Shown: positions 1-64,000 of the stretch, in pieces | Layout of the letters: each line of letters starts with the position of its first letter | Numbering within the stretch: position 1 is the stretch's first letter | Assembly: GCF_030463565.1 (NCBI RefSeq) | Contig: NC_134660.1 | Coordinates: forward strand, 1,910,001-1,974,000 | Reading direction: 5' to 3' | DNA from: Pelecanus crispus | Lineage: Eukaryota; Chordata; Aves; Pelecaniformes; Pelecanidae | DNA length: 64,000 bases | Program-made: the position numbers and the translations under genes | The notes under the pieces: generated by a model | Told to the model about the DNA's origin: nothing | Seen by the model: the letters and a program-made list of their open reading frames with translations, nothing else | Database searches by the model: none

Positions 1-2588
1 GTGAGTTGATCTTTTGCTCGAAACCAGAACTAGTTTGTAGCGCTCGAACCGCTCCCTCCTCCCGGCTCATTGTGTCCCGCAGAGGTACTGCTTCTTCCAA
101 CCAGCTACCGCTTGGGTTTGTTCATTTTTTTTAAGTCCAAACCAGGCTATTTCAGGTAACAATTTGGGGTTTCCTTTTTTTTTTTTTTTTTTGAATTTTT
201 ATTTTTTTCGATTTACTTTCGATGCATCGCCACCCCCTTCTCCAACCTCTTACCAGGGGATTGCTAGGAAGATTACATTCTTTTTTTTTTTTTTTTTTTT
301 TTGGGTCGCTTGATTTCCTTGAAACGTGTTTAAAAACAAATGGCGGGGATGATGATTATCATTACTCAATTACAATTATTTTTTGCCGCGAACGGGATGG
401 TTCTGCTGCTTGAGGAGCCCACTCAGGGCGCGTTTGTGTGGAAAGTTTTGAGGTATTTTGTATCGTCTTCACAGCCCCGCGCATTATATACAGATACGGA
501 CACCTACGGCCGCGCATCCCTGTGCGTGCGAGCGGATAAATAGGCCCGCGTGTGCGGAGGAAGAGCCGCCTTTCCCGCACGCCCACGCGCAGAGACGCCT
601 CCATACACCGCGATAAATATGCGGTAAATACGCGATAAAAAGCGCGCGCGCTTCCCGAGGTGATTCTATCCCTTAAAAAAAAAAAAAAAAAAAAAAAATT
701 ATTCCTGAGTTATTTGGCTGTGAGCGCCCGCGGCAGACGGAGCTGCGGAGTCTGGGGTTTGCTGCTTTTTTTTTTTTTTTTTAATAGATATATATATATA
801 TTTTAGCATTGGCCCCCAGCGCGGATCGCGGGGGTTTTTGCCCGGTCTCCGTGGGGCCGGGGCTCCCTCCCGCGGCACCGCTCCGTCCCACCGAGCCGCC
901 CGCCCTTTAGTTTAAATTTTATTTTTTTTTCCTAGAAAATACATATTTAACCCGATCCGGATTTGGGGGAAATCGCGGGCAGAAAGCGAGCGATCGTGCT
1001 CCGCGCTCGGCATTGACACGGAAAGCGGGCCCCCCCCCCCCACGCGTGTCCCCGTGGCTCTCCCCGGCTCTGCCCCGCGGGTCCCCCCCGGGGGCCAGGC
1101 CGAGGGGGGCAGGGGGTTGCGGGGCAGGGGGGAAAAAAAAAAAAAAAAAATCCCTTTGCGTGATTCCTGTGTGCGCACCCGAGAGCGGCGCGGAGGCAAA
1201 GCCCCCGCATCGGCTTTTCTCGCTCCCACACACTCGCAGGGTTTGGGGGTTGTTTTCTTTTTTTTTTTTTTCTTTTTTTTTTCCCTTTTTTTTTTTTTTT
1301 TTTTTTTTTTTGGTAACCGTCCACGGCTACGGATATAAAACCTGAATCTTTCGGAGACAGAAAAAATCCCCCTCTTTTGCTCAGCATGGGAGGAACGGGA
1401 GGTGGGGTGAAGCAAACAAAAAAACGCAGTTAACCCAAAAACCCGCTAAAAACCCAAGTAAAACAAACATTGCTTTTAGCAACAATTCACCATCTCCAAG
1501 AAAAACAGCGCTTAATAGATACAAAATACGCTTGACCTTAAAAATGTCTTTTTTTTTTCTTTTTTTTTTTACCCACTGATGGAATTAAACCAAAAAAAAT
1601 CAAAACGGGCCGTGCCAGATCTGAATATTTTCTTTTGAATTCTGCGATGATTCTCCTTTCCCTCCCCTTCCCCTCCCCTTTCCCTTCCCTTTCCACGGGA
1701 AGCAAAGGACGCTGTGAAGGGATTTTTTTTTTTTTTTTTCTTTTTTTGGCGGGGGGAGCCAATTTTTTGGAGGACTGTGGTGGAAAAATAGAAATCCCCG
1801 AGCAGACACTGCGTGATCCCCGGCCGTGGGCTGCAAAGATTTGCTGTTGCAAAGAAGGGGGAGAAAAAGAAACACACACACATCCACACACACACCCCCC
1901 AAAAAAAAAAAAAAAAAAACCAACCAAAAAAAAAAAAAAAACCCCACATCAGCTTTGATTTGCCTAACGTTTCCAAAACAGAGCGGACTTCAGAGAGCCC
2001 GTCGGGCTTTGATGCCAAAGCGGGGTGGAAATCACATCAGAAATAGTCAAAAGAGCCAGTTACAAAGCCACTGGTTTGCAAGAAAAGTTAAACTGGGATA
2101 TGATTTCCTCTGCAGAGGAGAGAGACATTCCCTCCGCATTCTTCCCCGCATTCCACTCCGGAGCTCGGGAGAGATCAAATTGTCCATCTGCACTCTATTG
2201 CTAATGCTCCTGGATCCTATTTCTTGTGCCCGTAAAGCTTTTACAGGCCTGCTACCTTTAGGCTATCGGAGTTGGGGTTATTATCCAGCAAACAACTCAC
2301 TTTTTTCTTTCTTTCTTTCTTTTTTTTTTTTCCCTTTTAATATACACGCAGCAGTTTCAAATAACTTCCTCTCAAAGCCTCCTGTTTTCTTTTAGCAAAC
2401 CGAATTTCCTGGTCTTTTTAAAGCTGGTGTTTTCTTCCCGTCTCTTAAGTAGACAGAAAACATTACATTGCTATTAATATAGTTATTTGGAGGAGCTGCT
2501 CCCAGTTTCGCCGGGATGGACTCGGCCCGCGGAGGAGCGCTTATGCTGCGTGACATCATTCTTGCTCTCTGCGTGGGATTATTAGTAG
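1..2588. other. Downstream flank of EPOP; no gene seen, many homopolymer runs
   Basis: I found no coding exon here on either strand; the open frames are low-complexity artefacts translated as runs of K, F, P or G. The stretch has many long homopolymers: T runs near 176-192, 284-302, 766-782, 1258-1312 and 1724-1747, and A runs near 677-699, 1131-1150, 1904-1919 and 1926-1940, along with C/G runs. Part of it could be 3' UTR of the minus-strand gene. AATAAA-type hexamers on the minus strand lie at 923-918 and 203-198, but they sit inside T-rich tracts and prove little. Confidence 0.6.
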
Positions 2589-3212
2589 TTTAATCCAATG
2601 CATTTATGGAGGAAAAGGGAGAAATTAGAGCTATTCTTTCCTCGGGTTTTTGGTATATGGAGGGGGAGAGGGGGCGGCGGGGGGGGCCGGGAGCCCCTTC
2701 CCTCCGCTCCGAGCTGCGCGCTTCATCCCAAATCCCTTCGCTGGGAATAACCCGCGGCGTTTGGGAGCGGGGCGGCGGGGGGAAGGCGTCCGGCCGCCCC
2801 CCCCCCCCCCCCCCGCCTTTGCTCGCCTGTTTTTAGCTTCGGGCTCAAACTCCTCGCCAACCCAACGTCGGACCCTGGCACATCCACGGACAAAAAAAAA
2901 AAAAAAAATCTCCACACCCCCTCCCCCACCGGCCAGAGCGGGGACCCCCCCCGCCCCCCCCCAGCCGCAGCCGTGCACACACTCACTCGCACCCCCCGCC
3001 CAAAAAAAAAAAAAAAAAACAAAACCTCCCGCACCCCCCGGGCACCCCCCCCCCAGCCCGGGAACCCCCGGCTCGGGCGGCCCCGGGGCTCAGCGGGCCG
3101 GGGGGGTCCGCTCGCCCCCCCCCCCGGCCCCCGGGCCCCCCCGAAGCCCCCCGCCCTCCCTGCAGCTCTCATCTGTTGCATGTAAACCTTTCCTGCGGGC
3201 CGTCCGCTGTCC
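2589..3212 (-). other. EPOP: Probable 3' UTR of EPOP with a candidate poly(A) signal
   Basis: This is the sequence immediately downstream of the TAA stop of the minus-strand gene. It is very C/G-rich (2790-3170), broken by A runs at about 2892-2908 and 3002-3019. Read on the minus strand, positions 2594-2589 give ATTAAA, a common variant poly(A) signal about 620 nt after the stop. A second ATTAAA lies at 2341-2336. The choice between these and the sites further left cannot be made from sequence alone. Confidence 0.35.
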
Positions 3213-5363
3213 TTAGAGATCCTCCAAGCTATAGCCCCGGAATTTGAGGCTGGGGGGCACGGGGATGGCGTTGCCCCCCAGGTGCCAGCTCCACAGCGGG
3301 TGGGTTTTGGAGAGGGCCCAGGAGTTTTTGACCCCCAGGGAGGAGGCAGGACACAGGTCCCCATCTTCCCCCACGACCAGGGAGGGAATACAGGGGAAGT
3401 TGCCCATGAGGCTGAAGGAATTCCGAGGCGGGGTTGGCCCGGCGCTGCCGAGGCGTTTGCAATGAGTGTTTCCCTTTTTGGCATTCCTCCTTGGAGTCTT
3501 TTGTGGCCTCCCTTTGGAGGAGCTCTGTTGCCTTTCTGCCTCAGCGCCTCTGGCGAGGCGTCTGCGCTTGGCATTCCTTTCCGAGCCATTGCCTCTCAAA
3601 GCTTTGTTTGACAAGGTGCCGGGGCTCTCTGCTCTTTTGGAGCCGGGGGCTTTGAGCTCCGCGCCTTTGCAGGGCTCCGTCCTCCCTCCGGGCCGCAAAC
3701 TTTTCCCGTCCAGGTTGAAGCCCTTGGCGTAGCACCACAGCTTGGACTGCCGGATGAGCCGGTCGAAGTGCTCCCGCCGGGGCTCCCCCGGGGGCGCCGG
3801 GCCGGGGGTCCCCGCCCGCTCGCGGGCCGGGGGGTGCGGGGCCGAGCCCGGGGCCGGCTCCTGGGCAAGCGCTCGCCCGGCCGAAGCTGCGCCCTGCCCC
3901 TCCGCCCGCTGCCCGGGGCCCGGCGAGGCTCTATTGTTCCAGGCATCTTTGTGCAAATCCTTCCCCTTGGCGCAGGGCTCCGCGCCCCCGAAGCCTCCCT
4001 CCTTTTGTTGCGGAGCCCCCCCAGGGGTGCTGCTCGGGGAGGGAGGGGGGGAGGAGGAGGAGGAGGAGGAGAAGGAGGAGGAGGAGGAAGGGGAGGCCTC
4101 CTGCTTTGCGTACAGCTCCGGCAGCGGCTGGGCCCCCGGGCCCGCGGCTGCGGCCGCGCTCAAACTTTCCAAAGTTGACGCTCGCAAAGTCCGGGCCCAG
4201 AGCTGCTGCGAGAGGAAGAGGAGGCTGGGGTCGGGGCGCAGGGCTTTGCCCGCGCTCGGGGGGGGCTCGGCCGGGCGCTCCTCGCCGAGGGGCTCCCGGG
4301 GGGGCTGCGGCTGGAAGCGGGGCAGAGCCGCCTGCCTGTACCGGGTGCTCTGCACCGAGTCCCCGCTGCACAGCGAGCTGCTCTCCGACTCCGAGGAGCT
4401 GCCTTCCTCGCTGCTGCACGACGTGTCCCCTTCCTCCTCCTCCTCCTCCTCCTCCTCCTCCGACGAGTCGCTGGAGGTGGCGGGGCTGGAGCCGCCGAAG
4501 TCCAGGCTGGAGTCCGAGTCGCTGGAGTAGCCGGCCGAGGTGCCCTGCCGCTTGCAGCCCGGGAAGGCGGCGGCGCGGCCCTTCCTGGCGGCCGCCGGCC
4601 CCCCCCGCGCCGGGAAGAGCCCCTTGGCGCAGCACGGCCCCCGCCGGCGCCGGCCCGGCTGGGCGAGCGCGGCCGCGGGCGCGGAGGGGTGCGCGGCCGC
4701 GGGGCGCAGCAGGGCCAGGTCGCGGGGGTAGGCGGCCAGGACGCCGGCGAAGAGCCCCCCCCGGGCCGGCAGCCCGCAGCCCCGGCGGCCCCGGCCGGGG
4801 GGCTTCTGGAAGGCGGGGCAGGCGCGGAGGAAGGGCTGCGGCAGCGGCGCGGCGGGCGCCGAGCGCGGCTTGGGGAAGGCGGGGGGCGGCGGGGGGCGGC
4901 CGGGGGCCGCGGGCGCGCAGCAGCCGCCGGCTCTGCAGGGCGGCAGCAGCTGGGGCCGGGGGCAGGGGAAGAGCTCCCCCGGGGCCGGCAGCAGCAGCTG
5001 CTCCCTCCTCTTGCTCTTCCTCTTCCTCTTCCTCCGGCGGGGGCTGAGGCTCTTGCAGGAGGTGCAGAGAGCCTCCAGGTCCGCCTTGGAGATGAGCGAG
5101 CATTTCACGGCGCGGGTGGGCACCGAGTTGATGGCTTTGAGGGTCCGGAGCTCTTTGAGATCGCAGCGGCGGCTCTTGATCTTTAAGGTTTCCATCTTCT
5201 TGCTGATGGTGGTCCTGGGGATATCCTTAAACAGGTCGCTGAGGACCTGGGCCAAAGCAAACATCTGGGTGCCATTGATCTGTAAGTATCCCAAGTTTAT
5301 CCCTTCGATTTCTTGATAGCCGGCATGGAAATCCCCCGGCCTGGCTTCCCCATTGTAATCCAT
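3213..5363 (-). CDS. EPOP: EPOP orthologue with an N-terminal SKI/DACH domain (EPOP/SKIDA1 family)
   Basis: A single-exon frame of 716 codons from the ATG at 5363-5361 to the TAA at 3215-3213. Residues about 8-104 form a SKI/SNO/DACH-type domain (motifs EGINLGYLQINGTQMFALAQ and RRCDLKELRTLKAINS) closely resembling the N-terminus of SKIDA1. A basic stretch at about 108-120 (SPRRRKRKRKSKRR) is a likely nuclear localisation signal. A Pro/Ala-rich region follows, then a Ser/acidic block (about 280-335, with a run of ten or more Glu). Residues about 531-560 (HFDRLIRQSKLWCYAKGF) and the last 68 residues (PSLVVGEDGDL, HPLWSWHLGG, PPSLKF) match the conserved C-terminal regions of EPOP. In mammals EPOP is a nuclear PRC2 accessory protein binding SUZ12 and Elongin BC. 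I chose this start because it has a GCCACCATGG context and lines up with SKIDA1. An in-frame ATG 45 nt upstream (5408-5406) has a poor context. Human EPOP is 379 residues, so this protein is nearly twice as long. Neighbour MLLT6 supports EPOP over SKIDA1 by synteny. Confidence 0.9.
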   Translation of the reverse strand: MDYNGEARPGDFHAGYQEIEGINLGYLQINGTQMFALAQVLSDLFKDIPRTTISKKMETLKIKSRRCDLKELRTLKAINSVPTRAVKCSLISKADLEALCTSCKSLSPRRRKRKRKSKRREQLLLPAPGELFPCPRPQLLPPCRAGGCCAPAAPGRPPPPPAFPKPRSAPAAPLPQPFLRACPAFQKPPGRGRRGCGLPARGGLFAGVLAAYPRDLALLRPAAAHPSAPAAALAQPGRRRRGPCCAKGLFPARGGPAAARKGRAAAFPGCKRQGTSAGYSSDSDSSLDFGGSSPATSSDSSEEEEEEEEEEGDTSCSSEEGSSSESESSSLCSGDSVQSTRYRQAALPRFQPQPPREPLGEERPAEPPPSAGKALRPDPSLLFLSQQLWARTLRASTLESLSAAAAAGPGAQPLPELYAKQEASPSSSSSFSSSSSSSPPPSPSSTPGGAPQQKEGGFGGAEPCAKGKDLHKDAWNNRASPGPGQRAEGQGAASAGRALAQEPAPGSAPHPPARERAGTPGPAPPGEPRREHFDRLIRQSKLWCYAKGFNLDGKSLRPGGRTEPCKGAELKAPGSKRAESPGTLSNKALRGNGSERNAKRRRLARGAEAERQQSSSKGRPQKTPRRNAKKGNTHCKRLGSAGPTPPRNSFSLMGNFPCIPSLVVGEDGDLCPASSLGVKNSWALSKTHPLWSWHLGGNAIPVPPSLKFRGYSLEDL
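4048..4093. repeat. (GAG)n-rich trinucleotide run inside EPOP
   Basis: A GAG/GAA purine run on the plus strand. It is read as TCC/TCT on the minus strand and encodes the polyserine tract at about residues 425-438 of the EPOP product. It is a length-variable low-complexity coding repeat between the acidic block and the conserved C-terminal half. Confidence 0.85.
4432..4461. repeat. (TCC)n trinucleotide run inside EPOP
   Basis: A TCC repeat on the plus strand. It is read on the minus strand as GAG/GAA codons and gives the polyglutamate run of the acidic block. Coding triplet repeats like this vary in length between species and individuals. Confidence 0.85.
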
Positions 5364-6018
5364 GGTGGCTGGAACAATTCCGAAGGTCCCTTCGCAGGTC
5401 AGGAACATTTTGCAAGGAGCATTTACTTTGTCTCTTTCAAAGGGGGCATTGAAAATAAGGACATATTTGTTTCCACTCCCTGATCACACACATCCCTACC
5501 CCTCCGGAGAGGTGGGGGAGGGGGGAGGGGAGGAAAAAAAAAAAAGGGGGGGGAGAAAAAAAGAAAAAAAAAAAAAAAAAAAAAAAAAGCCAAAGCAGTC
5601 GATCTCCCTTTCAAACGCTCCAGTCAATGGTTTGCAACATCTTCCAAACACCCGGTTCCTCCGCCTGTACCGGAGCTTGACTCCTCGTCTTCCCCCTCCC
5701 CAGCAAAAAAAAAAAAAGAAAGAAAAATAAAGAAGTCAAACATCTTGCATCCTCCAGGCTCCCCCCGGCCAGCTCCCACCCCGCGGCCGCGCACCCCACC
5801 TTCCAGTCCAAAAATAAATCTCTTGGGGGGGGGGGGGGGATGGGGGGGGATCAACAAGCACAGCCCCCCCTTCGCTGTGCAAAGCCACTGAGGTGCTTGA
5901 GCAAACAAAGCTACCGGTAAGGGGGGGGGGGGGCGGAAAAATGGTAGCGGAGGGGGGGTGCGGGAGGCGGGGGGAGCCCCGGGGCTCCGTGCGGCTCCCA
6001 CCTTCCCCGGGCTCCGCA
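5364..6018 (-). other. EPOP: Probable 5' leader of EPOP
   Basis: This lies between the presumed start of transcription and the start codon. It contains a compound purine tract at 5533-5588 (A and G runs on plus, so T/C-rich in the transcript), an A run at 5705-5718 and G runs near 5825-5840 and 5920-5934. The minus-strand sequence just before the start codon reads TTGTTCCAG then CCACCATG. A 5' intron ending there is therefore possible, but the pyrimidine tract is weak. Confidence 0.45.
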
Positions 6019-6040
6019 CTCGCGGCCCCGCCGCCGCGCA

Positions 6041-6180
6041 CGGTATATTCTAGGGAACACCCCACGGAGCCGTCCCCGCCACCCGCCAGCTGATTGGGCA
6101 CCGCGGCCTTGTGATGTCATAAAACCCCAACATTTCACACGCACACCCCCGCGCAAAACCTCATAAACCCCGGGGCGGGC
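6041..6180 (-). promoter_or_regulatory. EPOP: Candidate EPOP promoter: CRE-like, CCAAT, GC box, TATA-like
   Basis: Reading towards the gene on the minus strand: a GC box (GGGGCGGG on plus, 6172-6179), a CRE-like site (TGATGTCA, 6112-6119), a CCAAT box (ATTGG on plus, 6093-6097) and a TATA-like AATATA (6044-6049). The roughly 48 bp between CCAAT and the TATA-like site is normal for a vertebrate promoter and predicts a start near 6015-6020. The surrounding DNA is CpG-rich. The function is inferred from motifs and position only. Confidence 0.5.
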
Positions 6181-6210
6181 CGCGCAGCTCCGCGCAGCTC
6201 CGCGCAGCTC
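6178..6210. repeat. Tandem 10-bp GCGCAGCTCC repeat upstream of EPOP
   Basis: Three adjacent copies of a 10-bp unit (CGCGCAGCTC) lie just upstream of the GC box and contain AGCT cores. This may be a promoter-proximal variable repeat; no known role. Confidence 0.75.
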
Positions 6211-6924
6211 CCGGGCGTGCCCGCGGCTCCGCCGCCCCGGGCGCACACAATGGAGCCGGCCCCGGGGCTCGGCGCTTGGCTTTTCCCTCAAAACCCCTCA
6301 ATTTTACAAATTCCCCTGTTATTTTCGAGGCGCTGGTAGCGTGGGTGCCTGCGCTTTGTTTCCGCGGTTTACCTTTTTTTTTTTTTTTTTTCCCCCCCCC
6401 TCCACGTAGAGGTTGCTGCGCCTTCCCAAATCTGCCCGGATTCCTCTGGGATGGGTGTGTGTACGTATATATTTAATAAAGATATTTCATGAAATATCTT
6501 ACTCTACGCGAGTTGTTCAAAACGCTTGACTCTGCAACAATTCATCCTTCGACCCGGAGTGGAATGCTTATTAATTGCCAATTACTGTATTTATTATCCG
6601 GAATGAGCACGGGCTGGAGCGCGGTATCGACAGTAACGTCGGCAATACGCGCAAATAAAAGCAATGCAAAGATATTTATATTCCTTTTTACTCACACACG
6701 TTCTTTATTCACTTCGCATCTTTTTCTTCCAATCTCTTTCTTTAAAAAAAAAAAAAAAAAAAGGAAATTCTTTTGCATGCCTTTGCGCTGCTTAACTTTA
6801 TTTCAAACTTTTCAGTCCCAAGATTTCTTCGGTATTTGGTAGCTGGCTCCTGCCTTACAAACCAGGCGATGTTCTCCCAAAAGTAGGGCTGCAGATTTCT
6901 GTCTCCAAGGGGGAAAAGGGGAGA

Positions 6925-6957
<33 letters not shown>

Positions 6958-9900
6958 CAAAACACCAAAAAAAAAGCCCCAACCCCTTACCCAGCCCGGA
7001 GCTCCATTGTCCCGTCCTCTCTATTTCTTTATAAACTTGAAGCTACTTGAGCAAAGTGAGTGGAGCCGCGGAGGCTGGACCGAGGGATTTTAACTCTCTG
7101 CTCAGGAGGCTAATTTTGGGGAAACAGTTACCTCGGAAACCTTTCTGGGGGAAGGGAAGCTGCAGCTCTGCAGCGCATGCTGTTCCCTTTCAAGCTTCGT
7201 CTGTCTCCCACATGAAAAGTTGCTTTTAGTCTTCCTCTGCTTTTTTTGTGGTTCAAATGGCAAAATCTGAGTAATTTGATAATAATAATTTGTTAAACTA
7301 TATGTACAATCAACCACAAATGATCCCGATTTAGAAACAATCCCAGAGGAGGAGGAGGAGGAAGCGCATTCCTGAGTATGCGTGTAAAAAAAAAATTTAA
7401 AATAACTCCAACATCGCCTTTAATTTGGGAGCGGAGATCACCTGATTTGCTTTTACCTTCTCGCTGGCCGACGAGAGGGGAGCCTCCCGATGCCAATCTC
7501 GGTTCGGGGAGGGGGCGGAAATCACTGCCAGGGTTTCTTCCCCCTCCCCAGCACCCATGGGCACACACTCCCCGCACACGCATGGCCTTGCTGCGGGGAG
7601 AAAATACCCCGCTTTCCAGATCTGCCTGCATTAAACCACCACATTTCACCCTCGTTTTCCACAGGCGAGAGTTTCCTGTGAGTAAAGGTCTGCCGGCCAA
7701 CACAAACACCAAATTCCTCTTTGTTTGGGCAGAGGGGAGGGGGAAGAGTTTGCATCGCGATGGACGGAAAGCGGCCGGTTTGGGGATACTGCAGCTCGTT
7801 GCAGTGGCTGTCGGCGTGGCTCGCTGCGAGGGACCACAAAAAGTCCTGCTCGCAGCCAGCCTGGAGTTTCCCTTCGCAAATAGAAGGGAGATCCTGGGTA
7901 TTTTTCTTTCCACATAAAGCCAGAGCCATTTTACCTATAGGCTGAGCTTTGCTCCGTGCCAGACTGGAGGAGGGGAGCGTGGGGTGGAGGGAAGGAGCTG
8001 GCAGAGAATATCCCTGTCCGATGTGGCTGATGCAGCCGTGGGGTTTATGAGGGGGGCTTGCAAAGAAAATACAAGTTCGAGCAGCGCAAGAAACTGTTCC
8101 CGATCACTTGTGGGGCTTTAGAGAGGACCTGGAGCCCCCTGATCACCGGCCAGGAGGAAACAGGGCTCAGAAGCTGCGCACAGGCGAATGTATGGATACG
8201 TCATTTCCCAGTAAATCTCTGTCAATAGGAACACAAATAGACAATATTTTGGTTATGGATAAAGTTCAGTATGGAATATGCGTGCGTGTGCGTTTACGTC
8301 TCTATGCGGACGCAGACAGCTCGGCGTGGGACGCGCAGGCACTTTGCAAACGCGTGTATATATATATATGTCGTGGTGGGCAGGGTGCTGGCGGCCAGGG
8401 TGGTGGTTCATACGCAAACACGTTTTCCCAGCACCGTAAGTGCACCGGGTGGCTGCTACAGGCATCCTTGCTGCTAACGCCGCGGGTGCCCCGCTGCACG
8501 CAGGGTGCTGGGCGCAGTGCCCCTGCTATAGCACCTTCACCCCCCATTTATAAACGTGCAGGCGAGCTGGTCGTTCGGAGGTCTACGGCGGCTTTTACGC
8601 TTCTTTATGTGCATTGGTAGGGTGGCTGCAGGCCCGATATGGAAGCGGCCACGGCATGGGCTGCTCCGGGGGTCCCACGCGAGGGCTGGGGGTGAGGGGG
8701 GGCTGTGCTGGGGGGAGCGCGGCTGCACCGATCCCCAGGGATGCTGCTTCGGAAAATGGGTGCAGCCAGGAGCCCTGGCAGCGTGCGTACTTACGTATTT
8801 GTATATTTGTGTCTCCATGGGTTTGTGTATTTTGTGTATTTATATATTTGTTTGATGGTATATTTATATATTTGTATGTTTGTCTATTTGTATGTCTGCA
8901 TCTCAGCCCAGCTACTGCTCCCGAGGGTGGAGGGGGGGTTTCCAATCCTCCCAGGAGGAAAGGACAATAACCCGGGGGTCCCCGCGGTAATCGTCACCCG
9001 TGAGGCATTCCCGGGAGATTTCTCCCTCGTACCCGTCCCGGCCGGTTGTTTCCACAGGAAGCAATAAAAGTTATCAGGTTATGGGGACAGCCCCGTTTCC
9101 AGGGGATCCTGGAAGCGCAGCCCCCCGCTCCCACCCCTCTCCTCTCCCTGGGGCTGCGGAGGAAGGGGGCGAGGGCAGTCGGGAGCGAAATAAAAGAGGG
9201 GGGGTTGCTCCGCAGGTTGGCTTACTCCGGTGAACTAATCCCCACGCCCGTCCCCGTGTGGGCTCAGGCTTAGGCAAGGTGCGTGGCTGCCTGACACGGA
9301 AGCGTGCGCGCGCCTGGCGGAGCGCCCACGGGTGCAGGCGAGGCATCACGCCGGAGGAGGAGGGGGATCCACGCGTGTCCGTGGCCTCCGCGGGTCGGGA
9401 GCTCCGCGGGCTCTGGGTGGGACGGGGGGGGTCTGTCCCGCTGGGGTGGGGTCGGCTCCGCACCCCCTTCCCGGGGGTCCCCGGCAGAGACCGAGCGGGA
9501 GCCGCTGCGAACCTCCCCCACGGCTGCGCAGCAGCGTGGATCCCGTGGATCCCGTGGGCTCCGGCTGGGGCTTCCCGTGGGGTTTCCATGCTGGTTTCTC
9601 GGTGCCTCATTTTCTATTTGACCTGGTGCAAGTGCATTAAAGTGAAATTAAATAAAAATAATAAAAAAACCCCTGCCTGAAAACCCCAGATAGGTTTGGC
9701 TTGTGCCATTTAGGAAGAAACTTTAGGGGCTGGGGCCCCTCTGCGCGGGCTGTGCCCGGCGTGTGCGAGGTCTCTCGGCGCGGGAGGGGTTGGGTTTGCT
9801 CCGACAGCTCAAATCTCACTTGCGGCTCTCCCAAGTTCAATGTCCCTCGCAGAGAGCAGGCGAGGGGGGGATCCGTGAGAAAAAAGCAGGTGCCAGCAGG

Positions 9901-10856
9901 AAAACGGGAGAGATGCTGGCGGTGGGAATTGGGGCGAGGGCAGGGAGTGAGCCAGGAGGAATTCCCAGAGCAGCTGGCACTTCAGGAGGATACATCAGAT
10001 TTACCGTGAAAAAAGTGATTAGAAACTACTACTGGCCCAAGTGACTTATTGCAATTGCGAGGAATCGTTTTATTTACTTTCTTTTCTTGCGAGAAACAAA
10101 TCCCAGAAAATGAGGTGGCCAAAACTATGCCACGATCCCTCCACGCAGAGATCCCTAAAGCAAGGGACAGCGGCCGTGCCCCCGTACGGAGCAGATACCC
10201 CCGGGTAAACCTGGAAACCAACGTGGAGAGGCTGCAATTTCCCACCTTCCCGCTCCTTGCCGGGGCAGGATGGGCCCAGTGCTCCCGCCGGGAGACTCGG
10301 ACCCGCTGGGAGGGACGGAAAAAGCCCTTTGGCTCAGATACAAGGGGTGTTTTCAAGGAAAATAGCGAAATTCTGATTTTTTTTTTTTTTTTTAATAAAT
10401 TTCAAACAGTTTCTAAAAGACCTGCAGGCAGCCCACCGCATCTGGGGGAGCCGCAGGCAGCCCAGCACCAGGCACTGCTTAAAGCCCCTAATATTTTGAT
10501 CAGAGGCCGTTACTCCTGACAGGCACTTAAACTGTCCGGGATGAAAATATTCCTACAAATCACTTGCTGCACTGACTTTTTAAACGTCTCTGGTACATTT
10601 TACAGGCTACAGGAGGGAGCCGGAGAAGCAGACCCAAACCCCACCAGCCCGGCCTGCAGGACAGATGGACGGACGGGCCAGGGCCAGCCCGGAGTTTAAA
10701 AAAAAAAAACCTCCTTCACTTTGGGGTGGTGGGCGGCTTCGTAACCGCTCTCCCTGCTCCAGGACCCACCTTTACGCTGCCAGCAGCCAGGGATTGCTAA
10801 AATGCTCTTAGATGTGCTCAGGGACAGATATTCCCTCTCGTTCACATGGGATAGGC
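6211..10856. other. Intergenic, EPOP side; no gene seen
   Basis: There is no coding exon I can support. The stretch has T and A runs (6374-6390, 6744-6762, 6930-6957), degenerate TATTTGTATG-type repeats at about 8785-8905 and a short TA run at about 8357-8368. The DNA around 8.6-9.6 kb is GC-rich. An AATAAA on plus at about 9651 sits in an A-rich stretch with no gene before it. Confidence 0.6.
8785..8905. repeat. Degenerate TATTTGTATG-type tandem repeat
   Basis: Imperfect repeats of 8-12 bp with the recurring words TATTTGTAT, TATTTATATATTTG and GTATGTTTG. This is simple-sequence DNA with no coding sense. Confidence 0.6.
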
Positions 10857-10947
10857 TTATTTTTCAGGATTTCCCTCTTATTTTTCAGGATTTCCCTCTT
10901 ATTTTTCAGGATTTCCCTCTTATTTTTCAGGATTTCCCTCTTATTTC
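10857..10947. repeat. 21-bp minisatellite, four copies plus a partial one
   Basis: Four essentially identical 21-bp units start at 10857, 10878, 10899 and 10920, followed by a partial unit from 10941. Each unit holds TTATTTTTCAG followed by GATTTCCCTC, so on plus it looks like a pyrimidine tract plus a 3' splice acceptor. The near identity of the units points to recent expansion. Confidence 0.95.
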
Positions 10948-13900
10948 TTCTCCCTGAGCAGTTTGTGAATAATATTCAATGACAGCACCGAAAAACATCT
11001 CTCCATTCTCAATCTAAACTTCGAGCACGTTGCATCACTAATGAACAATACTTTAATAAATCCTACCATTCCCAAAATAATATTTGAATTCATCTATTTA
11101 TTAATTTTCGTATTTAGAAGAGGAAGCCAGTGGCTGAGAGGAACAGCAGAGCGTGCAGCCGTGCAGGGCGGTGTATCTGCATGCACCGGGTGGGGATAAT
11201 TTGCAGCAAATCTCTGCTGGGATGCAAGGGCCGGTATTAGTAGATGTTTGGTTCTTTTTGCACTTTTTTCTTTAGGTACTATCCCGGTGCAAACAAAAGC
11301 AGTATTTAGTGACAATTTATAAAGATGCAAATCCCGCTCCCCTCTCTTTTGTTTCAAAATACAAAGACAGAAAAGTGGGGTTAGTTTGAAAATAGGCTCG
11401 GCTTGAGGGGCTGCAGGCTGGGGCCATCCCCGCTGCTGCCGTTGTTCCCTTTTCCTCCCCGTAAAACAACACGGGGTTTGGGGGAAAAAACCCACACAAC
11501 TCCCCCCAAAAAAACAAAGAGCAAAAAACCATCGAAAGCGTGCAATCTGATGAAAACTGCAGGGTTTGAACTGCGGGAGAGGCCTAGGAAGAGCAATAGG
11601 TTGCATCAGACCAAATGGTGCCGCTCAGACCGCGTTGAAAAGGTTTGGAGCCTGGCTTGGAGTAAAGCCGAGAGATTTAAGGCAAAGCCGGGGCAGGTCC
11701 CGGGGAGCAGATCCCGAAAGGATGGAGAAGCGCCTCGTTATTTTTTAATCAGCTGAGCTGTGTTTGCTCCGGAGCTCCTTCGCGCAGTTTTACCGGCGTG
11801 GGAGGAGGCTCCCCGTTCCGGGAATTAGAAACGCGCCCATCCTTCCACCGGCTTCAAACATCCCAAGGTCGCTTGTTCAAACTTTCTGTTTTATTTCTGT
11901 CTTTCTTAATAAACAGCCTTTCACCATCCTCTAACAAAGAAACCACATTTTCTAGTGAGCAGCTGAAGGAAATTATACAGTAATAAACACTGCCGATTGG
12001 AAAAAAAAATATGTTTGTTTGTTTTCCTAAGCAAATACAGCTAAATACTTCCAAGAGGGTTTCTTCTCCTGGAGAAATCCTTGCGAAGAGGCTTGGAGGA
12101 GGGTCCTGGTAAAGCCGGCAGCTTCGAGGGATGCGATGGGAGGCTGGAAGGGGAGAACCTCCATTTTCCTGCTGTCTTCAACGAGCCTATTATTTCCCCA
12201 ATTATTTAAAATAATATTTCTGTGGCCATTGAGAGAAGTGTATGTGTTTAAAACAAACAAACAAAAAAACCCAAACCCCCAAAACAACAGACTTCTAAGG
12301 AAGAGGAAGAATGAGTTTGTAGATGGAAGATTTCAGATTTCATGCCTCGATCTTAAAGCCAGCAGAGATTTTGCATTATTTTTCTGTCGCCTTTTGATGT
12401 TTCCATATTACATTGTGATTTGGTTGTTTTCCCTCTTCTCGCTTAATCCAGGCTCTTACTCCTTCTATATGGGAACAACTACTAATAAAAACATTTGCAG
12501 GTTAGTAAATTATAAGCCCAGAACATTTCCCCCTTAACAAATTTCATCTGAAGAAATCTTAAATTCTGGGGTTTTTTTCCCCTTTAAATCTAGCCCGGCT
12601 AAACCAGGGAAAGTCTCTTATTATGTCTAACCCATTGATTTACTACTAACACGGGATTTTGTTCGCTAGTTCAGTTTAGAATTAAAAGAATGCTGGAAAA
12701 TATTTTTGTTGCTAAGATAAGCTTAACCCAAAACTCTTCCTTGCCATTTAATAAGTGCCGGTTTCAGGAGAAATTAAAGGCGATGCAAGAAAGCCACAAT
12801 CTTTCAGTCTTTTTATAGGACAGGGAATGGTCTTGGATATCGCCTCTTCCCTCAAAGAGCATTTTATATTCTTTGGGAAACATTTATCAATTCTTATTTA
12901 AATTGCACTCATACCTACAATGCTTTATTCCTTAACTTTTAAGTGTTAGATTTAAAACAATTATGACTTAAAATTCCTCCGCGGCAGACAAATAACCCTC
13001 GGAGCATTTTTAAACTGTGTAAAGTTTCGTGTTGTCAAACTTTAAAAGGAAAAAAAACCTTTTTTTTTTTTTTTTTTTTACCTTTTACAAAGTATTTCTC
13101 CTGCCTGTTATTGATTGACAAGTTTATTATTATTATGAATGGATTCTCCCATTTCCCAGTCCTCTTCAAGGCCTGATGTGGATTGAGAGCCTGACCAGTT
13201 GCTTATTGACCCATGATGGCTATACAATGACCCTGCTGCCCCCAGCCTGACCCTGGGACCCCCGAAGGACCCAGCCCCACAGAACAGGGCTCAGATATGC
13301 AAAGTTGGAGCTTTATGGGGTTTGGGGAGGGGAGGAGGGGGGGACGTTGCAAAGTGGGCGAGGGTTTCATTAACAAAAATGTGTTTATTGTAAATAAAAA
13401 AGGCACAGGGGCGGTTTAAAGGAACACGTCCTAAAGGATCGCGGCTACTTTCCGGATGGGGAACGCTGGAAGCGCTGGAGCCCGTTTTATCCCAACGCAC
13501 GCCTAACCGGCGACAATAAAGCAGAAAGGCTGACACTCGCTCTGCTGAGTTTCCCAGCCGCCCGGGTGATGTTCAGTAAGTATTGCTCGATTTCAAAAAG
13601 TTACCGAGTCTGCTCAGGTTTGAACCGGCAGCCTCCCTTGGGAGGGAAATAGAGAAACCCCGCGGGAAGGCCCACTCGCACCTCCGCTCTTTTCCCTTCC
13701 CTCCCTGGGAGCATCCCTGCGCGCGGGCGGCTGCGTGCTGCCCAAGTGGGAAGCCGTGCCCTCGTTTTGTGCCGCGGTCCGGCGCTCGCACAATGAGAGG
13801 AAGCGAGGCCTTTAAAAATGTAATCAGCAGGGATGAATGAACTAAAAAAGGTTAGAGTGGATATCAGCATTAATATTCACCCTTTGTCTTTTTACCCGCT

Positions 13901-15170
13901 AAGTGAGGAAATGAAGGGGAAAGACATCTCCTCCTACCCCTGAAGTGCAGCTCCGCTGCTTCGTTACTGTACAGGGTCCGTGGGCGAGCTAATAATTATT
14001 TGTGAGAGGTGAGAGGTGGTACGTGGCCCAGAAAGCGCCTGTTTTGTGAAACAGCATTTCGCTCCGTTTCAGAAAGTAAGGGGATCTGCTCTCCACCCTC
14101 GCTCCCTCATTTAATGGAGATACAGTTGTTTAAATAATTTCCCTCTTCCCAAAACAAATGCAGGAGAATGAGAGCTCATTTTTTATCCTAATTGATGGAT
14201 CACTGAAGACAAGCCTTTGAAGAAAACGGCTGTCAACAGTGGGAGATACCCGGAGCATCTGGGTTAGATAGGTATAAAGCAAAGAGCAACCTGCATTCTT
14301 TGCAAGGCTGGATGCTCTCAGATTATAAACCACGGCGATTGCTTTTGATTTCACCATAAAAAACAACAGCAGCAGCAGCAGCAAGTTGTTCTGACACTCT
14401 CAAAACATCTGGATTGTAAAGTTTGCTGGTTTCTGGCAACAGCAACAATAATAAATAAAATCTCTCGCCGTACGGGCAGATCCCCATGGTTTCGCCAGGG
14501 GTTTGGCTCGACCCGGCCAAGACGTTTGTTCCGCTGCACGACAGAAAACGTACATTTGCGTGCACATCCCCAACACCTCCCCGGCAGCGGATGCAGGGGG
14601 TAACACACCAGAGCTCTGCGGGTCCAAAGAGAAAAAGCTCTTGCAATTTCTAATTGCGGTGCCCGTGCACCTAAAGGCAAGAAATAGCAGATCTGGGGGC
14701 TCTTCTCTGCGTGTGTTTTTAAATTGCCTGGATTTTGTTTGAAATCCTGCGTTAGGGGAGAGATTTGCACAAAACCTGGGGTGCAGGGGTACAGAGTCGT
14801 GTCAAACGCTCGTGGGGCACAAGGAGCCCTGGACCAAAGTGTGTCCTTGCATGTCCTGGTGCGTGGCACGAACAGGTCTGTGCACACATGGACACACGGA
14901 CACGCGGACACGCGGACAGAGGTGTGGGGTCTCCATGCCAGCACGACCTGGGCATGAGCTGCTCTACCGGCTGTTGAACTGGGTTAAACCCTGGAATTTG
15001 GGATGAAAAAAGTTACTGAAGGGTTGAGGATTGTTCTCGAGTACTTTCCGCATGTTACCCCGTGGGTAGGGGAGGAGGTTGCATCTGTTTGTCTTTATTT
15101 GATTTTATTATTATTTTTTTAACACCGTGGTATCTCCCAGCTGCCAAATGGTTCTCGGTTTCAGAGGCAC
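10948..15170. other. AT-rich single-copy intergenic DNA; no gene seen
   Basis: There are no coding exons and no recognisable transposons here. Base composition is much more AT-rich than on either side, with many homeodomain-type TAAT cores, and TTATTGATTGACAAG at about 13109-13123 resembles a PBX/HOX composite site. An A/T run lies at 13050-13080. This is a reasonable place for conserved enhancers, but that is inference. Confidence 0.5.
14364..14384. repeat. (CAG)n microsatellite
   Basis: About six CAG/AGC units lie in non-coding AT-rich DNA. It is probably length-polymorphic and is not in any exon I can support. Confidence 0.85.
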
Positions 15171-15479
15171 TGAGACCTAAAGGGAGAGGAAGGCACTGAG
15201 CTGGGAAACAATAAAATAGAAAATATTTGCGTTTCGCTCCAAAGTGGACATTTCAGCTTCAGCTCCACTTTCTAGGAATCGCCTGGCTCCGTGGAGGGGG
15301 GACAGGAGAGCTTGTGGCTGTCCCCGATGTCCCCCCCCGGCAGCCCCTGCAGCCTCCTTTGCTGGGGGTGGCGGGGGGGTCTCTCGTCCCCAAACAGGGA
15401 TGGGACAGGGCGATGCCTTTGGGGAGCGGCTTCGGGGCCACTCGCGAGGTGACATCTAAAAATCGAGGTCCCCGAAGGA

Positions 15480-15735
15480 GCGGACACCGGGGCGGGGCGG
15501 GGGGGGACACCGAGGACAGGGACGGGAGGGAAACCGGACACCGGGGCGAGGGGGACACCGAGCACCGGGACAGGGGGAACACCGGGGCGAGGGGGACACC
15601 GAGCACCGGGACAGGGGGAACACCGAGCCCCGGGACGTGGGGGGGGAAACACTGGGGCGAGGTGGGACACCGGGCACAGGGACGGGGGGGGACACCGGGC
15701 ACAGGGACGGGGGGGACACCGGGCACCGGGGGCAG
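15480..15735. repeat. GC-rich minisatellite of GACACCG/GGGACAGGG units
   Basis: Repeats of about 41 bp (for example starting near 15554 and 15595), each made of related half-units such as GACACCGAGCACCGGGACAG and GGGGGAACACCGGGGCGAG. They degenerate towards both ends. The plus strand carries frequent runs of three or more G. Confidence 0.85.
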
Positions 15736-16179
15736 GCGGCGGCACCGGCTCCGCGCCGGCGGTGCCCGGCCGGGGTGGGCGACGATCGCTACCGAGGGCT
15801 GGGGGCAGCGCCGGGGTCGGTGGGAGCCGCGGCGGGGCGGGGAGCGGGAGGGGGGGAGCCGCGGCGGGGCGGGGGGGGTGCCCGGCCCCAGCCCGGGGTG
15901 CCCGGCGGGCGGGGGGCTGCTGTAGCCGGGGCGTCCCGGGATCCAGCTCTGCCCCGGCTGTTCCGCCTCTTCCACCGAATTTTCCCTCTGGTGCTCGTCG
16001 GCGGGGACCCCTAAACACACGAGCGGGGGTCTCGCCCCGGGCAGGAGGGTGCCGGCCGCGGGGCGCTGGGTGCCGCTGCCGCCCCTGCCCTCCCCGCTGC
16101 CGCAGCTGGGCAGGGAAATGCTCCCGCTCCCCTTCCCCTTCATCCCAGCGCCCCTCTGCCCCCCCCCGCCCCGGGCAGC
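15736..16179. other. CpG-rich intergenic DNA; no gene seen
   Basis: Very GC- and CpG-rich sequence between two minisatellites. Several frames are open on both strands only because stop codons are rare at this composition. It might be a CpG island, but there is no gene evidence. Confidence 0.5.
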
Positions 16180-16566
16180 CCCTTTCCCAGCCCCTTCCCA
16201 GTCCCTTCCCTTCCCCAGCCCCTTCCCAAGCCCCTTCCCAAGCCCCTTCCCAGTCCCTTCCCCAGCCCCTTCCCAAGCCCCTTCCCAGTCCCTTCCCTTC
16301 CCCAGCCCCTTCCCAGCCCCTTCCCAGTCCCTTCCCTTCCCCAGCCCCTTCCCAAGCCCCTTCCCAGTCCCTTCCCTTCCCTAGCCCCTTCCCAGCCCCT
16401 TCCCAGTCCCTTCCCTTCCCCAGCCCCTTCCCAAGCCCCCTCCCAGTCCCTTCCCTTCCCCAGCCCCTTCCCAAGCCCCCTCCCAGTCCCTTCCCTTCCC
16501 TAGCCCCTTCCCAGCCCCTTCCCAAGCCCCTTCCCAGCCCCTTCCCTTCCCCAGCCCCTTCCCCCG
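16180..16566. repeat. CCCTTCCCAG minisatellite (about 390 bp)
   Basis: An array of 10-11-nt modules of the types CCCTTCCCAGC, CCCTTCCCAAG and CCCTTCCCTT, grouped into higher-order units of about 28-50 bp. The complementary strand is a nearly unbroken series of G runs of three or four spaced by two or three bases, so it can form many G-quadruplexes. The open frames across it (GKGLGRG on minus, PSPFPSPAP on plus) are by-products of the repeat. Confidence 0.95.
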
Positions 16567-16956
16567 CCAGCACCTCTCGGCACCGGCACCCGAGCTCAGC
16601 CCGCCGGTAGCTTTCCCCTTCGCCTCCGGCGATGCACTTAAAAAAAACCCCAAAATAAAACAAATCAGAGGAGCCTCTCGGCTGCCCCTTCCCCCGGGAG
16701 GGTCTGTGCCCGCGGCTCCCGGGCACCCCCTTGCACCCCGCTTCCCGGGGGATCTGGGCTGGAAGGACCCGTTCCCCAGGGAGCCTCAGCCCAAGCCGCT
16801 CCCTGAGGAAGAGCGAGGTCCCAGCGCGGTTTTTTTCTCTGCTAAACCCGGACACTCCCGGGAGGGGGAAATTTTGGCTGGCGGGGTGGGGCAGGGGAGA
16901 GCGGGGGCTGGGTCGGACAGACGGGGGACCCGAGCAGAGGATGGACGGACGGTCGG

Positions 16957-17014
16957 GTGGATGGATGGATGGATGGATGGATGGATGGATGGATGGATGG
17001 ATGGATGGATGGAT
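16957..17014. repeat. (GGAT)n tetranucleotide microsatellite
   Basis: About fourteen perfect GGAT units bounded by GGTCGG on the left and TGACGGG on the right. It is probably highly polymorphic. Confidence 0.97.
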
Positions 17015-19190
17015 TGACGGGAGAAATAGCGGAGGAATAGTCCAGTCTCTGGCCGTCATTCCCGTTTCTGAAAGGTTTCGCCCCCGGGAAGAGCCGGCAC
17101 CCCCCGGAGAGCGGAGCCCAGCCCTGGGCGCCCACCTCCCCGCCCTCCCGGCCAGATCCTGCCCGGGGCTGCGCCCCGTCCCCGCCCGGAGGATGCGGGT
17201 TTGGGGGGGTCGGGGCTGGCCCGGCCCCGGGCTCGGCCCCCCGGGACAGCCGGGCTGGGGGGGCTCGGCCCGGCGGGGAAAGGCGCAATGCGGGCGCCCT
17301 CCGGAGGTCTCCCACCGCCAGCCTGGCCGCAGGGCACGCGTTTGGGGGAAAAAAGGGCATTTTTAGGCTTCGCCCAGTAGAGGTCCCCGGCTGCCTTCCC
17401 ACCGGCAGCCGCCGGCTCCCCGGGTCGGCCCGGCCCGGTGCCGCTGCCTGCACCCCCCCGGCAGCGCCGTGATCCCCCCCCACGACCCCCGGGGCATCTC
17501 CTCAGCCCCCCCCGGGCCCCCAGCGTCACGTCCCGGCCGCCCCAGGCCCTTGGGACCCCGTGGGGCTGGTACAGCCCCGACCCCCCCCGGGGGGGTCCTT
17601 CTCCTCCGCGGGCTCCAGCGGCAAAGCTGCCGGTTTGCCCGGCAGAAACAGAAACTCCTCGCACGGGAGGGAGCAGCAGCGGCTGGAAAATCCCCTTTCC
17701 CGGCACTCCGCATGCGGAGATGTGCTACCGTGTCCTGCATGCCAGCGCTCACAGCCAGCAGCCTGCCTTCACGCAGGACGGTGGGAGATTATTTGCCTGA
17801 AGTAGGCAGCAAAATTCAGGGCAGGGACCTGGAAATCCCCCCGCTGGGTTGGGTAGTTGTGGTTAAAGCCATGCAGGGGAAAAACGTGCCCGCCCCGATA
17901 TGACAATTCCCCCACGGAAAGGCACCTGTAGGGAAAAGCATCACCAAAACCTACCACGTCAGAGCCGACACTTCGAACATCACATTAGCCCAACTCTTTC
18001 TGCCTCCCTAAGTGGCACAGTTCCGTAAACCGAGTGTCATTTTCAGTTTCAGGTCTCCTCACTATTTTTGTAATCCCACTGTCAACGAGCCAAAACAGAA
18101 TGAATGAAAGAAAGAGAACAGAGTGGGCTTGCCTATATTAGGAAATTACGCTAAATATACTGCTGTGTTTGTGCAAACCTCTCGTGTACACCCATTACTA
18201 CTTTATATTGTGCTTCTGATAGATTATTTTCTTTTAGCAAATAACCAGATTGAAATACATTAATGTAAGCCTTAATTAAAGCTGGACTTAGTGCACCTGA
18301 ATAGGTCTTGCACCTGTGAAATTCCGCAGTGTATCCCAGCCAGCACACCACCCTCCATCTACAGGCTTGCTCCAAAGCACCCTGGGATGGCCTTCCCCTC
18401 AGAAAGCTTTTGCAGCGATTTTTGACACTTTTAGAAATGATTTCCATTGCTGGGTTTCTCCAGTTGAGTGCAAAAATACTTGAGCATCGAGATAGATAGG
18501 TATGAATCACAGCTAAACTGATTTATTCCAAATATTACTCATGAATTATGCTGCAACCATCAGCCTAATTTTGATCCCTTAGCTCTCACTGGGAAGCATC
18601 GCACAGAAGTGGTGCCGGTGACTTTACACACTATTTTGGGGGTTAGCCTCAAGGATGTCAGAATTTGGCCATCTTTTATTTTCCAAGGGACGAGCTATGA
18701 CTCACCAGTGACTAAGTAACAGGTTACAGCCTCACAATTTCTGATGAGTAATAGGGTGTGCAAGAAGATCTAACCCATTAAGTCACTAAATAGACACATG
18801 ATTAAAAGGACGATCCTAACAGCAAGGCAGATTGGCAGAGTCCATGATAAATCACTGAAATTATCAGTAAAGGAAACAGTTGCTTCCTCTGACAAATAAT
18901 TAGGACATTTATAGTAAACAGGCATCTCAGAACGGTCCATGCAAATCTCCCAAGAGCAGTGACGAAGGGCTAAAGGTTTGATTATGTTTTCTTTTCCGTC
19001 CTTGCAGCTCTTACCAAGAACCAGAGCTACTCGCCAGTTGACAAACGCGTGAAGTGCAGCCTGCAGCTGCCTCGGCCCCCAGGGGCCTGCAGCCACCCCC
19101 TCCCACACCAGGCACCCACTGTCTCCAGCCCCACCGGCCCTGGGGGGCTACTAGGGCAGGGGGGGTCAAAGGGCGTTGTAGGTTTTGTAG
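17015..19190. other. Intergenic; GC-rich left half, AT-richer right half; no gene seen
   Basis: 17015-17720 is CpG-rich with C and G runs. From about 17.9 kb composition drops to ordinary single-copy DNA. I recognise no exon. A frame of 119 codons on the minus strand (18151-18510) matches no family I know. Confidence 0.5.
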
Positions 19191-19204
19191 TTTTGAGTCT
19201 GGAG

Positions 19205-19941
19205 AGATCATAGTATCATACAGTGGTTTGGGTGGCAAGGGACCTCTAAAGGTCACCGAGCCCAAGCCCCCGCCATGGGCAGGGACATCTCCGACCCGAG
19301 CAGGCTGCTCCGAGCCCCGTCACCCTGACCTGGAACGTGTCCAGGGACGGGGATCCCCCACCTCTCCGGGCAACCCGTGCCAGCGGTTCAGCACCCTCAG
19401 CAGAAAACATTCCTTATACCCAGTCTGAAGCTCCCCGCTTTTAGCTTAAAACCGTGACCCCTTGTCCTATCGCTGCAGGCCCTGCTAAAAAGTCCGTCCC
19501 CACCTCCCTTATAACCCCCTTCACGTATTGAAAGGCCGCAATAAGGTCTCCCCACAGCCGCCTTTTCTCCAGGCTGAATAACCCCGACTCTTTCTCCATA
19601 GCAGAAGTGCTCCAGCCCTCTGATCATTTTTGTGGCCTCCTCTGGACCTGCTCCAACAGGTCCATCTCTGTCCCACGCTGGGGACGCCAGAGCTGGACGC
19701 AGTGCCCCAGGTGGGGTCTCAGCAGAGCGGAGCAGAGGGGCAGAACCCCCTCCCTCGACTTGCTGGCCACGCTGCAGGGGATGCAGCCCAAGGAGACGGT
19801 TGGCTTCCTGGGATGTGAGCGCACATTGCCGGCTCACTTCCAGCTTTTTTGAGTATGGAGAGATCATGGAACCACAGAATGGTTTGGGTGAGAAGGTACC
19901 ACCGGTACCCCCAAGTCCTTCTCCGCAGGGCTGCTCTCAAT
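19205..19941 (-). mobile_element. CR1 LINE, 3' fragment, with a rearranged internal junction
   Basis: From 19205 the plus strand has the reverse complement of a CR1 3' end (ATCATAGTATCATACAGTGG, then GGTTTGGGTGGCAAGGGACC). It continues through typical CR1 3' body words such as GATCATTTTTGTGGCCTCCT and GCACATTGCCGGCTC. At 19847 the expected body sequence is interrupted by about 50 bp resembling a CR1 3' terminus, and the body resumes near 19898 (GGTACCCCCAAGTCCTTCTC). The coding remnant on minus is frame-shifted, so this copy is inactive. CR1 is the dominant LINE of birds and spreads by target-primed reverse transcription. Confidence 0.93.
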
Positions 19942-19963
19942 GGGTAGGTGATGGGTAGATGTG

Positions 19964-20024
19964 GATGCAGGGCAGGATGCAGGGTGGGATGCAGGGTGGG
20001 ATGCAGGGATGGATGCAGGGACAG
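19964..20024. repeat. GGATGCAGGGT minisatellite
   Basis: About five units of 11-12 bp (GGATGCAGGGT or GGATGCAGGGA) directly beside the CR1 fragment. The minus-strand frame reads CIPPCIPP repeats but is not a gene. Confidence 0.9.
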
Positions 20025-21488
20025 CCATACTCCAGGGAGCTGCATTGCCTCTGCCATCCCAGTCCCGGCCTGGGGCTGCTCTCAGCCCCCCCTGTGGCCC
20101 CCGCTTCCTTCCCGGCCCTGGGGAGCGTGGCAGGGGCAGGATGTCGTTGCCTGAACCTCAGCGCTGCAGCTCGCAACCAAAAAAGCCACCGATCGTTTCC
20201 TGTCAATATTCACGGGGCTTTCTCAGCCCCGGCTGTTCCCAGCCCCACAGACCTGGGTATGGTCTGGCTTGGCTCCCCGGAGCCTGGCACCGGACAGCGG
20301 GCAGCTCTGCCACCAAGCCCTGGCACCCGCACCGGGGGTCCTGGCAGCCCCTCCGGGCCTGCAGCACCCAGCACAACCCCTGGGCTGCCAGTAAAGATTT
20401 TTTTGCAGAAATCTTAGGGAGTGGGGGGGGATTTGGGTGAGAGCTGACACAGCTCCCCAGCCCTGGGTGCTCTACGGTGAAAGGCGTGCAGCAGCAGCAG
20501 AGCTTGCGCAGCTCCGGGCACGACTTTTTCTGCAGAGCTCTGTAATGGATTCTTTTGCATGCTGCAAACCAGCTTGAGAAGTCATTATATGCGTATATAT
20601 AAAAGTATATATATATAGGTAATTTGGGAGGGAGCGGGGGAGAAAGCCTGACCCTGTGCAGCACCCTGGACCGTTGTCAGCTTGGCAGTGGGGCGGTGAG
20701 GGACGGTGGCCTTTACCCACCGGCTGCCCCACACCTTGCCGTGCCGTGGGGCCTGCGCAGCTCGGGATGATTTCCGCCCTGGGAGGATAGCTTCGGCCTG
20801 GAACGACGACTTGGTTTTGTGCAGTCGCTGCAGAGCTGTTACCTTCAGGCTTTTACCTCAGGCTTCCTGTCTTAAAGGCAGTTTCCGATAGCGTAGCCAA
20901 GAACTGAACATACAATTGCAAGCTAAGCTGATGCAATGCTCTAAACCAACGCGAGGACGTCAGAACAGAGCGGTTAATTAAACTGGTTTGTACACCAATT
21001 AAATGAGAGCAACTGGTGGGCACAGGCAAAGCTTCAATTACTGCCAAGTATTTTTTAAAGGCGCTAAAAACGCAGGAATGTGAGGAAAAAGTCCCAAGGC
21101 ACAAAGGGAAACAGGTGCCTAAGTCCCATTAAAAAAAGATCTGTTTGTGATTATTAATCCCCTCTTTCACATCAGGACCTAGGCTGAAGACTCAGGGCCT
21201 GAATCTGTGAAGTACCTAACACTCTGCCATGCCAAAGCACCTCGGGAGAGCTAAAACGCTCTCAAAAGCCTTGGTCCCGCTCCGCGTGCATCAGCAGAGG
21301 TTTGGGCGCATCGGGAGATGGGAGCGGCTCCAAATTTTTTTGGTTTTAAAGCCAGGGCATCTGTTTAGCTTCCTAAGAATGAACTTGAAAGCCTAAGTAC
21401 AGGCTCCTTAAAAATACTCTTGGTTTCGGGATGCAGACCACATCACTTATTTCTCTGGTAATTGTTGTGTACTTTTGCTACCTAATGT

Positions 21489-21514
21489 AAATAATAATAA
21501 TAATAATAAAAATA
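21489..21514. repeat. (AAT)n microsatellite
   Basis: About eight AAT-type units, slightly interrupted, in intergenic DNA. Confidence 0.8.
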
Positions 21515-22182
21515 ATATGACACTACTAAGTCCTTGGTTCTGCCTCCCCATAGGGAATTAGCCTAATTGGTCTCTTGAAGTTCCTTCCAAAGCAATGCTT
21601 ATGTGATTTTATGACTATCCCATTAGGTTTGTTAAACTGGACTTGTTTTAGAGATGTTCCTCAACTACACGGTCTGCGGGACGCTCTCTCTTTTGCAGGA
21701 AGAAGTGAATCAACAGCTAAACCACTTTAAATACGTGACCCATAGGAATCCCCCTCACGCCAGTGGGAGAGGACAGTAAGGTAAGCGGTCTGGAAAGCGG
21801 TCATAAATACGGGTATGTCACGAAAGCGTGGGAGTTTCAGCTTTTAGGGCGAAAAGAGACGGAGCGATTCTAGCAATCCCTTCAACATATTTCCACTCAT
21901 AAAAGAGTAATTTAGTACCAAAAGCAAATTTGTCATCTTCCTGTGCAACGACCTACTATATTAATCAATTTTACTGTTTTGAATGCATCAAAACGATCAA
22001 GACAAATACGGCCCACTGTCTTGTTTGATTTAAGCTGCTAGAGGAAAAAAAAAAAGACAGGCATAGAGGGTATTTCAATCGCTACTTTTTTCCTTTATAA
22101 GTCATTAATGGCACTGTTTCCTTTCGAAGTTGTCAATGACATCATTGTTTCCTTTCAAAGTCCTTAATGACATTGTTTAATG

Positions 22183-22345
22183 AATAATAACTTGCACTTA
22201 TATAGTGCTTTTTCAAGCAAACAACCCAGAAGTTCTCTGCAGTAGGGAATTGGTCAGACAAAGAGGGAAAATGAGGCACAAAGGGAGGAAGTGACTTGTC
22301 CAAGGCCAGAAAGTTACTGATGAAGCAAAGCTGGGAGTGCCTGTG
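22183..22345 (-). mobile_element. Ancient MIR/L2-type SINE relic
   Basis: CTTGCACTTATATAGTGCTT is followed by AAAATGAGGCACAAAG and GTGACTTGTCCAAGG. These are the reverse complement of the MIR/CORE-SINE and L2-related hallmark words (tRNA-derived element, GGCAAGTCACTT, GTGCCTCAGTTTCC). It is strongly diverged, as expected for a pre-avian insertion. Confidence 0.6.
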
Positions 22346-23274
22346 TTTGGCACTTGGCTTTCTTTACTCTCTGAATCTTTCCGTGGGTGCCCGTACTTTA
22401 GAAATGCAGCATTTAGTCCACCATGGAGCAAGCACAAAGTAACCCATCTAATAAACTATCAGTGCCAATTCAACAGCCTATTCCGAAAGCCGAGTGTTTC
22501 TTTTTCTCTCACAAAGATCTTCACTAAACAGAGTTGCTTCTTAAGAAAAGCTACCTCGACGAAATGCTTTTTGTGAGGATATGAGCAGGGCAGAAAAGAG
22601 ACGAAAAGCGTGGGGTTTTTTGGTAGGTGTGGTTGATGAAGAGCAGGGGCAAAGGTCTCGGTGTCTCTCCCCTGGGAATGACACGCTGCAGCTGAAGCTC
22701 CTGTTTAAACAGAGACTTTGCCTTTGCAGGTTGCAGTCCAGACTCCCAGCTTTCAGTCCTGCAGGGTACGAGAAGCCTTTGCAGACCTCGGTGGGATTTT
22801 TCCTTGTCCGACGATGGGAAAAGAGAGCTAAGAGGCCCTATATACTGTAGGAAAATGTGTGCCACAGTGCTGACTGATTGCAAATGAGATTTCCCCATCT
22901 ATGGTGTAGAGAAATATCAAGAGATTGACCCCTTGTCTCTACCAGCCTGCGAATATGGACCTTTTGTTGCTAGGTAATAAAATCAATTTTTGTTGGAGAG
23001 AAAGGGAAAAAGTTTGTGTCCCTTATAAACCCACTGCAAAGGTAGCAAAACTCCAGAACTATCTGGTCAGCAGCATTCCATGTGGGAGAGGCAAAAAATA
23101 AATTTGGGTGAAGTTTTGCGTATGCCACTGAATCGCATTTGTCGCTATCATTACCATCGTCCTCATTTTTGTTCCTACTACACTTATTATGAATTTTGAC
23201 GGTGGATCATGCAGAGACTCTGAGTACCATCAAGACCCTACTGATCCTGGAAGAGTGCAGAAGGTGTGATGAGA

Positions 23275-23395
23275 TGGCATTCCCTCCTCGAAGGTCTAAT
23301 AATCCAAACAGAGAAGAAGGGGAAGGCAAAATAATTTACTTCAAGTCTTGCAACAGGTCAGTGGCAGAGCTGGAGGCCATCTTTCCAGATTGGCA
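23275..23395 (-). mobile_element. Possible MIR/L2-type relic
   Basis: The words GGCAAAATAATTTACTTCAAG and CAACAGGTCAGTGGCAGAGC resemble the reverse complement of the MIR core and its flanking part. It is weakly preserved and could be chance similarity. Confidence 0.3.
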
Positions 23396-26300
23396 GAGGA
23401 ATTCTCTGCCATAGTATTATTTACCCCTCCAAGGAGGGACACTTGTTAGCCTTGAAATTCGATGGCTAGCATAATCTTTCTCAATGTTTTGAGACACCGT
23501 GGTATCCAAAACAAAGGATATAGAGAAAAACATCACATGCAAAGTTTTAAAGAAAGCTGAACTAAATTATTTTGTTTAAATAATATGTATAAATAATGTG
23601 TGTAGTCTTCTCGCTGTGCTAGTAAGCATTTACAGAGAGATGAAGGGGCTAAACGTGCACGCATCAGTGAGAAGGATGAAAAGTTTGGTCTAAAATGAGA
23701 AAGCAACTTTCTGAAAGAGATAGGGTTTGGAGAGTTCTCCGATTATGTCATGTTCTCCCTGGTGGCTGCTGCTAACAGAGGATAAGACTTTGCTGCTGCT
23801 ATCTGTGGAACTGATCCCGCAGTTCCAACTGAGAGATTTATACTTTAAAGTAGTGGTTCTTGCTAGCGACTCGAAGGAGTTTGGCTGCCTAGCGAGGATT
23901 ATGACTCTTATCTGCACAATTCCCTCTTCCTCCAACCTACCCAAGAGGAATGAGATAAAATCTGATAGAGCTAGCAGGTTCGTTGAACAGGGGCGCAGAT
24001 TTGCCTGTCCACAAATAGGCAAGTTTTAGCCCTCCTTGCACCCCGATAAATTACAGCCCTTATTCATGATAATCTTAAGTGACAATTTCCCCATAAATGA
24101 AGGAAGGAAGAGTCTTCATTCCCAGGAGAAGCTGTTGGAAAAGGCTGGGATACTGCGCAGAGAGGCAATCTATCACTGCAAGCCATTAAGTATGTACATT
24201 CCAGTGTTTCCTTGCATCGACCCTTTGTGTAAGCTAGGCCATAAGCGCTTCTCTAACATAGATCAGTCTTTAATTTCCTAAGAGCACATTGAGTTATCAT
24301 AAGAAAGATAAATCTTCTTGCTTTTTTTTGTTGTTGTTGTTCTTTTCTTTAACATAGGATATATGTCTTGTATAGATAAAATAGCCAAAGTATGAATAAT
24401 CTGGAAAATGCAATGATATGGCCTTAGACGCTAGTAAGAGTATTTTATTTATTGTATCTCAAGAATTTCCATGTCAGGCTCTTAGATGAGAACTAATTTT
24501 AGGCTATTTTTAAATACTAACCAAGTAAATGCAAAGGTTCGCCCTGAAAATGAAGGATCATCTGTAACAAAGACTCTGCAGAGAGAGATAAGGCTAACAG
24601 CTCTGTTCATGATGTATGAGCCCGTGGAGAAGCCAGTTCCCTTATCCACAGTTCTCTAGATATAGTAGTAAACTACTAAGTTTAGTAACAACTTCTGTAA
24701 CTTAGGTCTGCAGTTATGACTGAGATACACAGGGTTAGTGGTTCCCATGAGTCAGTACATATCACTTTAATTTTGCCCGCTTCCTACATATGGCCGCACT
24801 TTAAAAACACTGACTGATAAAATAACAAATGAACAATATAAATTAAGTATCTCCACGTCTCAGTTTTCACAGTTGTAACTTTCCCCCAAATTTTTCTCAA
24901 GAAACGATCGTGCCCTTTCCTCTCTGGCCTAGCCTTTCCTCACCACAGGGATTAGTTATGTAAATTGGAACTTAATCCCCTAAAGGCAAATTTGCAGTTC
25001 AAGTCCAAGTGTCTGCTAGCATGGCCAACTGGAACCAAGACGGTCAGGGGATGGTGGATGTTTAGCATTTTGCCCTGTAGTCTAAGACAATCTTAAACCG
25101 CAAGGATCTCCTTCAGGTTACAAAGGCAACCAGCCAGATTTTCCCCCTTTTCTTTGAAACAAGTTCATAACACAATAGATAAAAGAAAAAAAAAAAAGGG
25201 GGGGGGGGGAGAGGAGGGGAAACCCTCCCAGAAAAGTGAGCTAAGGCTGAGTGAATTTCCAGCAATGTGGTGAACGTATTGTCTGCCCCTGTGACTCTCA
25301 AAGGAATGTAATAAAAGGAAGACAGCAACCCAGCGGGCAGCTTCTCAGGGAGCCGTCTGCCTTCCAGCCCCTTGATGTAACGCTTGAACAGGTGCAATAT
25401 AAAGGATGCTAAACTGGTGATTATTAGGGCTGTTGGAATGGGTTTCCTCTCTGCTCTCTGATGAGAAGATTTTTTTTAAAGGAACCATACGATGGGATAT
25501 GCCAACCTTTCAAAGGCTACCTGTCGCAAGGGAACGACTTTGAGCAAGAAGAGGGTCGCCAGTCTAAGAGACATTGACACTGTTTCTGGTCTTATCTAAG
25601 CGGCTGTAAATCAGGAATAGTTCCCGTGGAGTCACTGCAGCGATGCGCTTGCAGGCAGAAGAGAACTGCCGAGGCTGTGCTCCAGGGAGGGCATCTTTCT
25701 GCAGAAACACTGATGGCTTTGAAGACTGACTTTCGAGTAAAGATACGACCTCCTGGCTACTCACATACATGCCAGCAACTGAAAACAATTTTAAGTGCCT
25801 GCTCCTGGAAGCAGAGAGAGCGGCTTTTGATTTTTTTTTTTCCTTGATGTTTCCTTCACTACCACGACCATGTCTCTTCAGTGCTCACAACCCACATAGA
25901 ATAGGGAAAAAAAGATTTCAGGTAGCTCAGTGATTCCATGAACCCCGCACCTTCCCAAGCAAGACACAACGCTCTCTCCTTTTGATCTAATTTACAACAC
26001 TTCTTTTCTAAAACGCCAAGGGTTTACAGGAACAGAATTAAAAAGTAGTAACGCAAATCAGGCACCTTTATATGCTCCTTCTTATTGAAGTTCCTGTATA
26101 CCGTTCCTCCATCAGCCCTCCAAAAAGCCCTGCTGTAACAGAACTGTTGGGTATAGCAGCTTGAGAGGACATCTTTTCTTTATCAACGCAGGCAAAAAAA
26201 ATTGTTCACTGTTACGTTTTCTACTGTTTCTTTGCCCAGGCTGGCATCAGGCGCTTCCTTTTTTTTTCATGAGGACAGTGTGGTCGGTGGGTAAGGACGT

Positions 26301-26524
26301 GCACCAGAGATGAGACCTGGGCTCCGTTCCCTCAGAGCTGCTCGGTGTCCTCAGGCAGATGATTTCAGGTGGAGCTGGAGCCGTAGGAACACGTTACATG
26401 AATTCTTTGGGTTCCTCCTAGGCCTCTTTTCTAAGATTTAATTATTTTTGTGCTCTGTGCTTGGGTTTTCCTCATTTCTCCTTGTCTGTGCTGGGTGATG
26501 CATCCAAGGCAAGGGCTGTTTCTC

Positions 26525-27022
26525 ATGATTGTGTTCAGTTTTGGGCCCCTCAGTACAAGAAGGACATTGGGGGGCTGGAGCATGTCCAGAGAAGGGCAAC
26601 AAAGCTGGGGAAGGGTCTGGAGCACAGGGCTGATGGGGAGCAGCTGAGGGGGCTGGGGGTGTTCAGCCTGGAGAAGAGGAGGCTGAGGGGAGACCTGATC
26701 GCTCTGCAGCTCCTGACAGGAGGGGGCAGGGAGGGGGGTGTTGGTCTCTTCTCCCATGTAACAAGCAATAGGACGAGAGGAAATGGCCTCAAGTTGCATC
26801 AGGGGAGGTTTAGATTGGATATTAGGAAAAATTTCTTTACTGAAAGAGTGGTCAAGCATTGGACCAGGCTGCCCAGAGAGGTGGTGGGGTCACCATCCCT
26901 GGAGGCATTAAAAAAGCGGGCAGAGGTGACACTTTGGGCCATGGTTTAGTGGGCATGGGGGTGTTGGGTTGATGTTGGACTGATGATCTTAGAGGGCCTT
27001 TCCAACCTTAGTGATTTATAGT
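26525..27022 (+). mobile_element. CR1 LINE 3' end with open ORF2 C-terminal frame
   Basis: The plus strand reads GTGTTCAGTTTTGGGCCCCT, GTCCAGAGAAGGGCAAC, CTTTACTGAAAGAGTGGTC, CTGCCCAGAGAGGTGGTGG and finally GATGATCTTAGAGGGCCTTT, all CR1 3' hallmarks in sense orientation. A frame of about 140 codons ending at 26949 encodes the C-terminus of the CR1 ORF2 reverse transcriptase protein ([51 protein letters not shown]) without a stop or frameshift, so this copy is younger than the others here. It is 5'-truncated, as most CR1 copies are, and cannot be autonomous. Confidence 0.95.
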
Positions 27023-27091
27023 TTTACTTCCATTAAAAAATAACCCAACCACCAAGCCAGGAAACATGAACCTAATTATTACTCTACCCTT

Positions 27092-27175
27092 AACTGGTTT
27101 AGTGGTAGTGTTAGGTTAATGGTTGGACTTGATAATCTTAAAGGTCTTTTCCCACCTAAACGATTTCACGATATA
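27092..27175 (+). mobile_element. Second CR1 3' tail fragment
   Basis: CTGGTTTAGTGGTAGTGTTA, GGTTAATGGTTGGACTTGAT and CTTAAAGGTCTTTTCCCACC match the last 80 or so bp of a different CR1 subfamily. It begins about 70 bp after the previous element ends and stops near the MLLT6 CpG island. It is a separate insertion or the remnant of an older one. Confidence 0.85.
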
Positions 27176-27869
27176 CCAGGGGTCTCACGAAACTGGGCGG
27201 ACTTGCGGGACCCGCAGGTGCAATCCCACACAGCATCACTCCCTAGACTTTAGGATTATTTCTTTTTCCTGTTGTCCAGCTGATTTCTGACGCTTGTCCT
27301 GCTGGGCGTAAGCCTCCAAAGGGGGCATTTTTCTCCCCCGCCGCGGTGCAAAGGTACCACCACAGGTGCCAAGGGGTTAAAGGCTCCCGCAGAAGGAGCC
27401 TGCGGGAGCAGGACAGGCGGTGGCGCTCGCGGAGCCCCGATCTGTCAGAGAGGAATTGCGGAGATAATAGGATTTGCGGAACGGTCCCAACTCATCGCTC
27501 CGGAGCGATCCATGTTGACTGGCTCGGGCACGCATCCAGCGGTTTGCACACACGGGTGCACACTCGGATTCCTGCTCGGTTTGCTCGGGAGATGGGGGTG
27601 GCGAGGGGGGGTGGGGGGGTGAATAAAAACGTAAAGGAAGAAGCGAAAAGCGGCCGGAGGGGGCGGGGGGGTAAAAAAAAAAAAAAAAAAAAAAAACCAA
27701 ATCAAACCCAAAAAACCAGAACAAACCAAAACAAAAAATTAATTTCACACGCACAGAGGCACGCAGAGAAATGCACCCGACCCAGCCAGCCTGCAATCCC
27801 TGAACCTCAAATTTTACAGGAGCATGCGGGCGGCGCAGCCATGATTGTATAGGCGGGGGGGGGGGGGGG

Positions 27870-27935
27870 GTGCGTGTGTGTCTGTGTGTCTGTCCGTGTG
27901 CGTGTGTCCCCGCGTGTCCGTGTCCCTGCGTGTGC
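27870..27935. repeat. TG-rich simple repeat near MLLT6 promoter
   Basis: Irregular GTGTGTCTGTGTGTCTGTCC-type sequence directly after a long G run. It is potentially Z-DNA-forming. Confidence 0.7.
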
Positions 27936-28076
27936 ACGGGCGCGGGGCGGGGGCGCGGGCGGTTCCGTCCCCCCCGCCCCGAGCAGCGCCCGGCCCCGCG
28001 GCGGGGGTCGGGCACCCCGCGCCCCTCGGGCGGCCGTGTGAAAGGCAGGCTGCGAGCGGGGAGGGGGGAGCGCGCA

Positions 28077-28131
28077 GGAGGAGAGGAGGAGGAGGAGGAG
28101 GAGGAGGAGGAGGGAGGGAGGGAGGGAGGAG
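28077..28131. repeat. (GGA)n / (GGGA)n purine repeat in MLLT6 leader
   Basis: About eleven GGA units followed by four GGGA units, ending 48 bp before the start codon. If transcribed it gives a G-rich purine tract in the 5' UTR able to form G-quadruplexes, which could slow scanning ribosomes. Confidence 0.9.
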
Positions 28132-28170
28132 TGTGTGCGTAGAGGGAGGCGGGGGGGGAAGGAAACCCTC

Positions 28171-28182
28171 ATGGAAGTATGA
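28171..28182 (+). other. Three-codon upstream ORF overlapping the MLLT6 start
   Basis: ATG GAA GTA TGA at 28171-28182 encodes Met-Glu-Val and stops. Its TGA (28180-28182) overlaps the MLLT6 ATG (28179-28181) in the arrangement ATGA. The upstream ATG has C at -3 and G at +4, a moderate to weak context, whereas the MLLT6 ATG has A at -3. Termination-reinitiation or leaky scanning could set the level of MLLT6 translation; this is inference. Confidence 0.6.
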
Positions 28183-28287
28183 AGGAGATGGTGGGAGGCT
28201 GCTGTGTCTGTTCTGATGAGCGGGGCTGGGCGGAGAACCCGCTGGTCTACTGCGACGGGCACGGCTGCAATGTGGCGGTGCACCAAG
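28179..28287 (+). CDS. MLLT6: MLLT6 coding exon 1 (PHD1, first half)
   Basis: Encodes residues 1-36 and the first base of codon 37, with zinc ligands in CCVC, YCDGHGC and the following H. The donor is GTAAGG. Mammalian AF17 has DGHACSVAVHQ where this has DGHGCNVAVHQ, a minor difference between the zinc ligands. Confidence 0.97.
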
Positions 28288-31200
28288 GTAAGGCACCGGC
28301 CCGGCGCCGCCGCCAGCACCGGGGCAGCGTGGGGCCGGGCCGCCGCCCCCCCCCCCCCCCCTCCCGCCGGGCGCCCCCGGGGAGGCCGGGGGGGTGCGGG
28401 GGCGGCGGGGGGGGGGGGCTTTGTTTTAGCCCTATTGTTTAAAATAACGGTGTCGGCGCCGGCCTGGCTCGGCGGAGGAGCCGGGGCCGGGGGGGGAGCG
28501 CGGTGTGCCGGCGGGGAGCGGAGTTGGCCATCAGCTGCGCCCCGGGGGGGGCACGCAGTTCCCGGGGCTCGGCGGGTGCTGGCTCCCGGCAGCCGGCGGG
28601 GACCCCCGGCCGCTTCTCTCCGCGGAGGGAAGGAGCGGGGGGGGGTCGGCCGGGGCGGTGGAGCCGGGCCCCCCCCGCCCTGCCCCGCTGCCCCGGGAAG
28701 GGCGGGCTGCCGAGCCCCGGGCCGGGAGGAGGGCAGCGCCGGGCCGGGAAGCGCCGCAGCCGCCCCCGGGGGTCCGGTGCCCTCGGCTCGGCCCCGCATG
28801 GCCCCGGGTAACCCCCCCGGGGGTCCGGTGCCCTCGGCTCGGCCCCGCATGGCCCCGGGTAACCCCCCCGGGGGTCCGGTATCCTCGGCTCGGCCCCGCA
28901 TGGCCCCGGGTAACCCCCCCGGGGGCGGCGGCGGGGCCCGGAGCTGCCTCCTCCAAGGGCAGGGAGGAAGGCAGCCCTCCTCCTCCTCCCAGAGATACGG
29001 GCTATTTGCATTTTAAATGACTTGCAGCCACGCACCTAACGCACGGTATCGGACTGGAAAGTTTGTCCTCAGGTCTCCGGAAAAAAAAAAAAAAAAAAAA
29101 AATTAAAAAAATACGTATATTTGCTTTCGTTCAAACCTGGCAGCAAGGCAGGGTGATTATCCTGGTTGGTTTGTTTTGAATAACACGAAGGTTTCTGGTC
29201 TCATCTGGCATGTCTGTTTTTCCATCTATTATTATCCTATCCATCTACCAGCGCATCTCCAGCCTCTCCCTGTGTAATCTCTCCCTCGGTGTCTTGATGC
29301 ACGCTCCTGTCTCCAGCTGCGAATGTGTCCTGCTCTGCCTCTGCCCGCCTGTCAGGCGCAGGTCTCTGGGTCTGTAGGTTGGGCTTGCTTTTGCTTTTCG
29401 TACGTTTGGTGTATCCACGCTTACGGCTTCGGTAAGAAGTCGCTTACAACCAGGTGACTGAAGGGGAGTTAAAATGAGGAAGTGAAGCTCACGGGGGATT
29501 TCTCTTCATTCGGAGGCGATGCTTGGGTGTCTCCCGTCACCAGGCAGCTTCTCCAGGGTGCCTCCGAGTGACCCGGCACGATGCGGGTCTCTCTGGAAGG
29601 ACGCTTCTTTCTGTTTTGATTTTGCTGGTCTAAGTCTTCCATTCTTCCCGTTATTTATCAAACCACATGCTAGAGAATAGGGTTCTTCATCGCTCTCTTT
29701 TTTGGAGGGAGATAAAGGGCGTTGGCGTCCTTATGCCCGCTCCCAAGATGAATATAAACACTTTTGTTTGGCGAGAACAGTTCAAACGTGCAAGAACGGT
29801 TTCAAATGTGCAATGCTTTTATTCTTTTAGGGTGCCTGTTTGTAGGCCCGCACAGGTACGGAGGCGGGATGCGTTCGCCGTTTGCTGCGGCGGCGGGGAA
29901 GCGGGCGCGTGGCGTTGTTTTGGTACAGTTGGAACATGTTAGAAAAGTCTCAGAGAGGGCACTGCTTGTGTGTTTGGAAAATACAACTGTCTATTTAGGT
30001 CTTGTAAGAGTCCTTCAGGATATAATAATTCATAAGGAGCGCAGCAGTGTGTAGTGGATGTTCTTCAACCCTCCTTTTAAAGCCTGCTCATAAACCTAGC
30101 AGTAGTATGGTGTTTTGGTAGGCTTTTATTTCTTAAATAGAAACAAACCACTGTAGGGGATCATCTCGGTCATCTACTCTCATTCCGTGCAATCACACAC
30201 TACTGGGTTTGGTATCTCTTTGTACTGCTTGAATATCCACAAAACCAAATTACCTTTTGAAATGATTGTACAGTTAAATAAAGAATCCTGGTTTGTTTTT
30301 TTTTTTTAAGCTTATGTTATAGCCACGCATTAGGGCTCATTCTTAAAAATATCAGTACCATTTCTGTGACAATGGTTAAAAATCGTATCTTTCCAGTAAA
30401 AAATTAAAAACGTTAGCAAAACCATCCGATTGGAAATGAAGACACTAATAAGATAGTTAAGAATGTTTACAAATCATGTTTTCAACTCTGCCTTACTTAC
30501 GTTCTGCCTTGCTCCTTGTTTTTTTCCTTGTTTTCTTCCTTTTGGAAGCAGTGGGTACAGAAGCTCGCACTGGCTCCAGCTGAGTGCTTGCTTTTGGCCC
30601 TAAGCCCACTGCTAAAGATGGACCCAAGGCAGGCTCCTCTGTCATTGCTTTCATGTAGTTTCTATTTTCTTATGCGTATGCCTTGGCTCATCTTGCAGTC
30701 AGCTCTTTCAGTTTTAACTCTACAATTGCGTTCGTTTTCCTGGCCGATGTGGCATAATAGACATTAGAGAGACGGAGAGAACCTATTGCGGGTCGTGTCT
30801 GGTCCATCCCCTGGGGAACATCGCAGGATTGCTTCCAGCAGGATATTTTCAGATGCTTTGTCCAACCTAGTTTCAAACGTCTCAAGTGACTGGGATTCCA
30901 TTCCAACCGCCAGCTCGCATTTGAAGGTGGAATAAGGAAGATGTAATTTGTTCTTTCCTAGGAGACTCCTATACCCTCGTCTGAGATGCATAGCCTTACT
31001 TCTTTACCACCATCTTTACCAGCCTCTGTTGCTTCAAACCCACCTGCGTGGTGGCTAAGAGCCCTTTCGGGGTCAGAAATGCTTCCTTTGGGACTCACAA
31101 AGACCATCCTTGGATGGTTAAGAGGGAGAAGGTCACCGAAGGAGGTGAACAGTCTTCAAGCAGCACTGCCCCATCAGAGAAGGGAGCTAATTTTAAAGAA

Positions 31201-34200
31201 GTGGGAGTTCCAACTTGCAGAGGGAGACCCTGAGGGCATCAGTAGTGGTGTAGAAAGCAAGAGGGACGTACGGTATACCTGGATAAGAACACCGGTTTTG
31301 TTGGGTTATCAGCTGGACACTTGTACTAACACAGAAGCCGTTCCCAGGAGTAGCCCTAAAAAGCCTGAATTCGGTGATCTTGGAAGCATGCTCTGAAAGG
31401 CTGCCGCTGGATGTGGCTTACAGACTTGAGGGTGTGAATGGGAGTTTCGCTTGGTGTCTGTCTGAATTCTCACTGAGACGGTTTCCTTCGTGACGCTGAG
31501 ATTTTATCTTAGTTCTAATTATGGTTTAAGGTGCTTCATAGCCATCCATGTCATAATTTTATGTTTAGATCACTAGTGACACTTGAAAAGTTAAGGGGTA
31601 AGAAATTGCTCTATTTGTGTTTGCTAGACCAGAATTAGACACAGTTTATGAAGCACTCCATTCCCACTTAGGCCAGATTTTCATAGGAATTTTTCATACT
31701 GGGCATGAGCTTATTTGAAAACTTGAATAAATGTATAACACTGGACCTCTTGCAAAAAGCTGTCTGCTGTTGCTGGATATGGAAGCTAGAAAGGGGAATA
31801 AAATGCTGCGTAGATCTAATTTTTGGTTTTGTCACCCATCTCTGACTGATAAGAGCTCTGGCAAACTTTTGTATGCACCTGAGAAATTAAATAGTCAATT
31901 TAAAGATGGTCTGATGAACTCTCTTTGCTTTTCTTCCAGCTTGCTATGGAATTGTCCAGGTTCCTACCGGACCCTGGTTCTGTCGGAAATGTGAATCTCA
32001 AGAGAGAGCCGCCCGGGTGGTGAGTACGAAGCGTGCTTGTACTACACGGAACAGGTTCATTCGATGCCCTTCGTGTCTCTGCTGGAAGCAGCGTGGTCCC
32101 CTGGCAAAAGTGATAGTGCCTGGCATTTCAGCGCTCCCGTGCTTGTAATCCCGGCTCTGCCTGTAACCTGCTATATCTTGTTTATACAATAGGAATAATT
32201 GCATCAAACCACTTTATACAATGCTGTTAGCCATTTTGATGAAAATGCTGCCAGAGGGGCTTTTAAGCAAGTTATCAGTGACAACATGTTTAAGTCTAGA
32301 GACCTTGATCTTCTAAAAAATAATGGCATTCCTCTAAAAGGTGGTTTCCCTCCTGCTTTTTCTGTTCAGCTCCTCGGGAGGTTTTGGAGTGGAGGGAAGT
32401 TGGCATCACCTGGGATGCTGCTGTACTGTCAGAGTTATCATACTGACTGACAGGATGGATTGGCATTCGTAGCTCGCAGCAAGTCTCCTGCATAAAGTCT
32501 TCTGGGTTTGTAAAAGAGCACAGAAAATTACAGGAAGCTGGATCAGGGTTTAGTTTCTGTCTAAGTAGCAATTTAGCAGTATAGAACACTTTACAAATGT
32601 TCTTAATTAATTCTGGCATTTCCCGGTGAGGCAGGAAAGTGGAAACAATCAAGCCAGGACTGCCTCTTAGGTCCGTCTATGTGGCAAAGTTATTTGTGTA
32701 GTAAACCAGGCTGTGAGTTTATAGCGCACCAGCTACTCTGCAATAACTTCCCATGTGAGCCCTTATCAGATACGGCTGCACCAACCAACTGCTGAGGCGC
32801 GGGCTGTAGATCTTTAACAGGTTAGTTATGCCATGGGTGCTGCTTTTGCCATGCGGTAAATCCAAGATAACTTCCCCCCTTTGCTTCCTTGAAGATGGAT
32901 TTAAATTAAACTTTGGCTTTCCTTAAACACAGAAGGCCTCAGTCAGCACGAACAACATTTATTAATGCCTGCGCTGCCTTCTGAACTGGTTTAGCTAAAT
33001 CTTTTCTAAAGTACGCACCTAGCGAAGTTGATGTAGGTGACCTCTGAATCTGCGGATCTGTGCAGGCCCGAGCAAATAGCGTGCTCCATCTCAGCTGGGC
33101 TCTCTGCTTGCTGCAGCACAAAAATTTAATCTGTTTCACAGATGGGCGAAGAACTTGGCAAAGATGAGTGAATGGGGGAATTAGGTATCTGTACCATGCT
33201 TTCTACATTGCATTAACTCGTTCCTCGTTGGAAGTGGGAGTGTAAACAAGACCAGACTTTCAGACCTGAGCTCTTTCCCCATTGTAAGATGCTGCTTTTA
33301 TGTGCACTGCAGTAAAGAAGATCAAATGTGTCTTTGAATGGTTTTACATCCTGCAGATAGTTTCATAGCAAAGAAAGGAATTTGGATTTCATGGGCCTCC
33401 TTCCCCCCGCTCTCCCAACCGTGTAGGCAGAGAGAAGCTCCTCAGCGTTAGCCACAATTCAGCGTCAGCTGTAGTAGTACATGTACACGCGAGTCCTCCT
33501 CACCTGCGCTCGTTGCAAGGACTGCAACTTCTCACTTACACATTATGCACTCCAAACTGCCTCCAAGGTATCAAGAAAACAATACCCCCGCAGGTGGCTC
33601 CTTATTTAACTTGTCCTCGGTGAAATCTGTTAGACAATGCGTGGTGGGCTTCAGTCATGCTATTCAGTCCTGGGGCATTCAGCCCTGCTACTATAATAAC
33701 TGAACAGTGATAATCTTCCTTCCTAAGCAGAGCTGGGGATGATTTCCTATCTAAATCCCTCACCTTTTCAGTTAAACACCAGCAGTCATAGCAACAGACA
33801 CGCAGATGGGTAAATACTTAAAAAGAATCTAGTTCTTTGATGTAGAGAACAGCATGATCAGAGTAAGGGAAATGAGTCAGGTCTTACGAGATCTGTGCAC
33901 GGCTCTGTTGCTAAAGCACTTTGAATTTGTGCTCCGTGGTCCAGCGAGGCTGGAGGGTGTGGCTCCTCCACTGCCCTTGGCTTTCACTGCATCTCGCTGT
34001 GCCTGGCTTTCTCCAGCTGCGAAAGGGGCATTATCAGCCTGCAGACACTGCCTTGAGGATCCTGAACGAGAGATGCTGCTATTTGAGCGCTAAATACACT
34101 GACAGCAGCAGCAGGGTGAATTGATATTTCTATTTCTTTCATAATGACTGTGTGGCAAACTCCTTTGAAAAACAACAATGTTTTTCTTCCCACATCTGCC

Positions 34201-37200
34201 TTCATAGAAGAATCTTAAAGCGGTTTACAAGCTTTGTCCATAACAAACGTATTTATTGGCTAAATATTGATACTTCTGCTTTGAAAATGAGATATGGAGG
34301 CATGGAGATTGTTGTACGCCTTGGCGAGTTTTTAAAAACATAGGTCCCGTGATTACTGTATCTCTCCTTTGGAGAGATGGACTCCGTCCCCTCTTCAGCT
34401 TTGGAAAGAGAGCTCAGGAGCCCTAACTTCAGTCAGCAGGTATAGTCGCTTGGTGGTAGATCCTGGAGTTAGAAGCCCCAGGGGGTCGGGAGCTCTAACC
34501 TTACCCATCACAACCTGGTTTAAATCAACCAAGCTCGCTCTTTTCCCAGAGTGGAAATAACCCTGGAGACTGCCTTGGCCTATGCAGGTTGAATAAAAGG
34601 AAGAGGTACGGCTAATCCCTGCTCATAACCCCTCCTCAGATGCTCAGGTCCCTAAAGGATGCTGTGGACACTATTGTGCTTACAGTAAGCAACTGAAAGC
34701 CCATCCACTTTGTAATCAAATTGTCTAGGAAGCCCGGTGAGCTGCGATGGCCAGAGGGCACTCATGTGAGGGATCATGTGAAGGCTTTAGCTGTCATTTC
34801 GAGGCAGGGCTATTAAAAGTCTTGTGTGGGGCCGATGGAGCTGTTAACCCCTCTTGTTACAATCAGAGCTTTGCTAATCGCATGGTGGGAGAGCGGCTTT
34901 GATCTGAGGGGTGGAGGGAAGAGCGAGGGGCCTTTTCAAGTGCAAATTTCTTATTACAGTGTCTCAGTTAACCCAGTTCTTTTTCTGTCTTGGCTCTGCC
35001 GGGCTTCCCATAGTAACTGTGAGAGCAGCTCCCCAGCCCTCCGGCAGCCCGGACCTAACCAGGAGCAGTGAGAAACACCTCCTGCGGTCATCCATCCGTA
35101 TTTCAAACTAAGTCGCAGGAAAAGCGAGACGGGCTGCCGATGACGGCACTCGTCTTTGTCCCCTCGTCTCTTATTTATATGTTATCGCGGGGATTTCGTG
35201 CTTGCCAGAGGCGCCTGTTTGACAGCCCCGCACGCTTGACTCCCACGAAAGCGCTGGAGGATTGGGCTGAGCCTCCCTGCTGCCCAGAGCATTGCAATCC
35301 TATTTATTGTGCCCATCTGTCCAGGAGGTAAAACTTCAGCAGAGGAAATCTTGAGCTTGCTTGAGGAAAACCGCCTTTGTAGAAGGTCCTCAGGGACTAC
35401 TCGGTGGCAGAGGCTTTTGCTCGCGGCCAGTGATTGCTCAGCACGTTGGTGTTTTTCGGGGCATGGAGCACCTGCCCTGTTCCGCTCGCCAGAGCCGAGC
35501 GATCGCGGCGAAGCGCCGGCGGGCGAGAGCGCCAGGTCCCGCACGCTCATAGCGGCGCGGTCTGCCGTCTCGCTTTGATGCCAGGCACCTCATTTCAAAA
35601 CTTTCTGATGAGGCACGTTTTTTCACAGAAAAATGGGTTTTTTTTTTTCGTGTTGTGTTTTGTTTTGTTTTTTTAACAAATCAGACGTTTCCACTAGGGC
35701 AGGAAAACGGTTGCACCTTGGAGGTTTTCAGGCCTTTTTTTAAGTCAAACATAACAAAAAGCACATCGAAATTTTCCCCGAGTGACGCCATGAGGAGGCT
35801 GTGACCATTTTCGGGTGGCCTAGCCTGGGAGGAGCCCTCAGGGCCGGGAGCGTGTTCCCCCATGCGTGGCAACACGCCCCAAAACCGCCCCAAAACCACC
35901 CCAAAACCTCCCAGCAACGCTTCAAAAGGGCGTTGTGGCCGGCGGAGAGCCCTCACGTAGCGATCAGCCGACGTGGAGGCTGATGTCGGCTGGGCAGGGC
36001 TGAAATTAGGGAGGGAGGAAGAACGAGTGCAGGACCTCGCCCTCCGCTGTGAGGCGAGGAATGGCGGCGAGGGCCGTGGCACTGGGTTTCCCTGGCTCTC
36101 GCCATCCTGCCTGGCTGGACCCTCCCCGTCCCCTGGCCGGGTGTCCGTGGCGGGGGGTGAGGCCTGTCCCCACCCTGGCCATGAGGGAGACCCTCGGGTG
36201 GGTTTGGGGCCGCTGCTGGCCTTGGAGGCCTCCCTGCCCTGCGGGGCCTGGCGTGAGGGGGCATCTCCCGGGCGGAGGGGGCTCATCTCCGACCGCCCCG
36301 TGGCTGCTGGCCCCCGGCGGAGGAGGCGGCGTGACTCCCCCTCACGGTTTTCCCCAAAAGAAGCCATTAGCGACCGGGCATGGAGAGGGGCGCAGGGTCG
36401 CTCCCGTCCCTCACGGCCTGTCATGGCGCCGGGCCTGCAGCCTCCCACCCAGCATGGCAGCGCTCGGGGAGCTTCTTCCACCCTCGCAGGTGGTGAGGTC
36501 TCCGGCGCCGATGCTCCCCTCACACCCTCCCCGTCCCACCTCAGCCCTCCCCGGGGCTGGGGCTGGGGGGAAGCAGGGTGCCCAGCCATTGGGGCCAGGC
36601 TCGCCATGGCCCCCCGCACCCCACCAGCAAAAATGTCACGACAGCCTCACCCACCTCTCATGAGACTGGAAAAAAAAATCACAAGAGAAAGAGAGAAGGA
36701 AGGAAGGGAAGAGGCAAAGATAGATAATGGCTTCTTTTTATTTGCCTTCTGCTCTCTGAGTCATGGTTTTCAGTTTTACTCCCCAACCGCAAAGACTAAA
36801 ACTTTTTTTTTTTAAAAAGCCCCGTGAAAGTCAAGGTTCACTTGTAGCCCAGTGGCTCTTGGGCTGAGACTTTAAATGCATCCCCGTCAGACAGGACGAT
36901 ATTGAGCTGTGTCAGAGTATCTTTTTGCACCCAAACCGCTCTCAGCCCTTCTTCCACTTCCTCTCTTTGAAAGCAGCCTCATCTTTCATAACCATGTTGT
37001 AAATGAATCATCTCTTTTCTGGCCCTGCGCCCCTGAGAGTTAGATTAAACTTGTTGTTTCTGCTTAATTTCAAGAGATGTGAACTCTGTCCCCACAAAGA
37101 TGGAGCCCTGAAACGGACCGACAACGGAGGTGAGTACCTCTGCGCAGAACCAGGTATGTCGTGCAGAGCCTCCGGGGACTCGGCAGCTGTGATGGGCACA

Positions 37201-40200
37201 AAATAATTAATTTCTGAGCCTACGTCACCTGAAAGGGAAGGCTGGAGGCTCCAGAGGAATGAAAACACTCTGCCTTTTTCTTAACAAAACTTCACTTTCT
37301 GAAGTCTCCATGGCGAGATAGACCTTTCCCAGGGCGGGGGGGGGGACCTGCCTGACCTCTGGCTGGCATTGAAGCACAGCCCCCGAAATGCGCAGTTTCT
37401 TGAGTTTAACCTCGCAGGAATCGGTGCATGATCTGGCATTGTTTACAGAAGTGTGGAAGTTGCCGAGTTATTTGCTGCTCGCTTGCACAGCAGTGGTGTG
37501 ATCCTCAGGTTAAACAGAGCCTCAGCCTTCAGTCCCCATCCAAGAGGAGGGACCAGGATGCAGTAAAGATGTTTTTGTCTGCAGGACTTACCTGCTCATC
37601 ACTGATGCTTCTCAGCCTCTGGTACTGTGAAGTACCGTGGAGTCTGATTTCAGTTGTCAGAGCTTGTAGCTACTGATGCTACTGGCTTTATAGATCAAAC
37701 TTAATTTTTCTCAAAACCTTATTTTTCAGGAAAGCTTCTCTACCTACCCGCCACTTACCTTAATACACAAAGAGTTAAATTAGGCAAGGAGGTCTTTATT
37801 CTGATGGATCACATTTTTAGAGAAGAAGCCCTAAGTCCAGGATATTTCGTAGAAACAGCTGCTAGAGCTGGTCATAAGTACCAAGAGCCTTAGTGTAATA
37901 GCACGAGTAACGTGTTGGGGGATTGTTTTATAACAACATAGCACCTTCTTCCAAACATGTTGCTACATGGTTTGGTCGGGTCTGTGTAGACAGGCACAAA
38001 AGCATTACAGCCATGTCACTGTACAGAATTATATAGCCCAAGTACTTACCGTGCTGTGTGATTCTGTAATCGTGGAGTTTGGTTCTGCCTGCCCAGGTGA
38101 ATCCATCCTAATTCTAGCTAAATCCTTCCAGCGCGGTAGCCGTACTGATATGGATCAGCCCCCAAAGGCTCCTGACCTTCAAACTTTCTCAGTTCTGTCC
38201 TGACCAGATGGAATTTCAACTTACACATCTGATTTGGGAAGTGTCTTGGTGGATTTAGATTTTAATATAACTTGGCTTGCTGAAAAAGAGCCGCCTTTAG
38301 CCGTGGATAACAGCCAATAAAGGGAGCTTTGTTTCCAGTGGCATGGGACTACACGTCAAACCTGTCCCATCAGCATCGTTTACTGCTTGGATGCTTTTCC
38401 TGGGTTTGCTTAGGTCTTCAACTCTGGGTCTCAAGTCCTGAGAGGGTGCTTTTAAGAATAATGAGCGTTGTACATTTCTTTTCCCAAAGAAATCTCTGCT
38501 TTCTTATTTAATCTGGACGTGGTATCCGCCTATCTTTCACCCACAAAGGATTTTATTCCTAACCAAGTTACAACAAGCAGTATTTCAAATCTAACATCTA
38601 ACTTAAGTTGGCTCCCTTCCTACACTGTCTTCCTTCTCTCCCTCCCATGCTTGTCTGCAGCTCTGTCTGAGTTTAAGGCTCCTCTGGGTTGCCCCATGTG
38701 AACCTCCGCTCTCTGTCTTGTTTGCTTCCCCAGGGTGGGCCCACGTCGTCTGTGCTTTGTACATCCCAGAGGTGCAGTTTGCCAACGTGCTTACCATGGA
38801 GCCAATTGTCCTGCAGTATGTACCCCACGACCGCTTCAACAAGGTAAGGCCATCTCTTTCTCCTGCTGCCCCAAGTGTACTTGCCCCACCTTGGCTTTTT
38901 GGGGTCATCTCCTGTCCAATTTATTTTAATTTCCAAGTACTCAGATTCCTTTAACTGACAAAGTAAATCCCCATTCCTGCAAATAACTTTTTGGTCCTCC
39001 ATTTCTCTCTTCCCCAACTCCCTGCAACTTGAGCAATCTCCACCTTGGAGTTCCATGTTGGTTACTCCACATTTTGATCTGACGCAGTTGTTATTTGGGG
39101 AGAAAAAGAGTGAGTTTTGTGCATGCTGCTGAGAAACAACCCAGAGCTGTTGTCATAGGAGGGAGATGACTGGACACGGAGTTATGAGTCCTTGAAGGCT
39201 TTGCCTCCTGGTGAACAGTGAGAGTGAAGCAGACCCTTTGTCTGCCTCTTTAAGTGAGCACTTACCCTTTTTTTTGCAGACCTGCTACATCTGTGAAGAG
39301 CAGGGCAGGGAGAGCAAAGCAGCCTCTGGAGCATGCATGGCCTGTAACCGACACGGCTGCCGACAAGCTTTCCATGTCACCTGGTGAGTTCCCCACAGCA
39401 TCACCCCAAGAATAGCCCAGCTATTGGTTTTGCTGCTACAGCTTCGAGGCCACACCAAATGGGTGGTGTGGAGAGTTGGGCTAATCACCCTGCGTTGATT
39501 TTGTGAGAGGGTATCTCGTCCTTGCTCAGTTTGTGAGGGGAACTTCCCCAGGAAGGCTGAGTTTTCACCAGTGAGCCTTCCCTGCTGAGAACGAAGGCTG
39601 GGGATTTCCCTAAGACTGTGTGGAATCCAAGAAGAGAAGAGATGAGTCACAACCCAGGAATGTTCCTTCTCCAGCAGACCACATGCAAAAGTATCTTCTA
39701 GATGATGTGATTTTAAGGGCTGATAGCCTCCTGTACCCTCGCAGCCTGAAAACAACATCGCCTATCAGCAGAACAGGGAGATTCCCAGCTTTACATGGAT
39801 TCCTTGCTCATGATGTGTCTTTTGTTGGAATTGTTACTGGTCTCCCAGGCCTCCCTTAAGAAAAACAAAAATTGCAAGACAGTCTGGTAGAAAAGTACTT
39901 ACAATTTTGAAGATCTTAATACGAATTAAAAATAGTCTGAACCTTTTTCTCCCTCCTTGCATACCATTTGCCAAGCAGAACAGGAAACTTCAAGACCCTG
40001 CCTGGGTATCCTGAACTGTTCTTTGCCTTTTGATGGGATATGTGGTCTGGTTGTACAATTTGCTTTATCCTCCTCCTAATTGTATGTGTTTCAGTGCCCA
40101 GATGGCTGGCCTCTTATGTGAAGAGGAAGTCCTAGAAGTCGACAATGTCAAATATTGTGGCTACTGCAAGTACCACTTCAATAAAATGGTGAGTTTTTTC

Positions 40201-43200
40201 ATCCCTGCAGTGGAGTTTTTTTGGTCACATATAAGGCATCGTCTTCATCCTAGATTGTATCTGTGCTCAGAGCAGTAAGAAATGCCAAGAACACATAAAC
40301 AACGTCTGCAGCCTGCTTCCCTTTTCAGCCATTCAGTCAGAGTCACTTAGGAATAAAGATTAACTTCTATTTTGCATTTCCTATAGCATTTTTAAACCCG
40401 TTTTCAAAACTAGGGGTTGAATTCTTCCCATCCGTTTTGGCTTCCCTGACCCACTCTGTATGGCTGAAAGATAAGTCCCAAGAAAGGAGAGCAGCCGCGA
40501 TGTTTGATGCTCCAGGGAGTTAGGGGTATAGCTCAGGCACCCTGGGCTGGAGGGTGTCACACAGAACAGCCAGAACTTCTGCCTGAGGACAGAGACAGCC
40601 CAGAAGAGACATGGAGTCGTTCACTGAGGGATATTTGGGGCAAAGGACTTCCCCCTATTAATTACAGTACCGAAAGGAAAGAGAGGAACCCTTTTCCTGT
40701 TCTGCATAATTAGTAGACACCTGCTCTCCCCCCTCCAGCAAAAAGGAAACTTGATCCTCTCACTACAGCTTTATGTCTCAGTAGCTCCTTTGTTGCTGGC
40801 CTTTCCCACTTTCCTTCCTGCTTATCAGTGCTGTCACATGCAGCGACTGATGTCTTGAGCTTCCCCTCCAAGTCAAACTGGAGGACACCTTCCCTGCCCT
40901 TCAGGTGCCCTCAGTACCTGACACAAGTGTAGCTCTGTATCAAGTTTACTGATGCTGAGGTAGATAGCAGGACTTCTGCTAGTGCCTGGAGTGTGAGCGC
41001 AGGGCATCCTTCCACACACGTCCCCACGCCCCACTCAAGACTGAAAGCTGGACGCTGCTGTTCAGGAGCACTGGCTTGCCTAAGCAACGTTGCTGCTACC
41101 ATTTATCTCGTTATTCTCTTAGCAGCTGTGCCTTTCTTCTTACAAGTGTCAGGTGTGCATGGGCCACCAAGAACCAAAGATCTGGGGACTCAGATCTACA
41201 TGCTGTTTGTAAGCCCGCTAATATAGGGCATCCAGTGTGGTCCCCATGTTAGGAACCAGGCTGGGTGTCTGGTACAAAAAGAGTTTGGTCCTGCATGTGG
41301 TAGACAAGCCATTTACTGTAACTTTGCTCACTGTAACAGTAAAAGCTGGACTCTATAACACTGTTTCCCTTCTCTCTCTTTTCTTGCTCCTGTTTTCTAC
41401 CTCCTCTCCCCTTCCCCACTTACCTCAGAAGACCTCACGTCACTCTGGAGGTAGCTCCTTCATTGCTGGAAGGAGGAGTCGATCCACGTCCCCTGCTCAA
41501 GAGAAGCATGTATCCCACCACGAAAGGCCAAAGAAGGTAAGATTTGCACAGAGTTCGTCAACCCAGAGAGGCACAGTCATGTGGGATGGAGGTGAGAAGG
41601 GGAAGAGTATGCAGAGAGCACCGATGACTCCTCAGATGAGCCCTGACTCTGTAAGGAGTTTCACAGTCAGAGATCTGAATAGTGGCTGCATTTTTAAACA
41701 GGCCTCTGGAAGTGCGTATGCAAATAGAGCAGCACAGCCATGGGGAACGTGAGACCAAGTTTGCATGTTCAGATTATGCCAGAGGGGTCCTGGCAGAACG
41801 TGCCTATGAAACGTGCAACTTTCCCCTTGTGGCAAGTCCACTTGGAGGATGACATTGTGCTATGGTTTCTAGCTACTGAGCTGATCTGTGTGGAAGTAGT
41901 TTGGGCTGTGGTTTTAAATGCAGCAGCTCGAGAACAGAAAAGTGGAGGTCGTTGGACTCTGGGATCAGAGGACAAGTTTTAAAGGACAAAAAGGTACTGA
42001 TTAGTAATCTGCATTGTGGCCAGCAGGCTAATTGTAGGCAAGAACAATAATTAGTATAAACTAGGTAGTATTTTGTTAGTTAGATTAGGCAGTCACAGCG
42101 ATTCCACCTGCCTCGAGTCTACCCATGAAAATAGTTTATCTTCGTTAAAGAATTATTTAGAAGAATGTTGCATGCCAGATCTGACTGCTACAATAGTTAT
42201 TTATTTAACTCTGCTGGTTAAGACGTACTCATCAAAACTGCTGCAGTGTTACAGGACATGTTAACGGCACACCAAGGTTCATAATTAACCAACTGACTCA
42301 TGTGACAAATGCTCATATTTCAAGGAAAAGCAGCAGTGAACGTGTAAGGCAGAATCCCAGCAGACTCCAGGGTTCTGACAGGGCCGCAGGTTCCAGTGTG
42401 GGAGGGTCTGTACCAAAAGACATGAGGAGGCCAGAGGCTTGTGAGCTATTTGTTATTTATAACAATAAATAGTCCTAAAAGGCAGGACACACGCTTTTTG
42501 GAGGATCCAGGTTCTAAGGCAAGTGGCAGCAGAGTAAGAAATCTTCCCTACCCCTTGATGCAGCTTTTGCAATATCAAGAATCCACAACGTAGTACTGCC
42601 ACCCTCCTTTGCACCCTGTCTATCCAAAGCAGTGGGGTAGGCTCTGAAGCAGGAATAACTTATACAGGGATACTGGCAGTATGGTCAGATAGTTTTTCAT
42701 ACTTTATGGGCCATATCCTGGTTTTTGTTAGCAGAAATCCAGAATTACTCTACCGAGCAACCTCTAGATATATTCCCTATAGTCAAAAGCCAAATTTACC
42801 TTGTTGTATAAACACAATTGGCGATACCCCTCCAAATCGCAGTGCAAATCTTTTAAGTCTTGCCATCGGTGTCTGGCTGTTTACTTCTTTTTTATTTGTT
42901 TTTGTCTTGTTGCAGTAGGCATCCTCACAGTGCGTAAGTGATTTTTGAACGGTATTGGTAGTGACCCACATCCAGAAACAGCCCGATGACACTCCGGTGG
43001 GTTACGTGGCCTAAGCCTGATGGATCTCGGCCCAGTCTCCAGGGGACAAGGGCATTCAGGCTTTCAAAAGCAGTACGGCCGTCAGTTAATACCGACTGAC
43101 ACCCTCCTGGCATGCCCAGCTGAGAGTCCATAAATTCTGTGGGCAGGAAAGCCATCTCTCTCTTTATTTACAGAGGTTATCCCGCAACATCCCGTTTGAA

Positions 43201-46200
43201 ACACTGCCCACCATGTCCATTACGTGTTTGGGAAGCTTGCCCAAACCGTACCTGATACATGGGCAAACAAGGCAAACCTCGCGTATAAAGTGGTGCCGAC
43301 CCCGCTGCCGACGCCGAGTCAGTAAATTTCCTGCTGCCGACGAGGCTGAAGCGTATGGGGAGTATTTACTCCTCTTGTGTGTTCAGCTGCTGCGAGAGGA
43401 GGAGGAGGAGGCGGGAGGGAGAAAGAGCATCTGTGCCATGGCCGGGGAGCGAGCGCTTGGCACAAGGTGAACGGCTGTACTGGAACGTGCTATTTTTATC
43501 CAACAAGCAGGCAGAGGGGGTGGGGGAGAGGGCAGGATCGGGGTGATTGACGGCAGCTTTGGAGAGCTCAGCTGTAATTATAACTGACAGACTCTGCGAG
43601 TCCGAGGCTGGGGACCGTACGAGGGTTTCTATATTTGCACAGCTTCTGGTGGCGGGGGTGGGAGCGCCGTCACGTGCCTGGCAGGTAGGAGCAGGGGAGG
43701 TGCTGCTTGCCGGCTTTGGTTGGAAAGCAGGTCAGCGCCAGGGGGAGAGCGAAAACAGGAGGAATATGGATTTATTTATAGGCTTCTCAGTGGTGCTTGC
43801 CACTATTGTTAGCCTCTGGGTTCCTCACAAACGTGCAGAGACTCTGTCTCGCTGCTGCCTCACCACCCTCCCCTCCCGATGGCTCATCGGGTTTGCGAGC
43901 AGCAGATCCGATGGAGGCCCCTTCCAGGGCCGGGATTGCTTGGCAGGGCCGCAGCGCAAGAGTAAAATCGACTCCTTCCACTTAGAGAGGGGGAGTCAGC
44001 ACGGACAGGGGGACAAGGTATGCAGAGCAGCTGAGATGGGCAGGGTAAGGAAGGCATTCTCGGCTTCCAGGGCTGTTGGGTGGTTTACAGGTCTGGGAGC
44101 GGTTACGAAGTGCAGGGAGGCAGGACCGGGTGTGAGGCGGTGTGGGAACAGAGACCTTTCGAAGGGGTACCCAAAGAGGGGGCTGAACCATTAGTTCCCA
44201 CATGGTTTTGGAGTACGTGACTAGCTGTGCATGATCTAATTGCACGTGTGTCAGGGGAACGGGGCGTGCTGCTGTGCTGACCTGAAGTAGAACAGCTTTT
44301 TCTTGAGCCTGTCCAGCTGTGCAGCCGGCTGGTCTCGTCCTCCCGGAGCTGGAGGTGTTGCAGGGGAGCTGATCGCTCAGCGGCAGACCACAGCGCGTGT
44401 GAGTCCCCGGGCTGCAGGTGCTCGTGGCTCTCCGCTCCTGAAGGAGCTCAGTGCCTGACAGCTCCCTTCCAGTGCAGGGCTGTGGCTGTTTGCTTAGGCT
44501 TTATGGAGGGAAACTCTGGCTGAGTGAGGGGCATGGGATTTAACTTCAGTAAGACAGCATAGACTCGGGATTTGGGCTCCTAAGCCCTACTGTAAAACAG
44601 TTCAGCATTTGTGAAGAGTCTTGTTCTCTGCGGAACAAGGGACAATTGTGATGTGGGACTGCAAGCCAGTGTCGGCATCCCCCGCCTCTTGCAGGCACAA
44701 ATGATACCAGCCCAAGCATTTCCTTCTGTGCTGTCCTGAAAACGGGAAAGTTCCAGGCTTTGGGTTTTCCTCGGAACATACCAGGCCTTAGCAAAACCAG
44801 CCGCACTTATTTCTTTGGGGTTGGTATTGCAATGTGTGTGCTCTACCCTGTGGGAGCCTTTGCAGGGTTGGCTTGTGTTTTAAAAAAAAAAAAAAAGAAA
44901 ACAATAGCTAAATACCAAGAAAATGCTGGATGACGCACAGGGGTTGAATGAAGTACAGATGTTCTGTCACCTATATTGTCTGCTTGAAACACGCAGAAAA
45001 AAATTACCATGTTCCATGGAATGAAATTTGTCACACCAGGAGCAGACAGGAGCACACGCACTACAACATTTTTAGGCATATACCCCATGGAGGGAGACGC
45101 TGGTCCAAGTGTTATTCTTAGCAAACACCTGGAACCCATAAGCAAAATCAGGGGATTTTTAATGTGGATATGGGACGTTGCTGTGAGAGGAATCGTCCCT
45201 GCCCAGTGACACGGGGAAGAGGCAGGCGCTTGGAGCAAGTAAGCCCAGCTGCAGTTGTTCCTCAGGTCTGGGTACGGAGCCAGTTCTCCACAATCACAAC
45301 ACACCTTTAGCTCCTGAACTGCTTCCCTAGCCGCGGCGGGGGGCACTTTATGGGGGTACAGGGACTGTCCCTGTCCTGCCCCCCTTATCCCTTTAGCACC
45401 AGCCAGAGTAGTGCGCGAGCCCCGGGTCCCACGGCGTCTGAGCAGATGCACGGCAGGGCCTGCCTCCCCGCTGCCATTGCCTGTCTGTCTAGACCTGATG
45501 CCAGCGGAGGAAACGAGCCAAGGATCCGGCCTGGCAGATTGAGCACACTCGAGAAGTTGTACTGGGCTGAAATCTAAACCCACTGGGCCTGTGAGGGGCT
45601 TTGTGTTCGCATCCGAGTTGGTGGTGGAGGTCTGCCTCTTGGAGTTTTGTGTCCACGCAGGCACCAAAGGGCAAAGTGGATGTTTTTTTCAAATGGGATG
45701 CAGGTGGCTGCTTGCAAGACCAGCACAGGTTTTTTGGGGAGGGAGTACTGGATCTAAATCTACTCTGATCTGGCTGTAGTAGCCTTGTTTATAGCATCCT
45801 TGACCGGCTTTCTGCGACCTCTTGTTATACGGGTGTTCAACCGCCCCCAGCAAAGCCTTCCATTAGCAGGGGGTGCAGCAATAATTTGAGAGCACGCAAA
45901 GCCCAGCGAGGGCTGGCCATGAGTCCTTGTGTAAACCCTCTCGTGCACTCAGAGTGTGTCTCAAGGCAAACCCGTGAAATCCCCAGCACGGCCCTGGTGC
46001 AAGCGAGGTTGCAGGCGGGGGCTTAGTGTCCCTCTGCCCGGTGCTGCCTTCCTCCTCGCTGCGGCTGCCATGGCTGCAGCCCGGAGCCAGGCCTCCTCCT
46101 CCGGGTGAGGGAGTTCAGAGAGCCTGGGAAAGAGGGAGGGAGCAGCAGAGCCCGCTTGGCTCTTCCCAGCTCTTCCCTCCCTCCTTCCCCTGCCCAATCT

Positions 46201-49200
46201 ACTTTTAATGATCCAATTGCTGGTGTCCAGCAGATTAGAAGAGGGGGCTCAGGGAAGGGGAGATGGCGGTGGGGGGAGCAAGAGGAGCTGTGCACAACCC
46301 TTTTTGGCAGCGAGAGATCCTGTTTGGTTTCTCCTGCGCTGGGGAGCTCGAAGGGAGATTGTGTCGCCGCCGGCACGCCCCCCGATGCAGCCGCGCTCCC
46401 CCCGCCGCAGGCCTGGCCTGCTCCATGCCCACATGCCAAGCCCCAGCTGCTCAGTCCTGCATGGGGAGAGTTTGTTTTCCGTGAAGTTTGTTGCCGGGGG
46501 CAGGTTCACGTTGCCTGCAGACTGCAGCTCACCCCGCCAGCCAGCCTGCTGCAGGGAGCGCCGAGCGGCTGCAAGGTAGGGCTCGGCTTTTGCTTGCAAA
46601 GATGGGATGGGGGTGTTGAAAGGTTTCCTGCTCTCGAAGTGCATCCTCCCTCCCTCCTTCCCTCCTCTTCTTCCTCCTCCCCTGACTCCTGCTTCATGGC
46701 ACAGCCAGGCAGGTCTCTGTGGGCAGGCTGGGCTGTTGGCAGTGGCTGTGTTGTCTGCGAAGTTTCCTGGAAGGAGCGTTTGCAGAGGAGACTGCCTGTG
46801 TGCCAGGGAAATGAAATGCTGGAGACAGAAAAGCCAGGTGGGGAGAGAGCACTTGAGAGGCAGGGGAGAGTGCTGCTTCCCCCCTGTCCCCTTGCCCTCC
46901 CCTCCCTTTGCGCCCTGCGGCTCCTGCAGGAAGCATTCGGAGCCTTCCTGTTCCTGGAGAGAACCCACATGTTTAAAAGCTGGGGAACGCCCCGGGTTGT
47001 CTGAGGGCCTGTCAACACAGGCAAGATAGCCAGGAGTGGCTGAGCACCCTGACCGTCTCAGTGCCGCGCTCTCTGCGGGCAGCCGAAGTAACCTTCCCAC
47101 CAGTGCCTTGGTCTGGGGGCAGCCTGACCCACCTGCAAAATGTCCATGGCCTAACGGGAGTTAATTGTCCTGCCCATTCGAGACAGGGCACTGCATTTCT
47201 CCAGGCATATTGAAGAAAGTGTCAGACCCTGTTGCCCTTCCGAGTACCCAAAAGCATTAGAGAGTAACTGGAGGGTGGGAGGTGGGTACTACTGGGTGTG
47301 CAAAGGCAGTGGGCACTCTGCAAAGCTTTTGGTCTGCTGACTGCAGCCCAGAGAGCTCCTGGGTACCCGGTCCTGTCGTTCTCTGCTCTGCCGGAGCAGG
47401 AGTGACACGGAGAGCCGGGAGAGGAGGTGGTGTGGGAGAGGGAGAAGTGCTTGGTAAGTACAGGGAGGAGCAAGGTGTGCCCACGGGCATGGCCTGGGGC
47501 TGCGTGCAGGGACACCCAGCAGAAGTGCCGCTGAGATCCTCGTCAGGCTGCAGTGGTTCTGGTTTCAATGCAGTCCTTTGAGCAGAGCATGAAGACGGGT
47601 CTCTGTGGGACAGATTTTCTAAATAGTTTTGAGTGCAGTTGCTCAGCACATGTAGTCGGGGCCAGATCTTCAAAAGAGCTCAGTACCCAGTTTAGCTTTT
47701 TGGAAAACCTGACCATTTATTCAAGCATCTAAATGGGAGCTGAGGCATTCTAGAAATCTGGTCCCTATTGTGCAGGCTGGGTTTTTGCTGAACGTGTACA
47801 TATGTACGCAGCCCTATGCGTAACCAGGGCACTGCTCAGTTAGCTGCTGTAGACTCTGTGCTGCTGACAGCAAAGGGAGATTTTTCAGACAGGAGATGGC
47901 CAGGATTTTGAAGCTGGAGGATGTGAGTTTGGTGGTTGCCATCACAATGAAACTGTGGGAGGTTTTATGGTTTGCTGTGGTGACAGTCAGGACATTTCTG
48001 CTTTTCCCCTCGCATGTGCACGTGTGTATGTGCATGCATGTAGGTGTGTAGGTTCATTGTCGTTAGCCAAAGTGGCTTGGCTCTGCCTTGTCTCAACCAT
48101 GATACGTGAAATTAAATCATTACAGTGCTGCCTCGCTGGCATTTGCAGCATTGTATCTTATTCCCTCCTGTTGCAACTTCATGACTGAAAAGCATTTGGG
48201 ATTCAAGGTCTGAAAATGAAAGAATAAGCTTTGCGGTATTCAGAAAGTTTAAGGACCAGGGTCTGTGCGGTTATTTGGCAAAATGTATTGTAATGAGGTG
48301 TCTGGCTCCTGTTTTCCGTTTCTGGCTTCCGTGAGCGGCACTGGCAGCATCTGCAAGTAGGCGAGCGTGTGTCCAGGTGGGGTGGGGATCCCTGACTTTT
48401 CCTTCTGCATTTTTGGATGACTTTCTGTGGGATCTGAGCAAGTTCTCTCATCCCATGTGCCCTGGTTTCCACATTTGTAAAATGAGATGTAGATATTAAA
48501 AACCTCTCTTCAGGTCGTTGAAACTCTCTGCTGTGCGCTATTAAGTGAGTGCAAATTGTTACTGCTACTGGAATAACGAACGCTGATGTGCACGTGGTCT
48601 ATGACAAGCTGCTGAACTAACTGGGCCACAGTTTCCCCATCTTCCTGCCCTAGAAGACCCATGAGACTTAGACAGAGTTTATAGCATGAGAAGCCCCCAT
48701 TTAAAACATTATGAGATTTAGTAAAGATCTAATTTTGTTTTTCGGCACTTAGTCTGTAGAAATCACATTTTCAAGCTTTCCTTGTTCACTGCCAAAGCTG
48801 GAAATGTGTATTAAAGAAAGGGAAGAAAGGAAGACAGAGATTCTGGTAAAATACTGTAGCGCTAGGAACAGAGGCTTTAACAGATATGCCAAATGCTGGG
48901 AGTCTTGTGATAAAGTGATGGATATTGGCAGCGTTGGTTGGGCACTCAGCAAGTGCAGTGAAGCTCTAGGCTGGATTTGCTTCCTTTTTTCACCAGCTCA
49001 TCCCAGTGAAAGCTTTCGTGGCGTCATGGCAGGCTTATGCTGGCAGGGTGACTGGTAGCATGGGCCTCCTTTTCGAGTGCGTTGGAAATTCAGCCAAACC
49101 CACACTGGAAGGCGCTGATTTCTGGAGCACTTTTGCTTCACCTCTGCTTCACTTCATGCCTGCCTTCTCCAGCCTTTTCCTCCTGCCCTTTCCATCCTCC

Positions 49201-52200
49201 AGCCCCCCTTCCCCCCCCTTCCCATTTAGTGTATTGTTTCTCAAGCTAATTATTCCGCTCTCATCTCTCCCTCCCAAAAACACACAGTGGAGCTCGTGTA
49301 TTTGCTGCAAGTACATCTTCCTCTGACAGCATCCCATCTTTGGCATGTGCTGGCAGCTGTAGCCTCAGGGCTTTGCCTGCATGAGGAAGGAATCAGCGTC
49401 TTTCTGGAGAGTCAATGAATTTCAGTGTGACTCTTCTGTTCTGAACGCACCTTCAATCCAGACTGAGGACTTAGCTTCTAGGATAAAATGCCTGTGTGAG
49501 GGAGTTGTACCGGAATAGGCATTCTTTCCCACAAAAAGGTCTCAAAGACAAGAGGATGGGTTTTTCTAAGCCCTGCATCTCACGCAGGTGTTTATCTGAC
49601 GGCAGGTCTCTTCATCCGCACACCAGTGACCACACTGGGAAGTTTAGAACTCGGCACAAAAGTTTCTGCAGCTTCAGTGAAGAAGGCTGTGTCTTTAGCT
49701 GACATCAGCAGCATGGAAAAGCTCCTGTAGTCAGCTGAGCGTGTTCCCATGGGAGTGTGCAGCTGAGGAAGATGGGGAGGAAGCAGGAGTGTGTGATGAA
49801 GCATGCTCTTCTATCCATCCATCCTGTATGCCAGCTGGCCTGGCCATCCTCAAGCCCCACGGACTTGAGGTCACACAGGCCTACGTTTTCAGTCTTTTCA
49901 CTGAAAACATCCCAGTTTTAGGATAAACATCGATATAGCACTATATAAGAACAGCCTTCTTGGTTACAGTCCGTTCCTCAAGAGAATATAAAATCAGGGC
50001 AGGCAGGACTCAGTGTTTCCCAGACCATGATTTTTCCTTGCTTTGCAATTTGAAGAATCCCATTGCTCTGGGGTTCTAGTGCAAGAAAAAACAGGACGAA
50101 GATATCAAACTAAATAGTCTGTCTCCTGTTAGCAGAGATGGGCCCAGACCAGCTGTCTCTGTTGGGAGGGGAGATGTGGGGGATCTCTAGGTTAGGTTCA
50201 AGCCTAGGTTCCAAGATCTCCACTGACTGATCTCTTTACCTGTGCACGTGCGACACGTGCTGAAATCGAGATTCTCCCATTGACTATACAGGGTGGATCT
50301 GAGAAACCCTTGAAGAAGGCAGAGAGCGAGGGTAAGGGAGCACAGAGTCCCTTTGGGGAAATAGCAAGGGGAAAGCTCAGGTTTCTTGAAATCAGCCAGA
50401 GCTTAAGTCCTTCTCTATCATCTTACCATAAACTGATTTGGGGGCTTCTGTTGATATTCTGCGCTCCAGATGTTGGCTGCAGCTGGGGTAGAGATCATAT
50501 AGTGGGACGCTCCCAGCCAGAAGCTGGGATGTGGGGGAAGGGATACTGGGCTTGTGTGGATGGGTGGAGAAGGAAAGAGGGATATGAACGTGTGGTTGTA
50601 AATCCACCCCTACACACCCTCCTTTCTTTTCCCTTACAACTGCTCTTCTCAGCAGAGGAAAAGTTAGCCTTCCAGTACTCTCTGATTTCTTTTGCAGAGT
50701 CGGAAGGACAAAGAAAGACCTAAACAGAAGCACAAAAAACGACCGGAGTCTCCCACCAGCCTTACCCCATCCTCGGTGCCCGTCGCTGCAGAGAAGGTAC
50801 CAAAGCCCCAGGATGCGAGCGTGTGAATGCAGGGTGGGAGGGAGGGCAACGGGAAACCATCGACACTGGCTTTCCTAGGAACTGGGGAGGATGGGGCAGA
50901 AGAGCAGAGAAAGGGCTTTTGTCCATTTATTTTGATTCTTGATTCATCACATTCTCGCTCTCTCTGCCTGACTCCCCACCTCGACACCCACCTTGGGAAT
51001 TTAACACAGCAGCTGTCTTGATTTCTGTCAGCACTGATGACACAATCATGGAGCTAAACTCCCAAGAGATTGAGCTGTAAGTGCCAGCCTGTTTTGCAGC
51101 AGATGTTCAGATTTGAAGCTCTCGCGGAATAGATAAATATCCATGCTTTGGCCTTTTCTGCTGCCACATTGTAAACAGCTCAGGCAGGTGGATAAGCAAG
51201 GCAAGGCTTGTGGGAGGAGGTGTTATCCTTTATTAGACAAACTGATGTAGCTGAGGGGAAGACAAACCCAGACAATCTTAGAAGCACATAAGATCTTCCA
51301 GGTGCATAATGGAGGTAGCTTTTCTGTGTGAGACAATGGGAGGTTGGTTTCTATTTAGTTCCTAATATTCAGGAAAATTCAGGCAGAGGAGCACAGTGTG
51401 GTGGCCTGTTTTGCTCCTGAGGCGTAGAGGCAGTCCAGTTCCCTGCTGGGAAGGTGGCGTTTGTGTGCGTTTGTCTTCTCAGTGCCCAGGCCTTGTGGGG
51501 CACAGTTGGGATGTCAGTGTATTTCTGCTGTTCACTGCTGAAATCGTGCTGCTGACAGGGACTCTTGCACCTGGCTGAAAATCAGGATAGCCCTGAGCTT
51601 TCTGTAATTCGTGCCAGCCCCAAACTCCTGTAGTGCAGAATAGCCACAGTGGAACTTGCCTCGAGCTTGCATGCAATAAGGTGAAGGCCAAGTTTGCAGT
51701 TGTTCGGGGTCAGGAAACAAGTGAGGTTACTCCAGCGCCTGGACCTCTGGAGTTGTACTCTCCTCTCTGTAGTGGGAATGTAAATTAATGCAAGTCCTTA
51801 GCAGGGCTGTTCTGGTGTAAGTGAGAGTAGGACTAGGGCCAAGCTCCTGCTAGAACAAATAAACAACATGTCCCAGGAATGTCCTTTTGTGCACAGAAAT
51901 GCTACTTGGAAAGGCTTCGGTGTCCTTTACATGGCAGGACTGCCTTGTGAAAATGAAAATTCACAGGCTAGCAGTGTCTGCATATGTGACAAGCACTGCA
52001 GGGGCAGTCTGGAAGAGCGAAAGCTCCTGCCAGTCAGCACAGGGTTGCTTTGGGTGAGGACTGAAGAGGATTTTCTATGTTCTGTGTGAGGCCAAGCCTG
52101 GAAGCAGGGAGCGGATGTAGGTCAGAGCTGAAACAGCAAGGCTGGTCTCATGGTTCTCAGGCTGGGAGAAGCAGAAAGTTACAGCGGGACAGAGTGGAAG

Positions 52201-55200
52201 AACAGCCTCTGAGCTGCAATCACTCTTGATTTAGCTGTGCTCATGTTAGAGCGGCTCAGCTCTGGCTTTTGGGAACAGCAGATTCACCCAGTTAATGGAG
52301 CTGTCGGGAACTGATGGCCTAAGATTATTTTCAAGCTGAACTGAAATCCAAAACCTGACTCTTGGCCAGCTAGAGCGGTTGTTAGACAATTACCCAGTGT
52401 CTCCTCCAAAGCCCTGCCAGACCTTATAAATAAGGAGGGAAGGGTGCAATTCAGTTTTATAGGCAGCTTTCAACTCTTTGTAAGCTAAAATTCAGGAGAT
52501 CCTAATTACTGTAGCTGTACTTGAGTGACAGGGTTTTAGTGTTTCCCTAAGGAGTTGTTATTAATCCTCATAACAGAGAGTGTATTTCCCTTGCTTTTTT
52601 GTGCATAGATCCCAAAGTATTGTTCAAACTCTGTTACCAAAGGTACTCACTCCAAATCAAATGTAAGCTGCTCAGCAGCCTGCTGCAGCCCTGCACAAAC
52701 CCCTCGGGGTGGTTGTATGAGGCTTTCTGGATAGTTGCACCAGCGTAACATTGCACAGGCTAGACTGATGTAAAACCTTGAGACACATTAATGTAGCATG
52801 TCCAAGCAGGTTTCCTCTTGGAAGCCAAAACCATCTTTGTCCTTTCTGGGTCTTAGATTAGTACAGCTCATCCCAGTAGAGTGGGGAGTGGGTAGGGTAG
52901 ATGCAGCAAACCAAAAGGTGATGTTCACGGTGTGACTATGCAGAAGAGCATTGCTAGTCCCTGCTGTGCCATGGTTAGAGTCTGAAGAGAGCTGAGGTCT
53001 CCTCCTCTCCTCACCACTTGCATGATCTTGGGCAAATAATTTATCGCCTCCACGGTCTTCTCTAAGTTACCCAATGAACCAGAGCATAAACTCCCCAGGG
53101 ATAATCCCTGCCGGTGACACAGCCCCCAGTCTTTCGTGGGGAGCAGCTGGGTGAGAGCAGATCTCAATGACCTGCAGCAGTGAGGGCAGATGGTCGTGTC
53201 CAGGCTCCTGGGAGAAGGACATGGGCCCGGAGGAGCCATGCGGAGCCGTGGGAGACTGGTGCAGCCCTTGATGTTTGCACCAGACCCATGCTGCCAGCTC
53301 ACCGTGCAGCTCGCGCCGTAGCCAAAGTGGCACCACGTACAGTCCCAGGCTCCCATCCCAGTGCACAGGCTGTGCTGGAGCAAGGGTTGGACTGGAGGCA
53401 CTGAGCATCACCAGTGTTTTGGAGCCAGCAATGAGGAGCAGGAGCATCAGTCTGATGAACCGGCAGAAGGGCCTTGGCACCACTTGCTCCTCGGGCACTG
53501 GGACGGCGGGCAGACTGTAGCATGGCACCAGCCACCAGGCCATGGAGAGGTGTTACTGGTACCTGAAGCCATGCTCCAGTCTGCTCCCAGTTTGCTCAGC
53601 CCAAAAGGAGCCTGGGGCAACAGACATCTGAGCCCCAGCATCTGATGTTGCTACCAAAGTCCTTTGAAACTTTCTGCAACCCTTTAATAATGGATTTTCA
53701 GAGCTGTATAGAAAATCGGTAGGCCTTTTCAGGCTACTTCAGGTTAGGCTGACAGCAGTGGAACTATGTTTCCTTGCTTTGGAGGAGCAGTGGTGTATCC
53801 CACTTCCTTGTTCCCTCAGGCAGCCTGGCCTCTTGGTCCTTCAATTTTGCAATCCAGATTTATTTTTCCATTCCAATTTTCACCTAATACGTCGTCCACC
53901 CTGTGCTCCCCTCTTGAACCATTTAGTTATGAAGAAGATCCTTTGATGTGGTTTCAGTCTTCCTCTTGAAATCAGTTGTGCCAGACCTCTGACTTCTGCC
54001 AGATTTTTGAACATCTCACTGAGTGCTTCCCTGTGTCTTCTAGGAATCTAAACACCGTTAATATCTGACACTTGGCCTCTACCAGGCCTCCGTGTCCTGT
54101 CTGTGCAGTGACAAGCTCTCACTGCCTCTCTCCGGTTTGGGGGATAAACATACCGAAAACACAGCGGTGGCCTCAGCTCTCATCTACACCGGAAAGTGAA
54201 ACTAGGGTGTGAATTCACAGCATGCAAATGACTCTTCATAACACCTCTTCCGAGCTCTCCTCCTGCCTCTGAAAAGTGTCTTTGGGCCATTTTCATTGCT
54301 CTCAAAGAGGGGCAGGAGACCTTGCTCCTGGGGCACAGGAATGTCCCTTCCAGAGAGCACGCAGAGCAGCTGACCTGCCGAAAATCCCCCGTGGTGCTCT
54401 AGGGCTAGGGCTTTTGGGTGGATTGGGATTGTAGAGAGTGCGTTTGTGCTGGATATAGGCTCTCGTTCATTATCATGCTGGCTACTCGGAGCTCCTACAG
54501 ACTTTCTGGGGAGTGGGAAGGAGGCAGAAAACATCCCCTCTGTGTAATAGTTTCTGGCTATAATAGTTTCTGGCTGTTTCATGTGGTCTATCCAAAAATG
54601 CCAAAATGCTGCCAACGAGTAACGCTTTTGAATGGCCTGTAGGAAAGATGGCGTTCACGGAGCAGGCCTTGGGCAGAGGAGGGTTTCTCGCCAGGGGAGG
54701 AGCAATGAGCCTCACCAGTAAGTCTTGGCAGGCAGGGCTGCTCCGTCTCTGTAGCCGCACACCACCAGACAAATTCAGGAGGCAGTTTCTGTGCTCAGGA
54801 TCTCTCCATGTAGCTGGTGCCTGGTTCTGGCGATGGGGTTAGCGAGCAGCCAAACAGCAAGCAGCATGCCGCTCCCCTCCCCCTGCAAATGTCCCTGGGG
54901 AGCCGTCCTGCTGCTCTCTGTTGCACTTGCAGTAAATCTGCAGGATTGCAAGCCACCCCAGCTGCCTTCTTCTGCCAGCTGCAGACATCATGATCACTTG
55001 TTGACACACACTCACACATGCTACGTGTTTTGGGCTGCAACATCTGGCTTGCTCTGGGTTTTGTAATCCAAGCCGTGGATGCCAAGGCTTCCCCGCACCC
55101 ACCCTCTCCTGGTCAGGTGCTGGAGAGAGAGCGATCACAGATGCCACCGGAGGCAGGGAGACTTTCCAGGTTTCCCACTGTTATTTGAGCTCTCGGCATC

Positions 55201-58200
55201 TACCCAGGAGCTGCCTGGAGCTGACAGATCCTGGGAACTTCTGCACTGTGCCTGGCTCGGGCAAATTCACAGTCGCTGTGATGGGGTAGGGGCTTGATTA
55301 CCCCTGCTAATCAAAGCATGTCTCAGCATGGATATTTGTGGTAAGAATCCCTGAGCCTTTTAGCATCCCTTATCCTGACATGAGTGGGAATTTGCTAGTG
55401 ACAGCAGGGACTTAAAAATACGGTCTTCAGCCCATCTGTTTCTCCTATCCCTACCTACAAAGAACAGCAGCACGGTGCTGCCTGATCTCGAGGTTGAGGG
55501 GAAGGACGTGGTGAAGGTTGCGAGTGGCTCGGAGACAGAGGTGCCGTCGCTTGTGTGAGCGCTTTGGCCCAGAGCTCCTGACGGAACTCATCTGACCTCT
55601 AACCACTGATCCAGCGTGGAAAGGCAGCTGATGCTCACAGCCTGCCTGGGTGGCTGCTTCAGCACATCGCCCTGTGGCGCGTGGGCTGGAGGAGCTCCTG
55701 TTCTCGTCACGTTGTTCCTCATTCGTGTCCTCCCTCTTTCCCCTCACCAGTAGTTTAATCCAGGGCAAAGCCGCTCTGTGTTTCCGACGCGGCGCCAGCC
55801 TCCCCCACCCCTTCTGTATTTCGTCAGTGGTTCCCTCTAGGAGCTCATCCTGCCAATCAGGAGGCAAAGAGGTGCTCTTCTGATTTCCCGTAAATAAATT
55901 AATGAATGAAGAGCTTGGGTGCTGCACAGTGTCACAGAGAGGCCAGGAAACAGGTACAGCCCCTCGGGCGACAGCGAGTGCCGGGGGGGAGGAGGTGCGG
56001 GCATGCCTGTGCTTGGGTGCCCTTGCGACTTCGCCTCACTTCTCCTGGCTCCCGGGTTGAGGCAGGAGTTTCCCCATCAGACTGTCACCTCCAGCTGGGG
56101 CAGCAGGTTTATTCTGGTGACATCTTTCACTTGGTTGCTTTAAATAAACCTTCAAAATGTAGCTGCTGTCTCATTTTGAAAGACAGCTCTCACCTCCTCA
56201 GTGCTTCCCTATTTTTTTTTTTCCTCTGCAGCATGCCTTCCCCCACACACCTGTTCGCAACACACGAAACATTGGTGTTTCTGCACACACACACACACAT
56301 TTCCATGCTGGAGAAAAGCCGATGATCCAGAGATTGAGACCCCTGTTTATGCACAAAGCAAGCAGCAGGCATGCAGGTTTCTCCAGTCCTGCTCCCTCTA
56401 GGCAGCAGCCCTGAGCCGGAGAATCTCCTTCGTTAGGGAGGCGATGGGACTGCAGCCCTCGTTACTGTTATTAACATTGGCATTATGGTAGCAGACCCCT
56501 CCCCTTCAGATGAAGGCCGTGTTGTGCTTGGCAGTCCACGTGTGTCTCCTGGAAGGCTCCACTGCCACACAGAGCTTGCAGGCTCCACAGAGCAAAGTGG
56601 GAAAGAAATAGAGGCACAGAGAGGGGAAGTGATTTAGTGTGGTTTCAGTTTCCCTCTCTTTGCTCCTCAGCTGCAATGCTTGGGCCCTTGCCCCAAATTC
56701 AGGCTCTCTGGAATGGCTGCTAGAGAAGGGCCCTCTGTGGTGAGGAGGGCTTGTGGCGGTACCATACAGATCTGTCTGCCGTGACCTGTTTGGCAAACGA
56801 TATCTAGGATAACGTTTGGCAGGAGGTGGGAAAATCCTGCCCCCGAAATCTCTGGGAGTCTCTCAGGGAGGTCTGGGAGGTCAGCCCAGCCCTACAGGTG
56901 AGTGTCTGTCCATTCGCTGCCTTCGGCTGAGCCAGCTCAGCCTCTCATACCTTCTTTTTTTTTCTTTTCTTTAATTTTGCAATTAAGATTTATTTCCCAG
57001 CTCAGATTTCCCTCTCCCACCCTGCACTAATTCATTACTTGCCCTGCACTCCCTTCCTGACACTCTGGATTTAGAACATATCTTCTCACGTGGTTTCCCC
57101 CTGCCCTTCTGTGGCCTCGTGCACCTTGTGCAGAGCTCCAAAGAGGTGAATTTATGGGGGGAAAATTTGGGGCTTTTGCATTTCTGCTGAGACATGAGCC
57201 ATCTTGTTCCTGCGCCTTCGTGAGCAGTCTCAGGACTTCCCATAGCCCCCAGACACTGCTCTCCTTTCCCTCCCCAGGCAGATGTGGAAAGTCGGAAAGA
57301 TTTTCATGCTCCCTCTGAGCTCGTAAATCAAGAAGGCTTAATCTCCTACATCCAGGAGTCTGTGATGAGAAAATACAGATTCCCCCTCCTCTCCCCCCTA
57401 ATTTCCACCACTCCCTTCCTCCTGTCTTTCATATTCCCGGCACATCTGGTGTGTGTTAGGCTGCCAGCTGTTGCATTGTGCAGAGTGATTAAACCATGTG
57501 GGAGGAATGGGGAAAGATTTTTATCTGGGCATTCATGAGTCTGCATTACAAGCCCTTTTTTCTTTAGCTCTCCCCAAGAAGAGGTCATCTGGAGTCAGGG
57601 ATAGTGGAATGTAAGAAAGGTATTGTGCTTCTCTGTGTCTTCCTTCTATCTGCTCAGTAAGAAATAAAAGGTGTTTGCACTAACGTACAGGTGTTATATT
57701 TTGGGCTATAGCCATCACATTAGAACTATATCTATAATATTGATTGGTTGCAGTAATATCTTGCAAGAAGTGATCTTTGAACACTGCTGGTTTGGCTTTG
57801 AAGTGACTTGAAGGTGAAGGTTTCATATCCTAGCGTGGGTGCCCCGGGGGAATCTGGTTTTCGGTTCATTCCACTCTCCCCCTGCTAAACTCCCACACTT
57901 CTCTCTCTCATCCCAAGCTCCTGGATTTCCTAGCATCTGGCCAGCCTCTTCATCCCCCTTGCTTCCATGTCTCCTGCAGGCTTAGATGGGGTTTGGATAG
58001 CATCTGTTGCTGCATGCTCTGATGCTGCTCTAACAATGTCACTGTGAAATATTTACTGCAGTAGATTTGGAAAGCCCTGGGGCTGGCAGTGGAGGTGCTT
58101 TAGGGAACCCAGGGAAACTCCCATCACAGCACAAGGGTGAGCAGGTTCCCCCAGGTGGAATGACCTTGCTGAGGATAGCACACGTGAGAGATGCAGCTGA

Positions 58201-61200
58201 AATACATGCTTGAATCGCAGCCAAATTCACGTTTTATTTGGGCTGAATAACCCTCCGAGGTACTCCCCTCTGCTGACGATGTGGGGAATCTCTGATGTCT
58301 GTGCCCTGTTTAATTTCCTGCAGTTAGACGGGATGAGCGTAATCCCCAGAAGTATAAAGCCTGGTGCCACCAAGCAGCAGGAGAGGGGAATGTTGCTTTT
58401 CGCTCCTCAGTAACATGACCTGACCATCACTTTGTGAGCAGAGGGGCAATTACTTCTCTTAAGGGGAAATTGGTAAAAAGAGCCCCTGCTGTGGCCACAT
58501 CTGGCCTGAGCGAATCACCTCTGTGTTTGCTGCTGCCAGGGCTCCACCAGCCACCATGAGGGGAGCAAAGAGACCTCGGAGGTCGCCAGGTCGGAGGTGA
58601 AAGGCAAGAAGTCCTCAAGCCATGGCAGCAGCCACAAGGGGAAAAAGACGGGAAGCGGGAAAAGCTCCGTTGGCTTCAGCTCGGCTTCATCCAGCGGGAC
58701 CTTCCAGCCTGCAGGTAAGGGGTGAAGGAGAAGCAAGAGAGGAGGGGAAGAACGGGGGTGATGTTTTGCTCTGCTCCACTTTGATATCTCTGTATCTGTA
58801 AAGATATCCGTTCACCAGCTAGCGCCGTGAAACTTTGCTGATGGCTATTTCTTTAACCCCTTGAAGAGAAAGGGAAAAAGTCTTATTGCCACTAACTCCA
58901 TGCGCAGAGGAAAGAACGGAGTCAGATGAGTGTTACAGCTCCCCTCCTGTGCAGGCCTGCTGCACTGCAAGGAAAAACAGATCCAGATGTCTGAGTGGAG
59001 GGAGGAGGGAAGGGATACTGTGCACAGGCAATATGGGCAGCACCTGCCCTCTCCTCTGTAGGTGGGACTGTCTGCAGCAGTGTTTTAAGGAGTACTAGTG
59101 GAGAGACCTGGGCCAAAACCTGATATCCACGCTCCCCTGAGCTTTGAGTCAAAGCCTTGCAGGTCTCCCATCTGTTCTGACCTTGCTCAGTGCTTTTTTG
59201 AGCTGTTGTCGTAACAGCTAGCGTGTTTCATCTCCTGGGACCCTAATGGGGGCTGGAGGGACAGCGGTGATGCGGGGTCTGGGGGAGCAGACACGCGCAC
59301 GTTTGGATGGGGCGAAGCTGCTGGTGTGCACCTCTCGTGCTTGCTAGAGAGCATCAAAGCAACGGGGGCGGGGGGAGCGGGGCTGGAAGGTGACAAAGAT
59401 GTCCTTCAGCTCTGTAACGAGCCTGTGCCGGAGGACCTGCGCTGTGACCGTGCTTCTGTTGCCTTTTGGGCTGAGTTACTGCCACCACGAGCCTTTCTAC
59501 ATCTCCTTCCCCCAGGTACCTCCTGCAGCAACTTGCAGTGCTCCCAGGACTTTGTGACGTTCCCCAAGCTTGAGCAGGACGACGAGAAGTACCGGAAGCC
59601 CGTCTCTTCCTCCTCTTCTTCCCACTGCTCCCCTCTGTATGAAGGCCAGAAGGGGGACGTCTTCGAGCAGAAGGTGATCTTCTCAGGCTTTGGGTCCATC
59701 ATGCGCTTCTCCACCTCCGCGGTGAGCCAGCAGCGAGGCCGTGATGCTTCCCCTGTGGACTACAAAGCCTCGAACCCTGTCAGCGGCCCTTCGGTGGGGA
59801 GCAGCGGGGCCAGCGGTAGCAGCAGCAGCCACAAGCGCATGCCATCCCTCAGTATGGAGGAGGGAGAGGTGCTGAAGGAAAAGAAGCACAAGGGGAGCAA
59901 GAAGAACAAACACGGGCCTGGCAGGCCGAAAGGGGGCAAAAGCAAAGAGATTTTGGGTGCCCAGCTGGCTGGGTCCACGTCTACTTCCTCGTCGCCCTTC
60001 TCCGGGGGCTCTCTTGTTAGCTCCAGCATTGGCAACTCTTCACGGTCCTTCAGCCACACGGGGAATCTGCCCAGCCTCAGCATGGAGTCCCCGCTGCTGG
60101 GTTCAGGTATGTTCCCCTTAGGGCTCCAGGTGTGCATGGTTCCTCCCAGCCCTGCTGTCTTTTTCATCACATTTGGCTGGTGTCTGGACCTGTCTGCACA
60201 GAGTCCAGTCCCTTTAATTCAGTCCCAGGAGCTGTAAAAATCCACATCTGGGTCTCTCTTTTCCATCTTGGCCTACATCCTAGAACCTCCTCCGGGTCAG
60301 CTTATCTATCGCTGGAGCTGGGCTGCAGATCGGAGCTGGGGGGCATTTCAAACCCTTTTTGCTCAAGTGCTGGAAAACCTCAGCTAGCCAGAGCTTAATT
60401 TCCAAAGCGATAGAGAGAGAGATTTACGGGCCAAACCGGAACAACCACAGTCTGACCCCAAATGAGGGTATCTCGTTAAGTGGTTCAAGTTTAACCCCTC
60501 TTCAACCACATCCACGTAGGGTTGGGAGACTGGCACACCATTAACTGTGCTGAGAGGCTTATAGCTGTTCCCAGGCTGAGTCCCCTTCCCTGGCCTGGCA
60601 GGAGGAGGGCAGCCAGGATGCGTGGCAGGAAGGGGTTAAGGCAGCAGGCAGAGGAGGGGCCTGCTGCTCAGGGCTGAGGTTTGACACTGTTCTGGCAGCA
60701 GAACTTGTCATCGGCCTATTGTGGGTTGTTTGCAGATGCTCCAATTTAGGTCAGATTGCAGAGGGGGGGCGAGGTATAATTTTGTTGTGTGTGCGCCTGG
60801 GAGCCCTGGCCCATTTGTCTGCACTGCCTGAGAGAGGAGAGGAGCTGCAAGAATGGATGCAACTTCCATAATCATAACCTTAGGCCGATTTTTTTTTGCC
60901 TCCCCCTCTGGAACAACAAAGGGATGTTTCAAAGAGGAGGTGGCTGCCAGGCCATGCTCTCCTGCCTGCTTGTTCTCCCATTCTTCTCTTGCGGAGAGAT
61001 GTTGGCAGGGCTCTGGAGGACCTGGCTTTGGGCACTGCCTCTGCCGCATGCCTGAGCCAAGGGGAAGTCAGACGGGTCCCCTCCCTCAGCAGCAGCTCTC
61101 TCCTCACCCTTTCTTCCTCATTTGTCTGTCCGTACCCCACCGTGGTCCCTGGGCAGCACGGAAGGGTATGGGTTCGCTTAGCAGAGCGTGGTCTCTTGAC

Positions 61201-62616
61201 TAGCACGGGCAGCAGAGAGCAGGACTCTCCGAGTCCACTGCCCCCTTCTGCCACTGACTTGCACCTTCGGTGAGTCACTTTATGTGATTTCTTTGTTGGA
61301 TTGTATCGGGGTGCGAGGAACAGACAAGAGGGGGGCAGGGGCAAGGCTGGAAAAGTTTGTGATACCTTCTGAGAGAAGGATTGTGGGCTTTGACCACCCT
61401 CGCTGCACATCAGGCCATGAGATGCTGAAGTGCATGTTCCGCTTGGTGTTGTGCATTGGTGCCACCCTCCCTCTCTGAGATCAAGCCCTGCAGAAAACCA
61501 GCTGCTTCCAGGCCATCGGAGGGGAGCGTGGCTCTCTAACCCGTCTCCTCCCCTTGCAGGGATCTACACCAGTAACAAGGACCCTATTTCCCACGGGGGC
61601 GGAGTGCTCCGCGCTGTGTGCAGTACACCCCTCTCTTCCAGCCTGCTGGCACACCAGGGTACGTCGTCTCTCCCACAGCTCAACCGGTCTCCCTTTGCTA
61701 GCACCATCCCAGCTTCCTCCTCCTCGGTCTCCACCACGCAGGTAAGAGCATCAGGACCAGGAGAGGGACTGTAGTTCAGGAGAGCGTTGGGCGGAGCAGT
61801 CACTGGCAGAAGCAGGGCCAGTTTGTGGGCACAGAGGAGTCGCTTTTTCCACTTGGGAACAGCTCCTCTTCCTTCAGTTTGGAGGGGAGCTGCCAACTGC
61901 AGCTTCCCTTAGAGTCGGGGGAAAGTTGTAGGCAGTTTTGCACCACAGCCCACGCAGCCTGTTTCGGGGCGGGAGGAATTGCACCCTAAAAGGACGCGTT
62001 GCTTTCCATTGCCTGTAAGGGGAGCACAGACAACGCTCAGGTAGCAGAGGCCTGGCTGTCGGCGTGGGCTGTGTCCCATGCCGCTCGTCCGGGTCCTGCC
62101 CCCAGTGCCCACCAGTGCCAGCTCTACCTTCGCTCTACAGCACAGATAACTCGGTGGGAGGGCTCGCGCGTCCCAGCTGGGTGGGCTGTGCATGTGCCAG
62201 GAGACAGAGCCTTGTCCTTTGTCGGGAGCTCGCTGTGAGGGGTGTTTTACAGGGAGGAGAGAGTTAGTTTTACAGCCTCAGCGTTAACATGGCTCATTCA
62301 GACCTCTTGGCTCTGAGATGGGGCTGGGAAGATTTCAGCTGTCTAGTGAGACTTCCAAAGAGATATTTTTAACACTCTCTCAGGAGCAAGCTGGGTTCAA
62401 GAATCAGGAGAAGATGGAATAATGAAGTTATTTTCCTCTTGCGTTTTTGAGAAGTCGTTTCTCTCACTCTCTCTCTTTCTCCTTGTTTTGCCATGTAGGT
62501 GTTCTCACTGGCAGGTTCAACGTTTAGTCTCCCTTCCTCACATATTTTTGGAAGCCCCCTCGCATCTGGGCTATCAATCAACCCACTCTTAAATCAGTCG
62601 GAAAGCAGCCGGGCAG
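28179..62616 (+). CDS. MLLT6: MLLT6 (AF17), 12 coding exons, 3' part beyond window
   Basis: Joined exons: 28179-28287, 31940-32019, 37075-37129, 38734-38843, 39280-39383, 40095-40188, 41429-41536, 50698-50796, 58540-58714, 59516-60106, 61560-61741 and 62499-62616 (1825 nt, 608 codons plus one base). All introns are GT-AG and phases agree. Residues about 6-58 are a PHD finger, about 64-118 a zinc knuckle plus linker and about 119-184 an extended PHD: the PZP histone H3 reader of the AF10/AF17 family. A lysine/arginine-rich region and Ser-rich middle follow, with an AT-hook-like HGPGRPKG at about 444. It begins MKEMVGGCC like mammalian AF17 and unlike AF10, which has an N-terminal extension. 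In exon 4 it has the AF17-type residues ANVLTMEP and VLQYVPHDRF. AF17 is a nuclear chromatin protein of the DOT1L network and a KMT2A fusion partner in leukaemia. Human AF17 has about 1090 residues; the octapeptide/leucine zipper lies outside this window. Confidence 0.97.
28771..28923. repeat. 51-bp tandem triplicate in intron 1
   Basis: Three units start at 28771, 28822 and 28873, exactly 51 bp apart, differing at about one or two positions (TGCC versus TATC). Because 51 is 17 codons, every frame that is open stays open through the array. One frame repeats the peptide GPVPSARPRMAPGNPPG. There is no evidence that it is translated. Confidence 0.97.
30785..30975 (-). mobile_element. Ancient CR1-like fragment
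   Basis: CTTTGTCCAACCTAGTTTCAA, GTCTCAAGTGACTGGGATTC and CTAGGAGACTCC resemble the reverse complement of the CR1 3' region (GTCCAACC, then TCTCCAAGGATGGAGATTCC). Divergence is much higher than for the copies at 26.5 and 19.2 kb. Confidence 0.55.
31940..32019 (+). CDS. MLLT6: MLLT6 coding exon 2 (PHD1, second half)
   Basis: Acceptor TTCTTCCAG, donor GTGAGT. Encodes residues 37-63, ACYGIVQVPTGPWFCRKCES and QERAARV, completing PHD finger 1 with the C..C ligands of FCRKC. Ends in phase 0. Confidence 0.98.
32136..32290 (+). mobile_element. MIR-like SINE relic
   Basis: TAATCCCGGCTCTGCCTGTA followed by ATACAATAGGAATAATTGCA resembles the MIR sense sequence (TTCGAATCCCGGCTCTGCC, then AAAATGGGGATAATAA). 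Old and diverged. Confidence 0.45.
32560..32650 (-). mobile_element. MIR/L2-like relic
   Basis: ACACTTTACAAATGTTCTTA, AATTAATTCTGGCATTTCCC and GGTGAGGCAGG match the reverse complement of the L2/MIR 3' part (CTTTACAAACATTA, then GTGAGGTAGG). Confidence 0.45.
34205..34320 (-). mobile_element. Possible MIR/L2-like relic
   Basis: TTAAAGCGGTTTACAAGC and AATGAGATATGGAGGCATGG resemble AAAGCGCTTTACA and ATGAGGAAACTGAGGCACAG in that order and orientation. Confidence 0.4.
37075..37129 (+). CDS. MLLT6: MLLT6 coding exon 3 (zinc knuckle, first half)
   Basis: Encodes RCELCPHKDGALKRTDNG plus one base, with the CELC ligands of the zinc knuckle. The acceptor is the less usual TTTCAAG; the donor is GTGAGT. 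The protein is identical to mammalian AF10/AF17 here. Confidence 0.97.
37130..38733 (+). other. MLLT6 intron 3
   Basis: 1.6 kb of single-copy sequence with nothing recognised beyond the splice signals (acceptor CTTCCCCAG). Confidence 0.85.
38734..38843 (+). CDS. MLLT6: MLLT6 coding exon 4 (knuckle to extended PHD linker)
   Basis: Encodes GWAHVVCALYIPEVQFANVL followed by TMEPIVLQYVPHDRFNK (residues 82-118). The LTMEP and LQYVPHDRF forms are AF17-like rather than AF10-like. Donor GTAAGG; ends in phase 0. Confidence 0.98.
38844..39279 (+). other. MLLT6 intron 4
   Basis: A short intron of 436 bp with a strong T-rich acceptor (TTTTTTTTGCAG). No other element seen. Confidence 0.9.
39280..39383 (+). 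CDS. MLLT6: MLLT6 coding exon 5 (extended PHD, first half)
   Basis: Encodes TCYICEEQGRESKAASGACM followed by ACNRHGCRQAFHVTC (split codon). The C and H zinc ligands of the extended PHD are all present. Donor GTGAGT. Confidence 0.98.
39384..40094 (+). other. MLLT6 intron 5
   Basis: 711 bp, acceptor GTGTTTCAG. No repeat or other element recognised. Confidence 0.88.
40095..40188 (+). CDS. MLLT6: MLLT6 coding exon 6 (extended PHD, second half)
   Basis: Encodes AQMAGLLCEEEVLEVDNVKY followed by CGYCKYHFNKM, closing the PZP domain with the CGYC..H ligands. The EVLEVDNVKY segment is AF17-specific (AF10 has GNGADNVQY). Donor GTGAGT. Confidence 0.98.
40189..41428 (+). other. MLLT6 intron 6
   Basis: 1.24 kb with a strong pyrimidine tract before the acceptor ACCTCAG. 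Nothing else recognised. Confidence 0.85.
41429..41536 (+). CDS. MLLT6: MLLT6 coding exon 7 (basic/Ser-rich linker)
   Basis: Encodes 36 residues beginning KTSRHSGGSSFIAGRRSRST and ending HHERPKK. Mammalian AF17 has a long polyglycine insertion between RHSS and the FISGRRSRS block; here only two Gly are present. In phase at both ends (phase 0), so the exon could be skipped without a frameshift. Donor GTAAGA. Confidence 0.95.
48415..48580 (+). mobile_element. MIR-like SINE relic
   Basis: GATCTGAGCAAGTTCTCTCA, TGGTTTCCACATTTGTAAAA and TGAGATGTAGATATTAAAA correspond in order to the MIR sense words GACCTTGGGCAAGTTACTT, CTCAGTTTCCTCATCTGTAA and AATGGGGATAATAA. Confidence 0.6.
48600..48690 (+). mobile_element. 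Second MIR-like relic
   Basis: AACTAACTGGGCCACAGTTT followed by CCCCATCTTCCTGCCC resembles the MIR segment CTTAACC..GCCTCAGTTTCC and CCATCTGTAAAATGG. Shorter and weaker than the copy just upstream. Confidence 0.4.
50698..50796 (+). CDS. MLLT6: MLLT6 coding exon 8 (lysine-rich, likely NLS)
   Basis: Encodes SRKDKERPKQKHKKRPESPT followed by SLTPSSVPVAAEK (33 residues). The basic run resembles a bipartite nuclear localisation signal and matches AF17 (KDKERLKQKHKKRPESPP). The donor GTACCA is weak compared with the other junctions. Confidence 0.95.
50797..58539 (+). other. MLLT6 intron 8
   Basis: 7.7 kb. A MIR-like fragment lies at about 56585-56640 and a short CA run at 56284-56300. I see no additional coding exon. 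The acceptor is GCTGCCAG. Confidence 0.8.
56585..56640 (-). mobile_element. MIR/L2-like fragment
   Basis: AATAGAGGCACAGAGAGGGG followed by AAGTGATTTAG is the reverse complement of the MIR core words for GTGCCTCAGTTTCC and AAGTCACTTAACC. Confidence 0.45.
58540..58714 (+). CDS. MLLT6: MLLT6 coding exon 9 (Ser/Lys-rich)
   Basis: Encodes GSTSHHEGSKETSEVARSEV, KGKKSSSHGSSHKGKKTGSG and KSSVGFSSASSSGTFQPA plus one base. KGKKSSSH and FQPA align with AF17. Low complexity, as in mammals. Donor GTAAGG. Confidence 0.95.
58715..59515 (+). other. MLLT6 intron 9
   Basis: 801 bp with a strong pyrimidine tract before the acceptor CCCCCAG. Nothing else recognised. Confidence 0.88.
59516..60106 (+). CDS. MLLT6: MLLT6 coding exon 10 (large exon with AT-hook-like motif)
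   Basis: 591 nt, residues 312-508. Conserved blocks are FVTFPKLEQ, FEQKVIFSGFGSIMRFST, the AT-hook-like KKNKHGPGRPKGG (about 440-452), QLAGSTSTSSSPFSGGSLVS and LPSLSMESPLLGSG, all in AF17 order. The GRP core preceded by basic residues suggests minor-groove DNA contact. Long Ser runs lie between the blocks. Donor GTATGT. Confidence 0.97.
60107..61559 (+). other. MLLT6 intron 10
   Basis: 1.45 kb. A short MIR-like sense fragment may lie at 61245-61290 (TTCTGCCACTGACTTGCACC, then GTGAGTCACTT). Acceptor CCCTTGCAG. Confidence 0.8.
61560..61741 (+). CDS. MLLT6: MLLT6 coding exon 11
   Basis: Encodes GIYTSNKDPISHGGGVLRAV, CSTPLSSSLLAHQGTSSLPQ and LNRSPFASTIPASSSSVSTT plus Q (61 residues with the split codon). 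It is close to AF17 throughout (GIYTSNKDPISHSGGMLRAV). Donor GTAAGA; phase 0 at the 3' end. Confidence 0.97.
61742..62498 (+). other. MLLT6 intron 11
   Basis: 757 bp with a CT-rich tract before an unusual TAG acceptor (CCATGTAG). No other element recognised. Confidence 0.88.
62499..62616 (+). CDS. MLLT6: MLLT6 coding exon 12 (last in window)
   Basis: Encodes VFSLAGSTFSLPSSHIFGSP followed by LASGLSINPLLNQSESSRA plus one base, matching AF17 (VFSLAGSTFSLPSTHIFGTP). Donor GTACGT. The next exon, which in AF17 begins near EPDLEDCSF, lies outside the window. Confidence 0.95.
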
Positions 62617-64000
62617 GTACGTGAATCAGAAGGTATGTGAGTTTGGACTTCCAAAGGGGTGTCCCTGGAAGAGTCGAGACAACTGCATCCATAGTTCTCC
62701 AGCTGCACTCCCTGCTTGCTCCCATCCCATGCGTGTGAGAGCCCAGGGCTAGGAGAGAGGGACAGTGGCTTTTTCCCCAGGGCAGGGGGTGCTTGTGTTT
62801 GCCTTAATGAAGTGCTGGCCTGCAGTCCTGTAAAAGCATACCTGCTGGTGTGTCCACTGGATAATGTGTGGACATACGCTAGAAAAGTGCAAGAATGTAA
62901 GTCCTTCCCTACAGAAATTTGTTGTCTTTTTATGCCCTAAAGCTGTGCAAACCTAGTGAAAACTACTGTCAGCTTTTGCTTGCTCAAAACAAGTCAGAAG
63001 GTTTTGCTGGGGTTCTGTTTTCTGGTTTGTTTTTTGGTTTGTTTTTTTTTTTAATGAGAGATATCTCATGCTTAATTTTCATCTTCCATTTCTGTTTTGA
63101 GTTACTTTCTGCCCTTCCCCTTTGGCTTTGTCATGAATGCAACAAAATCCACTGTTTTCAACTTCCAAACACAAATGTGCCAACACCGAATTACTTACAA
63201 CTGCTCATTTTTTCCCACCAAGGCAAATTCATTTTTCTTGGAAAATTGCCTGGTTAATAAGCAGGAAACTTGAAGCATCGTAAGATTGCTTTTTTCCCAA
63301 AACAGAGTGGGCCTGATTTTTGCTTTGCACCAGTCGTTAAACAAAAGCACCCTCCTGATTTTCAGATGTTGCAGCTAGTGGTGCAACTGTCTCGTGCTCC
63401 CCTAGCCCAGAAATGTTGGCAGCTCAGCATGCTGGATGCTGAACTGCTGGGAGGTAAAACTCTGCCCAGTGTCACACTGAGTGGCAAGCACTTTAAAGCG
63501 CACAGTCCTCGTTAGAGGTGGCTCCGAGTTCTCCGGATAATCTGACACCAGTGTGCCCTTTATTTGCCTTAACAAGTGTGCATGCCTGCATGTAAAGCAT
63601 GAATGAACACGTATGCTTACTTATGACCTTTGCAAGCCCGTGGAAGGTGCCTGCCTGTCTCTCCGTGTGTCACTGGCAGCATTTTGTCTGTATGCCGCCG
63701 CCGGCAGCTTGCATCTGCTTTGAGTGCAACGGGAAAGTACCTGCACAGCTGACCCCAGTGGGAGTCAGGGCCGCTGCACGGGAGCTGTGAGTCAGGAGTG
63801 ATTCAGTCACCTGGAATTAAGGAAAGAATGGGATGATTCACAAAGAGTTATTCTTCCCTCATGGCGATCGACGAGAGAGAGATGACCCACTGCCACTTCC
63901 CCTTTGCTGTTATTTTGGCAAGGTGCTGACAGGAGAAGGAAGAGAGTCAACTGTCAGGAATAGCCCTGTGGTTCAGGCACAACACGGAGGCTCGGCAGCC
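62617..64000 (+). other. MLLT6 intron 12, incomplete
   Basis: At least 1.38 kb. No further MLLT6 exon could be recognised before the window end; a T run lies at 63042-63052. Confidence 0.8.

Follow-up and report, generated by a model that had tools for sequence, protein, structure and literature searches.

The 64,000-nucleotide stretch of the Pelecanus crispus genome analyzed here (hereinafter the window; C18:1910001-1974000) carries a gene that very probably corresponds in birds to mammalian EPOP and that retains a SKI/SNO/DACH homology domain (DHD), which mammalian EPOP lacks. Taken as a joint reading, we consider it highly likely that this gene is a one-to-one EPOP orthologue in the ancestral architecture with SKIDA1 as its paralogue, that its C-terminal region (CTR) connects it to SUZ12 and PRC2.1, and that its DHD guides targeting. 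The main support for EPOP orthology comes from gene order. What our analysis adds is a paralogon and a block, HFDRLIRQSKLWCYAKGF (hereinafter the HFDRLIR block), which is absent from the SKIDA1 of this genome and presumably present in human EPOP.

A bird gene combining DHD and CTR is already known as SKIDA1-like. Such genes have been described in some fish and in the majority of amphibians, reptiles, and birds, whereas mammals have EPOP instead of SKIDA1-like (Fischer, Weber and Liefke 2022, PMC8864842); therefore, a DHD-bearing gene of the EPOP type is not new. In the same account, SKIDA1-like arose by duplication of SKIDA1, EPOP is suggested to have come from SKIDA1-like via replacement of the N-terminus, the two are stated to share the CTR only, and the N-terminal BC-box by which mammalian EPOP binds Elongin BC is called mammal-specific (PMC8864842). 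This account is repeated in PMC9916924, where zebrafish skida1l is suggested as a possible EPOP orthologue. The pelican gene has the same DHD-bearing N-terminus and CTR in one protein, is distinct from the SKIDA1 of its own genome, and is SKIDA1-like; we found no difference between them, and the passages cited here from PMC8864842 and PMC9916924 mention neither the gene order nor the HFDRLIR block. Our literature searches on SKIDA1-like and skida1l found no further treatment.

The gene is one uninterrupted open frame of 716 codons (716 aa; Table 1). An in-frame ATG upstream, at 5408, opens a longer ORF (3213-5408 on the minus strand, 731 codons) and adds 15 residues. When these two ATGs, both of which lie upstream of the DHD, are compared, the Kozak context at 5363 (GCCACC before ATGGAT) is better than that at 5408 (TGCAAA before ATGTTC); hence, 5363 is the likely start, which agrees with the gene limits in an earlier note on this DNA, and residue numbers are counted from it. 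Long ORFs by themselves are unimpressive at 70% GC (200 base shuffles at this composition gave a longest ORF of 251 aa on average and 510 aa at maximum), so the claim rests on domain matches. A search of the protein against NCBIfam gave no match.

Table 1. Features of the window (positions counted from its first nucleotide)
Feature	Position	Strand	Basis
EPOP orthologue / SKIDA1-like gene	3213..5363	-	ORF and Kozak context; Pfam PF02437, PF15223
SKI/SNO/DACH homology domain (DHD), residues 18-104	5052..5312	-	PF02437, 55.8 bits; SKI, SKIL, and Dachshund chains
Highly basic residues immediately following the DHD, SLSPRRRKRKRKSKRREQ	4998..5051	-	read directly
Ser/Glu-rich acidic tract, counterpart of the SKIDA1 acidic tract	4359..4526	-	alignment with SKIDA1
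SVQSTRYR, aligned with SKIDA1 SVQSIRFR right after the acidic tract	4335..4358	-	alignment
HFDRLIRQSKLWCYAKGF (HFDRLIR) block	3717..3770	-	motif located in frame
CTR, about residues 648-714, matching the EPOP chain of PDB 9xzi	3222..3422	-	Pfam, PDB search
MLLT6 exons, PHD/zinc-knuckle part (28185-28289, around 37087, 38733-38843, around 39283)	28185..39300	+	

The DHD was recovered with the Ski_Sno_DHD profile (PF02437; E 4.4e-15, Pfam cut-off 24.5 bits) over profile positions 22-108 of 109 (87/109). The earlier note's placement of a SKI/DACH domain in the first 104 or so residues held; as to its description of the domain as full, the first 21 profile positions are unmatched, and the SKIDA1 DHD is similar in extent (profile positions 24-108). 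The domain also matched PDB chains of SKI (1sbx, E 6.2e-7), SKIL (3eq5, 1.3e-6), and Dachshund (1l8r, 4.5e-4). The fifth of the five PDB matches of the protein up to E 10, a sigma factor at E 3.9, was set aside as chance. A search of the whole assembly (1.31 Gb, 310 contigs) with PF02437 yielded 8 DHD matches among 20 candidates scored, and a tree of these eight with the SKI and SKIL chains arranged the genomic DHDs as four pairs. One unites the EPOP-like gene with SKIDA1 (100% UFboot; 61.6% identity) and stands apart from SKI/SKIL and from the two remaining pairs, which we take to be DACH1/2 and SKOR1/2; all of these have the DHD in common with the EPOP-like protein, at only 23-29% identity to it.

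It is very improbable that the DHD is a relic whose frame stays open through high GC, with translation beginning at an internal ATG and the product working like the short mammalian EPOP. Long ORFs are indeed not rare at this composition, but the identity to the SKIDA1 domain and the 55.8 bits in Pfam indicate that the DHD has not decayed, and the ATG at 5363, upstream of the DHD, has a strong Kozak context. The retained DHD is basic: its net charge is +7, as in SKIDA1, against -3 in SKI, -1 in SKIL, and +3 in the presumed DACH pair, and about the same as in the presumed SKOR pair (+6). The 26 residues that follow carry a net charge of +9 (+5 in the corresponding SKIDA1 stretch) and include the SLSPRRRKRKRKSKRREQ stretch, a putative nuclear localization signal or DNA contact. 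Together, the basic domain and basic stretch fit a DNA contact, with a SKI-like cofactor contact as the alternative. A single-sequence structure prediction of the DHD gave a mean pLDDT of 39.4 and was not used.

At the other end of the protein, the EPOP family PF15223 matched residues 633-711 (87 bits, E 2.6e-24; Pfam cut-off 25 bits), and the best PDB match was the EPOP chain 9xzi_D (E 3.5e-18, 67 C-terminal residues), which is presumably human. The C-terminal signature of EPOP noticed earlier in the sequence is present where it had been placed, comprising HFDRLIRQSKLWCYAKGF, VVGEDGDL (3354-3377), and HPLWSW (3285-3302), the last two likewise on the minus strand. As an EPOP-specific test PF15223 had to be rejected: its genome-wide search gave two matches among three candidates scored, namely the EPOP-like gene and SKIDA1 on contig C2, and SKIDA1 scores 575 bits over profile positions 37-414 as against 89 bits over only 325-414 in the EPOP-like protein. 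Despite what it is called, the Pfam family EPOP thus matches SKIDA1 much more strongly than it does the EPOP orthologue, and annotation that goes by its name alone can be misled. With those three candidates scored, no PF15223 match in this genome fell on SKI, SKIL, or the presumed DACH1/2 and SKOR1/2 pairs.

Because only three CTR sequences were at hand, shared sites were counted instead of building a tree. Over the 64 ungapped columns of the EPOP-like protein, the 9xzi EPOP, and SKIDA1, 28 are identical and 11 all different; sites shared by one pair number nine for EPOP-like and 9xzi EPOP, nine for EPOP-like and SKIDA1, and seven for 9xzi EPOP and SKIDA1, counts that hold for these three sequences only. 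Similarly, the 9xzi EPOP chain scores 68.6 bits against the EPOP-like protein and 70.8 against SKIDA1. Judged by these comparisons, the CTR alone appears to hold no preference for EPOP over SKIDA1 and does not decide between them. Such equal closeness would also suit a gene that is a second SKIDA1 copy and distinct from EPOP, in which case birds would have lost EPOP or never had it and mammals would have lost SKIDA1-like; we regard this as unlikely, even though it agrees with the published wording, in which SKIDA1 was duplicated to SKIDA1-like and EPOP occurs in mammals without SKIDA1-like (PMC8864842). The same source itself derives EPOP from SKIDA1-like by N-terminal replacement, which speaks against a second SKIDA1, as do the two features that tell EPOP-like and SKIDA1 apart, namely the HFDRLIR block and gene order.

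SKIDA1 (C10orf140) of the same genome lies on C2 (plus strand, 21.473-21.475 Mb) as a single frame of 854 codons from MGDLKSG. It shares with the EPOP-like protein the DHD, the acidic tract, the SVQS-R-R block, and the CTR, in the same order; it differs in lying beside MLLT10, in lacking the HFDRLIR block, and in ending with KFRKFN without the EPOP tail. The best match to the HFDRLIR block in this SKIDA1 is at chance, with 225 of 500 shuffles scoring as high, and the block found no match in Pfam or PDB. We presume that human EPOP carries it with 17 of its 18 residues, and its absence from SKIDA1 then argues against a second SKIDA1 copy. A literature search for the block did not find the peptide mentioned among the matches listed. 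Between DHD and block the comparison with SKIDA1 is less informative: the acidic tract is aligned across low complexity and is hence weak evidence, the 16-residue block around SVQSTRYR is equaled by 13 of 500 SKIDA1 shuffles, and the alignment of the whole middle region (score 222, against a maximum of 163 in 200 shuffles) is confounded by low complexity and was not relied on. A BC-box pattern, used without a positive control, gave nothing above chance in the EPOP-like protein: it occurs in its strict form zero times there and once in SKIDA1 (0.2 expected in each), and in its loose form twice in the EPOP-like protein against 1.8 expected.

The earlier note had placed the gene beside MLLT6 as in mammals, and exons on the plus strand, which we take to be those of MLLT6 on their motifs together with the following matches, do begin about 28.2 kb into the window, some 23 kb from the EPOP-like gene. 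The 37-residue exon 38733-38843 has AF-10 as its best PDB match and reaches 30 bits with PF13832 (cut-off 27), whereas exon 28185-28289 has only 17.2 bits with PHD_2, under the cut-off of 28. A genome search with PF13832 gave 18 matches, but since MLLT6 and MLLT10 have this domain split over exons, neither site was among them; we therefore used exon 38733-38843 itself as the query. It shares 92% of its residues with an exon at C2:21421779 (minus strand), about 50 kb from SKIDA1, which is taken as MLLT10; the next best of the nine matches reaches 60% at most. The interval between the EPOP orthologue and MLLT6, scanned from 10000 to 30000, holds tandem repeats at 16176-16563 (a C/T-rich 40-base unit, 9.6 copies) and 16939-17014 (GGAT, 19 copies), and a GC-rich 51-base repeat (3.2 copies, 98%) lies at 28763-28925, just past the first MLLT6 PHD exon.

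The correspondence extends beyond MLLT6. RAWUL matches of the PCGF type, nine in the genome, include C18:1996310 and C2:21098328 (both minus strand) and, below the cut-off, C2:21097852; PIP4K2-type kinase exons, 17 matches in the genome, include three at C18:2019342-2023352 (minus strand) and four at C2:20955625-20984794 (plus strand). The order on C18 is EPOP-like (minus; 1.913-1.915 Mb), MLLT6 (plus; from 1.938), RAWUL (minus; 1.996), and PIP4K2-type (minus; 2.019-2.023), and that on C2 is SKIDA1 (plus), the MLLT10 exon (minus; 21.422 Mb), RAWUL (minus; 21.098), and PIP4K2-type (plus; 20.956-20.985). By their positions, the PCGF-type and PIP4K2-type genes would be PCGF2, BMI1, PIP4K2A, and PIP4K2B. 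With EPOP/SKIDA1, MLLT6/10, PCGF, and PIP4K2-type genes in each, the two blocks look like sisters of a genome duplication. In these blocks (C18:1913213-2023352 and C2:20955625-21475113), three of the four gene pairs are Polycomb- or chromatin-related and still lie close together.

In a horse gene list the order is PIP4K2B, PSMB3, PCGF2, CISD3, MLLT6, EPOP, and SRCIN1 (PMC11238448), so that the neighbors of the pelican gene, MLLT6, PCGF, and PIP4K2, are the same as those of EPOP there, again contrary to a second SKIDA1; in a second horse list these genes recur, but MLLT6 precedes PCGF2 and CISD3 (PMC7341496), and a pooled pig list has them with EPOP farther off, after MRPL45 (PMC10734178). SKIDA1, for its part, lies very close to MLLT10 at 10p12.31 (PMC9208280), whereas the pelican gene lies on C18 beside MLLT6. 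Neither a separate short EPOP nor a second MLLT6, which side by side would by the earlier note have refuted its reading, was found in the same genome within the reach of the searches. The last 199 residues of the EPOP-like protein gave 14 genome matches, namely itself, SKIDA1 (E 6.1e-19, 51% identity), and 12 at E of at least 4.4, with no short EPOP among the best candidates scored, although an assembly gap could hide one; the nine matches of the MLLT6-exon search included no second MLLT6. That EPOP and SKIDA1 descend from a single gene with a DHD, as the earlier note proposed, fits both the paralogon and the DHD pairing and had already been concluded in PMC8864842.

The EPOP orthologue would then preserve an ancestral layout that begins with a DHD and basic patch, continues through a long linker of low complexity containing the acidic Ser/Glu tract, and ends with the HFDRLIR block and a SUZ12-binding CTR. 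EPOP and SKIDA1 are paralogues that probably stem from the early-vertebrate genome duplications, each adjoining an MLLT6/10 gene. Mammalian EPOP (C17orf96) resembles the pelican gene in its CTR, its place beside MLLT6 and PCGF2, and, presumably, the HFDRLIR block. As the earlier note had it for human EPOP, the mammalian protein has 379 residues (PMC4860827) and no DHD (PMC8864842), with the BC-box region where the pelican gene has the DHD; the supposed mammalian loss of the DHD agrees with that published absence, but PMC8864842 presents a replaced N-terminus and not a simple loss. Whatever lay ahead of roughly the HFDRLIR block has, in the mammalian line, probably disappeared or given way to the N-terminus that binds Elongin BC. 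A more specific joint proposal, to which we give even chances, is that SKIDA1-like is EPOP, that their homology reaches past the CTR and takes in everything from the HFDRLIRQSKLWCYAKGF block to the C-terminus (roughly the final third of mammalian EPOP), that the block is a second conserved interaction site, specific to EPOP, and that in mammals a 5′ truncation inside the disordered linker removed the DHD, a BC-box arising there. Since both the bird frame and SKIDA1 are single open coding frames, such truncation would be likelier than exon swapping.

Mammalian EPOP requires its CTR (residues 285-379) to associate with PRC2, and this region, which also suffices for the association, binds the VEFS box of SUZ12 (PMC4860827). 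By analogy, the bird CTR would dock on SUZ12 and make the protein, which is presumably expressed, part of a PRC2.1-type complex; the basic DHD-bearing end may contact DNA or a corepressor and help choose the sites of the complex. Mammalian EPOP-PRC2 prefers GA-rich dinucleosomes although no DNA-binding motif is known in EPOP (PMC12890814), so sequence preference can also arise by routes other than a DHD. DHD-type and PRC2 functions may be joined in one chain in the bird protein.

The paralogon and the HFDRLIR block leave the main published story unchanged: the former adds support from gene order, and the latter, if the human letters are confirmed, extends homology past the CTR. Our analysis fixes the identity of the bird gene. 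If SKIDA1-like is EPOP, as the gene order suggests, birds would offer a natural test of a PRC2.1 in which a DHD replaces the Elongin BC link.
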